Source of the DNA: an uncultured Colwellia sp. | GTDB lineage: Bacteria > Pseudomonadota > Gammaproteobacteria > Enterobacterales > Alteromonadaceae | Reading direction: 5' to 3' | Length of the DNA: 64,000 bases | Assembly: GCA_913058245.1 (NCBI GenBank) | Contig: CAJXQJ010000001.1 | Location: forward strand, 1-64,000 | Shown here: positions 1 through 64,000 of the stretch, piece after piece | Numbering within the stretch: position 1 is the first letter of the stretch | Layout: each line of letters begins with the position of its first letter | The notes under the pieces: model-generated | Seen by the model: only the letters and a program-made list of their open reading frames with translations | Told to the model about the DNA's origin: nothing | Databases searched by the model: none | Translations under genes and position numbers: made by a program

Positions 1-330
<330 letters not shown>

Positions 331-502
331 ACAACACCCAAGTGGTTTTAAAGATTGTAGGTAAGTTTGACAGAATACTTCACGCACACAGTGAATTGAA
401 TAAGAAATAAAGGTATTTATATCGTCGATAAAAACGTTCATCTATGAACATTATCGACATTAGTGCATCCGTGCACGTTGCTTTCTAAGATTGTACTTTT
501 TT
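331..502 (+). other. 23S-5S internal transcribed spacer with processing hairpin
   Basis: This 172-base spacer between the 23S and 5S genes holds no tRNA that I can see. Positions 424-458 can fold as two stacked stems: GTCGAT/ATCGAC outside and GTTCAT/ATGAAC inside. Such hairpins in rRNA spacers are often RNase III processing sites; that role is inferred here. Confidence 0.7.
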
Positions 503-620
503 TGTCTAGCGACAATAGCGCTGTAGACCCACCTGATCCCATGCCGAACTCAGAAGTGAAATGCAGTAGCGCCGATGGTAGTGTGGGAGGTCCCATGTGA
601 GAGTAGGACATTGCTAGGCT
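503..620 (+). rRNA. 5S ribosomal RNA
   Basis: About 118 bases match 5S rRNA. The start TGTCTAGCGAC pairs with the end TTGCTAGGC to close helix I. The internal stretch CCATGCCGAACTCAGAAGTG and GCGCCGATGGTAGTGTGGGAG are the standard conserved 5S segments. It is the last gene of the rRNA operon and is followed directly by a terminator. Confidence 0.97.
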
Positions 621-628
621 CCTATTAA

Positions 629-660
629 AGAAGCCCGTTACGAAAGTGACGGGCTTCTTG
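629..660 (+). terminator. rRNA operon terminator
   Basis: AAGCCCGTTAC, loop GAAA, GTGACGGGCTT forms an 11-bp stem with one G-T pair just after the 5S gene. The T-tract is interrupted (CTTCTTGCTGTTT), as is common for rRNA terminators. Confidence 0.85.
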
Positions 661-863
661 CTGTTTGGCGTTTAAATTTATACAGCATTAATTTTTCAAA
701 CTGTTAGTCAGACCTATTGCTCTAACCATTGTTATAGATTAAAAATTTATTTTATTAAATACTCTAGTCAATTACATCTCTCAAAAGTACTTTAAAATAT
801 GTTTTCAGCAGCATTTCATTTTCATCAATGTTAAAATCTTAATTATTTGATAAAAGATTTTTT

Positions 864-1796
864 ATGGCGATTAATTGGTTCCCAGGGCATATGCATAAGG
901 CCCAAAAAGAGATTAAAGAAATATTACCGCAGATTGATGTCGTGATAGAGGTATGTGATGCACGTTTACCTTTTAGTAGCGAGAATCCAATGATCACTGA
1001 GATCCGTGGCGACAAGCCCTTAATTAAAATTCTTAATAAATCAGATTTAGCGGATCCTAACATTACGGAGTTATGGTTGAGCTATTTAGAGTCTCAGCAC
1101 AATGTAAAAGCTATTGCTTTAACTACAGAGTCACCATCTGTCGCAAAAACAATTCCTAATTTAATTCGTAAGCTAGCCCCTAATAAAGATGAGGCTGGTA
1201 AACAAATTAACGCTGTTATTATGGGAATTCCTAATGTTGGAAAATCAACTTTATTAAATACTTTGGTGGGTAAAGCAAAAGCAAAAGTTGGGAACGAGCC
1301 AGCGGTAACAAAGGGTCAGCAACGTATTCGTTTAGACGGCGGCTTATATTTATATGACACGCCAGGTATGCTTTGGCCTAAGATAGTCAATGAAAATAGC
1401 GGATATCGCTTAGCTGTAACTAGTGCAGTTAAAGATACGGCCTTTGATCATGAAGAAATTGCCTGTTTTGCTGCAGAATATTTATTGAATGCATATCCTG
1501 AGCGTTTACTGGAACGCTATAAATTGGATGAACTGCCAGAACAAGAGGTTGAGTTAATTGAGGCCATCGGCAAGAAGCGTGGTTGTGTTAGAAGTGGCGG
1601 TAGAATAGACTTTCATAAGGCTTCCGAAATATTAATTAATGAAATAAGGGATAAAACTCTTGGCGGTATCACGTTTGAAACACCAGAAATGGTGATAGAG
1701 GAAGTGAGTCACTTTGCAAAAGTTGAAGCCGATAAAATTGCCGCTAGAGAAGCTAAAAAGCTCGCTCGAGGTAGAGGTCGTCGTAATAAGCGTTAA
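864..1796 (+). CDS. rbgA: Ribosome biogenesis GTPase, RbgA/YlqF type
   Basis: This 310-residue protein has the circularly permuted GTPase order of the YlqF/RbgA family: G4 (NKSD, residues 58-61) precedes G1 (GIPNVGKST, 121-129) and G3 (DTPG, 165-168). The N-terminus WFPGHMHKA is the family hallmark. Family members act in the cytosol in late maturation of the 50S subunit. The C-terminus is a basic tail (ARGRGRRNKR) suited to rRNA contact. It lies just after an rRNA operon, but a terminator separates them, so the link is positional only. The HIT gene follows 22 bases downstream and is probably co-transcribed. Family assignment is firm; the exact role in this organism is inferred. Confidence 0.92.
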   Translation: MAINWFPGHMHKAQKEIKEILPQIDVVIEVCDARLPFSSENPMITEIRGDKPLIKILNKSDLADPNITELWLSYLESQHNVKAIALTTESPSVAKTIPNLIRKLAPNKDEAGKQINAVIMGIPNVGKSTLLNTLVGKAKAKVGNEPAVTKGQQRIRLDGGLYLYDTPGMLWPKIVNENSGYRLAVTSAVKDTAFDHEEIACFAAEYLLNAYPERLLERYKLDELPEQEVELIEAIGKKRGCVRSGGRIDFHKASEILINEIRDKTLGGITFETPEMVIEEVSHFAKVEADKIAAREAKKLARGRGRRNKR

Positions 1797-1818
1797 TTGA
1801 TAAACTTAAGGGAAGAAG

Positions 1819-2250
1819 ATGAGTAATGAATTTGTTTTGCATCCACAATTGAAAAATGATTGCTTTGTATTAGCCGAGCTTCCACTGTCTCAGCTATTAT
1901 TATGTAACGATAGTGCCTTTCCTTGGTTTATATTAGTGCCGAGAGTTGAAGGTATTGAGGATATTTATCAATTAGATTGGCAGCAACAACAACAGCTTTT
2001 AAATGAATCGAGTATGTTGAGTGAAGTACTGATGCAAGAGTTTAAAGGCGATAAAATGAATGTAGCAGCATTAGGAAATGTAGTACCACAATTACATTTA
2101 CATCATATTGTTCGTTATAAAACCGATCCTTGTTGGCCAAAGCCTATTTGGGGGCAACAAGAGCTGACACCTTATTCAGATGAAGAATTAACTGCTTTAA
2201 AAGCACGTTTACTGCCCCAAATAGACGCAATCTTAAATAATCAAAATTAG
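1819..2250 (+). CDS. HIT-domain protein (nucleotide hydrolase/transferase family)
   Basis: This 143-residue protein carries a histidine-triad motif QLHLHHIV (His93, His95, His96) in the C-terminal half, as in single-domain HIT proteins that hydrolyse or transfer nucleotidyl groups. The substrate cannot be told. It starts at an ATG 9 bases after GGAAGAAG and is probably in an operon with the upstream GTPase. It is convergent with the methionine gamma-lyase gene, with a shared hairpin between them. Confidence 0.82.
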   Translation: MSNEFVLHPQLKNDCFVLAELPLSQLLLCNDSAFPWFILVPRVEGIEDIYQLDWQQQQQLLNESSMLSEVLMQEFKGDKMNVAALGNVVPQLHLHHIVRYKTDPCWPKPIWGQQELTPYSDEELTALKARLLPQIDAILNNQN

Positions 2251-2269
2251 TCGTATATTTCCATCAAAC

Positions 2270-2300
2270 AGCCCATTAAAATTTAAGTAATGGGCTATCT
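2270..2300. terminator. Bidirectional terminator between HIT gene and methionine gamma-lyase
   Basis: AGCCCATTA (2270-2278) and TAATGGGCT (2288-2296) form a 9-bp stem in the short gap between two convergent genes. A modest T-rich stretch follows on the + strand (ATCTTTA). Confidence 0.7.
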
Positions 2301-2322
2301 TTAGAGTTTAGGCTAATAGTAA

Positions 2323-3534
2323 CTAAGCTACATTCCTATCGATATTTGCTGGTTTAATTAATGATAGTGACTGTTCTAAATCTGTTATTAAGTCATCAAC
2401 ATTTTCAAGGCCAACAGATATTCTAATTAAGCTGTCGCTAATGCCAGCTGCTAATCGCTCTTCTTGTGTATACGGTGAATGAGTCATTGACGCAGGGTGC
2501 TGAATAAGTGATTCCGCATCACCTAAACTCACTGCAATAGAGAATAGCTTCATACGATTTATGAAGTCACTACCACCAGTAAGATCACTTTCAATTTCAA
2601 AGGCAATAACGCCTCCCGCAGCTTTCATTTGCTCACCAACAAACCTGTTACCTGAATGACTCTTCAATCCAGGATAGTAAACATGTGAAACTTTTTGATG
2701 ATTTTCTAGAAACTCTGCTAATTTTTGTGCATTACTACAATGACGCTCCATACGTATAGGTAACGTTTTAAGGCCTCGCATAATCAGCCAAGCATCATGT
2801 GGACTGATTGTTGCGCCAATGTCTTTCAGTACGGTCATTTTAATATTCATGATCATTTCGCTACTGCCGCAAATTATGCCTGCGACAACATCACCATGAC
2901 CATTAAGGTACTTAGTTGCACTATGTACCACAATGTCGATACCGTATTTTTTCGGTTGCTGTAAAACCGGTGTGAGAAAGGTGTTATCAACAATTGAAAT
3001 GATATTGTGTTGTTGAGCAATTTTGCCAATCGCAGCCAGGTCGTAAACTTCCAAATTTGGGTTTACCGGAGTTTCTAAAAATATTACTTTAGTATTTGGT
3101 TTTATCGCAGCTGTAATTTCGTCTGGATTAGCCATATCAACGAAGCTAACCTCAATACCCCAGCGAGTTAGTTGGTGATTCATTAATGCAAATGAACAGC
3201 CATAGACAGCTTTAGAAGAAATTAAATGATCACCGCAAGATAAATTTGCGAGCAATGCTCCAGAAACCGCGCCCATTCCTGTAGCCGTTGCCGCAGCATC
3301 TTCCATACCTTCCATCGCAGCAACACGCATTTCCAATTGTCGGGTTGTCGGGTTTCCTAGACGACTATATATGTAGCCGTCAGCTTCTCCTGCAAATCTA
3401 TCCGCACCTTGTTGTGCATCATCAAAGATAAATGTTGAAGTTTGGTATAACGGCGTTGCTAATGAACCAAATTGTTCATCATTAATACGACCAGAGTGAA
3501 TTGCTTGGGTTTCTATATGCTTGCTGTCAGACAT
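2323..3534 (-). CDS. megL: Methionine gamma-lyase (PLP-dependent)
   Basis: This 403-residue protein belongs to the Cys/Met metabolism PLP family. PLP would bind Lys208 in SATKYLNGHGD. Several positions match the special residues of Pseudomonas putida methionine gamma-lyase at a constant offset of three: Tyr111 and Cys113 (in VYGCSF) for Tyr114 and Cys116, Lys208 for Lys211, and Lys237-Asp238 for Lys240-Asp241. This favours methionine gamma-lyase (methionine to methanethiol, ammonia and 2-oxobutyrate) over O-succinylhomoserine sulfhydrylase or cystathionine gamma-synthase. AAGGA sits ahead of the ATG. It is divergent from a TyrR-type regulator across a 332-base region rich in TyrR-box-like palindromes, which suggests control by that regulator. 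Confidence 0.88.
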   Translation of the reverse strand: MSDSKHIETQAIHSGRINDEQFGSLATPLYQTSTFIFDDAQQGADRFAGEADGYIYSRLGNPTTRQLEMRVAAMEGMEDAAATATGMGAVSGALLANLSCGDHLISSKAVYGCSFALMNHQLTRWGIEVSFVDMANPDEITAAIKPNTKVIFLETPVNPNLEVYDLAAIGKIAQQHNIISIVDNTFLTPVLQQPKKYGIDIVVHSATKYLNGHGDVVAGIICGSSEMIMNIKMTVLKDIGATISPHDAWLIMRGLKTLPIRMERHCSNAQKLAEFLENHQKVSHVYYPGLKSHSGNRFVGEQMKAAGGVIAFEIESDLTGGSDFINRMKLFSIAVSLGDAESLIQHPASMTHSPYTQEERLAAGISDSLIRISVGLENVDDLITDLEQSLSLIKPANIDRNVA

Positions 3535-3678
3535 AATTTTCCTTCATCTTTTTGACATTGTAATTATTGTGGGTCAAAACATAATTTAGTTGATTTTCAG
3601 TATTATTTACTCTTTTGCAATAATTTTGCCAAATGGTAAAGTCTATATAATACAAAGGTTTACTGGTTTGATTTTAAT

Positions 3679-3726
3679 TGCTGTAGAATTTTTTGTAATA
3701 AATTTATTACAAAAAATTCTACAGCA
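3679..3726. repeat. Perfect 48-bp palindrome with TyrR-box core
   Basis: The two 24-base arms (3679-3702 and 3703-3726) are exact reverse complements with no spacer. Its core is TGTAAT-AAATTT-ATTACA (3694-3711), which fits TyrR-box spacing. It could act as an operator, a cruciform-forming site or, as RNA, a very strong hairpin. The flanking bases do not pair. Confidence 0.95.
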
Positions 3727-3822
3727 TTTTTATTTAGTGATATTTTTTGAATTTAGTAAGATAAAAGCACGCTTATAGTGAGGCAAATCAGTACAGTTAT
3801 TGTTGTAATAATTTAGGTACAA

Positions 3823-3840
3823 TGTAATATAATTATTACA
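3823..3840. promoter_or_regulatory. TyrR-box-like operator in front of tyrR
   Basis: TGTAAT-ATAATT-ATTACA matches the 6-6-6 layout of E. coli TyrR boxes, including the G and C fourteen bases apart. It ends 26 bases before the regulator's start codon, a good place for autorepression. A weaker site (TGTAAT-AATTTA-GGTACA, 3804-3821) lies just upstream. Confidence 0.65.
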
Positions 3841-3866
3841 TATATTGTTTTGTTTAGAGATTAATA

Positions 3867-5411
3867 ATGCGTATTGAAATTTCGTCAGAGGATAGGTTGG
3901 GTATTAGCCAAGAAATACTGACAGTATTGGTTGCACTTAACGTTGATATCAAAGCGATGGAAGTAGCATCTCAGCGAATTTTTGCTCACTTGGGTGATAA
4001 TAAAGTTACTTTTACCCACATTGAAGCAGCACTAACGACAATTTCCGGAGTTAATAGCTGCAAAGTAGTGGATTTTCTGCCTGCTGAAAGCCGTGAACGT
4101 CATTTAAAAGCACTACTGAATCGCTTACCCGATGCAATTATTGATATTGATGAAAAAGGCTGTGTAATAGCACTCAATAAATCTGGAGAAAATCTACTAA
4201 GACAACAATATAAATTCAATAGTACTACAAAGCTAGAAGGGCGCGAGATAACCGAATTATTGGAGCTTGAAGCTGAGCTACCATTACTTGATCGAGTTAG
4301 TTCTCAAAGTATTGAAATTGCAGGGCAAAGCTATATTGCGGAAATCACTCCGATAACTGAGCAAGATAATAGTTCTGGTGCTGTGATTTCAATAAAGTCA
4401 ATAAGTCAGCTTGGTAGGCAAATAGCAATTTTACAAACTCGTGAAGAACATGCAATAGATCATATTATTGGCAGCTCTGCCGGGATCCAAATGCTTAAAG
4501 AGCAAACAAGCCGATTTGCAGAGTTAGATTTACCAGTATTAATTAGTGGTGAAACTGGCACTGGTAAAGAGCTTATTGCTCGCGCGTTACACAATGCTAG
4601 TCATCGTAAAAAAGCACCGTTTCTTGCTGTTAATTGCGCTGCATTGCCTGAGCATTTGTTAGAGAGTGAGTTATTTGGTTATGCGACCGGAGCCTTCACG
4701 GGAGCGCAAAAGGGTGGGAAACCAGGGTTATTTGAATTAGCAGAAGGTGGTACCGTATTCTTAGATGAAATTGCTGAAATGTCACCCTATTTACAAGCTA
4801 AGTTATTGAGGTTTTTGCAAGACTTTACTTATCGTAGATTGGGAGGAACGAAAGAGTTAAATGCCAATGTAAGAATTGTTAGCGCAACTCACCAAAACTT
4901 ACTGAATATGATTGCAACACAACAGTTTAGAGAAGATTTATTTTATCGTCTTAATGTACTTAATTTAACGTCACCACCATTGCGAGATCGTGCTGAAGAT
5001 ATTAACTTGCTAGTTAATCATTTTGTTATCATGGCTGCTGATCAAATGAACCAGAGAAGACCTAATATAGAAGCCGGGGCGATGCAATTACTGAGCTCTT
5101 ATATTTGGCCGGGTAATATTCGAGAGCTACAAAATGTTCTATTTCGAGCCGTTGCGCTCAGTGAAAATGGCGACATCACCTCTAAAGGTATAACTGTAGC
5201 GCTTGCCCAGTTTAAACAGATTGAAGATGATAGTGATATTATTGACGGGAACGAAGTTGAAGATTGGGCCAGTGCGCAAGCACAGTTTGAAAAAAAGTTA
5301 ATTTCTGATTTGTACTCTCATTATCCGACAACCAGAAAACTTGCAGAACGTTTAAAAGTATCACATAACAAAATTGCGATGAAATTAAGACAGTTTGAGC
5401 TTAAGTTGTAA
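3867..5411 (+). CDS. tyrR: TyrR-family transcriptional regulator (ACT-PAS-AAA+-HTH)
   Basis: At 514 residues it is close to E. coli TyrR (513) and aligns along its length. It has an N-terminal ACT-like domain (MRIEISSEDRLGISQEIL, residues 1-75), a PAS segment (about 80-180), a sigma-54-type AAA+ domain with Walker A GETGTGKE (228-235) and Walker B VFLDE (297-301), and a C-terminal HTH (TRKLAERLKVSHNKIAMKLRQF). Unlike E. coli TyrR, it keeps an intact GAFTGA loop (275-280), the part that touches sigma-54 RNA polymerase. It may therefore also activate sigma-54 promoters, as PhhR and GcsR do in Pseudomonas. It is divergent from methionine gamma-lyase. Aromatic or other amino-acid effectors are likely but not provable here. 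Confidence 0.88.
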   Translation: MRIEISSEDRLGISQEILTVLVALNVDIKAMEVASQRIFAHLGDNKVTFTHIEAALTTISGVNSCKVVDFLPAESRERHLKALLNRLPDAIIDIDEKGCVIALNKSGENLLRQQYKFNSTTKLEGREITELLELEAELPLLDRVSSQSIEIAGQSYIAEITPITEQDNSSGAVISIKSISQLGRQIAILQTREEHAIDHIIGSSAGIQMLKEQTSRFAELDLPVLISGETGTGKELIARALHNASHRKKAPFLAVNCAALPEHLLESELFGYATGAFTGAQKGGKPGLFELAEGGTVFLDEIAEMSPYLQAKLLRFLQDFTYRRLGGTKELNANVRIVSATHQNLLNMIATQQFREDLFYRLNVLNLTSPPLRDRAEDINLLVNHFVIMAADQMNQRRPNIEAGAMQLLSSYIWPGNIRELQNVLFRAVALSENGDITSKGITVALAQFKQIEDDSDIIDGNEVEDWASAQAQFEKKLISDLYSHYPTTRKLAERLKVSHNKIAMKLRQFELKL

Positions 5412-5451
5412 TGTATAACTGTGTTAGCGCAAACTGCCCCTTAAATTGACA

Positions 5452-6240
5452 TTAATCTTCTAAAATTTTATAGAGGATTTTTTTTACATTTTGAGGCTCA
5501 AATGGTTTATCACACATTGCGGTAACGCCTTCAGTAAGAATGTTTGATAAATGCGTGTCATTGCTTTCACTCGTTACCATTAATATTGGTAAATGTGATT
5601 GCTCACTTTCGTTACGAATATAACGAGTGAGCTCTCTGCCATCGACTTCAGGCATGTTGTAATCTGTTACGACTAAGTCGAACATGTTATTTTTTAATAA
5701 AGTTATTGCTTCACTGCCGTCAGCAGCTTCTGAAATTTTTGACAAGCCTAAGTTATTCAATACACGCTTAATATGGTTACGTGCTAGCTTACTATCGTCA
5801 ACTAATAGCACTCTAACTTCGTGCACATCAAAGTATTCAAGCTCTAATTCGTCTGTAGAAAGTAAATCAATTGTGGTGTTTATCGCAGTGGCGAGATGAT
5901 CTGGAGTAAACGGCTTTGGCAATAATGCAATAACTCCTGATTGTTTAAACTCTTCAAGTGTTGCACGACGATGCTCACTGGTCACTAACATAAATGGCGT
6001 GTCAGAAATTTCAGAGTTTTGCCTCACTTTATGAAGCAACTCAAGTGCGGTGCCGTCTTCATAATACATTGCACTGGTAATCAAATCGCGATGATGCTTT
6101 TCAACACTGGCATAAGCTTCATTAATAGTTTTTGCTTCTGATACCTGTGTTACACCTTGTTGCTTTAGTTCTTTAATGATAATTTTTCGTTGTAAATCTG
6201 AAGGCTCAGCAACAAGTAGCGATAATTCACTTGGATTCAT
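5452..6240 (-). CDS. Tandem receiver-domain response regulator; first receiver degenerate
   Basis: This 262-residue protein is two CheY-like receiver domains with no output domain. The C-terminal receiver is complete: acidic pair Asp148-Asp149, phospho-acceptor Asp193 (VTDYNMPEVDG), Thr223 and Lys245. In the N-terminal receiver the phospho-acceptor position aligns with Ala57 (DLITSAMYYEDG), while the Thr/Ser (87-88) and Lys109 are kept, so it is a pseudo-receiver. I chose the ATG at 6240; an in-frame TTG four codons upstream (6252) has its purine-rich stretch too close to it. It probably signals by protein-protein contact. No kinase gene lies next to it. Confidence 0.85.
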   Translation of the reverse strand: MNPSELSLLVAEPSDLQRKIIIKELKQQGVTQVSEAKTINEAYASVEKHHRDLITSAMYYEDGTALELLHKVRQNSEISDTPFMLVTSEHRRATLEEFKQSGVIALLPKPFTPDHLATAINTTIDLLSTDELELEYFDVHEVRVLLVDDSKLARNHIKRVLNNLGLSKISEAADGSEAITLLKNNMFDLVVTDYNMPEVDGRELTRYIRNESEQSHLPILMVTSESNDTHLSNILTEGVTAMCDKPFEPQNVKKILYKILED

Positions 6241-6278
6241 AGTAATTCTCAATACCTTAATGAATGGGAAATTTGGCC

Positions 6279-6674
6279 TTAACCTCCAATAAACTTAACT
6301 TTAAAGCCGTTTTTCTCAAGCACGGCTTTAATCTCATCTCGTTTGTCGCCTTGTATTTCGATAGTTTCTCCGACGACACTACCACCACTTCCACAAGTTT
6401 TCTTTAGTTTCTTAGCAAGATCTTTCAGTGCTTTTTCATCTAAGCCTAAGCCCGTGATAGTAACAACACCTTTACCTTTTCTGCCTTTAGTTTCACGGCG
6501 AACTTTCGCGAAACCGTCTGATGCAGTTACCGTTTTTGTTGTCGTTTGTTTAATTCTTCCTTGAGAGGTTGAATAAACAAGCGAGTCGTCACTAACTGCT
6601 GCGTTATCATCTTTTTCAATAGTTTTGCCAAAGGCACTGGCGAGATCGCTTAAATTAGAAAATGTTTTTGTCAT
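6279..6674 (-). CDS. yciH: YciH / SUI1-family translation factor
   Basis: This 131-residue protein has a C-terminal SUI1/eIF1-like domain (from about residue 60: KGRKGKGVVTITGLGL...LKKTCGSGGSV...EIQGDKR...FIGG), typical of bacterial YciH. Bacterial YciH binds the 30S subunit and influences initiation fidelity. The N-terminal 55 residues are low-complexity and Thr/Ser/Asp rich. It lies 38 bases upstream of the tandem receiver gene on the same strand, so they may share a transcript. Confidence 0.88.
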   Translation of the reverse strand: MTKTFSNLSDLASAFGKTIEKDDNAAVSDDSLVYSTSQGRIKQTTTKTVTASDGFAKVRRETKGRKGKGVVTITGLGLDEKALKDLAKKLKKTCGSGGSVVGETIEIQGDKRDEIKAVLEKNGFKVKFIGG

Positions 6675-6700
6675 GTTGATTACTGTATTTCAGATAAAAT

Positions 6701-6726
6701 AAAACCACTACAAGAGTGGTTTTATT
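6701..6726 (-). terminator. Terminator of the etfBA operon
   Basis: AAAACCACT (6701-6709) and AGTGGTTTT (6715-6723) form a stem downstream of etfA. Read on the minus strand, it is followed by a T-rich run (TTTTATTTTATC). Confidence 0.8.
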
Positions 6727-6756
6727 ATACATGATTTTTACGGTGAGGATATTTGC

Positions 6757-7683
6757 TTAAAGCTTACTTTCTAGCTCAGGCAATGCATCGAATAAATCCG
6801 CAACTAAACCGTAGTCAGCTACTTGGAAAATTGGCGCTTCGGCATCTTTGTTGATAGCAACAATGATTTTAGAATCTTTCATACCAGCTAAATGTTGAAT
6901 CGCACCTGAAATACCTACAGCAATGTACAAATCTGGCGCAACAATTTTACCAGTTTGACCAACTTGCATATCATTAGGTACAAAACCAGCATCAACAGCA
7001 GCACGTGACGCGCCTATTGCAGCACCTAGCTTGTCTGCGATACCTTCAAGAAGTTTGAAGTTGTCGCCATTTTGCATGCCGCGGCCACCTGAAATTACAA
7101 CACCTGCAGCGCCAAGGTCTGGTCTTTCAGACTCTGATAACTCATCGCTTACATGGCTAGAAGTACCAGCATCAGTTACTTTATCTAGCGCTACAACTTC
7201 TGCATTGCCGTCAGTTGCTACAGCATCAAAGCCGGTAGGGCGTACTGTAATAACTTTTTTACTATCTAAACTTTGCACAGTTGCAATTGCATTACCTGCA
7301 TAAATTGGACGAACAAAAGTGTCACTGCTTTCTACCGCAATAATGTCAGAAATTTGTGCAACATCTAATAACGCAGCAACACGTGGCATAAAGTTTTTGC
7401 CGGTAGTTAACGCTGTCGCAACAATATGATCGTAGTCTGCTGCAAGCTCTGTTACTAATAGTGAAACATTTTCCGCTAACTGATGTTCATAAGCTGCATT
7501 ATCAGCAACTAATACTTTGGTTACACCGTTAACTTTACTGGCGGCATCAACAACTGCTTGACAGTTATGGCCAGCAACCAATAGATGGATATCTCCACCC
7601 ATTGCTTGAGCTGCGGCAACTGTTTTTAAGGTATCAGCTTTTAATTGGCTATTATCGTGTTCGGCAAATACTAATACGCTCAT
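6757..7683 (-). CDS. etfA: Electron transfer flavoprotein, alpha subunit
   Basis: This 308-residue protein is full length for EtfA. The C-terminal FAD domain has the family pattern [19 protein letters not shown] (about residues 242-260), followed by NKDAEAPIF and YGLVADLF. It forms a heterodimer with EtfB that takes electrons from acyl-CoA dehydrogenases and hands them to ETF-quinone oxidoreductase. Its ATG overlaps the etfB stop codon by four bases (ATGA), indicating translational coupling. Confidence 0.95.
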
Positions 7684-8432
7684 GAGATCACCTTCGCTTC
7701 ATTTTTTAATTTTTCTACTAATTCATCAATACTTTCAACAACAATACCTGCTTGACGCTCTGCTGGTGGTGTTACTTTAAGTAGCGTAGTGCGTGCTGCT
7801 AAATCAATACCGAAGTCAGCTGCTGGTTTTACGGCTAGTGGTTTACGCTTTGCTTTCATAATATTAGGTAATGAAGCATAACGAGGCTCATTCAAGCGTA
7901 AGTCAGTAGTAACAATAGCAGGCAAGTTTAGTGCAACTGTTTGTAAGCCACCGTCAACTTCACGTGTTACGTTTACTTTCTCGCCATCAATATTAACTGC
8001 TGAAGCGAATGTGCCTTGCGCCATACCAGTAAGCGCAGCAAGCATTTGGCCTGTTTGGTTATTGTCGCTGTCAATTGATTGCTTACCAAGAATGACTAGC
8101 TGTGGCTGTTCTTCTTCAACAACTTTCTGTAATAATTTTGCGACGTGCAATGAATCTAAGTTTTGATCGGTATCGATCTGGATTGCACGATCAGCACCTA
8201 ATGCAAGTGCAGTACGTAGTTGTTCTTGGCATGACTTATCACCAATAGATACGGCGATAACTTCTGTTGCTGTGCCAGCTTCTTTTAATCGAACCGCTTC
8301 TTCTACTGCGATTTCACAAAATGGATTAATTGCCATTTTTACATTAGCAAGATCGACATTCGAGCTGTCTGCTTTAACACGTACTTTTACGTTATAATCA
8401 ATAACGCGTTTGATGGGTACTAATACTTTCAT
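7680..8432 (-). CDS. etfB: Electron transfer flavoprotein, beta subunit
   Basis: This 250-residue protein begins [19 protein letters not shown] and contains the AMP-binding and ETF-beta signature region ([12 protein letters not shown]... [20 protein letters not shown] ... [15 protein letters not shown]). It is first in the etfBA operon, transcribed away from the ETF-QO gene. The shared upstream region carries PsrA-like boxes, consistent with induction during fatty-acid or branched-chain amino-acid oxidation. Confidence 0.95.
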
Positions 8433-8528
8433 CGTTGCCTCTGAGGGTGCTTGTTGTTGGTAATATTGGCTAAACTAAATGAAATTCAGCTTAGCGCTAT
8501 AATTATGGTTTGAAAGACTACTTGTAGA

Positions 8529-8546
8529 TTACGTTTACGTCAACGT
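8529..8546. promoter_or_regulatory. Possible LiuR-type site (weak)
   Basis: TTACGTTTACGTCAACGT resembles the ACGT-rich motif reported for LiuR, the MerR-family regulator of branched-chain amino-acid catabolism in related bacteria. It lies upstream of etfB. The match is from memory of the motif and is tentative. Confidence 0.3.
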
Positions 8547-8652
8547 CTTCTGTCGATATCGTCAATCAAATTGCGCTTAAACAAATATTATCGGTAAATA
8601 ATGCAATACAGGATAGTATTTACTTCGAAAATATCTATAATGTTGGATGTTA

Positions 8653-8687
8653 TCAAACAGGTGTTTGAAAATCAAACGCATGTTTGA
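8653..8687. promoter_or_regulatory. Two PsrA-like operators
   Basis: TCAAAC-AGGT-GTTTGA (8653-8668) and TCAAAC-GCAT-GTTTGA (8672-8687) are two perfect-arm palindromes 19 bases apart. They match the Pseudomonas PsrA pattern (G/C)AAAC-N2-4-GTTTG(C/G). They end 34 bases before the ETF-QO start. PsrA is a TetR-family fatty-acid-responsive repressor, known to control etf genes in other gammaproteobacteria. Confidence 0.7.
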
Positions 8688-8721
8688 ATTTTTCATAAAG
8701 AATTGAGTGATGGGAGATGTT

Positions 8722-10371
8722 ATGGAACGCGAATCAATGGAGTTTGACGTTGTAATTGTTGGAGCTGGTCCTGCAGGCCTATCAACTGCTTGTCAATTAA
8801 TGAAGCTAGCACAAGAAAAAGAACAAGAACTAATGGTGTGTGTGGTAGAAAAAGGCTCTGAAGTAGGAGCTCACATACTTTCAGGTGCAGTTTTTGAACC
8901 ACGAGCATTAACAGAGTTATTTCCTGATTGGAAAGAAAAGGGTGCACCGTTAAATTCTGCCGTTACGGGTGATGATATTTATTTGTTTAATGGCGAAGAT
9001 AGCGCGGTTAAATTACCAGGTTTTAGTGTCCCTAAAACTATGCATAATGAAGGCAATTACATTGTTAGTATGGGCAATGTTTGTCGTTGGTTAGCTGAAC
9101 AAGCGGAACAACTTGGTGTAGAAATTTTCCCTGGTTTCCCTGCTCAAGATGTTATTTACAATGAAGATGGCAGTGTTGGTGGCGTAATAACCGGTGATAT
9201 GGGCTTAGATGCTGAAGGTAATCAAAAAGATTCATTTATGCCAGGTATGGAGTTGAAAGCAAAATACACTGTTTTTGCTGAAGGCTGTCGTGGTCATTTA
9301 GGTAAAGAACTCATCGCAAAGTTTGCCTTAGATGCAGATAAGTCGCCACAACATTATGGCTTAGGCTTTAAAGAAATTTGGGATATTGACCCTGCTAAGC
9401 ATCAAGAAGGCTTAGTGGTACACTCTGCTGGCTGGCCGTTAGAAAAAGACACCACAGGTGGTGGTTACTTATATCACGCAGAAAACAACCAAGTATTTGT
9501 TGGTCTAATTGTCGACTTAAATTATAGCAATCCGCATTTAAGCCCGTTTGATGAATTCCAACGTTATAAGCATCATCCGAAAATTGCTCAGTACCTTGAA
9601 GGTGGCAAGCGCGTTTCTTACGGCGCTCGAGCGATGGCAAAAGGTGGTTTTAATTCATTACCTAAAATGACTATGCCAGGTGCTGTGTTAGTAGGTTGTG
9701 ATGCTGGTACTATCAATTTTGCAAAAATTAAAGGTAACCATACCGCAATGAAGTCGGGTATGTTAGCGGCTGAATCTATATTTGAAGCGTTAGCATCTGG
9801 CGATGAAGGTGGTAAAGAGTTAACGAGTTATACTGAAAAGTATCAAAACTCTTGGTTATATGATGAGCTCTATAACACGCGTAATTTTGGCCCTGCTATG
9901 CATAAGTTTGGCACCTTTTTAGGCGGTGCATATAATACCATTGATCAAAACTTCTTTGGTGGTAAGTTACCTTTTAATCTTAAAGATGAAACCTTAGATC
10001 ATGAGCAACTTAAACTCGCTAAAGATGCACCGGTGATTAATTATCCAAAACCTGATAATAAATTGAGTTTTGATAAACTGTCATCAGTATTTTTATCAAA
10101 CACTAACCATGAAGAAGAGCAGCCATGTCACTTGAAGCTGGCAGATAGCAGTATTCCAATTAGTGTTAACTTAGCGAAGTATGCAGAGCCAGCGCAACGT
10201 TATTGCCCTGCAGGTGTATACGAAGTAGAAAGTACAGAGGAAGGCGATAAGTTTGTGATTAATTCGCAAAACTGTGTGCACTGTAAAACTTGTGACATTA
10301 AAGACCCAAGCCAGAATATAACTTGGGTAACGCCAGAAGGCACTGGTGGTCCAAATTATCCAAATATGTAA
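8722..10371 (+). CDS. etfD: Electron transfer flavoprotein-ubiquinone oxidoreductase
   Basis: From the ATG at 8722 the protein is 549 residues and begins MERESMEFDVVIVGAGPAG, the usual start of the family, with the FAD-binding GAGPAG at 14-19. GGGAG lies five bases ahead of this ATG, so the in-frame GTG/ATG at 8707/8710 are not preferred. The C-terminus has the [4Fe-4S] cysteines in YCPAG and CVHCKTCDIKDPSQNITW. The enzyme sits at the inner membrane and passes electrons from ETF to the quinone pool. It is divergent from etfBA, completing the electron path. Confidence 0.96.
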   Translation: MERESMEFDVVIVGAGPAGLSTACQLMKLAQEKEQELMVCVVEKGSEVGAHILSGAVFEPRALTELFPDWKEKGAPLNSAVTGDDIYLFNGEDSAVKLPGFSVPKTMHNEGNYIVSMGNVCRWLAEQAEQLGVEIFPGFPAQDVIYNEDGSVGGVITGDMGLDAEGNQKDSFMPGMELKAKYTVFAEGCRGHLGKELIAKFALDADKSPQHYGLGFKEIWDIDPAKHQEGLVVHSAGWPLEKDTTGGGYLYHAENNQVFVGLIVDLNYSNPHLSPFDEFQRYKHHPKIAQYLEGGKRVSYGARAMAKGGFNSLPKMTMPGAVLVGCDAGTINFAKIKGNHTAMKSGMLAAESIFEALASGDEGGKELTSYTEKYQNSWLYDELYNTRNFGPAMHKFGTFLGGAYNTIDQNFFGGKLPFNLKDETLDHEQLKLAKDAPVINYPKPDNKLSFDKLSSVFLSNTNHEEEQPCHLKLADSSIPISVNLAKYAEPAQRYCPAGVYEVESTEEGDKFVINSQNCVHCKTCDIKDPSQNITWVTPEGTGGPNYPNM

Positions 10372-10443
10372 TTGGCTAGTAAGTTAACTGTCTACAGTAC
10401 ATCGGCATCCATGCTATCGTGACATACCGTTCATCCTGAACAT

Positions 10444-10471
10444 AAAAAGCCTGCAATAGCAGGCTTTTTTT
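10444..10471 (+). terminator. Terminator after ETF-QO gene
   Basis: AAAAAGCCTGC, loop AATA, GCAGGCTTTTT followed by more T is a classic intrinsic terminator, usable from both strands. Confidence 0.9.
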
Positions 10472-10520
10472 GATTATATATAAATATTAAAGAACGAAGA
10501 TACTATAGAGTAGTCGCGAA

Positions 10521-11294
10521 TTAATTGGTTTCTATTAAATTAAACTCTGACAATGCAGGGATTTCGAGTTGTAACCTATTTTCTATTTCGTCTAACTTCA
10601 CGAGTCGAGTACAAATTTTTTCTGCTTTTGTTTCTAACGCGTTAGCTTGATTACTAATTCCTAACTTTATATCGTTCGCCATGGTTTCAATACGTTGGTC
10701 AAAGGTTTCTACCCGTTGTTCACTGCTTTGCTCTTCTCTATGTGTCATTGCTTCGCCAACAGCAATTAAAATAGTGCCTACTGAATCAGAAACAATCGCT
10801 TCAATTTCCTTTTCAAATTCGCCAGCAAAAACTTCATCAAAATCATCAAAGTCTTGTGGCGCAATATAGTAACTATCATCGCTATGGTTAAAACGAGTTC
10901 GTAAGCGCCATTTCATTTCGTCAAACTTTTCTTGAAATTGCTGATGGGACGCGCTGTTTTCGCCAGTTAAGCTACTAATTACCTTGTTTACAGCTTTTAA
11001 ACCTAGCTCAACACCTTCTATGGCAATAGAAACAATCGCGGGTACCTCTTCCCTGATCCCCTTAGTATATTGACTTAGCTGCACTTGTTGTTCAGCACTT
11101 AATTCAACTTCACGACCGTTTACAAATAGCTGATGTTGACCGTTAATTTGCACGTAGGTTTGACCGTGATTAACAATACGAATATGGGCGGGATCAATAA
11201 TCACACCGTGAGTAAAGTTAATATCGCATTGTTGCGCCTGAGCACTAGCCGTTAATAAACTAGCAATAAAAAGGCCGCGGGCAATAAATGCCAT
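10521..11294 (-). CDS. DUF2884 (YggN-like) periplasmic protein
   Basis: This 257-residue protein starts with a signal peptide (hydrophobic to about residue 20, cleavage after AQA). The mature part begins CDINFTHGVIIDPAHIRIV, then a predicted beta-rich stretch and a long helical part ending in CTRLVKLDEIENRLQLEIP, the same layout as E. coli YggN. No function is established for the family. It lies downstream of the FapA-like gene on the same strand (46 bases). Confidence 0.75.
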   Translation of the reverse strand: MAFIARGLFIASLLTASAQAQQCDINFTHGVIIDPAHIRIVNHGQTYVQINGQHQLFVNGREVELSAEQQVQLSQYTKGIREEVPAIVSIAIEGVELGLKAVNKVISSLTGENSASHQQFQEKFDEMKWRLRTRFNHSDDSYYIAPQDFDDFDEVFAGEFEKEIEAIVSDSVGTILIAVGEAMTHREEQSSEQRVETFDQRIETMANDIKLGISNQANALETKAEKICTRLVKLDEIENRLQLEIPALSEFNLIETN

Positions 11295-11340
11295 TGTAAA
11301 CTCCAGATTGGAAATATATTGTCGTCGATACTATAACAGA

Positions 11341-13026
11341 TTACGTGTTCACTATTGGGTCAACATGAATTTTTCGTTCTTTATAGATTAGTCGGCTTGG
11401 TCCGTACTCTCGACGTGTTTTATCATGAAATTCACCCACTGACAATTGAACACCATGATAAACTCTTTCTGTCGCTTCTACGTAAACACTTGTCATATAT
11501 TCTTGTAACGTTGCTTCAATAGCTTCTTTTTTGGATAAGTGCTCGCCCATTTTTTTTGCATGGTACTGATAAGTAGTTAATACTTTTGCCAACATTTCAG
11601 GCTTAGCTTTATCTTTTGGTAGCTTTTTAAGCTTATTGACTGCTGATTTTAGCTCTGAGGTTTTTTCTGATTCTTCTGTGACAAGTTCATCAACGTCAGA
11701 TATTTGTGCTAAATATTGTTCAACTTTTTCTTGGAAAGAAATTATTGTGGTACTGCCAGCTGTTGCACCAACAGTGCCTGCACGAACAGATTCACCAGCA
11801 CGAATATAGCCAGCAATTAATTTTCCATTGGGTTTGTCATCTGCACCTACCCAAAGCGTTGATGCAACTTTGACTATGTTATGCATCATTTGGTTTTCAA
11901 TTCGTAAAGATTCACATGAAATTTCTGCATATTGGCTGTATTTTGCAAAAACTTTGCCGCCAGCTTTAATGTTAACGCTCATATGAATTTGATCAACTTC
12001 TAGGTCATCAACTTCTTGTTTCTTACCTATAATACCAGTGCCTATAGTGATGTCACCACCTGCTTCTAAGGTTGCTGATTCGACAAAGCCACCAATGGAT
12101 ATGTCGCCAGTAGCGTGAACTTTCATGCCCTCACAAACGTCACCGTCGATAATAACACTACCCTGAAATTTTACGTGACCTGTACTAATATCAACATTTT
12201 TAATTTGATAAACGTTGTCGACTTCCATACCATTTTCAATAATGCGGGGTAGGCCAACTAATGTAGAAACTAAAATGCTACTATTTTTAGGACTTAATGC
12301 CGTACCTTCACCAACATGCATTTCTAAGTCAGCGCCCGGTGTTGGTTCTAAAACATCGCCGATAACGGTATAACCTTTAATACCGTCTGTTAGTGGGATT
12401 TTCTTGGCCAGCGGATCACCTACTTTTACGCAAATAATATCACCTAGGTCGCGCATATCGACACTGCCATCTTCACGTTTTTTCGGTTTTAGTATCCGAT
12501 CTTGTGCACTTTCAACTAACAGTTTAACCCGAGAATCTTTACCATCTATTGGCAATTTCCCATGGGCAATTTCACCTTTTACAATTGAGCCTGCTGGTTC
12601 TTTAGCTGCTTGCTTAGCGAGTTTAATGAGTTGATCTTTGCTAAAACCTTTGCATACACCGGCATCTTGAGATGCATTTAGAATGGCTTTTGCACTCATG
12701 TGCTTGCCACCAAGCGCAGTAGATATTTCCGCAGAAGCCGACATATTGTCATTGTCGACATTGATAATGATAGTCGCATCACGGCGTTCAAGTATCTGAT
12801 ACTTTATTTCACGACCAGACATGTTGTCTTGTAGAGGCTTTAATACGCTATTTAATTCGGCAATAGCATTTTTTATATTGCCATTATCGACATATAAATT
12901 GCTATATTCTGAGTTTTCAATCAGCTCATGAATGTTTGCTTCAGTTAACTGTGTTTTTGTTTTAACTGGAGACAGTACTAGGTCTATGTTGTTTTTATTA
13001 TTCGCTACTAAACTTGCCTTGCTCAC
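11341..13026 (-). CDS. FapA-like (DUF342) protein
   Basis: This 561-residue protein has the DUF342 signature: a long run of glycine-rich beta-helix turns (GSVIIDGDVCEGMKVHATGDISIGG; AGGDITIGTGIIG; GKLIAGYIRAGESVRAGTVGA), followed by a charged coiled-coil (about 430-510). Family members are called flagellar assembly protein A, but their role is poorly known and many occur away from flagellar genes, as here. It uses a GTG start with GGAG eight bases upstream. It follows a 108-residue unknown gene by 39 bases, probably in one operon. Confidence 0.82.
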   Translation of the reverse strand: MSKASLVANNKNNIDLVLSPVKTKTQLTEANIHELIENSEYSNLYVDNGNIKNAIAELNSVLKPLQDNMSGREIKYQILERRDATIIINVDNDNMSASAEISTALGGKHMSAKAILNASQDAGVCKGFSKDQLIKLAKQAAKEPAGSIVKGEIAHGKLPIDGKDSRVKLLVESAQDRILKPKKREDGSVDMRDLGDIICVKVGDPLAKKIPLTDGIKGYTVIGDVLEPTPGADLEMHVGEGTALSPKNSSILVSTLVGLPRIIENGMEVDNVYQIKNVDISTGHVKFQGSVIIDGDVCEGMKVHATGDISIGGFVESATLEAGGDITIGTGIIGKKQEVDDLEVDQIHMSVNIKAGGKVFAKYSQYAEISCESLRIENQMMHNIVKVASTLWVGADDKPNGKLIAGYIRAGESVRAGTVGATAGSTTIISFQEKVEQYLAQISDVDELVTEESEKTSELKSAVNKLKKLPKDKAKPEMLAKVLTTYQYHAKKMGEHLSKKEAIEATLQEYMTSVYVEATERVYHGVQLSVGEFHDKTRREYGPSRLIYKERKIHVDPIVNT

Positions 13027-13065
13027 ACTCGTTTTACTCCATTATTTACAAACGCGGGTGGTCCC

Positions 13066-13392
13066 TTAGATATAGTTTTCTTGATGTACCTTAATAAAGT
13101 TAGCTGTACCCACTTTAGAATAATCTAATTTGTATTCTTTGTTATCTAATGCTTGCACAAATACTAAGGTTTTTTCTTCACCAAAAACCTCTACAACACT
13201 AACATCAACAACTTCTTGATATGCTTTTTTTGCTTCTGAACGTTTTTTTGGAATAGGGCCTTTATATATTCCCATGCCAACATGGCTTACTATAACAACA
13301 GGGTGCGCGCCATTAACCACGAGTAGATCAATCTTTTTGTTTTTATGAATAATGGTATTTCGACCACTGGTTATGAAATTTTTATCTATCAA
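13066..13392 (-). CDS. Unknown 108-residue protein upstream of FapA-like gene
   Basis: I do not recognise this protein. It is small, lysine-rich and predicted mostly beta (KKIDLLVVNGAHPVVIVSHVGMGIYKG; VVDVSVVEVFGEEKTLVFVQALDNKEYKL), without signal peptide or membrane segment. It starts at TTG with a strong AAAGGAG seven bases upstream, which makes translation credible. Being the first gene ahead of the FapA-like gene, it may work with that protein. Confidence 0.75.
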   Translation of the reverse strand: MIDKNFITSGRNTIIHKNKKIDLLVVNGAHPVVIVSHVGMGIYKGPIPKKRSEAKKAYQEVVDVSVVEVFGEEKTLVFVQALDNKEYKLDYSKVGTANFIKVHQENYI

Positions 13393-13606
13393 AGTACTCT
13401 CCTTTGAGCCTAACTATTACCTTAATACGTTTAATTATAACGGTTATAAGGGTATTTGCTGTTTTTATAAAATTAATTCAATAATTCAGTAATAATTGAA
13501 TAGTTGTTAGAACTAGCACACTTAATTACATCAAATATATAAATATTTTTAAGACTACGCAATATAAAAGCCGATCACTACCGTATTATATCAGATGAAT
13601 TGATGA

Positions 13607-14881
13607 TCACTTGTCGTAATGAGCCATTTCGTTACTTTGTATTAACATTCTTCGCACCAAGTCTAAGCTTCTAGCCGCAACAATATGCTGAAATTGCTTT
13701 CTTGCTACATTGATACAATAATATTTGGCCTGAATATTACTTTTGTCTCCCCAAGCTATCCAAACTGAGCCAACCGGTTTGTCTTTAGTGCCGCCGTTTG
13801 GGCCGGCAATTCCAGAAACGGCAATGGTAAAGTCAGCTCCTGAATTTGCTAATGCACCGGTAGCCATGGCTATGACAGTTTCCTTGCTAACTGCTCCGTG
13901 GTTTATCAATGTCGAAGTTGGCACCCCAAGCATTTTTGTTTTCATTTCATTCGAGTATGTCACATAGCCAGCCTCGAATACTGCTGATGCCCCAGAAATT
14001 GACGTTAACTGGCTGGCAATTAAGCCGCCTGTACAAGACTCTGCAACAGTAATTTTCTGATGCGCCCTTATTAGTTGAGGGACTAAATAGTCGGCGAGGG
14101 TGCTATTTCCATTATCGCCTTCTGCCAATATATGAGCGCCTAGTAATAGCTTTATTTTTGTTAACCATTCGGGTAGTAATTTTTGCCCTTGTTGGCAATT
14201 AACTGCTAATTTTAATTCCAGAATAGGCATTGCCGCACGAAAGCCAATGGTAATTTCGTTTGGCCAAGCAGGGAGGTGATCGTTTATTAATGCTTGGATA
14301 CTCGACTCTCCAATTCCAAAGAGGTGTAGTCGGTGTAGTGTGTTGTATTGTGGCGGCACGAAGCGTGTTTTTAAAATGATTGTTATTTCTTCGCGCAGCA
14401 TATGAGCAAGTTCACTGGGCACACCAGGAGTGCAAATAATTAGGCACTGATTTAATTCAACGCTAAAACCAACAGCACTACCGGTTCTATTGGCGATAAT
14501 ATTACTATTTTTCGGTAAATAGGCCTGCTTTAAATTAGGCTGATTTAATGTTGTGTTTCGTCTTTTCGCCCACGTTTTCAAGTGCTGGTGGGCATCTTTG
14601 TTTAATTCCAATTTACTATTACATGCTGTAGCGACAACTTCTGCGGTTAAGTCATCTGTCGTTGGTCCTAGTCCACCATTAATAAAGAGTAAATCAGAGG
14701 TTTGGCTTAGTTGTAAAATTTCAGTTGCTAATAATTCCTGCTCGTCACCGATAGTCACTTTTTTATCAATTGATAAGCCAATATTGTTTAATTGCTCAGC
14801 AAATAGCACAGAGTTAGTATCAACTACATCACCGTTCATTAATTCGCTACCAGTAAGTAATAGACTAACTTTTGTTTTCAT
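13607..14881 (-). CDS. cinA: CinA-family protein: MoaB-like domain plus nicotinamide-nucleotide amidase
   Basis: The 424-residue length is that of full CinA. The N-terminal half has the MoaB-like/COG1058 pattern (LLLTGSELMNGDVVDTNS; INGGLGPTTDDLTAEVVA; CTPGVPSELAHML). The C-terminal half is a PncC-type NMN amidase (VAESCTGGLIASQLTSISGAS; GVSKETVIAMATGAL pattern; AVSGIAGPNGGTKDKPVGSVWIAW). PncC recycles nicotinamide mononucleotide, and the N-terminal part acts as an ADP-ribose pyrophosphatase in studied homologues. It is transcribed divergently from the DUF4097 gene. Confidence 0.9.
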   Translation of the reverse strand: MKTKVSLLLTGSELMNGDVVDTNSVLFAEQLNNIGLSIDKKVTIGDEQELLATEILQLSQTSDLLFINGGLGPTTDDLTAEVVATACNSKLELNKDAHQHLKTWAKRRNTTLNQPNLKQAYLPKNSNIIANRTGSAVGFSVELNQCLIICTPGVPSELAHMLREEITIILKTRFVPPQYNTLHRLHLFGIGESSIQALINDHLPAWPNEITIGFRAAMPILELKLAVNCQQGQKLLPEWLTKIKLLLGAHILAEGDNGNSTLADYLVPQLIRAHQKITVAESCTGGLIASQLTSISGASAVFEAGYVTYSNEMKTKMLGVPTSTLINHGAVSKETVIAMATGALANSGADFTIAVSGIAGPNGGTKDKPVGSVWIAWGDKSNIQAKYYCINVARKQFQHIVAARSLDLVRRMLIQSNEMAHYDK

Positions 14882-15046
14882 CGTGTAATAGGTTCCTTGA
14901 ACATCATGATTTGCATGGTAGCGAAATTACTCCTTGATAGCTCGGAAAAAATTATTTGCTGGAGTTAAAAAATTTTTTTAAACCTTTTTCATCAATGTGG
15001 TGACTAATTGATTAAACAACAACGATTTAGTTATTAGGGAAATATT

Positions 15047-15814
15047 ATGCAATCTTCTTTTTTGAAATTAATGTCAACGACTAGTGTTATTGCGCTACTA
15101 AGTTTTTCTGTTCAAGCGGATGTAATTGATGAAGTGGAGCAATCATTTGACGTTAGTGAACAAGCATCATTTCGTCTTGATAATGTTAATGGTTCAGTAG
15201 AGATATCAACCTGGGACAAAGCTGAAATTCACGTTATGGCAACGATTACTGCTGATGACCAAGATGATAGAGATAATATTATTATTGATATGCAGCAAAG
15301 CTCAGTCGGGGTTAGTGTTGAAACGCGTTATAAAGAAAAGTCGAGTTGGGGACATAATAGTAATTCAGGTAAAGTTGAATATGTTGTAACTGTTCCAAGA
15401 AATGCCTCATTATCTGAAATTGATTTAGTTAATGGCTCATTGGTAATTAACGACGTAAAAGGTGAAGTGAATGCGGAGTTGGTTAACGGTTCCATTAAAG
15501 CAAATGGTTTAGCAAGAAATGGCGAGTTTAGTTCTGTTAACGGTAGCATTAAAATTACGTATGATGAACTCTCCGCAGAATTAGACCGTATTGATGTTGA
15601 AACGGTAAACGGTAGTATTAAAGTCTCCGTTCCGAAATCATTAAGCGCGTTAGTTGAAGCAGAAACAATGCATGGCAGTATCAAAACAGATTTTGGTTTA
15701 GTGGCGGAAAAGAACTTGTTTACAGGTCGTAATTTAAGCGGCGAAGTGGGTAGTGGTGATATTAAAATTACTATGGAAAGCGTTAACGGTAGCGTTAAAT
15801 TAAAAGGTCACTAG
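15047..15814 (+). CDS. DUF4097-type secreted beta-repeat protein
   Basis: This 255-residue protein has a signal peptide (cleavage after VQA near residue 25) and a series of short repeats on the pattern xVNGSIKI: NVNGSVEI, LVNGSLVI, LVNGSIKA, SVNGSIKI, TVNGSIKV, TMHGSIKT, VGSGDIKI, SVNGSVKL. That is the right-handed beta-solenoid signature of DUF4097/adhesin-like proteins. Function is unknown; family members sit in the envelope. It is a single gene with its own terminator. Confidence 0.82.
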   Translation: MQSSFLKLMSTTSVIALLSFSVQADVIDEVEQSFDVSEQASFRLDNVNGSVEISTWDKAEIHVMATITADDQDDRDNIIIDMQQSSVGVSVETRYKEKSSWGHNSNSGKVEYVVTVPRNASLSEIDLVNGSLVINDVKGEVNAELVNGSIKANGLARNGEFSSVNGSIKITYDELSAELDRIDVETVNGSIKVSVPKSLSALVEAETMHGSIKTDFGLVAEKNLFTGRNLSGEVGSGDIKITMESVNGSVKLKGH

Positions 15815-15842
15815 TCAGCCCGCTACACTACTAAAAGTTATT

Positions 15843-15872
15843 AAAAAGCGAGCCACGTGGCTCGCTTTTTAA
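15843..15872 (+). terminator. Terminator after DUF4097 gene
   Basis: AAAAAGCGAGCCAC and GTGGCTCGCTTTTT are perfect reverse complements, with an A-tract on one side and a T-tract on the other: a bidirectional intrinsic terminator. Confidence 0.9.
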
Positions 15873-15948
15873 TATTTCTACTAACTTGTCTGAATTTTTC
15901 CACTATTATGAGTATAATAGTGGAATGGAATGTTAGATAGGTTATCAC

Positions 15949-16734
15949 TTGAAGCACACTGCAAACACTGGATTGTTCATTGCTCTTTTTCAGAGTGCCA
16001 TAGTGGCTTTTTTTATTTCAACGAGCACATCATATAGCAAAGAATATATCATTGGTGTTGAAGACGTTAGTTACTTTCCTTTATATGATTTTTCACCGCA
16101 GTATCCTAATCGGGCAAGCTTTACTAAAGATTTACTAAGTAGCTTTTTTAAAAGCAACGGCTACCAATTCAAGTTTGTACCATTACCAATAAAGCGATTT
16201 GATAAGTGGTATGTGGAGGAGGCTATTGATTTTAAGTTTCCAGACAATGTACGCTGGCGCGCTGGTGATTCAAAAAAATTGGGGATTACTTATAGTTCGC
16301 CAGTTCTAACATTGACGGCAGGTACATATGTTGATCAAAAACTGCGAAAAAAACCACGTGAAAGTATCAAGCGACTCGGTACGGTTTTAGGCTTTTTTCC
16401 CACACTGTGGTACGACAAAATTCAGGACAAATCTACAGCATTAGTGGAATTGTCATCTCCTTATAGCATAGTTAAACATATGCTCCATGGTAATATTGAT
16501 GCAACTAATATTGATAAGAATGTTATTAATTATAACTTGAAGCTTCTCGGTAAAAGTGGCGATAGCATCGTACTTAATAAGCAAATTAAAAATGAACAAT
16601 ATGCGTATCACTTTTCATCAATTCATTACCCTGAAATGATCCGGGAATTTAATGCCTTTTTAAGAGAAAATCAGCAACTTGTTGCTCGCATTAAGTCGAA
16701 ATATGGCATAATTGAAGCCAACCGCGTTAAATAG
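15949..16734 (+). CDS. Periplasmic solute-binding-like protein
   Basis: This 261-residue protein has an N-terminal signal peptide (hydrophobic LFIALFQSAIVAFFIS) and the general layout of amino-acid-type periplasmic binding proteins: YIIGVEDVSYFPLYDF near the start, LLSSFFKSNGYQFKFVPLP next, and a repetitive lobe-two region. No transporter gene is adjacent, so it is an orphan binding-type protein. The start at TTG 15949 is the best available; the Shine-Dalgarno is weak (TAGG). Ligand unknown. Confidence 0.68.
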   Translation: MKHTANTGLFIALFQSAIVAFFISTSTSYSKEYIIGVEDVSYFPLYDFSPQYPNRASFTKDLLSSFFKSNGYQFKFVPLPIKRFDKWYVEEAIDFKFPDNVRWRAGDSKKLGITYSSPVLTLTAGTYVDQKLRKKPRESIKRLGTVLGFFPTLWYDKIQDKSTALVELSSPYSIVKHMLHGNIDATNIDKNVINYNLKLLGKSGDSIVLNKQIKNEQYAYHFSSIHYPEMIREFNAFLRENQQLVARIKSKYGIIEANRVK

Positions 16735-16769
16735 CCTTTTCAAGTCCATTAAAGAGAGTTTTTTTGCCC

Positions 16770-17165
16770 ATGACTGAGCAAACTGAATGTTATCATCGAT
16801 CATTTCTATTTGGTAAATGGTATCGAAGCGAGCAAGATGAAAGTGGCAATGCCTTTACCGAATATGCACAGCTAACTGATGATGGCCATTATGAATTCAC
16901 TTTTATTCAACATGATGATGTTGGCAATATTAGCGAACAAACCGTTGAGTCGGGTGATTGGGGGTTAGTGGGAGATATTCACTTTACTATTAGTAAAAGT
17001 GAATTTATTAATGATGAGCATTACGCTGCTGATTTAAGCCATGAAGATAATTATCACGCTTATCGTGTATTAACCTTGAACAGCCAAGTTTTTAAATATC
17101 AACATATCTTAACCAATGAAGTGTTTATCCTGCGCCGAGTTATTGATAATATCGCACTCAGTTAA
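16770..17165 (+). CDS. Unknown 131-residue acidic protein
   Basis: I do not recognise it. It is acidic and aromatic-rich, with a lipocalin-like beta pattern (FLFGKWYRSEQDESGNAFTEYAQLTDDGHYEFTFIQHD ... SGDWGLVGDIHFTI), suggesting a small beta-barrel fold. There is no signal peptide. I prefer the ATG at 16770; a TTG two codons upstream (16764) is also possible. It follows the binding-type protein by 35 bases. Confidence 0.65.
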   Translation: MTEQTECYHRSFLFGKWYRSEQDESGNAFTEYAQLTDDGHYEFTFIQHDDVGNISEQTVESGDWGLVGDIHFTISKSEFINDEHYAADLSHEDNYHAYRVLTLNSQVFKYQHILTNEVFILRRVIDNIALS

Positions 17166-17227
17166 GGTATGTGTGAGTCACGCCTCGTAATACCTATTTA
17201 TACTAATTTATCTTGTTGAGAGTTCGA

Positions 17228-18136
17228 ATGAAGCAAATTAAAGCTGCCAGTTTAATTACGGCGATTAAAACACCATTTAATGCTAAAGGTGATATTGATT
17301 TTAATACTTATGACCAATTAGTTGCTCACCAAATTCAAGCAGGTGTTGACGGTATTGTTGTTGGCGGCACAACAGGAGAAGGGCATTTATTGACGTGGGA
17401 AGAGCATTTAATTCTTATTGCCCACAGCGTTCATAAATATGGAAAAAATTTACTTATCGTTGGTAATACTGGTAGTAATAATACCCGAGAAGCAATAAAA
17501 GCTACACAACACGGCTTTGCAACGGGGATGGACGCAGCATTACAGATTAATCCTTACTATGGCCGCAGCTCATTTGCTGGCGTTAGCGCCCATTTTAATA
17601 AAGTTTTAGATATTGGCCCTGCTTTTATCTATAACGTGCCAGGCCGTACGGGACAAGATTTAACACCTGATTTAATTGAACCTCTAGCGCAGCATGAAAA
17701 CTTTATTGGTGTAAAAGAATGTGCTGGCAATGACCGTATCGCCTATTATGAAGAACGTGGCATTGCTTGTTGGTCTGGTAATGACGATGAAAGTGCGGTT
17801 GGTCGTCATCAACACGGTTCACACGGTGTTATTTCAGTTACTTCAAATATTGTCCCAGGTTTAATGCGAAAATTAATGGATGAACCAAACGAAACGCTAA
17901 ACCAAAGTTTGCAACCATTAATGAACTGGCTATTTTGTGAACCTAATCCTATTGCCATTAACACTACGTTAATGATGACAGGTGCAGTATCGCCTATTTT
18001 TAGAATGCCATACAAAGCACTAACTACAGCGCAACGAGCAGAAGGTTTAGCTATGTTATCTAAGTTATCGCAAGATGAACTTGTCGGTGATGAATTGAAC
18101 TTAATGGCTGATGATGACTTTCAATATAGTTGTTAG
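17228..18136 (+). CDS. dapA: Dihydrodipicolinate synthase family protein, plant type
   Basis: This 302-residue protein begins at the ATG 17228, five bases after GAGAG. It has the DapA fold and active site: TTGE (48-51), Tyr135 and Arg140 in YNVPGRTG, and Schiff-base Lys163 in GVKECAGN. Long blocks (IVGNTGSNNTREAI, INPYYGRSSFAG, WSGNDDES, GVISVTSNIVPGLMRKLM, PLMNWLFCEPNPI) resemble the chloroplast DHDPS of plants more than E. coli DapA. It probably condenses pyruvate with aspartate semialdehyde for lysine and diaminopimelate synthesis, but no other lysine gene is near and this may be a second copy or a related aldolase. Confidence 0.82.
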   Translation: MKQIKAASLITAIKTPFNAKGDIDFNTYDQLVAHQIQAGVDGIVVGGTTGEGHLLTWEEHLILIAHSVHKYGKNLLIVGNTGSNNTREAIKATQHGFATGMDAALQINPYYGRSSFAGVSAHFNKVLDIGPAFIYNVPGRTGQDLTPDLIEPLAQHENFIGVKECAGNDRIAYYEERGIACWSGNDDESAVGRHQHGSHGVISVTSNIVPGLMRKLMDEPNETLNQSLQPLMNWLFCEPNPIAINTTLMMTGAVSPIFRMPYKALTTAQRAEGLAMLSKLSQDELVGDELNLMADDDFQYSC

Positions 18137-18162
18137 TTATTTACTTTGTCGAGAATAAAAAG

Positions 18163-18189
18163 AAACGGTGAGCTTAGCTCACCGTTTTT
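18163..18189 (+). terminator. Terminator after dapA-like gene
   Basis: AAACGGTGAGC, loop TTA, GCTCACCGTTTTT is a strong stem with T-tract, placed 26 bases after the stop codon. Confidence 0.9.
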
Positions 18190-18244
18190 GTATCTGCTGT
18201 AAGTACTAGCGTTTAAACTTTAGCCTTTAAATAAGTGTTGAGTA

Positions 18245-19117
18245 TTAGCTAATGAGAGCTGAGAGCTGTGGTCGCATATTCTCCGGCAAAGTAAAATTTC
18301 GTTCAACACCATGTATAGGGCAAGTAAATTCTAGTTGTACAGCGCAAAGTTGTAAATCCGTCTTATGAACGAGTGTATGTTCATCTTCACTATTTTGTGC
18401 TTTTCCATGTAGTCGATCTCCTACAATTGGCAAGCCTATACTTGCGGCATGAATACGTATTTGATGCTTGCGACCTGACTCTATTTTAACTTTTAGCAGT
18501 GATAAGTTCTCAACCTCGTTGTAATCAATAAGTGTAAAATGGCTACAAGCAGCTTTGTTATCTACTTCTTGTTTTACTGTTTCTGGTTGTGGGCGTTGCT
18601 GGTGGTTACCGTGAACAATAATATTGTAGATTTTTTCAAATTGATGTTGTTCAAACATATGGCTTAAAGCGCGCGCAGCTTTTTTACTGTGTGCAACTAA
18701 AATTAAACCTGTTGCTGCCCGGTCAAGACGGTGAACTGGAAACACAGCACGCTCAGGCAGTAACTGTTTTTGTGCCCAACGAGTAATTGTGCAGTGGTCG
18801 CTCCATTTTGAACCTTGAGACAACATACCATACGGCTTATACCAAACACTGTAATCATTTAAGTCAGCTATTAATGTTGCTGGCGCCGGCGTTTGGGATA
18901 AAACCGATGAGTCATAATAGAAATGTAGTTGGTCATTTATTTGCAATGGCTTTTTAAGGCGACGGCAGCGTTGTGTGGTTTTGCCTCGGCTATGCCACAA
19001 TGCCCCTTTATCAATAGCTTTCTTTATTTCACCGACACTGAGTTCACATTGAGCCTGAATTGCCTCAATAATACTGCTGTTATTTTCAATGGTGATATGG
19101 CTTTGAAATTTTTTCAA
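18245..19117 (-). CDS. RluA-family RNA pseudouridine synthase
   Basis: This 290-residue protein has the RluA-family catalytic motif HRLDRAATGLIL with Asp132, preceded by VWYKPYGMLSQG and followed by the KIYNIIVHG and GRKHQIRIHAASIGLPIVGD blocks. An N-terminal S4-like segment (about 10-65) is present. It makes pseudouridine in rRNA or tRNA; the target base cannot be told. The start is uncertain: TTG at 19117 is used, with no good Shine-Dalgarno and no in-frame ATG nearby. Confidence 0.87.
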   Translation of the reverse strand: MKKFQSHITIENNSSIIEAIQAQCELSVGEIKKAIDKGALWHSRGKTTQRCRRLKKPLQINDQLHFYYDSSVLSQTPAPATLIADLNDYSVWYKPYGMLSQGSKWSDHCTITRWAQKQLLPERAVFPVHRLDRAATGLILVAHSKKAARALSHMFEQHQFEKIYNIIVHGNHQQRPQPETVKQEVDNKAACSHFTLIDYNEVENLSLLKVKIESGRKHQIRIHAASIGLPIVGDRLHGKAQNSEDEHTLVHKTDLQLCAVQLEFTCPIHGVERNFTLPENMRPQLSALIS

Positions 19118-19323
19118 AATAAATCTACGTGATAAATCATTACCAGATAGTTTAACAAATTTACTGGGCTAATTAAGCACTCATTCGTTTGCAATTGTTA
19201 ATCTTAGAACGTTTATTTACTAAAAAGTGGCAAGGAGTCTGATTTAAGTAAATAGTTATTGGTTTTTAATGAAATAGGGCGATAAAATAGCAATGAATAG
19301 CGACACTTATTAAGAGAAGAAAA

Positions 19324-19671
19324 ATGCAACGCAATGAAGAATTATTCCCGCAAGACAATGTTGGCAATGCTTTATGGGGAATGTTAGAAGGTGGTGATGA
19401 TCTTAGCATTGAGCGAGAATTCGAATTTTCGGTTATTTTTGCAAGCCAAGAGCAAGCGCTCAAGTTTGGCCAATTATTGTTAGAAAACAATCAGAAATTA
19501 TCCTTTTGCCCGTATCAAGGTGATGAAGATTTTCCCTGGGAAATAACTGCATATCCATTTATGTCAGCAAGCTATGAAAATATTGCTGCTTATCAAGAGC
19601 TTTTGACGACTAGTGCAACACCTTTTTCCGGTAAATACGACGGTTGGTATTGTGTAGATAGCAGTAAGTAA
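19324..19671 (+). CDS. rraB: RraB-family regulator of RNase E
   Basis: This 115-residue acidic protein fits the RraB family (regulator of ribonuclease E): N-terminal LWGMLEGGDDLSIEREFEFSVIFASQEQALKFGQLLLE, then EITAYPFMSASYENIAAYQELL, and the conserved ending GKYDGWYC. RraB binds the C-terminal scaffold of RNase E and modulates mRNA decay. It is preceded by AAGAGAAG. A small Zn-ribbon-like gene follows 29 bases later. Confidence 0.72.
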   Translation: MQRNEELFPQDNVGNALWGMLEGGDDLSIEREFEFSVIFASQEQALKFGQLLLENNQKLSFCPYQGDEDFPWEITAYPFMSASYENIAAYQELLTTSATPFSGKYDGWYCVDSSK

Positions 19672-19700
19672 CTAAGCAAAAAGAGTTATTGGGAAATACC

Positions 19701-19913
19701 TTGAACGAACAACAATTTAAAGATCTTAAAAAGGTTAGTGCTAAATCATTTAATGATCAAAAGGCGTTAATAAAAAAAGTGCTAGCAGGGCGAAATGTTG
19801 CGTGCCAGCACTGTGGCACTCAAATTAAAGCTGTGTTACCTGATGATAACTCTACACCAGGTTTATATTGTGCTAAAGGCTGCACAAATATTGCGTTAGA
19901 CTTTGTATTGTAA
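19701..19913 (+). CDS. Small zinc-ribbon-like protein
   Basis: This 70-residue protein has a basic helical N-terminus (EQQFKDLKKVSAKSFNDQKALIKKVLAG) and two cysteine pairs (CQHCG, CAKGC) that look like a zinc ribbon. I do not recognise the family by name. GGGAA lies five bases ahead of the TTG at 19701; another in-frame TTG at 19689 would add four residues. It may share a transcript with the RraB-type gene. Confidence 0.68.
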   Translation: MNEQQFKDLKKVSAKSFNDQKALIKKVLAGRNVACQHCGTQIKAVLPDDNSTPGLYCAKGCTNIALDFVL

Positions 19914-19945
19914 GTTGTTGCTTTTAACTTGTTAATGGTTTGTTG

Positions 19946-20620
19946 TTAAAGAAAGGTAGCAATATCGCTTAGTGCTTTTTTTGTTGTTGCATGATGCGGT
20001 ACAGTTGCGTCTTCACTTGGATAGCCAGCGATTAATAACATATAAGGGCGACTATTATCGTCACGGCCGCATACTTTACTTAAAAAGGACATCGGCTTAG
20101 GTGTATGAGTTAAGGTCACTAAACCACTAGAGTGTAAGGCATTTATCAAAAAACCTGTAGCAATACCTACTGATTCATGAACATAGTAGTTGGTATTTTT
20201 TTCTTCAATCGTAATCCCGCCTTTTTTCTCACTAAAAATTGCAATTAACCATGGTGCGTGTTCTAGATAAGGCTTTTGAGCATCAGTACCTAGTGGTTTT
20301 AAAGCGTCAAGCCACTCTTCTCCTGCTCGGCCTTGATAAAAGTTACTCTCATGAATTTCGGCTTGTTCACGTATTTGTTTTTTTACATCAATATCGTTAA
20401 TAGCGACAAAATGCCAAGGTTGGTGGTTCGCACCACTTGGGGCGGTACCTGCCGCTTTGATGCAGTTTTCAATAATTTCTTTGGCAACAGGGCGATCGCT
20501 AAAGCTTCGAATACTGTGGCGACGTTTAATTTCTTGATAAAACCTTGAAGAGCGTTCGAGCATTTCTTCACTTGGGTATTCAACGTAATCGCTTAACGGT
20601 GAGGCATCATGTATTTGCAT
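19946..20620 (-). CDS. Nitroreductase-family flavoprotein
   Basis: This 224-residue protein has the nitroreductase FMN-binding pattern: RRHSIRSFSDRPV near residue 35, TAPSGANHQPWHFVAI about 58-75, YYVHESVGIATGFLINALHSSGLVTLTHTP about 145-170, and a terminal LLIAGYPSEDA. Substrates of such enzymes vary (nitroaromatics, quinones, iodotyrosine-type dehalogenation), and the motif order resembles the iodotyrosine deiodinase-like branch. Single gene, no clear partners. Confidence 0.82.
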   Translation of the reverse strand: MQIHDASPLSDYVEYPSEEMLERSSRFYQEIKRRHSIRSFSDRPVAKEIIENCIKAAGTAPSGANHQPWHFVAINDIDVKKQIREQAEIHESNFYQGRAGEEWLDALKPLGTDAQKPYLEHAPWLIAIFSEKKGGITIEEKNTNYYVHESVGIATGFLINALHSSGLVTLTHTPKPMSFLSKVCGRDDNSRPYMLLIAGYPSEDATVPHHATTKKALSDIATFL

Positions 20621-20754
20621 ATAACTTCCTATTTTTTCGTTTAGCTTAGCGAAAAATGAAATTACAAAGCAAGTATTATTCTTTGCAAAAAATTTTAAGA
20701 CTTATGTTTAAATGGAATGAAATAGTGCCGATTCAAGTAACGTTTGACTAAAAC

Positions 20755-21030
20755 TTAAACGTCTTGATGCTTATGTTGAGATAGTTTGTCTAAATATTGG
20801 TTTAGCCCAATGTGACGACGAATGACTTCTGCTTGGTAAGCGCCAATTGCAAGAAATGTAGCCATAATTAAGGTAATAACAATTAGGTGAGTTTCTTGTA
20901 TATAAGCTGACACTAAGGTCGTTATAACTGCGCCAATGACACAATAACTTAATGCTATACGTAGCCAAATATAAATGGCACGTAAAGAAGTATGGTTAAG
21001 TAAAATTTGTGATTGTTGGTTAGTTCTCAA
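20755..21030 (-). CDS. Small two-helix membrane protein
   Basis: This 91-residue ORF has two hydrophobic segments (about 22-45 and 48-66) and a short cytosolic-looking tail (RRHIGLNQYLDKLSQHKHQDV). It starts at TTG 21030, without a strong Shine-Dalgarno. I do not recognise a family. The amphipathic, well-organised sequence supports a real gene, but evidence is moderate. Confidence 0.55.
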   Translation of the reverse strand: MRTNQQSQILLNHTSLRAIYIWLRIALSYCVIGAVITTLVSAYIQETHLIVITLIMATFLAIGAYQAEVIRRHIGLNQYLDKLSQHKHQDV

Positions 21031-21240
21031 GGTTAATGTTCTTTCTGGCTATCTAATAAGGCTCAATTAGTAAGTATAAATAAGCAAAGAGGAATATATA
21101 AGTTAATATTTATTCAATTATGATATATGAAAGAGAATTAGTTTCTAGTTGATTACCTGTGCCAGTTTTTAAATAATTATTGAACGATAGTAAGTTCAAG
21201 CATTATATTAGGGTGAAGGTTAAACTAATCTTGATAGATA

Positions 21241-21267
21241 AAAAAAAGCGCCGTAAGGCGCTTTTTT
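21241..21267. terminator. Terminator of purL (bidirectional)
   Basis: AAAAAAAGCGCC, loop GTAA, GGCGCTTTTTT lies 41 bases after the purL stop codon on the minus strand. Confidence 0.9.
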
Positions 21268-21307
21268 AGTTTAAGTAGAAGTTACTACTAAGTAATTAAA
21301 ATTACCT

Positions 21308-24300
21308 TTAACCGATAAATTTACGTGCGTTACGGAACATGCGCACCCAAGGAGAATCTTCTTGCCACTCATCAGGGTGCCACGAATTAGCAACAGTACG
21401 GAATACACGTTCAGGATGTGGCATCATAATGGTTACACGACCATCGGTCGTAGTTAATGCTGTGATACCGTCTGGTGAGCCATTCGGATTCGCTGGGTAT
21501 GTTTCAGTGATTTGACCATAGTTATCAACATAACGCATGGCGACTGTGCCTGATTCGTTGGCAGCATCAATTGCACTATCAGAGCTAAATTCAGTGCGAC
21601 CTTCACCGTGAGAAACGGCGATTGGCATACGAGAACCCGCCATACCTTCAAAGAAAATAGAGGCAGTTTCTTGAATTTCAACTAGGCTGAAACGCGCTTC
21701 AAAACGCTCTGATTTATTTTGAACAAATCGTGGCCAAGCTTCTGAACCAGGGATGATTTCTTTCAGGTTTGATAGCATTTGACAACCATTACACACACCT
21801 AGAGAGAAAGTATCTTCACGCTCGAAGAATGCCTTGAACATAGCTTTGGCATTCTTGTTAAATAAGATTGACTTAGCCCAACCCTCACCAGCACCAAGTA
21901 CATCACCGTATGAGAAACCGCCACAAGCGACTAAGCCGTTAAAATCAGCTAGGTCTGTACGTCCTGATAAAATATCAGACATATGAACATCGGTTGCCAT
22001 AAAGCCTGCGCGGTCGAATGCTGCAGCCATTTCTACATGCGAGTTAACACCTTGCTCACGTAAAATTGCAATACGTGGGTTAGTACCATTTTTAGCATCT
22101 TTTGCTATTAATTCAGCGACTATATCTTCATTAATATCAAAACTTAAATCAGTGTTTAAACCTGGATCTTCAGTATCGAATTTAACGTCATGCTCTTGCT
22201 GAGCACATGCTGGGTTGTCACGTAAAGATTGCATTTTAAACGTGGTTTGTGCCCACGTTGTACGGTAATAAGTACGAGAATTCTCTAGCACTACCTTGCC
22301 GTCGCGACTAAAACGGATGGTATCTTCATTATTGATACGACCAATATCAGTGCAATATTCTAAAATACCGTGCTCTGCTAATACCGTGTGGATTGCTTCA
22401 ACGTCACTTTCACGGATTTGGATGACGGCGCCCAACTCTTCACTAAACAATACGTCAACGTCATTTCCAGAAGTTGATTTAAGCTTAGTTAAGTCGATAT
22501 CAACACCTGTGTGGCCAGCAAATGCCATTTCAACAACAGAGGTAAATAAACCACCGTCAGACCTGTCGTGGTAAGCAATAAGTTTTTCATCGCGAACCAA
22601 GGCTTGCATCGCATTGAAAAAGCCTTTTAATGTTTCAGGGCTATCAACATCAGGGGTTTCATTACCAAGCTGTTTATAAACTTGCGCAAGACATGAACCA
22701 CCTAAACGGTTTTTACCTTGTGATAAGTCAATGGCAACAATACGAGTATCGCCTAAGTCGGTGCGCAATTGTGGTGTAACCGTTTTGCGAATATCTTCAA
22801 CAACACCAAAAGCTGTGATGATAAGTGACATTGGCGATGTTACTGATTTTTCTTCACCATTTTCGTCCCATTGAGTACGCATCGACATTGAGTCTTTACC
22901 TACTGGGATAGTTAAACCTAATGCAGGACAAAGCTCTTCGCCTATAGCTTTAACGGCTTCGTATAAACCAGCATCTTCACCCGGGTGACCTGCTGGTGAC
23001 ATCCAGTTAGCAGAAAGCTTAATACGGTTTAAATCGCCAATATCTGTACCAGCAATGTTGGTTAGTGACTCTGCCACAGCCAAACGAGCAGAAGCGCCAA
23101 AGTTTAATAAGGCAACTGGTGTACGTTCGCCGAGTGACATGGCTTCACCGTGGTAAGAATCAAGTGCAGATGCAGTAACACCACAGTCTGCAACAGGTAC
23201 TTGCCACGGGCCAACCATTTGGTCGCGATTAACCATTCCGGTTACAGAGCGATCGCCAATGGTAATCAAGAAGGTTTTCTCTGCCACTGTCGGTAATGAT
23301 AAAATTCTGTCAGCGGCATCAGTTAAGTCGATATCTGATAATGACAACTCATCACCAGCAGCTGTTTTACTTGCAACATCTTTGAATATTTTTGGTGTTT
23401 TACCTAATAAAACATCCAGTGGTAAATCAATTGGTGTATCAAGCTTATCGTCTCTTTTACCTTCAGTGCTGGCAAAATGTTCATCAGTAACGGTTAAGTG
23501 TTCTTCTTCTGTTGCACGACCAACTACTGCAAAAGGTGCACGTTCACGAGCACAAATGTTCTTAAAGGTTTCAAGGTTTTCATCTGATACGGCAATAACA
23601 TAACGCTCTTGAGATTCGTTACACCAAATTTCATGTGGTGCCATGCTACGTTCATCGTTTGGTACGTTGCGAAGTTCGAATACACCACCACGGCCGCCAT
23701 CTGAAACAAGCTCAGGGAAAGCATTTGATAAGCCGCCGGCGCCGACATCATGAATAAAGGCGATAGGGTTTTGTTCACCAAGTTGCCAACATTTATCGAT
23801 AACTTCCTGACAACGACGCTCCATTTCTGGGTTTTCACGTTGTACTGACGCAAAATCTAAGTTTTCGGCTGATTGACCTGACGCCATTGAAGAAGCAGCA
23901 CCGCCACCTAAACCAATGTTCATTGCTGGGCCGCCGAGGGCAATTAAATGTGCGCCAACAACAATTTCACGCTTTTGAACGTGTTCGTCACGAATATTAC
24001 CTAAGCCACCAGCTAGCATAATTGGTTTGTGGTAACCACGAACCTCGTTGCCATTGAAAGAGTTTACTTCTTCTTCATAGGTACGGAAGTAGCCTAAAAT
24101 AGCGGGGCGACCAAATTCATTGTTAAACGCGGCACCGCCTAGTGGACCTTCCATCATAATATCAAATGCTGACACTATACGGCTTGGTTTGCCAAAGTCT
24201 GACTCCCAAGGTTGCTCAAAATTTGGTATGCGTAAGTTTGATACTGAAAAACCAACTAAACCTGCTTTTGGCTTAGAGCCAACACCTGTTGCACCTTCAT

Positions 24301-25261
24301 CACGAATCTCTCCGCCTGAGCCAGTTGCAGCACCTGGGTATGGAGAAATGGCCGTAGGGTGGTTATGGGTTTCAACTTTCATCAGTACTTGAATGTCTTC
24401 GTGGTTGTAACCGTAAACATTGGTTTCTGGATTTGGGAAGAAGCGACCACCTTTGTTACCCACCATAACAGCAGCGTTATCTTTATAGGCACTTAAAACA
24501 AAGTCAGGGTTAACTTCATGGGTATTGCGGATCATTTTAAATAATGATTTTGGTTGCTTAACTCCGTCGATAGTCCAATCAGCGTTGAATATTTTGTGGC
24601 GACAATGCTCAGAGTTTGCTTGTGCGAACATGTAAAGTTCGATGTCGTGTGGATTACGACCTAGCTTACTGAAATTTTCGAATAAGTAATTAACTTCATC
24701 GTCGGCTAATGCTAAACCTAAATCAATATTGGCTTGAACTAGTGCGTTTTTACCGCCTTTTTCAATATCAATTGCCGTTAACTCGCCTGGCTCTGCGGTA
24801 GCGAAAAGGCTAGTGGCTTGTGCCATCTCAGTAAATACCGCTTCCATCATGCGATCTGAAATTAAGTTATTAAGTTGGTTTTGTTGTTCAGCAGATAAAT
24901 CATCGCCAACAACGTAATAGGCGATACCACGCTCTAAGCGAGAAATTTTAGCTAAGCCACAATTGTGGGCTATGTCGGTAGATTTTGAAGACCAAGGTGA
25001 AATAGTACCTGGGCGAGGTGTAACTAATAAAAATTGCCCTACAGGTTCATGTTCTTCAATTGTTGGTCCATACTTAAGAAGTTGCTGTAAAACTTGAGTT
25101 TCTTCAGCGCTTAGTTCTTCTGAAATATGAGCGAAGTGGGTAAATTCAGCATAGATATCCGTGACGGGCAGTTGCAGCTCAGAACACTGATTTAGTAGCT
25201 TGTTAACTCTAAAATCAGAAAGTGCTGGCGCACCGCGAAGGGTTTTCATCAACATCGACAT
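21308..25261 (-). CDS. purL: Phosphoribosylformylglycinamidine synthase (large single-chain form)
   Basis: This 1317-residue protein is the large gammaproteobacterial PurL (E. coli 1295). It has the N-terminal PurS-like domain ([16 protein letters not shown]), two AIR-synthase-like halves ([50 protein letters not shown]) and a C-terminal glutamine amidotransferase with Cys in [10 protein letters not shown] and MPHPERVFR. It converts FGAR to FGAM in purine synthesis, using ATP and glutamine. The ATG at 25261 has GGTG upstream; the in-frame ATG at 25249 is an alternative. It is divergent from mltF, an order shared with E. coli. I found no PurR box upstream. Confidence 0.97.
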
Positions 25262-25434
25262 AGTCTATTTCACCGGTTTAGATTAATTAAGGATAAAAAA
25301 CGCGCGTATTATAGATGAAGCAAGAAGATTAGAGAAATGATTTGTCTCATTTACGAGTAATTTTTTAGGCCATAATTTACAAAATTGTAAAAAGAACTGT
25401 TCTAATAATTAAATTCACGTGACAATAGGGCACT

Positions 25435-26880
25435 ATGATAAAAAAACAAATAAAATCATTTGCTAACAATTGTATAACTAACAAGGTTTTAGCCGCGTTT
25501 TGGCTACTGCTTGCGTTGTTGCTTAGCGGTTGCGAAACGGAGCAATCGCCGGCTAATTTACAGCGCATAATTGATCGCGGCTACCTTACGGTTGGTACAC
25601 TTTATGGCAACACCAGTTATTATTTAGATGCACAAGGTGCTGCTGGTTTCGAGTATGAATTGGCGCAGAAGTATGCCAATTTCCTAGGCGTCGAGTTAAA
25701 AATGATGCCGAGTTATAACCTTGATGAATTATTTGAGCAGGTTAATAACGGTAGTGTTGATATTTTGGCTGCTGGATTATCAGTGACCGATGAACGTCTT
25801 GCTCAATATCGCTTTGCGCCTAGCTATGACAATGTCAGCCAGAAACTGGTCTTTAAGCAAGGAAATATTCGCCCCCGTAAACTTGCAGATCTCATCGGTA
25901 AGCTAGAGATTGTTGCGCAATCGAGTCATGTTGAAAACTTGCTTAAATTAAAGCAATCGAACCCTGATCTAACCTGGATTGAAACTAGTGAATTAGACAG
26001 TGAAGAGTTATTACTGAGCGTGTTAAACGGAGAAATAGACTACACCGTTGTTGACAGCAATACCTTAGCAATTAACCGTCGTTATTATCCGGAAATTAGC
26101 ATAGGTTTTACTATACGAAAAGAACAGCCATTGGCTTGGATGGTAAGTAAAAATAGTGATGATACTATTTTAGCAAGCTTAATTGAATTTTTTGGTCAAG
26201 TTCATCATAACGGCGTGTTACTGGCATTAGATGATAAATACTATGGCCATATTGAAGAATTTAACTATGTTGATACGCGAATGTTTATTAAAGCAATTGA
26301 GAAAAAATTGCCAAAGTATCAGCCTTTGTTTGAAAAATATGGCCAAGAAATGGATTGGCGACTGTTAGCGGCAATAAGTTATCAAGAGTCTCATTGGGAT
26401 CCGCACGCGCGCTCGTATACTGGAGTTCGCGGTATGATGATGTTGACTTTGCCTACGGCAAAACAAATGGGTATTAAAAGCCGTTTAGATGCAGAGCAAA
26501 GTATTCGCGGTGGTGCTAAGTATTTTAAACAACTTATTGAGCGCATGCCTGCGCGGGTACCTTCGCCTGATAGATTATGGTTTGCGCTAGCATCATACAA
26601 TATTGGCTTAGGGCATTTAAATGATGCGAGAGAAATTACCAAGCAACAGGGGGGCGACCCAGACCGTTGGGTGGAAGTTAAAGAGCGTTTACCATTGCTA
26701 AAACAGAAAAAGTATTATAAAAAAACACGTTATGGTTATGCTCGTGGCGATGAACCGGTAAATTATGTCGAAAATATTCGACGTTATTACGATACTTTGA
26801 CATGGGTTGATAACCAGAATAAAACACTTACGCCAAAAACAGAATTGGAAAACAGCCCTGAAACGGTTATTACCGAATAA
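25435..26880 (+). CDS. mltF: Membrane-bound lytic murein transglycosylase F
   Basis: This 481-residue lipoprotein has a hydrophobic leader and lipobox LLSGC (Cys33). A periplasmic binding-type domain (about 45-265) is followed by a lytic transglycosylase domain (about 290-450) with catalytic Glu318 in SYQESHWDP and the pattern [19 protein letters not shown] ... [12 protein letters not shown]. It cleaves peptidoglycan glycan strands to anhydromuropeptides at the outer membrane. The two-domain layout is specific to MltF. Its position divergent to purL is the same as in enterobacteria. Confidence 0.94.
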
Positions 26881-27013
26881 TACCCTGGTAAAGTGTTAAA
26901 AATAGGATGTATGTCATTAAAATGTCATAATCATTGTAGATACTAGCGAAAATCAACTTGAGAATAGTAAAGCAGGATAAAAGTGTGTGATTAGGCATGC
27001 TAAAGAGGTCAAA

Positions 27014-27160
27014 ATGAAAATAAAGAAATGTTTAACCAATAACCAACGTAAAAGAACTCTACACCGTAATAAAGTAAGATTGGCAAATCGCCGCCATATG
27101 CAGTTTACCCTTGATCAATATAGTAGTGAAGAAGCAACCGTTGCGGTATCGTCAACGTAA
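27014..27160 (+). CDS. Small basic protein, 48 residues
   Basis: An ATG five bases after GAGG opens a 48-residue ORF. The first 28 residues are strongly basic (MKIKKCLTNNQRKRTLHRNK then VRLANRRH) and the rest is acidic and polar. The good ribosome binding site and a hairpin directly after the stop support translation. I do not recognise it. The basic N-terminus suggests nucleic-acid contact, which is only a guess. Confidence 0.6.
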   Translation: MKIKKCLTNNQRKRTLHRNKVRLANRRHMQFTLDQYSSEEATVAVSST

Positions 27161-27164
27161 ATAA

Positions 27165-27196
27165 AGCGCTAGCTAAATACCTAGCGCTGTTAAAAA
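27165..27196 (+). terminator. Probable terminator after the 48-residue ORF
   Basis: AGCGCTAG (27165-27172) and CTAGCGCT (27181-27188) form an 8-bp stem; the following tract is T-poor (GTTAAAAA), so termination strength is uncertain. Confidence 0.5.
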
Positions 27197-27224
27197 TAAC
27201 TTAAGTTAGCAAAAACTGTGGCCG

Positions 27225-27815
27225 TTAAGTATGTTTACCACGACTCCAGTCGCTACCTTGTAATAGTCTTTCGCCAGCATCAACCGCGCCGTTTTCCATG
27301 GTTGTTCCCATAGAGTCATTCCAGCGATTTAAATAACCAAATAGTGAAATAACCGCTAAAATTTCCACGATTTCACCTTCATCCCAATACATATGTAGTG
27401 CCTTTGATATATTGTCATCAACGGCATTAGGGACACTTGATGCAGCTAAAGCAAATTCAAAAGCCGCTTTTTCTGCGTCAGAATACATTTCACTTTCTCG
27501 AAAGTTCCAAATGTTGGCAAGACGCTCATCGCTTCCACCATAACGCTCTGCCGCCAAAATGGTATGTGCTTCACAATATCGGCAACCGGTATTAGCACTG
27601 GTTATATAGCCAATAAGACGTTTTTGTTCAGCATTTACTCTACCGTCATTGGCCATTACTGCCATGTTTAAGTTAATAAATGCTTTGGCAATTGCTGGCC
27701 GGTGTTGCATTGTTAAGACACTGTTAGGACAAAAACCTAATGTTTCATTAAAAAAGCGTGCTAACTCAGCAACATCTTCGTTTGCATCGCTTGCAAGCGG
27801 GGTAACCAGTGGCAT
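27225..27815 (-). CDS. Carboxymuconolactone decarboxylase / AhpD-like protein
   Basis: This 196-residue protein has the CMD/AhpD redox motif TGCRYCEAHT with a CxxC and downstream His, in the all-helical AhpD-like setting (LIGYITSANTGCRYCEAHTILAA; EGEIVEILAVISLFGYLNRWNDS). Such proteins work as peroxidase-type or thiol-disulfide enzymes. GGAG precedes the ATG. It is divergent from a MarR regulator with a 32-bp near-perfect palindrome between, so it is probably that regulator's target. Confidence 0.85.
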   Translation of the reverse strand: MPLVTPLASDANEDVAELARFFNETLGFCPNSVLTMQHRPAIAKAFINLNMAVMANDGRVNAEQKRLIGYITSANTGCRYCEAHTILAAERYGGSDERLANIWNFRESEMYSDAEKAAFEFALAASSVPNAVDDNISKALHMYWDEGEIVEILAVISLFGYLNRWNDSMGTTMENGAVDAGERLLQGSDWSRGKHT

Positions 27816-27868
27816 AGTGTTATCTCCAATGTCATGGGAATTTGTTTAATGGTATTTAAATAACATAT

Positions 27869-27900
27869 AGCATAGATATTGCAAATGCAACATCTATGCT
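27869..27900. promoter_or_regulatory. 32-bp palindrome, probable MarR operator
   Basis: AGCATAGAT (27869-27877) and ATCTATGCT (27892-27900) flank TTGCA-AA-TGCAA; only the two positions outside the inner arms fail to pair. It sits in the divergent spacer between the AhpD-like and MarR genes, so it is a good candidate operator for both. Confidence 0.75.
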
Positions 27901-28030
27901 GGTTGCAAGTTTTTATATTTTTAGACGAATTATTAGTGTTAAGTGGATTGGTGAAAATCGCTTGTTTCAAATTTAGCAGCAATGTAAAGTGAATTTGTAT
28001 AGGGCATTTAACTAAATTTGGGGTGTTATT

Positions 28031-28609
28031 ATTTCTTCTACAGCGAGAGAGCAAGCTTTTAACCTAACAAATTTTATTGATGACGGTTTAGATTTATCCA
28101 GCCATTTACCCTTTCGTATTGCGGTTGTTAGTAACCTGTTGGCATTAAATAGAGATTTTGGTATTCGTTCTATATCAGATTTAGAGCCAAGAGAAATGCG
28201 AGTATTGATTAATATTGGCTCTTATATGCCGATAAAGTCAGCAGATATTGCTTATCAATCTCGAATTGACTCATCTAACGTAAGCCGAGCAGTGAAGGTT
28301 TTATTGGCGAAAGAATTGGTACATTCTGAGCCAGATCCCAGCAGCAAAAACATTAAATACTTAACCTTAACTGAATCTGGTATTGGACTGTATAAGCAAC
28401 TTATTCAAGCTCTTGAGCCTCGTGCACAAGCGCTTGAAAGTGTTCTGTCGGAACAAGAAAAGGCAAGTTTTTATCATTGCCTAACTAAAATTGAAGCCAA
28501 GGCAGAACAATTACTTGCACAGCAGGCATTATCATTTGTTAATCAAGGTTTGGAAATACCTGCTGATCAAAAAGAGTTGCTACGCTGGTATAAGAAAAGC
28601 CAGAAATAA
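28031..28609 (+). CDS. MarR-family transcriptional regulator with probable ATT start
   Basis: The winged-helix core is clear: EMRVLINIGSYMPIKSADIAYQSRIDSSNVSRAVKVLLAKELVHSEPDPSSKNIKYLTLTESG pattern. The first standard start in frame, TTG 28139, would drop conserved N-terminal helix sequence. The open frame runs on upstream to a stop at 28013 and encodes STAREQAFNLTNFIDDG then LDLSSHLPFRIAVVSNLLAL, which looks like true MarR N-terminus. No ATG, GTG or TTG lies there; ATT at 28031 is six bases after GGGGT. I therefore give 28031 as the likely start (192 residues). A base change at an original start codon is the alternative. Confidence 0.75.
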   Translation: MSSTAREQAFNLTNFIDDGLDLSSHLPFRIAVVSNLLALNRDFGIRSISDLEPREMRVLINIGSYMPIKSADIAYQSRIDSSNVSRAVKVLLAKELVHSEPDPSSKNIKYLTLTESGIGLYKQLIQALEPRAQALESVLSEQEKASFYHCLTKIEAKAEQLLAQQALSFVNQGLEIPADQKELLRWYKKSQK

Positions 28610-28640
28610 GTATTGAAAATGAATACATGGAGGTTGTGCA

Positions 28641-29021
28641 GTGGAAGAGCATGGAGAATACTCAATAATATTAGTCGATAAACTATTAAGTGTTCAGTTA
28701 TCAGGAATGTTTAATGAACTTGCAACGCAAGTAGTATGTGAAAATATTCAAAACAATATTAAGCAATTAAATGGCGCAAGTTTTTGTATGTTGATAGATT
28801 GTACGCTTTATGAAGGTAGTACGCCTGAAGCACACAAAATATCTAATAATTTTTTGCAATGGCTAAATGCCCAAGCCTGCCGTGCTAGAGCAATTGTCTA
28901 CAGTAAAAAACTCTATTTTGATATCGTAAAAAATGAACAACCAGCATTATTCGACCTGAAAAACCGTCGTGAATTTCATCATTTAACAGAGGCCAGTGAA
29001 TGGTTGAACTCACAAATTTAA
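28641..29021 (+). CDS. Unknown 126-residue protein, STAS-like
   Basis: This protein begins at GTG, seven bases after a perfect GGAGG. The pattern YSIILVDKLLSVQLSGMFNELATQVVCENIQNNIKQLNGASFCMLIDCTLYEGSTPEAH resembles SpoIIAA/STAS-like folds (a beta strand, then helix, then a strand ending in a conserved Asp). I do not recognise a named family. It follows the MarR gene by 31 bases and may be co-transcribed with it. Confidence 0.68.
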   Translation: MEEHGEYSIILVDKLLSVQLSGMFNELATQVVCENIQNNIKQLNGASFCMLIDCTLYEGSTPEAHKISNNFLQWLNAQACRARAIVYSKKLYFDIVKNEQPALFDLKNRREFHHLTEASEWLNSQI

Positions 29022-29024
29022 TCG

Positions 29025-29489
29025 TTATTCAGAAAACCTATTTGTGATCGTTCTTTCAAGTATTACGGCACCAGTGTTATTGTCACCAAGTTTATCTTCT
29101 GCATTATAAATAGGGCAATTTTTCATAGATAAGCAACCACAACCAATACAGCCATCTATTGAATCCCTTAGTTTTTCTAAATAAGCAATTCTTTGGGTAA
29201 GACCTTGCTGCCAATGGCGAGACAATTTTTGCCAATCGTCTTTAGTTGGGGTTCTATTGTCGGGTAAATTAGCAAAAGCACTTTTAATCTCTTCTAAACT
29301 TACGCCCATTTTTTGTGCTGCTTTTATTACTGAAATACGCCTAAGCACTTCTCGTTTATAGCGTCGTTGATTACCATTATTTCTGAGGCTTTTAATCAAA
29401 CCTAAGCTTTCGTAATAGTGCAAGCTCGATACTTTAATACCGCAACGTTTAGCTACTTTTCCAACACTTAAATTTGCTTCTTCTAACAT
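29025..29489 (-). CDS. soxR: Redox-sensitive MerR-type regulator SoxR
   Basis: This 154-residue protein is SoxR by its MerR HTH (VGKVAKRCGIKVSSLHYYESLGLI, NGNQRRYKREVLRRI) and its C-terminal [2Fe-2S] cluster motif C-IG-C-G-C-x5-C: Cys114, Cys117, Cys119 and Cys125 in DGCIGCGCLSMKNCP. It activates genes in response to redox-cycling compounds or superoxide. AAGGAG lies six bases before the ATG. The SoxR box (29530-29547) is in its divergent upstream region. No soxS is visible, as usual outside enterobacteria. Confidence 0.95.
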   Translation of the reverse strand: MLEEANLSVGKVAKRCGIKVSSLHYYESLGLIKSLRNNGNQRRYKREVLRRISVIKAAQKMGVSLEEIKSAFANLPDNRTPTKDDWQKLSRHWQQGLTQRIAYLEKLRDSIDGCIGCGCLSMKNCPIYNAEDKLGDNNTGAVILERTITNRFSE

Positions 29490-29525
29490 AATTTCTCCTT
29501 TTTCTTACTTTATTAAAAAAAACGC

Positions 29526-29556
29526 TTTACCTCAAGTGAGCTTGAGGTTTTATGCT
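29526..29556 (+). promoter_or_regulatory. SoxR-activated promoter with SoxR box
   Basis: CCTCAAGTGAGCTTGAGG (29530-29547) matches the E. coli soxS SoxR box CCTCAAGTTAACTTGAGG at 16 of 18 positions. It is set between a -35 TTTACC (29526-29531) and a -10 TATGCT (29551-29556) with a 19-base spacer, the overlong spacing typical of SoxR/MerR promoters. It points to the + strand, toward a 45-residue ORF and a VOC gene. Confidence 0.88.
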
Positions 29557-29589
29557 TGTGTTAAATAATAACTAACAGGAAGAAAATTA

Positions 29590-29727
29590 ATGAAAAAGTT
29601 GCCTAAACAAAGAGTAAGAGAGAGTGAGCACCATAAAATCTCAACTAAAGTGGGCGAACGTTGGTTGTGTATTTTTCAACTGTATTGCGCAACCTTATCT
29701 AATAAAGAGCAGTTTGTTCACGGATAA
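29590..29727 (+). CDS. Small 45-residue protein behind SoxR promoter
   Basis: This ORF begins at an ATG 7 bases after AGGAAG and about 30 bases after the SoxR -10 hexamer. It encodes MKKLPKQRVRESEHHKISTK then VGERWLCIFQLYCATLSNKE and a short end: a basic start and a more hydrophobic centre with two cysteines. I do not recognise it. It is too short to judge by composition, but its place as first ORF on a SoxR promoter with a good ribosome binding site is suggestive. Confidence 0.55.
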   Translation: MKKLPKQRVRESEHHKISTKVGERWLCIFQLYCATLSNKEQFVHG

Positions 29728-29763
29728 CTATTAAATTAAACCGAAACATAAAGGAGTGAAAGT

Positions 29764-30183
29764 ATGCTGTATTTAGAGCATTTAAATTTAGTCGTAAAAG
29801 ATATTCCACGAGCGTTAGCATTTTATCAAGCGGCATTTCCCCATTGGAAAACTCGTGGTGAAGGTCGTTCAACTTGGTATGGTAAAGCACGACGTTGGCT
29901 CCACTTTGGTGATGATTATTTATATTTGGCGTTGAGCGATCACGGTGAAAACGATATTCGTGATAACAGAGGTTATCAAGTAGGGTTAAGCCATATTGCC
30001 TTTGTTACTGACGAATTAGCACAAGTGACTCAACGATTAGAAGCTGCAGGGTTTATTGGTGAAAAAGGGGAAGGGTCACCTGGAATTCGCAATAATACCT
30101 ACTTTACCGATGCTGATGGCTATGAAATTGAATTTGTTGAATACTTGACAGAAGTGGTCAGTGAACGAAATGACTATAAATAA
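29764..30183 (+). CDS. VOC (glyoxalase/dioxygenase) family protein
   Basis: This 139-residue single-domain VOC protein shows the paired beta-alpha-beta-beta-beta pattern (LEHLNLVVKDIPRALAFYQAAFP ... LSHIAFVTDELAQVTQRLEAAGFIGEKGEGSPGIRNNTYFTDADGYEIEFVEYL) with metal-ligand-like His8, His84 region and Glu near the end. AAAGGAG precedes the ATG. It lies in the apparent SoxR-controlled transcript, suggesting a detoxification or redox-stress role. The substrate is unknown. Confidence 0.85.
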   Translation: MLYLEHLNLVVKDIPRALAFYQAAFPHWKTRGEGRSTWYGKARRWLHFGDDYLYLALSDHGENDIRDNRGYQVGLSHIAFVTDELAQVTQRLEAAGFIGEKGEGSPGIRNNTYFTDADGYEIEFVEYLTEVVSERNDYK

Positions 30184-30204
30184 AATGATGAACCAAGTTG
30201 CTAT

Positions 30205-30237
30205 TGCACCAACAATCTAAGCGTTTGGTGCATTTTT
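30205..30237 (+). terminator. Probable terminator after VOC gene
   Basis: TGCACCAA (30205-30212) and TTGGTGCA (30225-30232) with T5 after form a stem with a 12-base loop. It overlaps the 3' end of the convergent tadA gene. Confidence 0.5.
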
Positions 30238-30768
30238 ACGCGCTTGTTTTTCCGCTTTTTTCTCGGCTCTTCGGCGTTTAAAAAATGCTGATAGCATAGT
30301 GCTACATTCTGCTGCTAATAAACCGTCACTAACCTGAATTTGGTGGTTATGATTTTCATGATTGACTAATGAAAATGCACTGCCCGCAGCGCCAGTTTTT
30401 AAATCTTCACTGGCAAATATTAATTGCTTTATTCGGCTATGAACAAGTAAACCAGCACACATAGGGCAGGGCTCTAAAGTTACATATAAGGTGCAATCAA
30501 GTAAGCGATAATTTTCTATATTTTTACCGGCATCACGAATTGCCATCATTTCAGCATGGGCTGACGGGTCACTATTCATGATAGACTGATTAAAGCCTTC
30601 ACCAATAATTTTTCCATCATAAACTACAACTGCGCCAACGGGGATTTCATTATGACTTTCAGCAATCTCGGCTAAAGCTATAGCGCGGCGCATAAACTTT
30701 TCATCATCGCTAGAAAATGCAGTTACAGACGACATTTTTGCTGTTAATTCTGGATTGCTATCAGTCAT
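30217..30768 (-). CDS. tadA: tRNA-specific adenosine deaminase
   Basis: This 183-residue protein has the deaminase zinc site: His71-Ala-Glu73 (AHAEMMAIRDA) and PCPMC with Cys101 and Cys104. It converts the wobble adenosine of tRNA-Arg(ACG) to inosine. The 25-residue N-terminal extension has two other ATGs (M12, M26) that could be the start. The basic C-terminus (FFKRRRAEKKAEKQARKN) is typical of gammaproteobacterial TadA. It starts three bases after the hemW stop, so it is probably coupled to it. Confidence 0.92.
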   Translation of the reverse strand: MTDSNPELTAKMSSVTAFSSDDEKFMRRAIALAEIAESHNEIPVGAVVVYDGKIIGEGFNQSIMNSDPSAHAEMMAIRDAGKNIENYRLLDCTLYVTLEPCPMCAGLLVHSRIKQLIFASEDLKTGAAGSAFSLVNHENHNHQIQVSDGLLAAECSTMLSAFFKRRRAEKKAEKQARKNAPNA

Positions 30769-30771
30769 AAG

Positions 30772-31917
30772 TTATAAAAACATTTCCAATAAATCATTTA
30801 AATATCGGTGGCCTAATTTACTCACAAACCAAAGTTCGCCATCGAATTCCATTAACTGTTTTGATTGTGCTTGTTGCAAAGTAGGTAAAATGGCCTGTTC
30901 GCCTAAACCGGTGCGTGTTTTAAATTCAGTTAATGAAAACCCTGAATGTAACCTTAGGCGATTCATCATGTATTCAAAAGGCAGCTCTTCATCAGTTACA
31001 GCATGTAACTTATCAAGAGCGACTCTGTTTTTATCCAAATAGCCTTTTGGATGTTTTACTTTTACTGTGCGATATATTTTTTGCTTACTAATGTCGGTAA
31101 TTTTGCCGTGGGCGCCACAGCCAATACCAAGGTAGTCACCGAATTGCCAGTAATTCAGGTTATGTTGACATTGATATTCGGGCTTACTATAAGCCGATAT
31201 TTCATATTGTTGATACCCCGCTTCTTCAAGCAGAGCAATGCCTTGGTCTTGAATACTCCATAAGGTTTCATCTTGTGGTAATTTTGGTGGCCTTGAATGA
31301 AAAGCGGTATTTGGTTCAATGGTTAATTGATACCAGGAAATATGCGTTGGCTTTAAACTGATAGCCGTTTTTAAATCGTCTAGTGCATGCGCTACGGTTT
31401 GATCTGGTAAGCCATGCATTAAATCTAAATTAAAACTCGTAACGCCACATTCGCTCGCAAGGTTTGCTGCAGTTTTTGCCTGCTGACTATCGTGTATTCG
31501 TCCTAGCTTAATCAGCTTGTCTGATTCAAAACTTTGTACGCCAACGGATAGTCGAGAAACGCCACCATTAAAAAAGCCAATAAACTTTTCAGCTTCTACG
31601 GTACCAGGGTTTGCTTCTAAGGTGATTTCAATATCTTGCTTGTGTTCAAAACGCTGTAGCACTTGTGTCAATAGCTGCTCAATAGCTGGCGCCGAAAACA
31701 AGCTTGGTGTGCCGCCACCAATGAATATTGAGTGCAGATGGCGCTGTTGCAGGCCAAATTGCGCAATATCACTATCTAGATCTTGTAGTAGCTCAGTAAT
31801 ATAGTCTTGCTCTGGGATCTCGTGCTTGAGTGCATGAGAATTAAAGTCACAATAAGGGCACTTTTCAACACACCAAGGGATGTGAATATAGAGCGATAAC
31901 GGTGGGGCAACTAACAT
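30772..31917 (-). CDS. hemW: HemW-type radical SAM heme chaperone
   Basis: This 381-residue protein begins LYIHIPWCVEKCPYCDFNSH, with the radical-SAM cysteines 16, 20 and 23 in the HemW spacing CxxxCxxC, then FIGGGTPSLF and the C-terminal HemW domain. It lacks the extra N-terminal part of the coproporphyrinogen oxidase HemN, so it is HemW (heme trafficking) rather than HemN. It lies one base from rdgB and three from tadA, one tight operon. Confidence 0.92.
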   Translation of the reverse strand: MLVAPPLSLYIHIPWCVEKCPYCDFNSHALKHEIPEQDYITELLQDLDSDIAQFGLQQRHLHSIFIGGGTPSLFSAPAIEQLLTQVLQRFEHKQDIEITLEANPGTVEAEKFIGFFNGGVSRLSVGVQSFESDKLIKLGRIHDSQQAKTAANLASECGVTSFNLDLMHGLPDQTVAHALDDLKTAISLKPTHISWYQLTIEPNTAFHSRPPKLPQDETLWSIQDQGIALLEEAGYQQYEISAYSKPEYQCQHNLNYWQFGDYLGIGCGAHGKITDISKQKIYRTVKVKHPKGYLDKNRVALDKLHAVTDEELPFEYMMNRLRLHSGFSLTEFKTRTGLGEQAILPTLQQAQSKQLMEFDGELWFVSKLGHRYLNDLLEMFL

Positions 31918-31918
31918 G

Positions 31919-32530
31919 CTAAGTGTATTCTTTTATAAATTGCTGAGTAAGCAATGGTACTAGTTTTTGTAATGCTTGGCCTCGATGACTCAATTGGTTT
32001 TTCAAGTCACGCGGTAATTGTGCAGAAGTCATTTGATGTTCTTCCTGCCAAAACACAGGATCGTAGCCGAAGCCTTGTTCTCCTTGTTTTTCACGACAAA
32101 TACTGCCTTGCCAAACACCATGGCAAACTAATGGTGTTGGATCATTTTCGTGGCGCATATAGACCAATACACAATGAAAACGGGCTGTGCGATTTTCATC
32201 AGCAACGTCAGCCAATGCGGTTAACAGTTTATTGGTATTGTCGTCATCGCTAGCATTTTCACCAGCGTAACGCGCCGAATAAACACCGGGTGCGCCACTT
32301 AGCGCATCAACTTCTAATCCTGAGTCATCGGCAATGGCCGGTAAGCCCGTTATTTTTGCTGCGTGTCGAGCTTTGATTATGGCATTTTCAATGAAGGTTG
32401 TGCCGGTTTCTGCAACATCAGGCACATTGAATTCACTTTGTGGCTTGATTTCAATGTTTTGTTTGGCGAGTAAGCTAGCTAGCTCTTTTACTTTGCCTTG
32501 GTTGCCTGTTGCTAATACGATAGTCGACAT
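31919..32530 (-). CDS. rdgB: dITP/XTP pyrophosphatase
   Basis: This 203-residue protein is RdgB by [57 protein letters not shown] and GFGYDPVF. It removes non-canonical purine triphosphates (ITP, XTP) from the pool. I prefer the ATG at 32530 (AAGG eight bases upstream) to the GTG one codon earlier. It heads the rdgB-hemW-tadA operon. Confidence 0.94.
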
Positions 32531-32700
32531 CACTAATACCTTCGAATAAATTAATTGTAACTATGGCGCGCATAATACCTTAATCTGCCCTAAAGAGGGA
32601 GCGTATTAATGGCGATTATAGGTAATGTATGGCTTATATTCTGTTTAAAATTTATTTATCGCTTTTGTTGTGTGAAGTAAGTTGAAAAATAATTAGGGTA

Positions 32701-32740
32701 GTAGTGTAAAGAGTAGTGTAAAGAGTAGTGTAAAGAGTAG
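32701..32740 (+). repeat. 12-bp tandem repeat, three copies
   Basis: GTAGTGTAAAGA is repeated exactly three times (32701-32736), followed by a partial fourth copy (GTAG). It lies in the 277-base gap between rdgB and the DUF4426 gene, where I see no other gene. Such simple repeats are prone to slippage. Confidence 0.95.
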
Positions 32741-32764
32741 AGCAGAGTGGAAATTTAACGGTAA

Positions 32765-32797
32765 ACCTTCAGCGGTAATCAACCTACCGCTGAAGGT
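32765..32797 (-). terminator. Long hairpin after DUF4426 gene
   Basis: ACCTTCAGCGGTA and TACCGCTGAAGGT are perfect 13-base arms with a 7-base loop, just after the DUF4426 stop codon on the minus strand. The T-tract after it is short, so it may be a terminator or an mRNA 3'-end stabiliser. Confidence 0.65.
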
Positions 32798-32807
32798 AAT
32801 AGGGGAG

Positions 32808-33248
32808 TTAATCAACATAAAATTTTTGTGAAAACTTTAAGTTATGCTGTTTACCTTTATCACTGATATTTATATCAAAATAAATGGTTTCTTCGTTGGC
32901 ATAATTTACTTGTGCAAGGTAATAAACGGCATCGCCTTCTTTTACTTCGGTAAATTCTAAAGACTTTATTTGCCCTACGTCATTACGCGCTTTACCTGTT
33001 AAAATTACACTTTTAGCTGGATTGCCTTTTTGACTATTGTCTAATACTGATATATTGATAAGCCCTTTATATCGGCTGCGCTCCAAGCCATAAGCTTTGG
33101 CTATTTCTGGTGTTAAAAATGTAGAATTAATTGCCATGTAGTGAACGTTTATATCGTCCATTTTTTTCATGTTTTCCGCATGTGCAAAGCTAAAGATGGA
33201 ACTGGCAAAAAGTATTACCAATATCAGCTTATTAATTATGTTTTTCAT
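32808..33248 (-). CDS. DUF4426 periplasmic protein
   Basis: This 146-residue protein has a signal peptide (cleavage after AHA) and the DUF4426 pattern: DINVHYMAINSTFLTPEIAKAYGLERSRYKGLINISVLD, then an acidic beta-rich half. The family has no known function, but is common in gammaproteobacteria between yggT and rdgB, the same place as here. Confidence 0.82.
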   Translation of the reverse strand: MKNIINKLILVILFASSIFSFAHAENMKKMDDINVHYMAINSTFLTPEIAKAYGLERSRYKGLINISVLDNSQKGNPAKSVILTGKARNDVGQIKSLEFTEVKEGDAVYYLAQVNYANEETIYFDINISDKGKQHNLKFSQKFYVD

Positions 33249-33307
33249 GACTATGACCTTAAAATGTAAGTCGGTTAAGTTAAGTATATACGATCAATAA
33301 ATAACCG

Positions 33308-33856
33308 TTATATCATCGCCCAGTAAGGCACCCATCCGCGTAATAATATATTTATGACATTTAATAATAAGAAAGCAATGAGTACTGATAGATCAAGACC
33401 GCCAATACTAGGAATAACTTTTCTAATCGGTGTTAAAACTGGCGCAGTAAGTTGGTGAAAAATCATTTGGGTTGGGTTATAGCCTTGTACAACCCAGCTC
33501 ATCAATGCCATGACTAACATAATGATAAATAATAACATGCCAGTTTGTTTTATGAGGTAAATAAGTCCTAAATAGAATGCCATCATAAAATCAATAGGGC
33601 CGCCATTAATTAACGGAATAATAATGAAAGTTAGTGTGGCGACTAAATAGGCCAAAATAATGGTCGGTAAGTCGATACCACCAAGCCCTGGAATTAATCT
33701 ACGTAATGGGATCACCAATGGGTTACTGACTTTAACGATAAACTGACTGAGCGGGTTATAAAAGTCTGCTCGCACCAATTGCAACCAAACCCGTAGCACT
33801 AAAATCATTAATAATGCGTCAAAGGCAAACTTAAGCAAATAATTAATTGCTTCCAT
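33308..33856 (-). CDS. yggT: YggT-family membrane protein
   Basis: This 182-residue protein contains two YGGT repeats. Each has a hydrophobic helix then a conserved pattern with Pro-Ile/Leu-Arg (FIVKSNPLVIPLRRLIPGLGGID-like; LTAPVLTPIRKVIPSIGGLDLS). About four membrane helices are predicted. It is an inner-membrane protein linked to osmotic or cell-division functions in other bacteria, without a firm assignment. It lies downstream of proC as in many gammaproteobacteria. Confidence 0.9.
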   Translation of the reverse strand: MEAINYLLKFAFDALLMILVLRVWLQLVRADFYNPLSQFIVKVSNPLVIPLRRLIPGLGGIDLPTIILAYLVATLTFIIIPLINGGPIDFMMAFYLGLIYLIKQTGMLLFIIMLVMALMSWVVQGYNPTQMIFHQLTAPVLTPIRKVIPSIGGLDLSVLIAFLLLNVINILLRGWVPYWAMI

Positions 33857-34002
33857 TTAAAACTCCAAAATTATAAGAAAAAACTGTGTTATCTATACTC
33901 CAAAATATTAGGAGATAAATATTAAATATCAATCAATTAAATGTATCAATATTAACTTAATTGTTAATTATTGATACTTCATTTAAGGCGATAGTAATAT
34001 GA

Positions 34003-34815
34003 TTAATTACTTTGCGCCATTTCTTTAGCGCGATTTACCGCACTATCCATGGCCTTTGTTACCAGTTGTTCCAAGCCGCCTTCACCAAAGGCACTAATTG
34101 CAGCTTGCGTAGTACCGCCTTTTGAAGTGACATTTTCACGTAATTTACTAATAGAGGTTTCACTTTCGGAAACCATTTTTGCCGCACCTAATGCTGTTTG
34201 TTGAACCAATACTCGGCTGTCTTGCTCATTAAAACCGTAGGCTCTAGCTTGTTTTTCCATTGCCTCCATAAACAAAAAGAAGTAAGCTGGGCCAGAACCA
34301 GAAATAGCAATGATATGATCAATTTGTTGTTCAGACGCTAACCATTTTACTATTCCAACAGACTGCATCAATGAAGTAGTTAATGTTTTGTCTTCATCGC
34401 TTGTTTGAGCATTTGCAAATATACCGGTTACACCAACGCCCATTTGACTTGGTGTATTTGGCATCGTTCTAATGACGGCACATGGTTGACCTAGCGCTTG
34501 TTCTATTTGTGCAATAGTGCTACCCGCAGCAACAGAAATAAAACACTTTTCAGTTACGTCTATTTGTTCACTTAGTTGCTGACATACTTCGCTGATAAGG
34601 TAAGGTTTAACACCTAATACAATCACTTCTGCAAATTTTGCTGCTTCAATATTGCATTCACTTTGTTGAATACCTAATTCTGCCTGCAGTGCTAAGCGTT
34701 TTTCTGGTGATGGATTAGTAACCATAATTTTTTCGGCCGGGTAGCCGTTTTTTACTAAACCAGAAATAATTGCACCGTTCATATTGCCGGCACCAATAAA
34801 TGCTAAATTTTTCAT
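34003..34815 (-). CDS. proC: Pyrroline-5-carboxylate reductase
   Basis: This 270-residue protein starts at the ATG 34815 (MKNLAFIGAGNMNGAIISGL) with AGGA ahead; the longer open frame (to 34956) overlaps yggS and is not family-like. The N-terminal Rossmann motif FIGAGNM binds NAD(P)H; the C-terminal dimer domain holds ISGSGPAYFFLFMEAM and the TSKGGTTQAAI signature. It does the last step of proline synthesis. Confidence 0.95.
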   Translation of the reverse strand: MKNLAFIGAGNMNGAIISGLVKNGYPAEKIMVTNPSPEKRLALQAELGIQQSECNIEAAKFAEVIVLGVKPYLISEVCQQLSEQIDVTEKCFISVAAGSTIAQIEQALGQPCAVIRTMPNTPSQMGVGVTGIFANAQTSDEDKTLTTSLMQSVGIVKWLASEQQIDHIIAISGSGPAYFFLFMEAMEKQARAYGFNEQDSRVLVQQTALGAAKMVSESETSISKLRENVTSKGGTTQAAISAFGEGGLEQLVTKAMDSAVNRAKEMAQSN

Positions 34816-34933
34816 GTTTGTCCTAATGATAAAATACCAATAGCCTAATGGCGGTAATGGTATGTGGTAATTTTGATTACTTATAAGTGTAAATAACTCG
34901 TTGCTCAACGAGTAGACGACTTTTGTATAATTA

Positions 34934-35614
34934 TTATTTTTGCGCTCGGGCACCAAAAATAGCAGAGCCGATGCGAACTATGGTTGAACCGGCGTTAATC
35001 GCTGGTTGTAAATCCGCGGACATGCCCATGGAAAGTGTATCTAAGCTAGGGTATTGCTTTTGTAGTCTCTTAAATAATGTTTGCATGGCGGTAAAACTTG
35101 CGTCTGGAGCATTTTTTTCTGGAATCGCCATCAAGCCACGGATAGTTAAGTTTTGATATTGAGAAACTTCATTAAGAAGGCTAGGTAACTCAGCAATTAA
35201 AACACCTGATTTACTTTCTTCACCGCTAATATTCACTTGTAAACATATGTTTAGCGGGGTATCTTGATCAGACCTATGGTCATTAAGGCGCTTTGCTATT
35301 TTAGCTCTGTCTATGCTATGCACCCAAGAAAAATGATTTGCAATTAATTTGGTTTTGTTACTTTGAATTGGACCGATAAAATGCCAAGAAATATCAGGTT
35401 TGTTTTGCAAGACTGTTATTTTATCAACCGCTTCTTGAACGTAGCTTTCGCCGAATGTGCGTTGGCCAGCGTTGTAAGCTTGTTCGATCATTTCAACCGG
35501 TTTGGTTTTGCTTACCGCAAGCAAAGTGACATCAGTAGCACTACGACCCGCTTGTTGACAAGCAGAAGAAATTTGCAGTTCAACTTCAGCAATATTATCT
35601 TTAATGGCAATCAT
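34934..35614 (-). CDS. yggS: PLP homeostasis protein (YggS/PLPBP)
   Basis: This 226-residue protein has the YggS pattern: PLP-binding Lys36 in LLAVSKTKP, FGESYVQEAVDKI, WHFIGPIQSNKTK, NISGEESKSGV, LSMGMSADLQPAI and STIVRIGSAIFG. It is a non-catalytic PLP carrier. It is divergent from pilT, the usual gammaproteobacterial arrangement, and upstream of proC. Confidence 0.95.
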   Translation of the reverse strand: MIAIKDNIAEVELQISSACQQAGRSATDVTLLAVSKTKPVEMIEQAYNAGQRTFGESYVQEAVDKITVLQNKPDISWHFIGPIQSNKTKLIANHFSWVHSIDRAKIAKRLNDHRSDQDTPLNICLQVNISGEESKSGVLIAELPSLLNEVSQYQNLTIRGLMAIPEKNAPDASFTAMQTLFKRLQKQYPSLDTLSMGMSADLQPAINAGSTIVRIGSAIFGARAQK

Positions 35615-35684
35615 ATTGTTTATTTCAGTTCTCGATGACTTATACAGTTATTAATTCAATTATTAATTCGACTTAGAGGTTTGT

Positions 35685-36728
35685 ATGGATATTACCGAAT
35701 TACTTGCATTTAGCGTGGAAAATAATGCTTCCGATCTACATTTATCAACGGGAACTCCCCCGTCTATTCGCGTTGATGGTGATGTACGTAAACTAAATAT
35801 ACCAGCATTTGACGAAAAAGATGTTAACGCTTTGGTCTATGATATTATGAATGACCGCCAGCGCAAAGAGTATGAAGAAAATTTAGAGGTCGATTTTTCA
35901 TTTGAAGTGCCAAATCTAGCGCGTTTTAGGGTAAATGCTTTTAACCAAAATCGTGGCCCAGCGGCGGTATTTCGTACCATTCCAAGTAAAATATTATCGT
36001 TAGATGATTTAGGCTGCCCCGATATATTCCGTGATATATCTGAATTTCCTCGTGGTTTAGTACTTGTTACCGGTCCAACAGGCTCTGGTAAATCAACGAC
36101 TTTAGCGGCTATGGTTGACTATATCAATAAGCATAAACATGATCATATTTTAACGATCGAAGATCCTATTGAATTTGTTCACGAGAACCATTCATGCCTG
36201 ATTAACCAGCGTGAAGTTCATCGTGATACCTTGAGTTTTAATGCCGCACTTCGCTCAGCACTACGTGAAGACCCCGATGTAATACTTGTGGGTGAAATGC
36301 GAGATTTAGAAACTATTCGTTTAGCTATGACGGCAGCAGAAACAGGTCATTTAGTTTTTGGTACCTTACATACGACCTCTGCACCAAAAACAATTGACCG
36401 TATTATTGATGTATTCCCAGGTGAAGAAAAAGCTATGGTGCGTTCAATGTTATCGGAGTCATTACGTGCGGTTATTTCACAAACCTTAGTGAAAAAAGTG
36501 GGCGGTGGCCGTGTAGCAGCGCACGAAATTATGATGGGGGTACCGGCTATTCGAAACCTTATTCGTGAAGATAAAATTGCGCAAATGTATTCAGCGATTC
36601 AAACTGGTATGTCAAGCGGTATGCAAACTATGGATCAATGTCTTCAAAACTTGGTCAATCGCGGTATGATCACCAAACAAGATGCGATGGAAAAAGCACA
36701 AGATAAAAATCAATTCATGGGTTACTAG
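35685..36728 (+). CDS. pilT: Type IV pilus retraction ATPase PilT
   Basis: This 347-residue protein has Walker A GPTGSGKST (130-138), the Asp box (LTIEDPIEFVHE), Walker B (VILVGEMRDLETI), the His box (TGHLVFGTLHTTSA) and the AIRNLIRE sequence in the C-terminus needed for retraction. It powers pilus retraction (twitching motility, DNA uptake). It is followed 38 bases later by pilU. Confidence 0.96.
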   Translation: MDITELLAFSVENNASDLHLSTGTPPSIRVDGDVRKLNIPAFDEKDVNALVYDIMNDRQRKEYEENLEVDFSFEVPNLARFRVNAFNQNRGPAAVFRTIPSKILSLDDLGCPDIFRDISEFPRGLVLVTGPTGSGKSTTLAAMVDYINKHKHDHILTIEDPIEFVHENHSCLINQREVHRDTLSFNAALRSALREDPDVILVGEMRDLETIRLAMTAAETGHLVFGTLHTTSAPKTIDRIIDVFPGEEKAMVRSMLSESLRAVISQTLVKKVGGGRVAAHEIMMGVPAIRNLIREDKIAQMYSAIQTGMSSGMQTMDQCLQNLVNRGMITKQDAMEKAQDKNQFMGY

Positions 36729-36766
36729 CCGAATGACTAGTTTCAAATAAATGAAAGGGTAATTTA

Positions 36767-37894
36767 ATGAATTTTAATGACTTATTACAAAAAATGGTGC
36801 AACAAGAAGCATCAGATATGTTTGTAACCGCGAAGCTTGCAGTTAGTGCAAAAATTAATGGTGAATTAACAGCTATTGATGATCACATTTTAACGCCAGA
36901 TGAAGCATTAGGCTTAGTACATGATGCTATGTCGGAAAAGCAAAAAGCTGAATTTGATCAAGATAAAGAATGTAACTTTGCGATTTCAATTGACGGTATA
37001 GGTCGCTTTCGTGTTTCAGCATTTTGGCAACGAGATATGGCGGGTATGGTAATCCGTCGTATTGTTACTGAAATACCAGAAGCCGATGATCTTGGCTTGC
37101 CGTCGGTATTAAAAGATGTGGTAATGTCAAAGCGTGGCTTAGTGTTGTTTGTTGGTGGTACAGGTACAGGTAAATCAACCTCGATGGCAGCACTGATTGG
37201 GTATCGAAATAAAAACTCACGTGGTCATATTTTAACCATTGAAGACCCCGTTGAGTTTGTTCACGAGCATGGTAAATGTATGGTAACCCAGCGAGAAGTT
37301 GGATTAGATACTGAAAGTTTTGACGCGGCATTAAAAAGCTCTTTACGCCAAGCTCCAGATGTTATTTTAATTGGTGAAATTCGAAACCAAGAAACCATGG
37401 AGCATGCTCTAAGCTTTGCGGAAACAGGGCATTTATGTATTGCGACACTACATGCCAATAATGCAAACCAAGCCATTGACCGTATTATGCATTTAGTTCC
37501 TGCTGAGCAGCATGGGAAGTTATTATTTGATTTAGCATTAAATCTTCGCGGTATTGTTGCACAACAGTTGATCCCAACGCGTGACGGCAATGGTCGTGTT
37601 GCTGCTATCGAGATTCTGCTTAATTCTCCGTATGTTGCTGAATTAGTAAAAAAAGGTGAAGTCGGCAGTATTAAAGAAGTTATGGAGAAATCAACGGACC
37701 AAGGGATGCAGACGTTTGATAAAGCCTTGTTTGATTTGTATCAGCAAGGTTTAATTAACTATGCAGATGCATTGCACCATGCTGATTCTCCAAATGACTT
37801 ACGTCTAATGATTAAACTACGTAGCAATGATCAAGGCGGTACGGGGTCATTAGCAGGAGTAACTATTGATGGTTTAGAGCCAACAGATCATTAA
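36767..37894 (+). CDS. pilU: PilU, PilT-like accessory pilus ATPase
   Basis: This 375-residue paralogue of PilT has Walker A GGTGTGKST, LTIEDPVEFVHEHGK, VILIGEIRNQETM and TGHLCIATLHANNA. Its longer C-terminus (with the MKLRSNDQG-like tail) and position directly after pilT mark PilU. It supports PilT-dependent retraction. Confidence 0.95.
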   Translation: MNFNDLLQKMVQQEASDMFVTAKLAVSAKINGELTAIDDHILTPDEALGLVHDAMSEKQKAEFDQDKECNFAISIDGIGRFRVSAFWQRDMAGMVIRRIVTEIPEADDLGLPSVLKDVVMSKRGLVLFVGGTGTGKSTSMAALIGYRNKNSRGHILTIEDPVEFVHEHGKCMVTQREVGLDTESFDAALKSSLRQAPDVILIGEIRNQETMEHALSFAETGHLCIATLHANNANQAIDRIMHLVPAEQHGKLLFDLALNLRGIVAQQLIPTRDGNGRVAAIEILLNSPYVAELVKKGEVGSIKEVMEKSTDQGMQTFDKALFDLYQQGLINYADALHHADSPNDLRLMIKLRSNDQGGTGSLAGVTIDGLEPTDH

Positions 37895-37928
37895 CTGAAT
37901 TTTGTGTTTTAAAAGCTTTAGGTAACCT

Positions 37929-37960
37929 AAAAAACATGCTGGTCTTGGCATGTTTTTTAT
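37929..37960 (+). terminator. Terminator after pilTU
   Basis: AAAAAACATGC (37929-37939) and GCATGTTTTTT (37948-37958) form an 11-bp stem with T-tract downstream of pilU. Confidence 0.9.
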
Positions 37961-38006
37961 CTGTATATTATTGAAACAGTAAAATATTAATATAAAAGGG
38001 CACTCA

Positions 38007-38552
38007 ATGTCGTTATTTATAAGGTTAATTATTTTCGTAATCAGTTTAGCTATCAGCCAATCTGTCATTGCCGGTGCTGATAAATTTGTATTAGGTCCGG
38101 TGATTAAAAGTTATGGTAAACATGCGGCTGTGCAGCAAGACTTAGTGTTGAATGAAACAGCAAAGTTAAAAGTTGCTTTCGATATTAGTGAGCAAAGTAA
38201 AGCTGGCGAAGTTAATCGGAAAATTGAAACATTAGCTCGTTTTATTAATATGCATGTTGCCAATGGTATTAAGCCTGAAAATATTCATTTAGCGTTGGTT
38301 GTACACGGTAAAGCAGGGTTTGATTTACTGAAAAATTCGCAGTACCAAGCTAAGTTTCAGCATGACAATGCTAACGCTGAATTGCTCAGGCAATTGATGC
38401 TTAATCAGGTTGAAGTTTATTTATGTGGCCAATCAGCTGCATACTATGATCTTGACAACGATATGCTATTACCAGGCGCTAAAATGGCACTGTCAGCGAT
38501 GACTGCTCATGCGGTTTTACACAATAATGGTTACCATTTGAATCCATTTTAA
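38007..38552 (+). CDS. DsrE-family periplasmic protein
   Basis: This 181-residue protein has a signal peptide (cleavage after VIAG near residue 23) and a DsrE/YchN-like domain: AKLKVAFDISEQSKAGEVNRKIETLARFINMHVANGIKPENIHLALVVHGKAGF, then VEVYLCGQSAAYY with a single conserved cysteine. DsrE-like proteins carry sulfur, but periplasmic members have no firm role. The gene converges on the AEC transporter gene (10 bases apart). Confidence 0.75.
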   Translation: MSLFIRLIIFVISLAISQSVIAGADKFVLGPVIKSYGKHAAVQQDLVLNETAKLKVAFDISEQSKAGEVNRKIETLARFINMHVANGIKPENIHLALVVHGKAGFDLLKNSQYQAKFQHDNANAELLRQLMLNQVEVYLCGQSAAYYDLDNDMLLPGAKMALSAMTAHAVLHNNGYHLNPF

Positions 38553-38562
38553 GTTGCATAAA

Positions 38563-39507
38563 TTACATAACTTGTGCTGGTACAAGATAATTTGTCAGCA
38601 ACCAGAGTAAAAACGGCAGTGTTATCATTGATAGTACTGTTGTTACTACAACAATACCTGCAACAGTCTCTTGGTGTTTGTTATGTTGCTTGGCAATTAA
38701 ATAGGAGTTAACGCCAGTAGGGCTAGCACTCAAAATTACTAGTGCAGCACTTACTATTGCTGGGAGTTGCATGACATGATAGCAAACAACAAATACCAGT
38801 AAGGGGAACAATACCAATTTTAAAATACTGGCTGATAATATGAACTTAATTTCGCTACGAATGTGATAAAACGCTAAAGATGCGCCAAGTAAAAATAGTG
38901 CTAGCGTGATAGCGGGACGCCCCAATAATAATAAACTATCATTGACAATATTTGGCAATGTTAAGCCAGCTAAATTAATCAAAAAACCGGTGATTATGGC
39001 AATTAAAAATGGATTATAAAAAGTTTGTTTAAGAAAGTTTCGCCAATTGAATTGTCCTGATTTCGACGCCAATATTCCGGTTAACCCAAACAATAAAGCG
39101 CTATGTAAACTTACAACGAGAAATATTGTTGGTAGAACATGCTCACCTAACACCATCAGCGCTACGGGCATGCCAACAATAACATTATTTGAGTAACTTG
39201 CAGCTAACCCATAAACAGCTGAGGCAGGCGGGTTACCACTAAGTTTTTGATGAAAATAAAAGTTACACAAATAGCCAATAGCAAAAATTATTAACACAGG
39301 TAAATAGAAGGCTGCATAAATAGAAACATCAATGTTGCTTAAATCAGCATTGGCAAGTTGTTGAAATAAAAATGCCGGTATTGCTAAGGTAAAAGTAAAC
39401 TTACTTAATGTTTCAATTTGGGGTTTACTGAATAGCTGTTTTTTTGCACTCAAATAGCCTACTAAACCCATTATAATTAACGGGCTAATAATCGTAATAA
39501 TACTCAT
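38563..39507 (-). CDS. AEC-family transporter
   Basis: This 314-residue protein has about ten membrane helices and the auxin-efflux-carrier/MdcF layout: an N-terminal five-helix half starting IISPLIIMGLVGYLSAKK, and a C-terminal half ending with SPTGVNSYLIAKQHNKHQETVAGIVVVTTVLSMITLPFLLWLL. Substrates of bacterial members are usually small organic acids; none can be assigned here. Confidence 0.85.
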   Translation of the reverse strand: MSIITIISPLIIMGLVGYLSAKKQLFSKPQIETLSKFTFTLAIPAFLFQQLANADLSNIDVSIYAAFYLPVLIIFAIGYLCNFYFHQKLSGNPPASAVYGLAASYSNNVIVGMPVALMVLGEHVLPTIFLVVSLHSALLFGLTGILASKSGQFNWRNFLKQTFYNPFLIAIITGFLINLAGLTLPNIVNDSLLLLGRPAITLALFLLGASLAFYHIRSEIKFILSASILKLVLFPLLVFVVCYHVMQLPAIVSAALVILSASPTGVNSYLIAKQHNKHQETVAGIVVVTTVLSMITLPFLLWLLTNYLVPAQVM

Positions 39508-39579
39508 AAAATCTTATTTTTACGTGATAAAGACAGATAGTTTCCTGCTTGAATTTTGCTATGGTTAGTGAGCAAATAT

Positions 39580-40020
39580 TTAACCGTACTGGCTTTCAAA
39601 ATAGCTTTCAATAATCAATTTTGCGGATTCAGCATCGATATTATCTTTCTTAAGATTACGATAACCGCCTTGAGAAAATAATGCTTCTTTTGCTGTTGCT
39701 GTGGTAAGCCTTTCATCTTGGAATTCAACTTTGACCCCAAAACGTCCTGAGACTCGATTGCCAAATTTCTTTGCGTCTAAGGTCAATTGTTGCTCGCTAC
39801 CGTCCATGTTCAATGGTAAACCTACAACAATAAAGTCAGGTTGCCACTCTTTGAGGAATTTGGCCATGCTTTCCCAATGTGGTATACCATCATTAGCTTT
39901 AACTGAACCTAAAGGTGATGCAGAGCCTGTAAGCTCTTGACCGACCGCTACGCCAATATATTTTTTTCCAAAATCAAACCCTAATACTGTGCGTTCGCCA
40001 ACCGGTGTTTTACTTGCCAT
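39580..40020 (-). CDS. yqgF: YqgF/RuvX-type RNase H-fold nuclease
   Basis: This 146-residue protein has the YqgF pattern: [56 protein letters not shown] and [15 protein letters not shown]. The acidic residues fit the RNase H-like active site. It is involved in 16S pre-rRNA processing. Its ATG overlaps the yqgE stop (TAATG). Confidence 0.94.
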
Positions 40021-40574
40021 TATGCGTGTCCAACCTCTTGAGATAAGTGTGCTATGTCGATTCCTAACATATCGGTTGCCTTTTTCCAGCGCTGTTCAAT
40101 TGGTGTATTAAATAATATTTCTTCATCAGCAGGTGTGATCAGCCAAGAGTTTTCCTTTATTTCTTCTTCTAATTGCCCAGGCCCCCAGCCGGCATAGCCA
40201 AGGGTGACCATATACTTTTCAGGTGCTTCTTCGGTGCCTAATGCCATTAGAATATCTTTAGAGGTGGTGATCATAACTTCATCACTTAACGCAAGAGAGC
40301 TTTTCCATCCTGATTGTGTACTATGCAAAACGAACCCGCGATCTTGTGAAACCGGGCCGCCAGTCAACACTTGTTGATCTAATTCTGGTACGTCAATTTT
40401 CTCTTCATCTATTTGGGTTAATAGCTCATTAAGGGATACATTAATCGGTAAGTTGATGATTAAGCCCATCGCCCCTTCGGCGTTATGTTCACAGATATAA
40501 GTAACGGTTTTATTAAAATAAGAGTCATCTAAACTTGGCATAGCGATTAATAATTGATTTTCTAAACTATTCAT
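40020..40574 (-). CDS. yqgE: YqgE/AlgH family protein
   Basis: This 184-residue protein has the UPF0301/AlgH pattern: [56 protein letters not shown] and [20 protein letters not shown]. The function is unclear. Its gene is always near yqgF and gshB, as here. AGGGG precedes the ATG. Confidence 0.93.
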
Positions 40575-40636
40575 ATAATTCCCCTGTTAATAATAAAATG
40601 AAGTTGATTAGCGCTGTTTACACAGCGCATAAACTA

Positions 40637-41593
40637 CTAGTTTTTGCGGGTAATATTTTGTTCAATAGCATCCATTAACTTACCGCTAATGTTTATTGGG
40701 TATGCGGCTTCAATCTCTCGAATACAGGTTGGGCTAGTAACATTAATCTCAGTGACTTTATCACCAATAACATCAAGGCCAACAAAAAATAAGCCACGTT
40801 TTTTCAGTTCTGGTGCAATAGTTTCAGCAATAAATTTATCGCTAGCACTTAAAGGGCGGGCTTCACCTCGACCACCAGCGGCTAAATTGCCACGGGTTTC
40901 ACCTTGTGCAGGAATACGTGCCAAGCAATATGGCATAGGTTCACCGTTAACAATTAATATTCGTTTATCACCATCAACAATTTCAGGCATGTACTCTTGA
41001 ACCATAGCATATTGTGTGGAATGTGCGGTTAATGTTTCAAGAATAACACCGACATTAGGGTCGTTTTCACCAATGCGAAAAATTGATGAGCCACCCATAC
41101 CGTCAAGTGGTTTGATAATGATATCTTTATTCTCATTATGGAATTCACGTATTTTCTGGTTATTACGAGTAACTAATGTTTTTGGCGTTAGTTCAGGGAA
41201 CCATGCAGTAAAAAGTTTTTCATTACAATCACGTAAACTCTGTGGTTTATTAACGATTAACGTTCCTGCAATTTCGGCACGTTCTAACATATATGTTGCG
41301 TAAATAAATTCAGTATCAAATGGTGGATCTTTGCGCATCAACACTGCATCTAAATCAGCAACGTTAATGTCTTCTTGCTCATTTAATTCATACCAGTGTT
41401 CAGGATCATTAAATACTTTTACTTTTGCTGTGGTCGCACGACAAACACCTTGCTCTAAATAAAGATCTTGCATCTCCATGTAGTAAATTTCATAACCACG
41501 TGCTTGTGCTTCAAGCATCATTGCCATTGAAGAATCTTTTTTTACATTGACCTCTGAAATAGGGTCCATAACAACGCCAATTTTTATGCTCAT
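40637..41593 (-). CDS. gshB: Glutathione synthetase
   Basis: This 318-residue protein fits GshB: IGVVMDPISEVNVKKDSSMAMMLEAQARG at the start, LMRKDPPFD, NKPQSLRDCNEKLF and the ATP-grasp part IIKPLDGMGGSSIFRI, MVQEYMPEIVDGDKRILIVNGEPM, and VTSPTCIREIEA. It ligates gamma-glutamylcysteine with glycine. AGGA is ahead of the ATG. It lies 62 bases upstream of yqgE and forms the gshB-yqgE-yqgF operon. Confidence 0.95.
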   Translation of the reverse strand: MSIKIGVVMDPISEVNVKKDSSMAMMLEAQARGYEIYYMEMQDLYLEQGVCRATTAKVKVFNDPEHWYELNEQEDINVADLDAVLMRKDPPFDTEFIYATYMLERAEIAGTLIVNKPQSLRDCNEKLFTAWFPELTPKTLVTRNNQKIREFHNENKDIIIKPLDGMGGSSIFRIGENDPNVGVILETLTAHSTQYAMVQEYMPEIVDGDKRILIVNGEPMPYCLARIPAQGETRGNLAAGGRGEARPLSASDKFIAETIAPELKKRGLFFVGLDVIGDKVTEINVTSPTCIREIEAAYPINISGKLMDAIEQNITRKN

Positions 41594-41618
41594 GCTTTTT
41601 CCTATTGTTTACTTTGAG

Positions 41619-41634
41619 AAATACCTAGGTATTT
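41619..41634. repeat. 16-bp perfect palindrome upstream of gshB
   Basis: AAATACCTAGGTATTT reads the same on both strands. It lies 26 bases before the gshB start codon in the gap to rsmE, a good position for an operator. No regulator is suggested by name. Confidence 0.7.
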
Positions 41635-41689
41635 TAAGTGTTTATTCATCGCCAAAACATGCATTCTGGCGTGCTAGTTTAACGTTCAA

Positions 41690-42448
41690 CTAAGTTAAGT
41701 CACCGTAGCGGCATTGTAATACTGTGATTGCTGTTAATGCCGCTGTTTCTGTTCTCAAGACTCGTGGCCCTAACAAAACATCATGAAATCCAGCGTCATT
41801 CGCGCGTACTATTTCATTGTCACTTAAACCACCTTCAGGGCCAATTAATAAACGTACGCGCTGGTTTTCTATCGGTAAACTCATAATTGAGTGTTGGGCT
41901 TTCGGGTGTAAATTTAGTTTAAGTGCATTTGTTTCTTGTTTTAGCCAATCATCTAAATAAATAGCTTGTTCAACAATTGGGACCGTGCAACGACCACTTT
42001 GTTCACAAGCACTGATGACTATTTTTTGCCATTGCTCTCTTTTTTTCTCTAGTCGCTCGCCAGTGAGTTTTACACCGCAACGTTCCGTGAAAATTGGTGT
42101 AATGGTATTAACGCCAAGCTCAACGGATTTTTGCAAAGTGAAATCCATACGCTCACCGCGTGAAATACCTTGGCCTAGATGTATATTTAACGGTGATTCA
42201 TTATCGATTAAGTTTTTGCTTATGATTTCAATATCAGCACGTTTTTTAGCAACATTGCATAACTTTGCTTGGTATTCATAATAACCGGGCTGCTCGGCAT
42301 CATTTTCAATTTTACCGTTAAATAAGATAATAGCGTCGCCATCTTTTAGGCGCAGCACCCTTACCGTGTGGCCAAATGCATCTTCACTTAATGGTTGCGT
42401 TTGGCCAACACTAAATGTTTGTTCTTGGTAAATTCTTGGATTACGCAT
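41690..42448 (-). CDS. rsmE: 16S rRNA m3U1498 methyltransferase
   Basis: This 252-residue protein fits RsmE (SPOUT/PUA layout): MRNPRIYQEQ, GDAIILFNGK in the PUA part, LGQGISRGERMDFTLQKSVELGVNTITPIFTERCGVKL, and the knot RVRLLIGPEGGLSDNEI ... LGPRVLRTETAALTAITVLQ. It methylates U1498 of 16S rRNA. It lies upstream of gshB in the common gammaproteobacterial order. Confidence 0.95.
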   Translation of the reverse strand: MRNPRIYQEQTFSVGQTQPLSEDAFGHTVRVLRLKDGDAIILFNGKIENDAEQPGYYEYQAKLCNVAKKRADIEIISKNLIDNESPLNIHLGQGISRGERMDFTLQKSVELGVNTITPIFTERCGVKLTGERLEKKREQWQKIVISACEQSGRCTVPIVEQAIYLDDWLKQETNALKLNLHPKAQHSIMSLPIENQRVRLLIGPEGGLSDNEIVRANDAGFHDVLLGPRVLRTETAALTAITVLQCRYGDLT

Positions 42449-42852
42449 TAATAATTTCCATGGTTATACATTTTGCACAGGTAAAATATCATTTAGTTTT
42501 GCTCAACTAGCTATAAACTGTTGAGCCATGCCGTAGTTATAAGCCAGTAAATAAGGGCAACTTACCTAAATTTCAATTGTCTATAAGAAAAAATAGTCTT
42601 TAATTGATGTTTAAGGACAAAAGAAAATTTAGCATCATTACTCTATTAGATAATTAGTTGATTGCTCAGATACCGTGTGATGTAAAGATTTTATGGTGAG
42701 CTATTTTATTCTTACGCAGATAAATTGCATAAAATGTTGCTTAAATTACAAATGTTTACGATATTTAATTTAGTGTACTGTATTATAGTTTTAATTATAA
42801 AAATAAAGCTGAATTTTGGCTTACTTAGCTATACATTTAAAGGAGTTAGTTG
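42449..42852. other. 404-base intergenic region between rsmE and RND pump genes
   Basis: This AT-rich stretch lies between the divergent rsmE and RND adaptor genes. I see no credible gene, tRNA or repeat element. A short AT-rich inverted repeat (TATAGTTTTAATTATA, about 42783-42798) could lie in the pump promoter. There is no adjacent TetR-type regulator gene, unlike many acrAB loci. Confidence 0.5.
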
Positions 42853-44046
42853 ATGCCCATTCAACTGAATAATTTATTGAAGTTTTCACCATTACGTATT
42901 GTAAAACGTATTGCAATCCTTACCACATTATTAGCTGTATCAGCTTGCGGTCAAAAAGAGCAAATCGCTCAAAAAGCACCACCGCCAGCAGTGTCAACTT
43001 ATGTTGTTTCAATGGATAAAGTCGGTGATTACCGAGAATTTGTCGCACGTACTGTTGCATCAAAAGAAGTTGAATTAACAGCACGCGTTGAAGGTGAACT
43101 TGTTGAACGCTTATTTAAAGAAGGCGCCATCGTTGAAAAAGATCAAATTCTCCTAAAAATTGATCCAACCACCTACATTACCGCTTTAGAGTCGGCAAAA
43201 GCTGATTTAACTAGTAAAGTTGCTGGCGCACAGGGCGCTGCACGTGATTTGAAACGCGGTAAAGAAGTTGCGGGACAAGGATACATTTCGCAATCTGATT
43301 TAGATAAGTTAATCACTAATGATTCACAAGCAAAAGCAGCGGTTAATGTTGCTAAAGCCGCATTAGAGCAAGCTGAACTGAATTTAAGTTACACAACGAT
43401 TAGCGCACCATTTGCTGGGCACATAGGTAAAGTGAATTTTAGTGTTGGTAATATCGTAAGCCCTGCTAGTGGTTCTATCGCAACGTTAACGTCAACCAAT
43501 CCAATGTACGTGAGCTTTGGTGTCGAAGAAAGCGAATTTATTTCGTATTTGCAAGGCAAAAAAGCGAATAAAGGTGATGTAAAGGATGAATTAGACCTTA
43601 GTTTACGCCTACCTAATAACACCACGTATGCTGAAAAAGGCGAAATTATTTTTGCAGATACAAAAATAGAGCAGGGCATGGGCACAGTTGAGTTACGAGC
43701 AATTTTCCAAAATCCGGACGATATTATTCTACCAGGTTTATTTGTTACTCTAGTTGCAGAAAGTAAAGATAAAAAAGAAATGGCATTAATTCCACAAGCC
43801 TCTGTACAAGAAAACCAACAAGGTAAATTTGTTTTAGTTGTTGATGAGCAAAACAAAGTTGCACAACGAATTGTGACCTTAGGTCGTCGTATAAATGCAA
43901 TGTGGTTAGTTGAGTCTGGTTTGAAAGAAAATGAGCGAGTCATTATTGAAGGTTTACAAAAAGTGCGAAATGGTATTGAAGTAGGGCCAGTTGATAAACG
44001 TGTTGACCCTATAACGGGTGTTATTTCTGATTATTTGACACAGTAA
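42853..44046 (+). CDS. RND efflux periplasmic adaptor lipoprotein (AcrA/MexA type)
   Basis: This 397-residue protein starts at the ATG seven bases after AGGAG (an overlapping TTG one codon upstream is less likely). A basic leader and hydrophobic stretch end in a lipobox-like AVSAC (Cys32). Then come the lipoyl/barrel-sandwich halves ([59 protein letters not shown]) and a coiled-coil hairpin (about 110-170). It links the RND pump to an outer-membrane channel, whose gene is not in this window. Confidence 0.93.
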
Positions 44047-44056
44047 GGGGCAACTA

Positions 44057-47000
44057 ATGATAAGTAAAACCTTTATCAATAGACCTAAGTTTGCCTTTGT
44101 TATTTCAATACTGATTACACTGGCTGGCTTTATTGCAATGTTGTTATTGCCGGTTAATATGTACCCACAAATTACACCGCCACAAATAGAAATTACGGCC
44201 GTGTATCCTGGTGCTAGTGCGCAAGTGGTTGAAGAGTCGGTGATCCGACCCATTGAAGAGCAAGTTAATGGTGTAGAAGACATGCTCTATATCGAATCAA
44301 CTGCATCCAATAATGGTACCGCGACTATTACCGTATTTTTCAAAGTTGGTATTGATGGTGATATTGCACAAGTTAATGTGCAGAACCGAGTTGCACTTGC
44401 ACAAAGCTCATTACCAAGTGAGGTAACTAAACAAGGTGTTAGCGTAAAAACTAAATCTAGTGCGATGTTAATGGCAATTACGCTGTTTTCAGAACAAGAG
44501 AATATCGATCAGTTATTTTTAAGTAACTATGCAACAAACTACTTAACTGAGCCATTAGGTCGAATTCCAGGTGTTGCTGCAGCAAGTGTAATGGGTGAAA
44601 TGAGCTATAGCATGCGTGCTTGGTTAAACCCTGACCGTATGACATCTTTAGGTATCACTGTCGCTGAAGTACAACAAGCACTACAAGAGCAAAACTTAAT
44701 TGTTGCTGCTGGTAAATTAGGGGCCAGCCCAGCATTACCAAATCAACAATTTGAATATTCAATTCAGGCTAAAGGGCGCTTGAAAACTCCTGAAGAGTTT
44801 GGGCAAACTATTATTCGCTCTAATTCAAATAGCAAATTTATTCGCTTAGCTGATATTGCTCGTCTTGAACTAGGCTCTGAAAATTATGGTATACAAGCAC
44901 GGTTAAATGGCGCTGAAACAGCTTTCTTAGTTATTTATCAGTTACCAGATGCCAATGCAACTGAGGTTGCTGCACAAGTTAAATTAGCCATGGAAGAGTT
45001 ATCACAACGTTTTCCTGATGGTCTAGAATATGCGATTCCTTATGACACTACTGAGTTTATTGTTCGCTCTATAGAAGAAGTACAAGTAACCCTATATCAA
45101 GCTGTTGGTTTAGTTATTTTAGTAGTATTTCTATTCCTGCAAAATTGGCGGGCGACGATAATTCCCTCTATTGCAATTCCTGTATCCTTAATTGGTACTT
45201 TTGCTTTCATGCAATTGATGGGATATTCAATTAATACCATTACATTATTTGGTTTAGTTTTAGCTATTGGTATTGTGGTGGATGATGCCATTATCGTTAT
45301 TGAAAATGTTGAACGTATTCTGAAAGAAGAAGGCCTGCCAATTAAAGAGGCGGTGTCAAAAGCAATGGAGCAAGTATCAGGCCCTATCATTGCGACAACA
45401 TTAGTTTTGCTGGCGGTATTTGTACCTGTGGCATTTATGCCAGGTATAACAGGTGAACTTTACAAACAATTCTCGGTTACTATTTCTTTTGCGGTACTAA
45501 TATCCTCTATCAACGCTCTAACCTTAAGTCCTGCATTGTGTACGGTATTATTAAGTGCTGAAAAAATGAAACCGATAGGGTGGTTACTGCCGTTTGAACG
45601 CTTAATTGGGCGAGGAACGGTTGCATACACTTCTGGTGTGAATTTCTTATTAAAGAGAGCCGCACGTGTTGGTGTTCTTGTGTTAATTATGTTTGGTGCC
45701 ACTGCGTGGTTAACGAGTGAAGTGCCAACTGCATTTGTGCCAGGCGAAGATCAAGGCTATGTTTTTGTTGATGTTCAGTTACCTGATGCCGCATCAAGCA
45801 ATAGAACAGAAGCGTTATTAGCTAAAATCACACCCATTATTAAGCAAGACCCAGCGGTAACTGATGTCATTATGGTTTCGGGTACGTCACTGTTAGGTGG
45901 TGCAGGTTCAAATAATGCTCTTGGTATTATCATGTTAAAAGACTGGGAAGAGCGTACAACGCCGGAGTTAAAGTTACGTGCCATTATTGGTCGCTTAATG
46001 GGGCAGCTATGGGCAATGCCTGATGCGCAAATTATGATCTTTAACCCTCCGCCAATTCCTGGTTTAGGTAATAGCTCTGGTTTTGAGTTTAAATTACAAG
46101 ACAGTGAAGGCCGTAGTCCGGCAGATCTTGCACAGGTAATGAATGGCTTAATCTATGAGGCCAACCATCGCCCAGAGCTAAGTCGTGTATTTAGTACTTA
46201 TCGCGCTAATGTACCGCAATATTTCTTAGAAGTTGACCGTAATAAAGCCAAAGCACAAGGTGTAGCGTTATCAGATATTTTTGTTACCCTGCAGGCTCAA
46301 CTTGGCTCTATGTATGTTAATGACTTTAGCCAATTTGGTCGTACCTATAAAGTCACATTGCAGGCTGAGTCTGAATTTCGTAAGGACCCATCTGATTTAC
46401 GTCATTACTACGTGAAAAATAGTGCTGGTGAAATGGTGGCGTTAACCACGTTAGCTAAACTTGAGCCGATTCTTGGGCCAACAAGTATCACTCATTTTAA
46501 CCTTTATCGTAGTGCTGCTATTAGTGGTCAAGCTGCACCGGGCTATTCTTCTGGTCAAGCTATTGCTGCGATGGAAGAGTTAGCGGCTAAATTACCACAA
46601 GGTTATGTTTTTGAATGGTCTGGTCAGTCTAAACAAGAAATTGAAGCAGGCAACTTAGCACCAATATTATTTGGCCTAGCGATAATTTTTGTTTACCTAT
46701 TTTTAGTTGCACAATATGAGAGTTGGACCATACCATTCTCGGTTATTGCCGCAGTGCCATTAGCTATTTTTGGCGCTATGTTAACCTTATATACCGTTGG
46801 CATGGCTAACAATATTTATGCGCAAGTAGGGCTGATTCTCCTGATAGGTTTATCTACAAAAACGGCGATATTAATTGTTGAGTTTGCTATGGAACAAAGG
46901 GCTGCAGGTCATAGTATATTTGATGCTGCTTTAAATGCTGCACGCTTACGTTTTCGCGCAGTATTGATGACGGCCTTGTCATTCGTACTGGGTGTTTTAC

Positions 47001-47182
47001 CGTTAGTGTTTGCATCAGGCGCTGGTGCCGGTAGTCGTGTTTCACTCGGCTTGACCGTATTAGCTGGCATGGTGGCAGCAACTATATTTGGTACTTTGCT
47101 AGTTCCTTATTTTTATATGATTATTCAACGTATGCGTGAATATATTAAAGGTGAACCGGTAGCTGAAGTAAACAAAAGCTAA
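44057..47182 (+). CDS. RND multidrug efflux pump, inner-membrane permease (AcrB/MexB type)
   Basis: This 1041-residue protein is full length for HAE1 RND pumps. It begins with [18 protein letters not shown], and has the proton-relay Asp409-Asp410 in [16 protein letters not shown] in the fourth helix, [25 protein letters not shown] after it, and [14 protein letters not shown] in the C-terminal half. It exports drugs or other amphipathic compounds from the periplasm with proton motive force. It starts 10 bases after the adaptor gene. The specific substrate is unknown. Confidence 0.95.
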
Positions 47183-47199
47183 GGATAGTTTTAGGAAAT

Positions 47200-47230
47200 A
47201 AAAAAGCCGCTCATTGAGCGGCTTTTTTAA
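47200..47230. terminator. Bidirectional terminator between RND pump and gcvT
   Basis: AAAAAAGCCGCTCA and TGAGCGGCTTTTTT are complementary arms between two convergent genes, with A- and T-tracts on both sides. Confidence 0.92.
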
Positions 47231-47293
47231 TGGCTTATTGGCAACTAACTAAGCCATTGGTTGGTAGTCATTATCACTATTTAGCCAAGAAAC

Positions 47294-48421
47294 TTAACCA
47301 CGATAGTAGCGTTGTGAAACAAATGGCATTCTTTGAATGAGCATAGGTAACTTTTTACCACGAACGTCAGCATAAATTTCAGTGTCTAAAACAGCATACT
47401 TGGTTTCTACATAGCCCATAGCAATAGGAGCACCTTTACTAGGGCCAGCAGTACCACTGGTAACAATGCCAATTTTTTCATCATTGCTGTTATAAAGTTC
47501 AGCCCCTTCACGCACTGGAGCTTTGCCTAAGCCGACCATACCAATACGTTTACGTATTACGTCTTTTGTTACTATCTGATCTAGAATAATGTCCGCGCCA
47601 GGGAAACCACCAGCACGTGCACCGTCAGTACGACGTACTTTACTGATAGCCCATAAAAGGCTTGCTTCAACGGGTGTGGTTGTTTGGTCAATATCATGAC
47701 CATATAAGCACAGGCCTGACTCTAGTCGTAAAGAGTCCCTTGCGCCAAGACCAATCCATTCTACTTCTTGCTCTGCTAATAGTAAGCGAGTAATTCTCTC
47801 CGCATGTTCAGCTGGAATTGAAATTTCAAAGCCATCTTCGCCGGTATAACCCGCACGGCCTATAATGCATTCAGCACCATCGAAATTTACAACACGTGAA
47901 TCCATGAAAACCATATCAGCAGATTCTGGCAATAAGCGCTTCAGTACTTCGCCTGCTTTCGGTCCTTGTAGTGCAAGCAAAGCTCTACCTTCGAGTATTT
48001 CAATTTCTACATCTTCTGGTAAATGTTTTTGTAAATGTGCTATGTCTTGTGCCTTACAAGCGGCATTGACGACAACAAAAAGGTGATTGCCAAAGTTACT
48101 GACCATTAAATCATCAAGTAACCCACCTTGTTCATTTGTAAAAAGTGCATAACGCTGTTTGCCTTCAGGCAGATCAATAATGTCTACCGGTACTAAGGTT
48201 TCTAAAGCTTTTGCCGCATTTTTTCCTACTAATTTTAATTGTCCCATATGAGAAACATCGAATAACCCAGCCTGTGAGCGGGTATGCAAATGCTCTTTCT
48301 TCACCCCCATGTCATATTGTACAGGCATTTCATAGCCAGCAAACGGTACCATTTTGCCACTCGCTTCAAGGTGAAGGTCGTAACACGGGGTTTTAAGTAG
48401 TTTTTGGTTTGATTGAGTCAT
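47294..48421 (-). CDS. gcvT: Aminomethyltransferase (glycine cleavage T protein)
   Basis: This 375-residue protein is GcvT: TPCYDLHLEASGKMVPFAGYEMPVQYD, SQAGLFDVSHMGQLKLVG, RAGYTGEDGFEISIPAEHAE, LGARDSLRLESGLCLYGHDID and the C-terminal barrel with VTSGTAGPSKGAPIAMGYVE. It transfers the methylene group to tetrahydrofolate and frees ammonia. GGAG is five bases before the ATG. It follows the symporter gene by 61 bases on the same strand and is on the opposite strand to gcvH and gcvP, not the usual gcvTHP order. Confidence 0.96.
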   Translation of the reverse strand: MTQSNQKLLKTPCYDLHLEASGKMVPFAGYEMPVQYDMGVKKEHLHTRSQAGLFDVSHMGQLKLVGKNAAKALETLVPVDIIDLPEGKQRYALFTNEQGGLLDDLMVSNFGNHLFVVVNAACKAQDIAHLQKHLPEDVEIEILEGRALLALQGPKAGEVLKRLLPESADMVFMDSRVVNFDGAECIIGRAGYTGEDGFEISIPAEHAERITRLLLAEQEVEWIGLGARDSLRLESGLCLYGHDIDQTTTPVEASLLWAISKVRRTDGARAGGFPGADIILDQIVTKDVIRKRIGMVGLGKAPVREGAELYNSNDEKIGIVTSGTAGPSKGAPIAMGYVETKYAVLDTEIYADVRGKKLPMLIQRMPFVSQRYYRG

Positions 48422-48482
48422 AAGAGCTCCGTAAGCCGCCCGAATGGACGGCCTATAATATAGGATTAAGGGAAAAGAGGAG

Positions 48483-49865
48483 TTAGTCTGTTTGCTTTGT
48501 CATTTCGGCGGGCGCTTTACCGCCGCTAACAAAGTATTCTCGGGTTAACTTAATAACAACAGGGCTTAATAGCACGATTGCGATTAAGTTAGGAATTGCC
48601 ATTAGTGCATTCATAGTATCAGCAAGTAACCAAATGAACTCTAATGAGCCAATTGCCCCTACTGGCACAACAACAATCCAAAGTATACGGAATGGAATTA
48701 TTGCCTTAACACCGAAGAAGTACTGCACACATTTCTCACCGTATACACTCCAACCTAAGATAGTTGTAAAAGCAAATACTGTCAGTGCGATTGCGACGAT
48801 ATAGTTACCAAAAGGAATTGCTGTAGCGAAAGCGTTCGAAGTTAATTCTGCACCAGTAGCGCCAGATGTCCATTCGCCAGAAACAATAATAGCTAAGCCG
48901 GTAATTGAACAGACAATTAAGGTATCAATAAATGTACCTAACATGCCAACAAGGCCTTGTGCTACTGGGTTGTTAGTTTTAGCGGCAGCATGAGCAATTG
49001 GTGCACTACCTAAACCAGCTTCGTTTGAGAAAACACCACGAGCGACACCAAAACGGATTGCAGCCCATACAGCAGCACCAGCAAAACCACCTTCAGCGGC
49101 TGTGGAAGTAAAAGCACTTTCAAAAATTAATGCGAATGCGGCAGGAATATCAGCAGCATGGATAATAAGTACGACAACACCAGCGCTGATGTAAAATACC
49201 GCCATAAGAGGTACAAGTTTACCTGCAACATCACCAATTCGTTTAATGCCACCCATTAATACTAAGCCAACAAGTATCATCAGAATAATACCCGTAGCCA
49301 CAGGTGCTATTCCAAAGTTACTCTCAAGTGCATTGGCAACTGAATTGGTTTGAACTGTATTACCAATTCCAAAGGCAGCAACGGAGCCAAATAGTGCAAA
49401 CGCGCCACCTAACCAACCCCAGCGACTCGATAAGCCGTTTTTAATATAGTACATTGGACCACCAGTGTGGTTACCATTTTCATCTACTTCACGGTAGCGA
49501 ACTGCTAGCACTGCTTCAGCAAACTTAGTTGCCATACCAACCAAAGCGGTACACCACATCCAGAATAATGCACCTGGACCACCTAAGAAAATTGCCGTTG
49601 CAACACCTGCGATGTTACCTGTACCAATCGTTGCAGAAAGGGATGTCATCAATGCATTAAAAGGACTTATTTCTCCTTTAGCACTTTTATCTTCATCTGG
49701 TATACGACCACTCCAGAGCAACTTAAAACCGGTTCCTAACTTTAAAACTGGCATAAATCGTAAACTAACGGTTAAGAACAAACCGACGCCCAGTATCATG
49801 ACAAGCATAGGAACACCCCACACAATACCATTTAGACTGGATATTAAACTCGTTAAAAATTCCAT
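48483..49865 (-). CDS. Alanine/glycine:cation symporter (AGCS family)
   Basis: This 460-residue protein has about eleven helices and the AGCS signature: SLSATIGTGNIAGVATAIFLGGPGALFWMWCTALVGMATKFAE, then YRE and GGPMYYIKNGL, and ARGVFSNEAGLGSAPIAHAAAKTNNPVAQGLVGMLGTFIDTLIVC. These carriers take up alanine or glycine with sodium. GAGG precedes the ATG. Standing upstream of gcvT and next to a glycine-serine catabolic cluster, glycine is the likely substrate. A GTTTCC-N4-GGAAAC palindrome lies about 97 bases upstream. Confidence 0.93.
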   Translation of the reverse strand: MEFLTSLISSLNGIVWGVPMLVMILGVGLFLTVSLRFMPVLKLGTGFKLLWSGRIPDEDKSAKGEISPFNALMTSLSATIGTGNIAGVATAIFLGGPGALFWMWCTALVGMATKFAEAVLAVRYREVDENGNHTGGPMYYIKNGLSSRWGWLGGAFALFGSVAAFGIGNTVQTNSVANALESNFGIAPVATGIILMILVGLVLMGGIKRIGDVAGKLVPLMAVFYISAGVVVLIIHAADIPAAFALIFESAFTSTAAEGGFAGAAVWAAIRFGVARGVFSNEAGLGSAPIAHAAAKTNNPVAQGLVGMLGTFIDTLIVCSITGLAIIVSGEWTSGATGAELTSNAFATAIPFGNYIVAIALTVFAFTTILGWSVYGEKCVQYFFGVKAIIPFRILWIVVVPVGAIGSLEFIWLLADTMNALMAIPNLIAIVLLSPVVIKLTREYFVSGGKAPAEMTKQTD

Positions 49866-49961
49866 AATAACCTCATTACCTTGTTGTAATTTTATTTTTA
49901 CTACCTGCTTTTGTTGCGGGTATTTCTGTGATTATTCTCTTAATCAGAAACGTTACTTTTC

Positions 49962-49977
49962 GTTTCCAATAGGAAAC
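49962..49977. promoter_or_regulatory. GTTTCC-N4-GGAAAC operator, symporter side
   Basis: GTTTCCAATAGGAAAC is followed by AAAGT. The same 21 bases occur once more, with one difference, in front of sdaA (51155-51175). The two copies flank the XRE-cupin regulator gene, so this is a good candidate for its operator controlling the symporter-gcvT transcript. Confidence 0.75.
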
Positions 49978-50307
49978 AAAGTAAATACTTAGGAAAAAAT
50001 AAGCAACCTTTAATTACAGTTTATGCACATTTTTTTAACAACAAAATCAAAAAACACAATTAAAACAAAATCTTAATATTTTGCTGAAAATTGTTATAAA
50101 TTCTGTAAATGCGGCATTAATCAAATTTACTGCGTAAATATTCAGAAATCCTTATGTGAGAGTTTGTTTTATTTGTTAATTAAGCTTTCTATTATGATTA
50201 GAGTATGGTTGAAGTTTTAAATGTTCACAGCAAAAATAATAGCAAAGGTATTCATATGAAAGCGGCAATTTTTTAGGGAGGTCTTTTGTGATATTGCTTC
50301 GAGAAGG

Positions 50308-50331
50308 GCTTGTTTTTGTATTAAAACAAGC
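50308..50331 (-). terminator. Hairpin after XRE-cupin gene
   Basis: GCTTGTTTT and AAAACAAGC form a 9-bp stem with a 6-base loop, 66 bases after the regulator's stop codon. No T-tract follows, so terminator function is doubtful. Confidence 0.4.
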
Positions 50332-50396
50332 TATCTGATGTTTATGATGGTGTTTATTTTTGTTTTAAATCAATGGTTTGTTTTGTTTTTTGAGTG

Positions 50397-51026
50397 CTAG
50401 TCTGCTGTTACCCAGAGAATAACGGCATCTTCTTCACTAACAGAGATAACTAAATGTCCCATAGTAGCGTCGTAATACACGTTGTCACCTTTATTTAGGT
50501 TCATTGGCTCATAAAATTCAGTTAATAATTGAATTTCACCTTCTAACACCAATAAAAACTCTTCTCCTTCATGGCGAACCCACTCACCAAAGTCTTCAAA
50601 ACTTCTCGCATAGACTCGGCTTTTGTATGGCATCATTTTTTTATTACGAAACTGTGTGGCAAGTAATTCATGTTCATACGTTGATGTTACATGCGACTTT
50701 CCTGAGCTCTTTAAAGTAATGTCTCTTCGCCCTGTCGCTTGTCTCGCTTTAGGTTTTGTAAAAAGCTGGGGCAGCTCTATATCAAGGCCTGTAGCCAATT
50801 TTTGCATAACAGTAAAGGTTGGAGATATTTGCTCGTTTTCTATTTTTGATAACGTTGAACGGGCTAAGCCAGTGCGTTTACTGGCCTCTTCAAGAGTAAG
50901 CTTATTGTTAGTGCGTATGGCTTTCAATTGCGCACCGATCGTTATCTTTTCAACTGCGCGAACATTTTCTTGGCTGTCAGCCACTACCATAGAAGGGTAT
51001 ACATCTACTTTGTTTTGTTCACTCAT
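50397..51026 (-). CDS. XRE-family regulator with C-terminal cupin domain
   Basis: This roughly 209-residue protein has an N-terminal HTH (IGAQLKAIRTNNKLTLEEASKRTGLARSTLSKIENEQISPTFTVMQKLATGLDIEL, about 25-80) and a C-terminal cupin (FGEWVRHEGEEFLLVLEGEIQLLTEFYEPMNLNKGDNVYYDATMGHLVIS, about 140-205). Such regulators often sense amino-acid-related metabolites through the cupin. I chose the ATG at 51026; a GTG three codons upstream is possible. It lies between the two arms of the glycine/serine cluster, with matching palindromes on each side, so it probably controls both. Whether it represses or activates cannot be told. Confidence 0.9.
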   Translation of the reverse strand: MSEQNKVDVYPSMVVADSQENVRAVEKITIGAQLKAIRTNNKLTLEEASKRTGLARSTLSKIENEQISPTFTVMQKLATGLDIELPQLFTKPKARQATGRRDITLKSSGKSHVTSTYEHELLATQFRNKKMMPYKSRVYARSFEDFGEWVRHEGEEFLLVLEGEIQLLTEFYEPMNLNKGDNVYYDATMGHLVISVSEEDAVILWVTAD

Positions 51027-51154
51027 TTTATTCACTAATTAAAAAAATACTGATGAGTCTAATTGTTACATATCCTGCGCGGGCAAAAAACCCGAAATAG
51101 TAAAAAATAAACAATTAGTAAAATCAACACTTAAGCTGATTTTTTATGGAAAAA

Positions 51155-51170
51155 GTTTCCGATAGGAAAC
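51155..51170. promoter_or_regulatory. GTTTCC-N4-GGAAAC operator, sdaA side
   Basis: GTTTCCGATAGGAAAC is followed by AAAGT and lies 85 bases upstream of sdaA and 128 bases from the regulator start. It differs by one base from the copy before the symporter gene. It may control sdaA-glyA-gcvH-gcvP and the regulator itself. Confidence 0.75.
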
Positions 51171-51255
51171 AAAGTTGTTGAAATGGAAAGTGGAGGCTGT
51201 TATGTTTTAAAAACGTTACGAAGTTGATCGTTTATGTAAATACCAAGGATAAGAC

Positions 51256-52623
51256 ATGGCACATAGTATTTTCGATTTATTTAAAATAGGTGTTGGACCT
51301 TCAAGTTCACACACCGTTGGACCTATGGTTGCCGGTAACCGTTTTATCAAATTACTATCTAACTCGACTGCGTTAACTAAAACATCTCACCTACAAGTTA
51401 ACTTATATGGTTCTCTTGCATTAACTGGAAAAGGTCATGCAACCGATATTGCGTCAACATTAGGTTTGATGTCTCAATCACCAGACCTAGTTAATCCAGA
51501 TAAAATTCCCGAGTTATTAAAAAATATTAAAGAAACGCAGAAATTACCGCTTTGCCGGAAAGATGGTGTTGCTATTCGTTTTAATCCAAAAACTGACATT
51601 GTTTTTAATTTTTCAGCGTTTCTACCTGAACATCCAAATGGCATGACGATATCAGCCCTAAATGAAAGTGGGGAGGTAGTTTTACAGCAAACATATTTTT
51701 CAGTTGGTGGTGGTTTTGTTCTAGATAAGGAACAACTTGGAACTGATGTTCAATTGTCGGTTTCTTTACCGTACCCATTTGAAAATGCCAAAGAGTTACT
51801 TGAACACTGCCAAGAAAATCAACGTTCAATTACGCAAATTATGTTGGCCAATGAGAAGGCGTTGGGCACTGATGATATTTTAGAAAAAATAGCGCAAATG
51901 TGGCAAGTAATGTCTGCGTGTATTGAACGTGGTATTGCTACAGGTGGTGTTTTACCAGGCAGTTTAAAGCTAAAGCGACGCGCATATGATATGCATCAAC
52001 GCCTTATTGGAACTAGTCAAGAAGAGCAGTTTGATACGCTTGATTGGGTAAACCTTTATGCCATGGCCGTTAATGAAGAAAATGCTGCTGGCGGCAGAGT
52101 GGTTACTGCACCGACTAATGGCGCAGCTGGAGTTATTCCTGCGGTTATTGCTTGGTTTCTCAAATTTAAAAGTAAAAACGATCAGCAAGGCATTATTGAG
52201 TTTATGACAACCGCTGCAGCCATAGGTTTACTTTATAAAAAGAATGCTTCGATATCTGCAGCTGAAGTGGGTTGCCAAGGTGAAATAGGAGTTGCTTGTT
52301 CAATGGCTGCGGCAGGTCTAACGGCTGCAATGGGAGGAACCCCAGAGCAAGTTGAAAATGCTGCAGAGATCGGAATGGAGCATAACTTGGGCTTAACCTG
52401 TGATCCTATCAATGGTTTAGTACAAGTGCCCTGTATTGAACGCAATACCATGGGAGCGTTAAAAGCGATTAATGCTAGTCGTTTAGCTATGCAGAGTGAT
52501 GGCATACATCATGTACATCTTGATGATGTAATTAAAACCATGCATCAAACAGGTCTAGATATGATGAGCAAATATAAAGAAACCTCTCAAGGTGGTTTAG
52601 CTATAAACGTTGTTGCTTGTTAA
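51256..52623 (+). CDS. sdaA: L-serine ammonia-lyase (single chain)
   Basis: This 455-residue protein starts [21 protein letters not shown], the serine dehydratase beta part, then an alpha part with the iron-sulfur cysteines in [41 protein letters not shown]. It deaminates serine to pyruvate and ammonia using a [4Fe-4S] cluster. It is the first gene of the sdaA-glyA-gcvH-gcvP-porin group, AAGGAT precedes the ATG, and a regulator palindrome lies upstream. Confidence 0.95.
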
Positions 52624-52700
52624 ACGAAATTATTGTCGGTTACTTCGACACATTCGCTAAGTGTTCAAGTATTTAGCGGTTTAAATAAAGGATAGTAAAG

Positions 52701-53996
52701 ATGAAAAGTCATTATACATCTCATGAATTAGAACAATTTTTTTCAGCTAAATTGCCTGACACGGATGGGGCGATACAAGTTGCTATTGATCTAGAAGTTA
52801 AGCGCCAAGAGCAACAAATCGAACTTATTGCCTCAGAGAATATTGTTTCTAAAGCGGTAATGGAAACGCAAGGTACTGTACTCACTAATAAATATGCAGA
52901 AGGTTACCCTGGTCGTCGTTACTATGGTGGTTGTGAGCATGTCGATTTAGTTGAGAAGCTTGCAATTGACCGTGCAAAACAAATTTTTAGTGCTGAATAT
53001 GTTAACGTTCAGCCTCATTCAGGTGCACAAGCTAATGGTGCTGTTATGTTAGCGTTAGTGCAGCCTGGAGATACCATTTTAGGTATGTCACTAGATGCTG
53101 GTGGTCACTTAACCCACGGCGCACGCCCAGCACAATCAGGTAAGTGGTTTAACGCTATTCAATACGGCGTACGTAAAGATGATATGCGCATTGATTATGA
53201 TGAAGTATTAGCCTTAGCTAAAGAGCATAAGCCTAAGCTTATCATCGCTGGTGGTTCAGCTATCCCACGCCAAATTGATTTTTCTCAATTTAGAAAAATT
53301 GCAGATGAAGTTGGGGCATTATTAATGGTTGATATGGCACATATTGCCGGTTTAGTGGCAACAGGCCATCATCAAAACCCATTGCCGTATGCTGACATCG
53401 TTACAACAACAACCCATAAAACATTGCGTGGTCCGCGTGGTGGTTTGATTCTAACCAATGATGAAACTATCGCGAAGAAAATTAACTCTGCCGTTTTTCC
53501 TGGCTTACAAGGTGGCCCATTAATGCATGTTATTGCCGCCAAAGCCGTTGCTTTAGGTGAAGTGTTAGAACCTGAATTTAACGCTTACATTAAAAATGTA
53601 CTTAGCAATGCCAATGTACTTGCCGAAACGTTAAAAGAACGTGGATGCGATATCGTCACTGACGGTACAGACACTCATTTAATGTTGGTTGATTTAAGAC
53701 CAAAAGGTTTAAAAGGCAATGCCGCGGAAGAAAGTTTAGAACGTGCCGGCATTACTTGTAATAAAAATGGCATCCCGTTTGATCCTGAAAAACCTATGGT
53801 TACATCGGGTATTCGCTTAGGAACGCCAGCTGGTACCAGTCGAGGTTTTGGTAACGATGAATTTGAAATAATTGGTCAGTTAATTGGTGACGTACTAGAT
53901 GGACTAGTCACTAACCCCGATGATAATAGTGTTGCAGAAAAAAAAGCTCTACAACATGTCAAAGCGCTATGCGAGAAATTTCCTTTGTATAGCTAA
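52701..53996 (+). CDS. glyA: Serine hydroxymethyltransferase
   Basis: This 431-residue PLP enzyme has Lys240 in [64 protein letters not shown] and [14 protein letters not shown]. It interconverts glycine plus methylene-THF with serine. The 20-residue N-terminal extension and the cluster with gcvHP and sdaA suggest a catabolic paralogue like P. aeruginosa GlyA2 (PA2444) rather than the housekeeping copy, which would be elsewhere. It follows sdaA by 77 bases. Confidence 0.95.
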
Positions 53997-54100
53997 TCAC
54001 TTAATGAACTAAAGCAGAGCTTTAGTTCACTTCTCACCCCTTTATTTATGGCGATAAATCATTGCCAGGGGAGAGTCATCACTAAATTTTGGAGTCTGTT

Positions 54101-54487
54101 ATGAGCACAGTAGAAAAAAACTATAAATTTGCCGCCAGTCACGAATGGGTAAAAGACAATGGCGATGGCACGGTAACGCTTGGTATTTCAAGTCATGCGC
54201 AAGAGTTATTAGGTGATGTGGTTTTTGTCGAGCTTCCTGAAGAAGGCGACACGATTACCGCTGGAGAAAGCTTCTCACTTGTTGAATCAGTTAAAGCCGC
54301 ATCAGATGTTTATGCGCCTGTGTCAGGAGAAGTTATTGCGGTTAATGAAGAGCTTGATGATAGCCCGGAGCTCATTAACGAAGCGTCTTTTACAGAAGGT
54401 TGGATAGCTAAAGTACGACTTTCTACACCCGCACAGCTTGATGAATTACTTGATAGCACCGCTTATTACGAGGCTGTTGAAGAGTAA
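54101..54487 (+). CDS. gcvH: Glycine cleavage H protein
   Basis: This 128-residue protein starts at the ATG 54101 (GGAG six bases upstream), not at the TTG 54089. Lipoyl-carrying Lys65 is in SLVESVKAASDVYAPVSGEV. It shuttles the aminomethyl group between GcvP, GcvT and the lipoamide dehydrogenase. It is 104 bases after glyA and 58 bases before gcvP. Confidence 0.96.
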   Translation: MSTVEKNYKFAASHEWVKDNGDGTVTLGISSHAQELLGDVVFVELPEEGDTITAGESFSLVESVKAASDVYAPVSGEVIAVNEELDDSPELINEASFTEGWIAKVRLSTPAQLDELLDSTAYYEAVEE

Positions 54488-54545
54488 CCTCTTCACCCAT
54501 CTAACAATAACAAGACATTAGCTCAATGGGGCTTTTGGAGTAATT

Positions 54546-57407
54546 ATGAGTAATGAAAGTTTACTAGCGCAATTAGGTGATGATTTAGATTTTATTGGTC
54601 GCCACAACGGCCCAAACCTTAAGCAAAAACAGTATATGTTAAGTGCGTTAGGTGTTGAATCAATTGATAAGTTAATTGATGAAACTGTACCTGAAAATAT
54701 TCGCCTTCATCAACCTATGTCACTTGAAAAGCCCTTAAGTGAAGTCGACATGCTAGCAAAACTACAAGCGATTGCGGCAAAAAATCAAGTAAACAAAACT
54801 TATATTGGTCAAGGTTATTATGACACCCATGTGCCTAATGTAATTTTACGCAACGTTTTTGAAAACCCAGGTTGGTATACCGCTTATACACCATATCAAC
54901 CTGAAATATCGCAAGGACGATTAGAAGCGCTATTAAATTACCAGCAAATGATCACTGACCTCACCGCGATGGAATTATCAAATGCTTCTTTGCTTGATGA
55001 AGCTACTGCGGCGGCTGAAGCGATGAGTCTCTGTAAGCGAGCGGGTAAAAATAAAAGCAATAGCTTCTTTGTTAGTGATGACGTACACCCACAAACTTTA
55101 GATGTTATTCGAACTCGCGCTCAGTATTTTTCATTTGAGATAATTGTGGCTCCTTGTCATGAGCTCGATCAACATGACGTATTTGGCGCTTTATTGCAAT
55201 ATCCTGGCACTACCGGTCAAGTTCACAGTTTAGAATCATTAATCGCTCAAGCGCATAGTAAAAAGACGCTCATTGCAGTGGCAACAGATTTACTGGCATT
55301 AACCGTTTTAAAGGCACCTGGTGAAATTGGCGCTGATGTTGTGATAGGTAGTGCACAACGATTTGGTGTTCCTATGGGGTATGGTGGTCCTCATGCCGCA
55401 TTTATGGCCACCAGTGAAAAATATAAACGTACCATTCCTGGGCGCGTTATTGGTGTGTCAATTGATAGTAAAGGCAAGCCTGGTTTACGCATGGCGATGC
55501 AAACACGTGAGCAGCATATTCGACGTGAAAAAGCCAATTCCAATATTTGTACGGCTCAGGCCTTACTTGCCAATATGGCATCATTTTTTGCTGTATACCA
55601 TGGTCCTGATGGCTTGAAAAAAATTGCACGTCGCGTAAATCGTCTAATGTCAATTTTAGCTAAAGGCTTGCAACAAGCAGGGATTAGCCTTGTACATGAG
55701 CAATTCTTTGACACTATTACCTTACAAACCAATGAAAATACTGGTGCTATATATCAACGAGCACTTGACCAAGGTCTTAATTTACGCAGATTACCTGAAC
55801 AATTAGGTATCAGTATTGATGAAACCACAACGGCTGCAGACATTGAGCTTTTATTGCTAGTTATCACTGAGCAAACAATAGCAGTCAGCGAAATAGAGCC
55901 GTTGTTGACGGAAGAATTTTCTTATATACCGGAAGAGTGCCGTCGTAAAAGTGAATTTTTAACCCACCCAGTTTTTAATAGTTATCATAGTGAAACACGG
56001 ATGTTGCGTTATATGAAAAGTCTTGAAAATAAAGACTTTTCATTAACTCACGGTATGATCCCACTAGGCTCATGTACTATGAAGCTTAATGCCACCGCAC
56101 AAATGATCCCTGTGACTTGGCCAGAATTCTCTCGAATGCACCCTTACGCACCAGAAGAGCAATGTTTAGGCTACCAAGCATTATCAGAAAGCCTAAGCGC
56201 AATGTTGTGCAGCGTTACCGGCTACGATGCTTTTTCGTTACAACCCAATTCTGGAGCGCAAGGTGAATATGCTGGACTAATTGCGATTCAGCGCTATCAC
56301 GCTTCTCGTGGTGATCATCATCGTAATATTTGCCTTATTCCAAGTTCTGCACACGGTACTAACCCTGCAAGTGCGGCAATGGTATCAATGCGTATTGTCA
56401 TTGTTGCTTGTGACAAGCTTGGCAATGTCGATATGGATGATTTGGCTAGCAAAATTGCACTACACAAAGAGCAATTAGCGGCAATTATGATCACATACCC
56501 GTCCACTCATGGCGTGTATGAAGAAAGTATTAAAGAAATATGCCAACAAGTTCATGATGCTGGCGGCCAAGTCTATTTAGATGGTGCCAACATGAATGCA
56601 CAAGTGGGCATTACATCGCCGGGCTTTATTGGCTCTGATGTTTCTCATTTAAATTTACATAAAACCTTTTGTATCCCTCACGGTGGCGGTGGTCCTGGCA
56701 TGGGACCAATCGGTGTTAAATCTCACTTAGCTGAGTTTTTACCTGGCCATTGTACCGAAGGAACATATGGTGCGGTATCAGCAACAGCAATGGGCAGTGC
56801 TTCAATCTTACCTATTTCATGGGCGTATATTGCACTTATGGGAACCAAAGGCCTAACGGAAGCCACTGAGTTAGCAATTCTAAACGCTAATTACATTATG
56901 GAAAAGCTTAGCCCACATTATCCCGTGTTATTTAGAGGTAACAAAGGTCGAGTAGCGCACGAATGTATTATCGACTTAAGGCCACTAAAAGAGTCTTCAG
57001 GAATAAGTGAAGAGGATGTTGCTAAGCGTCTTATGGATTTTGGTTTCCATGCACCAACCATGTCATTTCCTGTTGCTGGCACTTTGATGATTGAGCCAAC
57101 AGAGAGTGAGTCACTTGAAGAGTTGGATAAGTTTATTGATGCCATGGTTACCATACGCCATGAAATAGCGAAAGTTGAAGATGGCACTTGGTCTCTCACC
57201 GATAACCCTTTAGTCAATGCCCCTCACACCCTAAGTGACCTAACCGAAGCTGAGTGGCCACGCGCTTATTCACGCATGACAGCATGTTACCCAAGCAGTA
57301 GCCCTGACCAAGCCAAGTTTTGGCCAACAACGAACCGAATTGACAATGTTTACGGCGATAGAAATTTAATTTGTGGTTGTCCGAGTATCGACAACTACAT
57401 CGATTAA
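54546..57407 (+). CDS. gcvP: Glycine dehydrogenase (decarboxylating), P protein
   Basis: This 953-residue protein is a full-length single-chain GcvP. It has [21 protein letters not shown] at the start, the first-half [22 protein letters not shown] block, and the PLP Lys706 in [21 protein letters not shown]. It decarboxylates glycine and passes the aminomethyl group to GcvH. TTTTGGAG precedes the ATG. Confidence 0.97.
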
Positions 57408-57494
57408 TAACGGTGCCTACCGGCGCGATTAAAGAAAAGAAATAAAGTGCTTAGCACTGAAGTTTCTAATAACTGGAAAACTGAGGAAATAGAA

Positions 57495-58586
57495 ATGAAG
57501 AATATAAAACTAAAATCTGTATTACTCCCGATTGCATTAGCAATCAGTCCAACATTTTTAGTACATGCTGCTGATGCAGATACGCAAAGTCAAATAGATG
57601 CCTTGCAAAGACGTTTAGCTGAACTTGAAAGCGAAGATAAAAAAGAGCAAGCAAGAAAAGAAGATTATGGTGTTACAGTATATGGTAGTTTTCGCCCTGC
57701 ATTAACTTATAGCGATTTTGGTAATGACGAAAGCAGTACTGATGTGACTGATTTCTTCTCTCGAATTGGTTTTAAAGGTGACATTAAAGTTAATGACAGT
57801 ATCACTGCTTTTTACCAAGGTGAGTGGGATATTGACGTTGAAGCCGATGCTGATTTTGGTGATGCCCGTTTAGGTTTTGTAGGTTTAGAAGGTGATTTTG
57901 GTCGTGTCGCTTTAGGTAAGCAATGGAGCCCTCATTACAATATTGTTGCTGAAGCAACGGATATTTTTAATAATCGCTCGAGTCCATTTGGCTATGATGA
58001 AGCGAGCCCATTTCGGACTAACCAAATGGTAACGTATTCATATAGTAATGGTGGTTTTAAGCTAGATGCAGGTTTGCAGTTTAATGGTGATGCAGAAAAC
58101 TCAGCAGGTGGCGATAACTCAGAGGCTAATAACACTGAACAGGTTGATTCTGGCTCGATTGGCGTTAGTTACAGCTTCGGTGACTTTTACCTTGGTGCGT
58201 CATATTTAGATCAGCAGCTTGATGTTGACGATGAAAGAGACTTTCGTGCTGTTGCAGGTAGCTGGAAAGTAAGTAAAGATTTCTATGTTGCTGTAACTTA
58301 CCAAGATATTGAACGCACTATGGGTACTAATACTTATGACCAATCGTCATTTGATATTGCCGCATCATATGCTTTAAGTAAAAACTACACTTTTAAAACT
58401 TCATACTTTGATTGGGATGGTGACGGACAGGGCCGTACATTTGACGGTTACAACCTAACTTTAGAAAACCAATTAAATGACTCAGTAAAAGTATTTGTTG
58501 AATATTTAACACGTGACATTGAAGGTGGCGAACAGCAAAAACATTTAAGTGTTGGTATGCGTTATGACTTCGAAGGTTTGTTTTAA
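57495..58586 (+). CDS. Outer-membrane porin
   Basis: This 363-residue protein starts at the ATG 57495 (AGGA upstream), not the TTG 57447. It has a signal peptide (cleavage after VHA), a short coiled stretch (QIDALQRRLAELESEDKKEQARK), then a general-porin barrel with alternating aromatic strands and a terminal phenylalanine (RYDFEGLF). It follows gcvP by 87 bases, so it may be expressed with the glycine genes and admit small amino acids; that is inference. Confidence 0.85.
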   Translation: MKNIKLKSVLLPIALAISPTFLVHAADADTQSQIDALQRRLAELESEDKKEQARKEDYGVTVYGSFRPALTYSDFGNDESSTDVTDFFSRIGFKGDIKVNDSITAFYQGEWDIDVEADADFGDARLGFVGLEGDFGRVALGKQWSPHYNIVAEATDIFNNRSSPFGYDEASPFRTNQMVTYSYSNGGFKLDAGLQFNGDAENSAGGDNSEANNTEQVDSGSIGVSYSFGDFYLGASYLDQQLDVDDERDFRAVAGSWKVSKDFYVAVTYQDIERTMGTNTYDQSSFDIAASYALSKNYTFKTSYFDWDGDGQGRTFDGYNLTLENQLNDSVKVFVEYLTRDIEGGEQQKHLSVGMRYDFEGLF

Positions 58587-58628
58587 TCACTAATATTATA
58601 AAAAAGTGATGAAGTTAACATAGATAAG

Positions 58629-58659
58629 AAAGGGTCACGGTTATCGTGACCCTTTTTTT
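58629..58659 (+). terminator. Terminator after the porin gene
   Basis: AAAGGGTCACG, loop GTTAT, CGTGACCCTTT with a T7 tract lies 42 bases after the porin stop codon: a strong intrinsic terminator, probably ending the glycine cluster. Confidence 0.92.
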
Positions 58660-58669
58660 ATAACTAATA

Positions 58670-58935
58670 TATACTCAAGCGACTTCAAAGTGCTCGTTTC
58701 AGGACGTATGAGAGACTCATGAGCAAGGCCTGTATTTTATCAATGGTTATTCCCTTAATGAACTACATAGCTATGAACATGATTTGCTCAGGCGTCCCAG
58801 ACTGACTGGTTTAGAAACGCTTTATACATCGTTATTGGTTTTGACAATAGAATAACTATTATCTTCAATCAATGCCTTGCCTAAAGGCGTTTCTAATTCC
58901 AGCTGAATCCTGCATTTTGAAGTGGCTTGGGCATA
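58670..58935. mobile_element. MITE-like element with imperfect terminal inverted repeats
   Basis: The left end TATACTCAAGCGACTTCAAA and the reverse complement of the right end, TATGCCCAAGCCACTTCAAA, agree at 17 of 20 positions, and similarity continues inward for about a dozen bases (TGC and TTCAG shared). The 266-base unit has no ORF of note, is flanked by a terminator and by a kinase gene, and looks like a non-autonomous or degenerate mobile repeat. No transposase is near. Confidence 0.6.
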
Positions 58936-59039
58936 GACATGAATTCATTATTTTAAGTCGATAAGTAATTCGCAATTTCTCTCGCTTTATCTAGCTCATT
59001 CTTTACGTTTGTTTTTAGCCGCAGCAATAAAAAGACTCA
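58936..59039. other. Gap between MITE-like element and sensor kinase gene
   Basis: About 100 bases without a convincing gene. On the minus strand a short open frame (ending ELDKAREIANYLST) looks like it could be a remnant, but it has no start signal. Nothing else is seen. Confidence 0.4.
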
Positions 59040-60419
59040 CTAAAAAATAAGTCGAATACTTGTTCCTTGATTAATTTTACTGTCCAAAGTTACATGGCCA
59101 CTGTGAGCGAGCATTATTTGCCTAGTCAGTGCTAAACCAACACCTGAGCCATCTCTTTTTGTGGTATAAAAAGGCACAAAGGCATTATCAGCAACTTCTT
59201 TACTCATGCCGCAACCACTATCATTTACTTCAATAACAGGATGGCCACGTTTATTGATAAAAGCATTTAATTCTATCTTTCTAATTTTACAGCCATCAGT
59301 TGCCTGCTCTGCATTTTTTAGCAGGTTAATTAATACTTGTGACAACATATCTTGATCAACATTTATATCCAAACTTTCAGGTGTAATATTGCAGCTAATG
59401 GCAAGGTTTTGTACTGACCAATGCTGACAAGAAATATCAATAACTTGTTGAGCTAAAAACCTTACTGAAGTCGTGTTTTTATTTGGTGTCGGCAGGCGAG
59501 TTAAGCGCCGATAGCTATCGACAAATGTCATTAATCCTTTACTACGCCTCGCAACGGTAGTGACTGCATCGGTTACGTCACGGAGATCCGCGCTGATATC
59601 TTGGCTACTAATATCTTTTTTATCCGCGGGGTGTTGTGCGATATCTTTAATAATATCATCAACTAAATCTGCGGCAGTACTGGCCAAAGAGGCGACAGGT
59701 GTGATGCTATTCATTATTTCATGGGTTAAAACACTAACTAGGTCTTGCCATGCTTGTAATTGCGCTGATACAAGTTCGTTTTGAATATCTTGTAAACTAA
59801 ATAATAATTCTTGCTGCTGAGCAAGTCTTATTTCCGTGGCGGCAACAGTTAATTGATGTTCAATACCGTCTATATTTAATTTTATTAGTTGGCGTTCTCC
59901 GGCCTGCATTGATTTCATTTGCTCTGGAAAGTGCAGTCCAAATTGTGCCAAGTCATCTAATCTAATTACGGGGGTAGTGCCAAATAGTCTTCTGGCACTA
60001 TTATTCCATAACGTGATTTGGTTTTCTTGGTTGAGACTTATTAATGGTACAGGAACATGTTCGACAACCGCTTTTAAATGCTTTAATTCTGTAATTTGTG
60101 CTGTTCTTGCTTTTTGTAGGCGAGTTAAAATATCGGTAAAAGCGTGACCTAGTTCTTCAAAACCAGCACCTACATTAGATAAATCAAAACGTTGTGAGAA
60201 GTCAGCATAACGAGCAGCATCAAAAAAACGCACTAACTCATTATTGGTTTTAGAAACAAAGTTTACCAATTCAATAAATTGGCTAATTAATAGCACTATT
60301 AGCAATATTGTTGCCGCGTGATAACCCGAAGTTGTTAAAGCAATTGTTAGTAACACTAAGGTTATCATTGCCGCGACCGTGCGAGCGATGATCCGTAAGG
60401 AGAATTGTTTAAAGCCCAT
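59040..60419 (-). CDS. Sensor histidine kinase (NtrY-like)
   Basis: This 459-residue protein has two N-terminal membrane helices (about 12-30 and 34-55), a PAS domain (about 115-215), a histidine phosphorylation site His233 in VLTHEIMNSITPVASL and an ATPase domain (NLLKNAEQAT; IEVNDSGCGMSKEVADNAFVPFYTTKRDGSGVGLAL). It overlaps the response regulator gene by 11 bases, so the two are coupled. With no large periplasmic sensor domain, it may sense a membrane or cytosolic cue. It is next to an export system across the divergent spacer. Confidence 0.92.
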   Translation of the reverse strand: MGFKQFSLRIIARTVAAMITLVLLTIALTTSGYHAATILLIVLLISQFIELVNFVSKTNNELVRFFDAARYADFSQRFDLSNVGAGFEELGHAFTDILTRLQKARTAQITELKHLKAVVEHVPVPLISLNQENQITLWNNSARRLFGTTPVIRLDDLAQFGLHFPEQMKSMQAGERQLIKLNIDGIEHQLTVAATEIRLAQQQELLFSLQDIQNELVSAQLQAWQDLVSVLTHEIMNSITPVASLASTAADLVDDIIKDIAQHPADKKDISSQDISADLRDVTDAVTTVARRSKGLMTFVDSYRRLTRLPTPNKNTTSVRFLAQQVIDISCQHWSVQNLAISCNITPESLDINVDQDMLSQVLINLLKNAEQATDGCKIRKIELNAFINKRGHPVIEVNDSGCGMSKEVADNAFVPFYTTKRDGSGVGLALTRQIMLAHSGHVTLDSKINQGTSIRLIF

Positions 60420-61854
60420 ACTTTTCCATCCTTCTGTACAGTGCTGCTCGTGTTAAACCTAGTGCTTTAGCACAGTGGCTGATATTGTATCGATGTTTTT
60501 TCAGTGCCGCAGTTATCGCTTGTTTTTCCATTTCTTCTAAAGTTAATTCGTTTTCCATATGAGCATTGGCAGGCAAAAATGCATTTGGGGTTTTATCTGT
60601 ATTTTGATTAAAATTTTGCTGTGCTTTTTGCTCTAATTGAAAGTCACTAATTTGTAAGTCAGCATGCTCGGTTAGAATAACTGCACGCTCAATGGCATGG
60701 CGTAAAGCTCTAATGTTGCCTTGCCATGGCTCTTGCAGTAAAACTTGTTTAGTATCGCTTGTTAAGCTGTTAACTGACTTGTTATATTTTTTACTGTACA
60801 AAGCGATAAAGTGCTCAGCAATTTTCACAATATCTTCTTTTCGTTCTCTCAGTGGCGGTAAATTAAGGGTCACAGTGTTTAATCGAAATAATAAATCTTG
60901 TCTAAATTTACTCTCATTATTTAGCACTTCCTGAGGAATGTTGGTAGCAGCGATTACTCTGACATTAAAAGGCTGTGCTTGATTACTGCCTAATGGTGTT
61001 ACTTGGCGTTGTTCAAGCACAGTTAATAACTTTGCTTGTAAATAAAGTGGTAAGTTGCCAATTTCATCTAGAAATAAAGTTCCGCCATCAGCAGCTTTTA
61101 ATTTACCAATACGGTCTTGCTGAGCGCCGGTAAATGCCCCTTTTTTATGACCAAATAATTCACTTTCAAATAAGCTTTCTGAAATAGCACCTAAGTCAAT
61201 AGACATAAAAATATTGGTCGCTCGTTGGCTTTGAGAGTGAATGTCACGCGCTATTAGTTCTTTGCCTGTACCATTTTCACCTAAAATAAGGACATTAGCA
61301 TCAGTTGGTGCTGCTTTATGGATAAGAGCGTGAACATTTTGCATTGGCTTAGATTGGCCAATGATCATTTGCTGAGTATGTTGGTTATTCGCTTGTCCTG
61401 AGGTTTCCGCTAAGGTTTGCACTAACGCTTGGTTTGTTACCTTTAATTGTGCCGCTTCAAAACGTGATTTACCGAGTTGCACCGCCGTTGATAATGTCGC
61501 GATTACTTTTTCATTTTGCCAAGGTTTGGCGATAAAGTCAGTGGCACCTTGTTTCATGGCATCGACAGCAATATCAACACCGCCATGTGCTGTGATCATA
61601 ACAACGATACTATTGGGTTTAATGACTAGTATTTCTTTTAGCCAATAAAAACCTTGCTCACCGGAGCTTTCGCCAGGACCAAAATTCATATCCAATAAAA
61701 TAGCATCAAAATCATTTTCTTTAATGAGTTTAGGTATTTGTTCGGGGCGATTACATATGCGGACTTCTGAAAATTTACGATTTAGTAGTAGTTTTCCTGC
61801 CACCAGTATGTCTTGGTCGTCATCAACGATGAGTATTTTTCCGTCTATTTTCAT
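60409..61854 (-). CDS. NtrC-family sigma-54 response regulator
   Basis: From the ATG at 61854 this is 481 residues: a receiver with phospho-acceptor Asp55 in ILLDMNFGPG, an AAA+ domain with Walker A (LGENGTGKELIARDIH), GAFTGA loop (KKGAFTGAQ) and Walker B (GGTLFLDEIG), and a C-terminal Fis-type HTH (KHRYNISHCAKALGLTRAALYRRMEKYGL). A GTG 19 codons upstream (61911) would overlap the binding boxes and is less likely. It activates sigma-54 promoters with the kinase encoded just downstream; its probable target is the divergent exporter. Confidence 0.93.
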   Translation of the reverse strand: MKIDGKILIVDDDQDILVAGKLLLNRKFSEVRICNRPEQIPKLIKENDFDAILLDMNFGPGESSGEQGFYWLKEILVIKPNSIVVMITAHGGVDIAVDAMKQGATDFIAKPWQNEKVIATLSTAVQLGKSRFEAAQLKVTNQALVQTLAETSGQANNQHTQQMIIGQSKPMQNVHALIHKAAPTDANVLILGENGTGKELIARDIHSQSQRATNIFMSIDLGAISESLFESELFGHKKGAFTGAQQDRIGKLKAADGGTLFLDEIGNLPLYLQAKLLTVLEQRQVTPLGSNQAQPFNVRVIAATNIPQEVLNNESKFRQDLLFRLNTVTLNLPPLRERKEDIVKIAEHFIALYSKKYNKSVNSLTSDTKQVLLQEPWQGNIRALRHAIERAVILTEHADLQISDFQLEQKAQQNFNQNTDKTPNAFLPANAHMENELTLEEMEKQAITAALKKHRYNISHCAKALGLTRAALYRRMEKYGL

Positions 61855-61894
61855 TTTTATTTTGATGCTGTAACAGCAAGTTAGGGAAACAAAC

Positions 61895-61931
61895 TGTTCA
61901 ATAACGTACACCTAGTGTCCGAAAACGTACA
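61895..61931. promoter_or_regulatory. Two upstream activator-like boxes
   Basis: TGTTCA-ATAA-CGTACA (61895-61910) and TGTCCG-AAAA-CGTACA (61916-61931) share the pattern TGTnC-N5-CGTACA and are exactly 21 bases apart, two helical turns. They lie about 90-125 bases upstream of a candidate sigma-54 promoter, a usual distance for NtrC-type activator sites, and just before the regulator gene. Confidence 0.65.
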
Positions 61932-62017
61932 GTTTTTTGTTGGTTTTATTTTCAATAGCAACAATTGAATGTTGTAAAGTTAAATAAAAACAGTGGCTTG
62001 TGTGTTTTGTTGATGGT

Positions 62018-62033
62018 TGGAACAAAAATTGTA
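62018..62033 (+). promoter_or_regulatory. Candidate sigma-54 promoter
   Basis: TGGAACAAAAATTGTA fits TGGCAC-N5-TTGCW with GG and G at the right spacing; the -12 element is GT instead of GC, a known but weaker variant. It is 43 bases ahead of the HlyD-family gene. Confidence 0.55.
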
Positions 62034-62075
62034 ATGTGTCAGTAACGATAATTTTTAATATGGCGAAGTAGGGTA

Positions 62076-63410
62076 ATGACACATTCATTAAAGTCAGTCA
62101 GTGTCGACAATGCAAGTACGACAATGAATAGCGACAATTCCGCAGTGTCTGGTGCTGGGATGGACCGTAAGGTCATACGTAAAAAATCGAAGATAAAGCC
62201 AGTTTTATTGGCTGTCGCTATCATCGGTGTAATTGGCGCAGTCGGGTGGCAATTTAGCAATAAGCTAAGTGGTAAATCGCTGAGTGTTGATAGCAACCGT
62301 ATTGTTGTGTCTAGCGTGGTATCGGGGACATTTGAAGATTTTATTCCTGTACGTGGTCGCATAGCACCAGCAAAAACAGTGTTTCTTGATGCGATTGAAG
62401 GTGGTCGTGTTGAGCGTATTTTAGTTGAAGATGGCACACAATTGAGTGCGGGAAGTTTAATTGTTGAGCTCTCTAACGCTAGTTTGCAATTAAATGTTTT
62501 AGGTAATGAAGCACGTGTTGCTGAGCAATTGAATAATATGCGTTCCATTGAGCTTAGTCTTGAGCAAAACCGTTTACGTCATAAAAGTAATATTATTGAT
62601 ATTGAATACCAAATTAAGTTATTGACTCGCCAACTTGCTCGTGAGCAAGAGTTAGTGACAAGTGGCGCGGTTAGCCAGTCAGCATTTGATGACACTAAAG
62701 ATACACTTAATTGGTACCAGCAGCGTCTTTTAGTTACCCAAGAAAGCCAAGCTTCAGATACTCGCATGCAAGAAGAGCAACTGAAATTCTTAAAAGCTAC
62801 TAGCCAGCGTTTGGAGAGTAATTTAGAAATATCTCGACAAAATTTAGACAACATGAATGTCAAAGCCCCTGTAAACGGCAAACTGTCAGGCTTTAATATT
62901 GAAATAGGGCAGAGTATTGGTCGCGGTGAACGATTAGGACAAATTGATACGCCGAACGACTACAAAGTTACTGCATATATTGATGAATTCTACTTAGGCC
63001 GCGTTGATATTGGCCAACGAGCAATGTTCAAAGAATACGAGTTAATTATTAAGAAAATTTACCCACAAGTACAAAATGGCCAGTTTGAAGTTGATTTTGT
63101 CTTTGCAGGTGAACAGCCATCAGGTATTCGCCGTGGTCAAACGATACAAACAAAGCTTACGTTAGGCGATGAAAGCAAAGCGGTATTAATTCCTAATGGT
63201 GCTTTTTATCAAGATACCGGTGGTAATTGGATATTTGTTGTAACCGAAAGTGGCGCTGAAGCTGTACGTCGCCCAGTGCGCTTGGGGCGAAGAAACAATC
63301 AGTTTATTGAGGTTATTGACGGCTTAGATGTAGGGGAACAAGTTGTTACTAGCCCATATAGTAGTTACCAAGATATGCAACGATTAAAACTTAACACTAG
63401 TACAAATTAA
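62076..63410 (+). CDS. HlyD-family adaptor of an ABC export system
   Basis: This 444-residue protein has one membrane segment (about 44-62: IKPVLLAVAIIGVIGAVGWQF), barrel-sandwich and lipoyl halves (FLDAIEGGRVERILVEDGTQLSAGSLIVELSN; MNVKAPVNGKLSGFNIEIGQSIGRGERLGQIDTPN), a long coiled-coil (about 140-270) and beta domains. It links an inner-membrane exporter to the outer membrane or envelope. An ABC ATPase gene follows after 66 bases. Confidence 0.9.
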   Translation: MTHSLKSVSVDNASTTMNSDNSAVSGAGMDRKVIRKKSKIKPVLLAVAIIGVIGAVGWQFSNKLSGKSLSVDSNRIVVSSVVSGTFEDFIPVRGRIAPAKTVFLDAIEGGRVERILVEDGTQLSAGSLIVELSNASLQLNVLGNEARVAEQLNNMRSIELSLEQNRLRHKSNIIDIEYQIKLLTRQLAREQELVTSGAVSQSAFDDTKDTLNWYQQRLLVTQESQASDTRMQEEQLKFLKATSQRLESNLEISRQNLDNMNVKAPVNGKLSGFNIEIGQSIGRGERLGQIDTPNDYKVTAYIDEFYLGRVDIGQRAMFKEYELIIKKIYPQVQNGQFEVDFVFAGEQPSGIRRGQTIQTKLTLGDESKAVLIPNGAFYQDTGGNWIFVVTESGAEAVRRPVRLGRRNNQFIEVIDGLDVGEQVVTSPYSSYQDMQRLKLNTSTN

Positions 63411-63476
63411 TTAGTTAAAAATTAATGGCACAAAATAGCCAGCTACCAATTAAATTTATAAAAACAGGACTTTATT

Positions 63477-64000
63477 ATGTTGAAACTTCACAACCTATCA
63501 CGCGTTTACCAAACTGATGATGTAGAGACCATGGCATTAAATAATGTGAATATTGAAATAGCTCAAGGAGAGTTCGTCGCCATTATGGGGCCTTCAGGCT
63601 GTGGTAAATCTACGCTATTAAACACAATTGGCATGTTAGATACGCCAAGTAGTGGCGAATACTGGTTTAATGGTGAAGATGTTGCTGGCTTCTCTGAGGC
63701 GCAGCTTGCAGTGATAAGAAAACAGAGTATTGGTTTTATTTTTCAAAACTTTAACTTAATTGATGAATTAACCGTTGCTGAAAATATCGAGCTGGCTTTG
63801 CTCTACCACGATATTCCTGCCAGTGAACGTAAACAGCGCGTTTCAACGGTTATGGACAAAGTGGGTATTGCGCATCGTGCTAAGCATATGCCAAGTCAAT
63901 TATCGGGCGGTCAGCAACAAAGGGTGGCTGTAGCGCGTGCGGTAGTGGGAGATCAGAAAATGATCTTAGCAGATGAGCCAACCGGCAACTTAGATAGCGC
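63477..64000 (+). CDS. ABC transporter ATP-binding protein, MacB/LolD-like (partial)
   Basis: The ATG at 63477 opens an ORF running off the window end (174 codons visible). Seen are Walker A GPSGCGKST, a Q-loop (IGFIFQNFNLIDELT), the signature LSGGQQQRVAVARA and Walker B MILADEPTGNLDS. The ordering and sequence resemble MacB/LolD-type ATPases that work with FtsX-like permeases; a permease gene probably follows outside the window. Confidence 0.92.
   Translation, partial: MLKLHNLSRVYQTDDVETMALNNVNIEIAQGEFVAIMGPSGCGKSTLLNTIGMLDTPSSGEYWFNGEDVAGFSEAQLAVIRKQSIGFIFQNFNLIDELTVAENIELALLYHDIPASERKQRVSTVMDKVGIAHRAKHMPSQLSGGQQQRVAVARAVVGDQKMILADEPTGNLDS

Follow-up and report, generated by a model that had tools for sequence, protein, structure and literature searches.

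The window analysed in this work, i.e., the whole stretch of 64,000 nucleotides from an uncultured Colwellia sp., harbors eight adjacent genes, all of which are intact according to their open reading frames and to Pfam and NCBIfam. They are arranged with gcvT and agcS on the minus strand, the gene of a putative XRE-cupin regulator, and sdaA, glyA, gcvH, gcvP, and a porin gene on the plus strand; the gene set reported by the initial annotation is thus present in full:

47294..48421, minus strand: gcvT, aminomethyltransferase (T protein) of the PRK13579 type (NF010093, 543 bits vs. a cut-off of 459)
48483..49865, minus strand: agcS, symporter of the Na+/alanine-glycine family (TIGR00835, 517 bits)
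50397..51035, minus strand: putative XRE-cupin regulator (HTH_3 and Cupin_2, Pfam), probable start ATG 51026
51256..52623, plus strand: sdaA, one-chain Fe-S L-serine ammonia-lyase (TIGR00720, 667 bits; aligned to 4rqo)
52701..53996, plus strand: glyA, serine hydroxymethyltransferase (NF000586, 632 bits; aligned to 3ecd)
54089..54487, plus strand: gcvH, lipoyl carrier H protein (TIGR00527, 154 bits), probable start ATG 54101
54546..57407, plus strand: gcvP, glycine decarboxylase P protein (TIGR00461, 1462 bits)
57447..58586, plus strand: porin (Porin_4, Pfam), probable start ATG 57495

The NCBIfam equivalog cut-offs were passed by GcvT, SdaA, GcvH, and GcvP, and the subfamily cut-offs by AgcS and GlyA. 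All six proteins gave near full-length alignments to solved homologues, GcvT matching the T protein 1wsr (residues 7-373), AgcS the solved AgcS 6cse (residues 3-444), GcvH the H protein 3a8i, and GcvP the structure 9uz6 (over 6-951). On the basis of the sequence and of the positions where homologues begin, the probable start codons are ATG 51026 rather than GTG 51035 for the regulator, ATG 54101 rather than TTG 54089 for gcvH, and ATG 57495 rather than GTG 57447 for the porin, whose ATG is followed by a stretch resembling a signal peptide (by eye). Past the porin and a kinase-like ORF, an NtrC-like ORF (by eye) is located at 60409-61911.

It is known that this enzyme set can convert two molecules of glycine into pyruvate, CO2, two NH3, and NADH, and the balance proposed by the initial annotation (one pyruvate, CO2, two ammonia, and reducing power from two glycines) fits this established pathway, the enzymes of which are intact here. 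The same annotation called the locus self-contained; the enzymes do lie together in one locus, but the L protein is encoded outside the cluster, so that the wording is slightly too strong. The genome assembly of the organism (2.96 Mb in 30 contigs, 66.9% complete) contains elsewhere a dihydrolipoamide dehydrogenase scoring over its cut-off, together with the second glyA that the initial annotation had suggested looking for, a second sdaA, and, on the same contig and 18-20 kb downstream, a second gcvT-gcvH-gcvP set (35, 52, and 64% identical, respectively). Since the genome is only 66.9% complete, duplicate copies can only have been undercounted. The presence of these further copies in the same genome indicates that the cluster is an additional set, probably a catabolic one.

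One copy of the palindrome GTTTCC-N4-GGAAAC is present ahead of each of the two arms of the cluster, the two putative operators being 1.19 kb apart. This control element was absent from the initial annotation. The operators and the predicted promoters are located as follows:

49962..49977: operator 1, GTTTCC-AATA-GGAAAC (read as GTTTCCTATTGGAAAC on the minus strand), which immediately follows the -10 box predicted for agcS
49978..50006, minus strand: predicted agcS-gcvT promoter, with -35 TTGCTT (50001-50006), 17 nt, and -10 TACTTT (49978-49983)
51155..51170: operator 2, GTTTCC-GATA-GGAAAC, between the regulator gene and sdaA, predicted to span -58 to -43 with respect to a transcription start expected at about 51213
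51178..51206, plus strand: predicted sdaA-glyA-gcvH-gcvP promoter, with TTGAAA, 17 nt, and TATGTT preceded by TG

Two exact matches to GTTTCCNATNGGAAAC are present in the 2.96 Mb of the organism's own assembly; allowing one mismatch adds a single further match, located inside a receptor-like ORF. The conservation of the palindrome was evaluated on the best 80 of 358 relatives of the regulator, 68 of which are linked to gcv genes. An operator with at most one mismatch occurs within 500 nt upstream of the regulator gene in 59 of these 68 loci, while each of 59 permuted half-sites used as a control was found in at most one locus; in the remaining nine loci, the best match has two mismatches (seven loci) or three to four (two loci). 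Four loci that have glyA or agcS-glyA and no gcv genes (L015, L027, L029, and L054) carry the operator as well, and the second operator, ahead of gcvT, is missing in many relatives. A scan for terminators listed operator 2, on the minus strand, as a terminator-like stem with a run of T; however, a DNA site is preferred over an RNA hairpin, because in the relatives the letters of the half-sites are constant and the middle four are variable (by eye).

In order to assess whether the palindrome and the regulator occur together, 197 genomes of the order were divided into 33 with and 164 without a regulator match (E at most 1e-60). The exact GTTTCCWWWWGGAAAC was found in 21 of the former and in one of the latter (Fisher p 7e-19, relatedness being ignored), and was missing in 12 of the 33 regulator-bearing genomes; 22 of the 25 exact sites are at no more than 0.5 kb from the regulator gene. 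Of the other three, two belong to regulator-bearing genomes: one precedes by 101 nt an unlinked sdaA ORF (G136) and another precedes glyA-gcvH-gcvP-porin on a contig devoid of a regulator match (G188). The third is inside a murD-like ORF (G182). A family-wide sample of 79 genomes said little on this point, because just two of them gave the regulator (E at most 1e-40), which in G026 is spread over two frames, and three, i.e., these two and G039, contained the exact GTTTCCNATNGGAAAC. The site of G182 and that of G039, which lies between two flagellin-like genes (names given by eye), were read as chance matches, the regulator having been found in neither genome. Since the gene and the palindrome travel together and the site fronts target genes even when they are unlinked, the cluster is very probably regulated by the XRE-cupin protein, as the initial annotation had supposed, and very probably switched through the conserved palindrome.

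The regulator, which is single copy in the organism's own assembly, consists of an N-terminal HTH_3 domain and a C-terminal cupin, with no other domain detected by Pfam; 36 relatives were included in its alignment. The comparison with the PuuR model (NF007408) gave 51.9 bits, under the curated cut-off of 211. The AlphaFold model was poor (mean pLDDT 58.6), so that the pocket of the protein is not readable.

The position of the palindrome with respect to the predicted promoters differs between the two arms. On the agcS side, the -10 box of the window ends at offset 0 from the operator; in 13 of 18 relatives, a count that does not include the window, the motif TTG-N19/20-TANNTT likewise runs right up to the operator, vs. 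no more than 2 for the shuffled sequences. In a general promoter scan the predicted agcS-gcvT promoter fell below the threshold, and the general -35/-10 score of this side (6.78) was below that of the shuffled sequences (7.11). The same scan included the predicted sdaA promoter, its total being 24 sites vs. a shuffle mean of 31.9, and the general score of the sdaA side (6.79) only just exceeded the largest value of the shuffled flanks (6.64). Past the sdaA-side operator, a -10-like hexamer starts at 28-30 nt in 33 of 71 cases (shuffles, at most 9) and in 26 of 53 after the removal of near-copies; a two-box test was passed by 28 of 58 deduplicated operators, most Photobacterium representatives lacking this arrangement. 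The promoter geometry is thus shared by many of the relatives, though not by all. As judged from these predicted promoters, the agcS-side operator abuts the -10 box and covers the start of transcription, a repressor-like layout, while the sdaA/gcv-side operator lies upstream of the -35 box, a layout that is activator-like; repression by covering a promoter would fit the former and not the latter.

The arrangement is not a one-off, in that an XRE-cupin gene adjacent to gcv genes recurs widely across Vibrionaceae, Psychromonas, Shewanella, and Colwelliaceae (the 68 gcv-linked loci among the best 80 of 358). Few relatives have all eight genes (2 of the 55 gcv-linked ones with long flanks), and in Cognaticolwellia mytili, the closest named relative, sdaA is reduced to a remnant. 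In Litorilituus lipolyticus RZ04, a cultured member of Colwelliaceae, the locus comprises the regulator gene, agcS, gcvT, glyA, gcvH, and gcvP together with both operators, and gave no match for sdaA. A porin covering at least 70% of the query was retrieved in 11 of these 55 loci; it follows gcvP in the relatives belonging to Colwelliaceae and Shewanellaceae and in one MAG labelled Psychrobiaceae (L012), and in none of the Vibrionaceae loci of the relatives set. The idea that the porin is a chance neighbor can therefore be ruled out for Colwelliaceae and Shewanellaceae, where it may have a part in the system.

A different type of control, namely the glycine riboswitch (RF00504), was also considered. 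None was detected in the window at the gathering score, in the region 47000-59000 up to an E of 5, in the organism's own assembly (all 62 candidates scored), or in six Colwelliaceae/Shewanellaceae relatives (for several genomes, the best 125 candidate places). Weak matches of the leader or sRNA type at approximately 47064-47325 were rejected as riboswitches; they cluster, on both strands, at one hairpin between an acrB-like gene and gcvT. In Vibrionaceae, a glycine riboswitch precedes a different AGCS clade in 10 of the 11 genomes tested, and the AgcS of the window falls into an in-cluster group of 20 sequences, apart from the riboswitch-linked AGCS. All 37 Vibrionaceae cases of the tandem glycine riboswitch are reported to control transport proteins (PMC6944388). 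The two situations are alike in that an AGCS symporter gene is under a control that is probably glycine-responsive; they differ in the AGCS group and in that an RNA operates in Vibrionaceae, while a protein is proposed here.

On the whole, the locus is likely to be an accessory island for glycine catabolism, switched locally by the XRE-cupin protein that it encodes, acting at two palindromes. Glycine (or alanine) would be imported by AgcS; GcvP, GcvH, and GcvT, with a dihydrolipoamide dehydrogenase encoded elsewhere, would split glycine into CO2, NH3, NADH, and methylene-THF; GlyA would join the methylene group to a second glycine, giving serine, which SdaA would convert into pyruvate and NH3, possibly allowing growth on glycine. 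We infer that a dimer of the regulator would bind GTTTCC-N4-GGAAAC at both sites. Given that the site covers the predicted transcription start of the agcS-gcvT arm, the bound protein is proposed to repress uptake until it binds its signal; on the sdaA-glyA-gcvH-gcvP arm, since the site immediately precedes the -35 box, the protein would probably activate, or turn from repressor to activator, upon occupancy of the cupin. Glycine, or else a product close to it (serine, a C1-folate signal), might be the ligand. It is tempting to extend this scheme to a dual glycine switch, shutting the symporter arm at its start site and activating the catabolic arm from upstream of the -35 box, which in Colwelliaceae and Shewanellaceae, endowed with their own AGCS clade, would take over the control of uptake that is entrusted to the glycine riboswitch in most Vibrionaceae; this extended version is tentative, and we regard it as rather doubtful.

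The behavior of the sdaA arm is the point on which other explanations diverge. It is quite possible, if a little short of an even chance, that the protein is a plain local repressor of both arms, released by its ligand so that both are induced, as in Pseudomonas, where the P. aeruginosa XRE-cupin regulators studied inhibit neighboring genes (PMC7901475). The operator lying over the predicted start on the agcS side agrees with this, and on the sdaA side the upstream site might block contacts of the alpha subunit or loop between the two operators, which in the window are 1.19 kb from each other; nevertheless, the sdaA-side operator is located upstream of the -35 box, with the downstream hexamer recurring in the 33 of 71 cases mentioned above, and looping is not general, because many relatives possess a single operator. 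It is very improbable, instead, that the predicted site belongs to another transcription factor, with the XRE-cupin gene as a mere neighbor: such a neighbor would hardly account for the 21 of 33 vs. 1 of 164 genomes and for the 22 of 25 sites close to the gene.

The purpose of the cluster can also be read differently, i.e., as mainly the detoxification of glycine or the supply of C1 units and serine, and not growth on glycine, with sdaA and agcS as optional parts. The reduced sdaA of C. mytili and the low number of gcv-linked relatives with long flanks that carry a full-length sdaA (13/55) or agcS (14/55) speak in this sense, as does the V. cholerae locus, which comprises gcvT, gcvH, gcvP, and glyA2, the same work discussing a defect of glycine catabolism in strains that lack gcv genes (PMC5473594). 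In the window, however, both of these optional genes are intact and an operator precedes each arm, and the unlinked sdaA of G136 keeps an exact operator; the reading is thus unlikely, and an island for glycine catabolism is preferred.

The control of glycine catabolism has been linked to GcsR in Pseudomonas, to GcvA in E. coli and Shewanella, and to riboswitches elsewhere (PMC4894688, PMC3223726, PMC6944388). The comparison with P. aeruginosa drawn by the initial annotation proved right: the gcs2 operon gcvH2-gcvP2-glyA2-sdaA-gcvT2, under GcsR, is reported to be needed for the use of glycine as the sole carbon source, and it comprises the same five enzymes (gcvT, gcvH, gcvP, glyA, and sdaA), which are likewise extra to other copies (PMC4894688). 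Unlike the window, gcs2 is one operon activated by a TyrR-like enhancer-binding protein at TGTAACG-N4-CGTTCCG (PMC4894688); here there are two arms, another palindrome, an added symporter and porin, and an in-cluster regulator composed of just an HTH and a cupin, hence not of the GcsR type. The glyA2-gcvH-gcvP-gcvT locus of V. cholerae also gathers the core enzymes, another glyA and a dihydrolipoamide dehydrogenase being encoded elsewhere, and the available part of its description names no regulator or operator (PMC5473594). Other Vibrio species harbor an XRE-cupin gene, often with a variant operator, at the matching locus; the Vibrio loci of the relatives set differ from the window in having no in-cluster agcS and no porin.

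The XRE-cupin regulators studied in Pseudomonas (ErfA, PsdR, PauR, and others) are reported to be inhibitors acting at core promoters; they resemble the window protein in the order of their domains, in having palindromic sites and few, mostly local targets, and in a link to catabolic genes (PMC7901475), in keeping with its HTH_3 and cupin domains and with predicted sites in few, mostly local copies. The window departs from them in that one of its arms has an activator-like layout, and an activating role at sdaA would be unusual, because the P. aeruginosa members studied have all been reported as inhibitors (PMC7901475); if true, the dual switch would add an activator to a family in which the members studied repress. 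Neither glycine nor serine is mentioned in the main text of PMC7901475, and neither GTTTCC nor GGAAAC occurs at the start of a word in that of PMC12565409, concerning palindromes of XRE regulators; more generally, no description of the regulator or of its operator emerged among the matches listed from the openly licensed PMC literature. In Colwellia psychrerythraea 34H, XRE-family genes follow soxBDAG (PMC3691474), and in C. demingiae (L019) a paralogue 75% identical to the regulator is adjacent to soxG-, purU-, and fdhA-type genes (sarcosine to glycine); unlike the window, this is a sarcosine rather than a glycine locus, and its DNA, as far as examined, contains no GTTTCC-N4-GGAAAC within two mismatches.

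A regulator, an operator, and a small regulon common to marine Vibrionaceae, Psychromonas, Shewanella, and Colwelliaceae represent a directly testable control system, a natural comparison between protein and riboswitch control of one transporter family, and a possible part for a glycine or serine biosensor. With respect to the systems of P. aeruginosa (gcs2) and V. cholerae, the pathway and the type of cluster are already known, and the new part is the regulator-operator pair with its two-sided geometry.

In the window, the cluster is organized around a central region from which two arms diverge: the minus strand carries agcS-gcvT, the plus strand sdaA-glyA-gcvH-gcvP-porin. Between the arms lies the XRE-cupin gene (minus strand). 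All the cluster enzymes were unambiguously named by Pfam and NCBIfam in the profile search, and the alignments of the cluster proteins with solved homologues are almost full length. The reading of the two intergenic regions disclosed the same 21-nt word, 95% identical, in front of both arms, each of which is preceded by a predicted operator:

49962, predicted operator 1, GTTTCC-AATA-GGAAACAAAGT, ahead of the agcS-gcvT arm
51026, minus strand, regulator start, revised inward from the sequence and from where homologues begin
51155, predicted operator 2, GTTTCC-GATA-GGAAACAAAGT, ahead of the sdaA arm
54101, plus strand, gcvH start, revised inward on the same two grounds
57495, plus strand, porin start, revised inward from the sequence

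With up to one mismatch, GTTTCCNATNGGAAAC occurs in the organism's own genome only at the two cluster sites and once inside a receptor-like ORF. The interval from operator 2 to the regulator start contains a short inverted repeat, CGGGCAAAAAACCCG (plus strand, 51080-51094). As for the neighborhood, an RND-type efflux pair (membrane fusion protein and AcrB-like pump, by eye; 42850-47182) ends right beside gcvT, a hairpin lies at about 47197-47231 between the convergent AcrB-like pump gene and gcvT, and a histidine kinase-like and NtrC-like response regulator pair (by eye; 59040-61911) lies beyond the porin, oriented opposite to it.

The own genome (2.96 Mb in 30 contigs, 66.9% complete) harbors another glyA, another sdaA, and another gcvT-gcvH-gcvP, the latter on the contig of the catabolic set, 18-20 kb downstream of it (about 76650-81300), together with a dihydrolipoamide dehydrogenase above the family cut-off. 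Between the housekeeping and the in-cluster T proteins, identity is only 35%, and no operator within one mismatch was found around the housekeeping genes (76000-83000 of that contig). The cluster is thus an extra set. The initial annotation had suggested the use of glycine as a carbon and nitrogen source, a reading that would be undercut were this the only glyA and gcv set; in terms of copy number it is not, given the second glyA and the second gcvT-gcvH-gcvP.

The conservation of the operator was assessed in named genomes scanned with the regulator protein, retaining the best 80 of 358 relatives; among these 80 loci, 68 contain a gcvP or gcvT match and 12 do not. With at most one mismatch, GTTTCC-N4-GGAAAC precedes the regulator by no more than 500 nt in 59/68 gcv-linked loci (the rows are related and carry no tree correction), and the best of 59 permuted half-site controls reaches 1/68. 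In the nine gcv-linked loci missing the site, the closest match has two mismatches in seven cases, three in L065, and four in L030. Four of the 12 loci without a gcv match possess an exact site (all with glyA, one also with agcS), and the other eight show none under four mismatches.

Co-occurrence was examined in 197 genomes drawn evenly across the order. The regulator (E ≤ 1e-60) was detected in 33 of them, and 22 contain the exact pattern GTTTCCWWWWGGAAAC; when the two tables are joined by hand, these are 21/33 regulator-positive versus 1/164 regulator-negative genomes (Fisher p 7e-19, with no correction for relatedness). The reversed pattern, used as a control, was matched in three genomes, all of them lacking the regulator. 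Of the 12 genomes that have the regulator but not the exact site, 11 fall in a single genus (f21 g72), presumably Vibrio, and in the Vibrio loci of the set one half-site is often ATTTCC. Most exact sites (22/25) are no farther than 0.5 kb from the regulator gene. The remaining three include two in regulator-positive genomes, which serve as a small blind check on the predicted targets: in G136 the site precedes an sdaA ORF (53% identical protein) by 101 nt, on a contig other than the regulator's, and in G188 it stands in front of glyA-gcvH-gcvP-porin, on a contig where no regulator was found. The third falls within a murD-like ORF (G182). In an earlier sample of 79 genomes of the family, the regulator was present in only two and GTTTCCNATNGGAAAC in three, one of which (G039) carries it without the regulator.

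The predicted promoter geometry differs between the two arms. On the sdaA side of the window, the operator is centred about 50 nt ahead of the start predicted for TTGAAA-17-TATGTT; a TAYRHT hexamer starting 28-30 nt past the operator was found for 33/71 operators, the 33 being all distinct (26/53 once near-copies are removed), against at most nine in 500 shuffles. In the agcS arm, 13/18 relatives have a TTG-N19/20-TANNTT whose end directly abuts the operator (shuffled flanks, at most two), and so does the window. However, a general two-box score exceeds shuffles only narrowly on the sdaA side and not at all on the agcS/gcvT side, a general promoter scan of the region gave no excess (24 sites, against 31.9 on average in shuffles), and most Photobacterium rows do not show the sdaA-side layout; the evidence for this geometry is therefore good for a sizeable share of the relatives rather than for every one. 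The site at about -50 of sdaA fits activation better than promoter occlusion, whereas the predicted operator covers the predicted agcS start, which fits repression. Both acts are performed from one kind of site by lambda CI, another helix-turn-helix repressor. For Pseudomonas XRE-cupin proteins, repression has been reported (PMC7901475).

The glycine riboswitch (RF00504) was searched for in 20 genomes, i.e., the own genome and 19 picked from the 80 loci. It is present in 11/20, and all 20 aptamer matches (11 places) adjoin an AGCS gene; it was not found in the own genome and eight others, an absence that is soft in several of them, where scoring was limited to the best 125 candidate places. 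A tree of 32 AGCS proteins sets the 20 in-cluster rows apart from the 11 riboswitch-linked ones, each forming a group of its own (support 94/89 and 100/97). Where agcS lies in the cluster, a riboswitch AGCS is present as well in only one of eight genomes (Photobacterium frigidiphilum), versus 10/12 of the genomes without an in-cluster agcS. This split follows taxonomy, and is a pattern rather than a proof of replacement. Glycine riboswitches have been reported in Shewanella genomes too (PMC3223726).

Single Colwellia genomes contain three to four copies of the regulator family, the gcv-linked one included (L017, L019, L020, and L052 in C. demingiae; L016, L021, and L042 in a C. psychrerythraea isolate), those at L042 and L052 adjoining a LysR-type gene. 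The L019 paralogue lies beside soxG-type (140 bits, slightly below the 144-bit cut-off), purU, and glutathione-independent formaldehyde dehydrogenase (fdhA-type) genes; XRE genes after soxBDAG have been published for C. psychrerythraea 34H (PMC3691474). No operator was found within two mismatches in the L019 locus DNA, nor at the Colwellia copies away from gcv. Since the predicted targets, the symporter, and the sarcosine-linked paralogue converge on glycine, this is the most likely candidate for the sensed metabolite.

The locus is one that erodes. In 55 gcv-linked relatives whose left flank exceeds 7 kb and right flank 4 kb, full-length genes were counted as follows: gcvH 55, gcvP 55, gcvT 54, glyA 31, agcS 14, sdaA 13, and porin 11; the complete eight-gene set occurs in two (L012 and L043). 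The window holds an unusually complete copy. In the nearest named relative, Cognaticolwellia mytili (L010; 9411-9781, 10001-20636), whose regulator is 96% identical to the window's, sdaA is reduced to remnants (partly read by eye) and no gcvT match follows agcS in the 20-kb locus. L015 and L018 have no gcvT or gcvH match, with gcvP missing or fragmentary, and retain the regulator, both operators (one mismatch each in L018), agcS, and glyA. In G026, of the same genus (L137, 9167-9798), the regulator is split across two frames, and two copies of the operator persist alongside agcS, glyA, and porin.

In the open PMC literature, no description was found of the regulator, its operator, the regulon including an unlinked sdaA, or the two-sided layout. 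The pathway and the gene set have already been described for gcs2 of P. aeruginosa (PMC4894688), and the V. cholerae locus comprises glyA2, gcvH, gcvP, and gcvT (PMC5473594).
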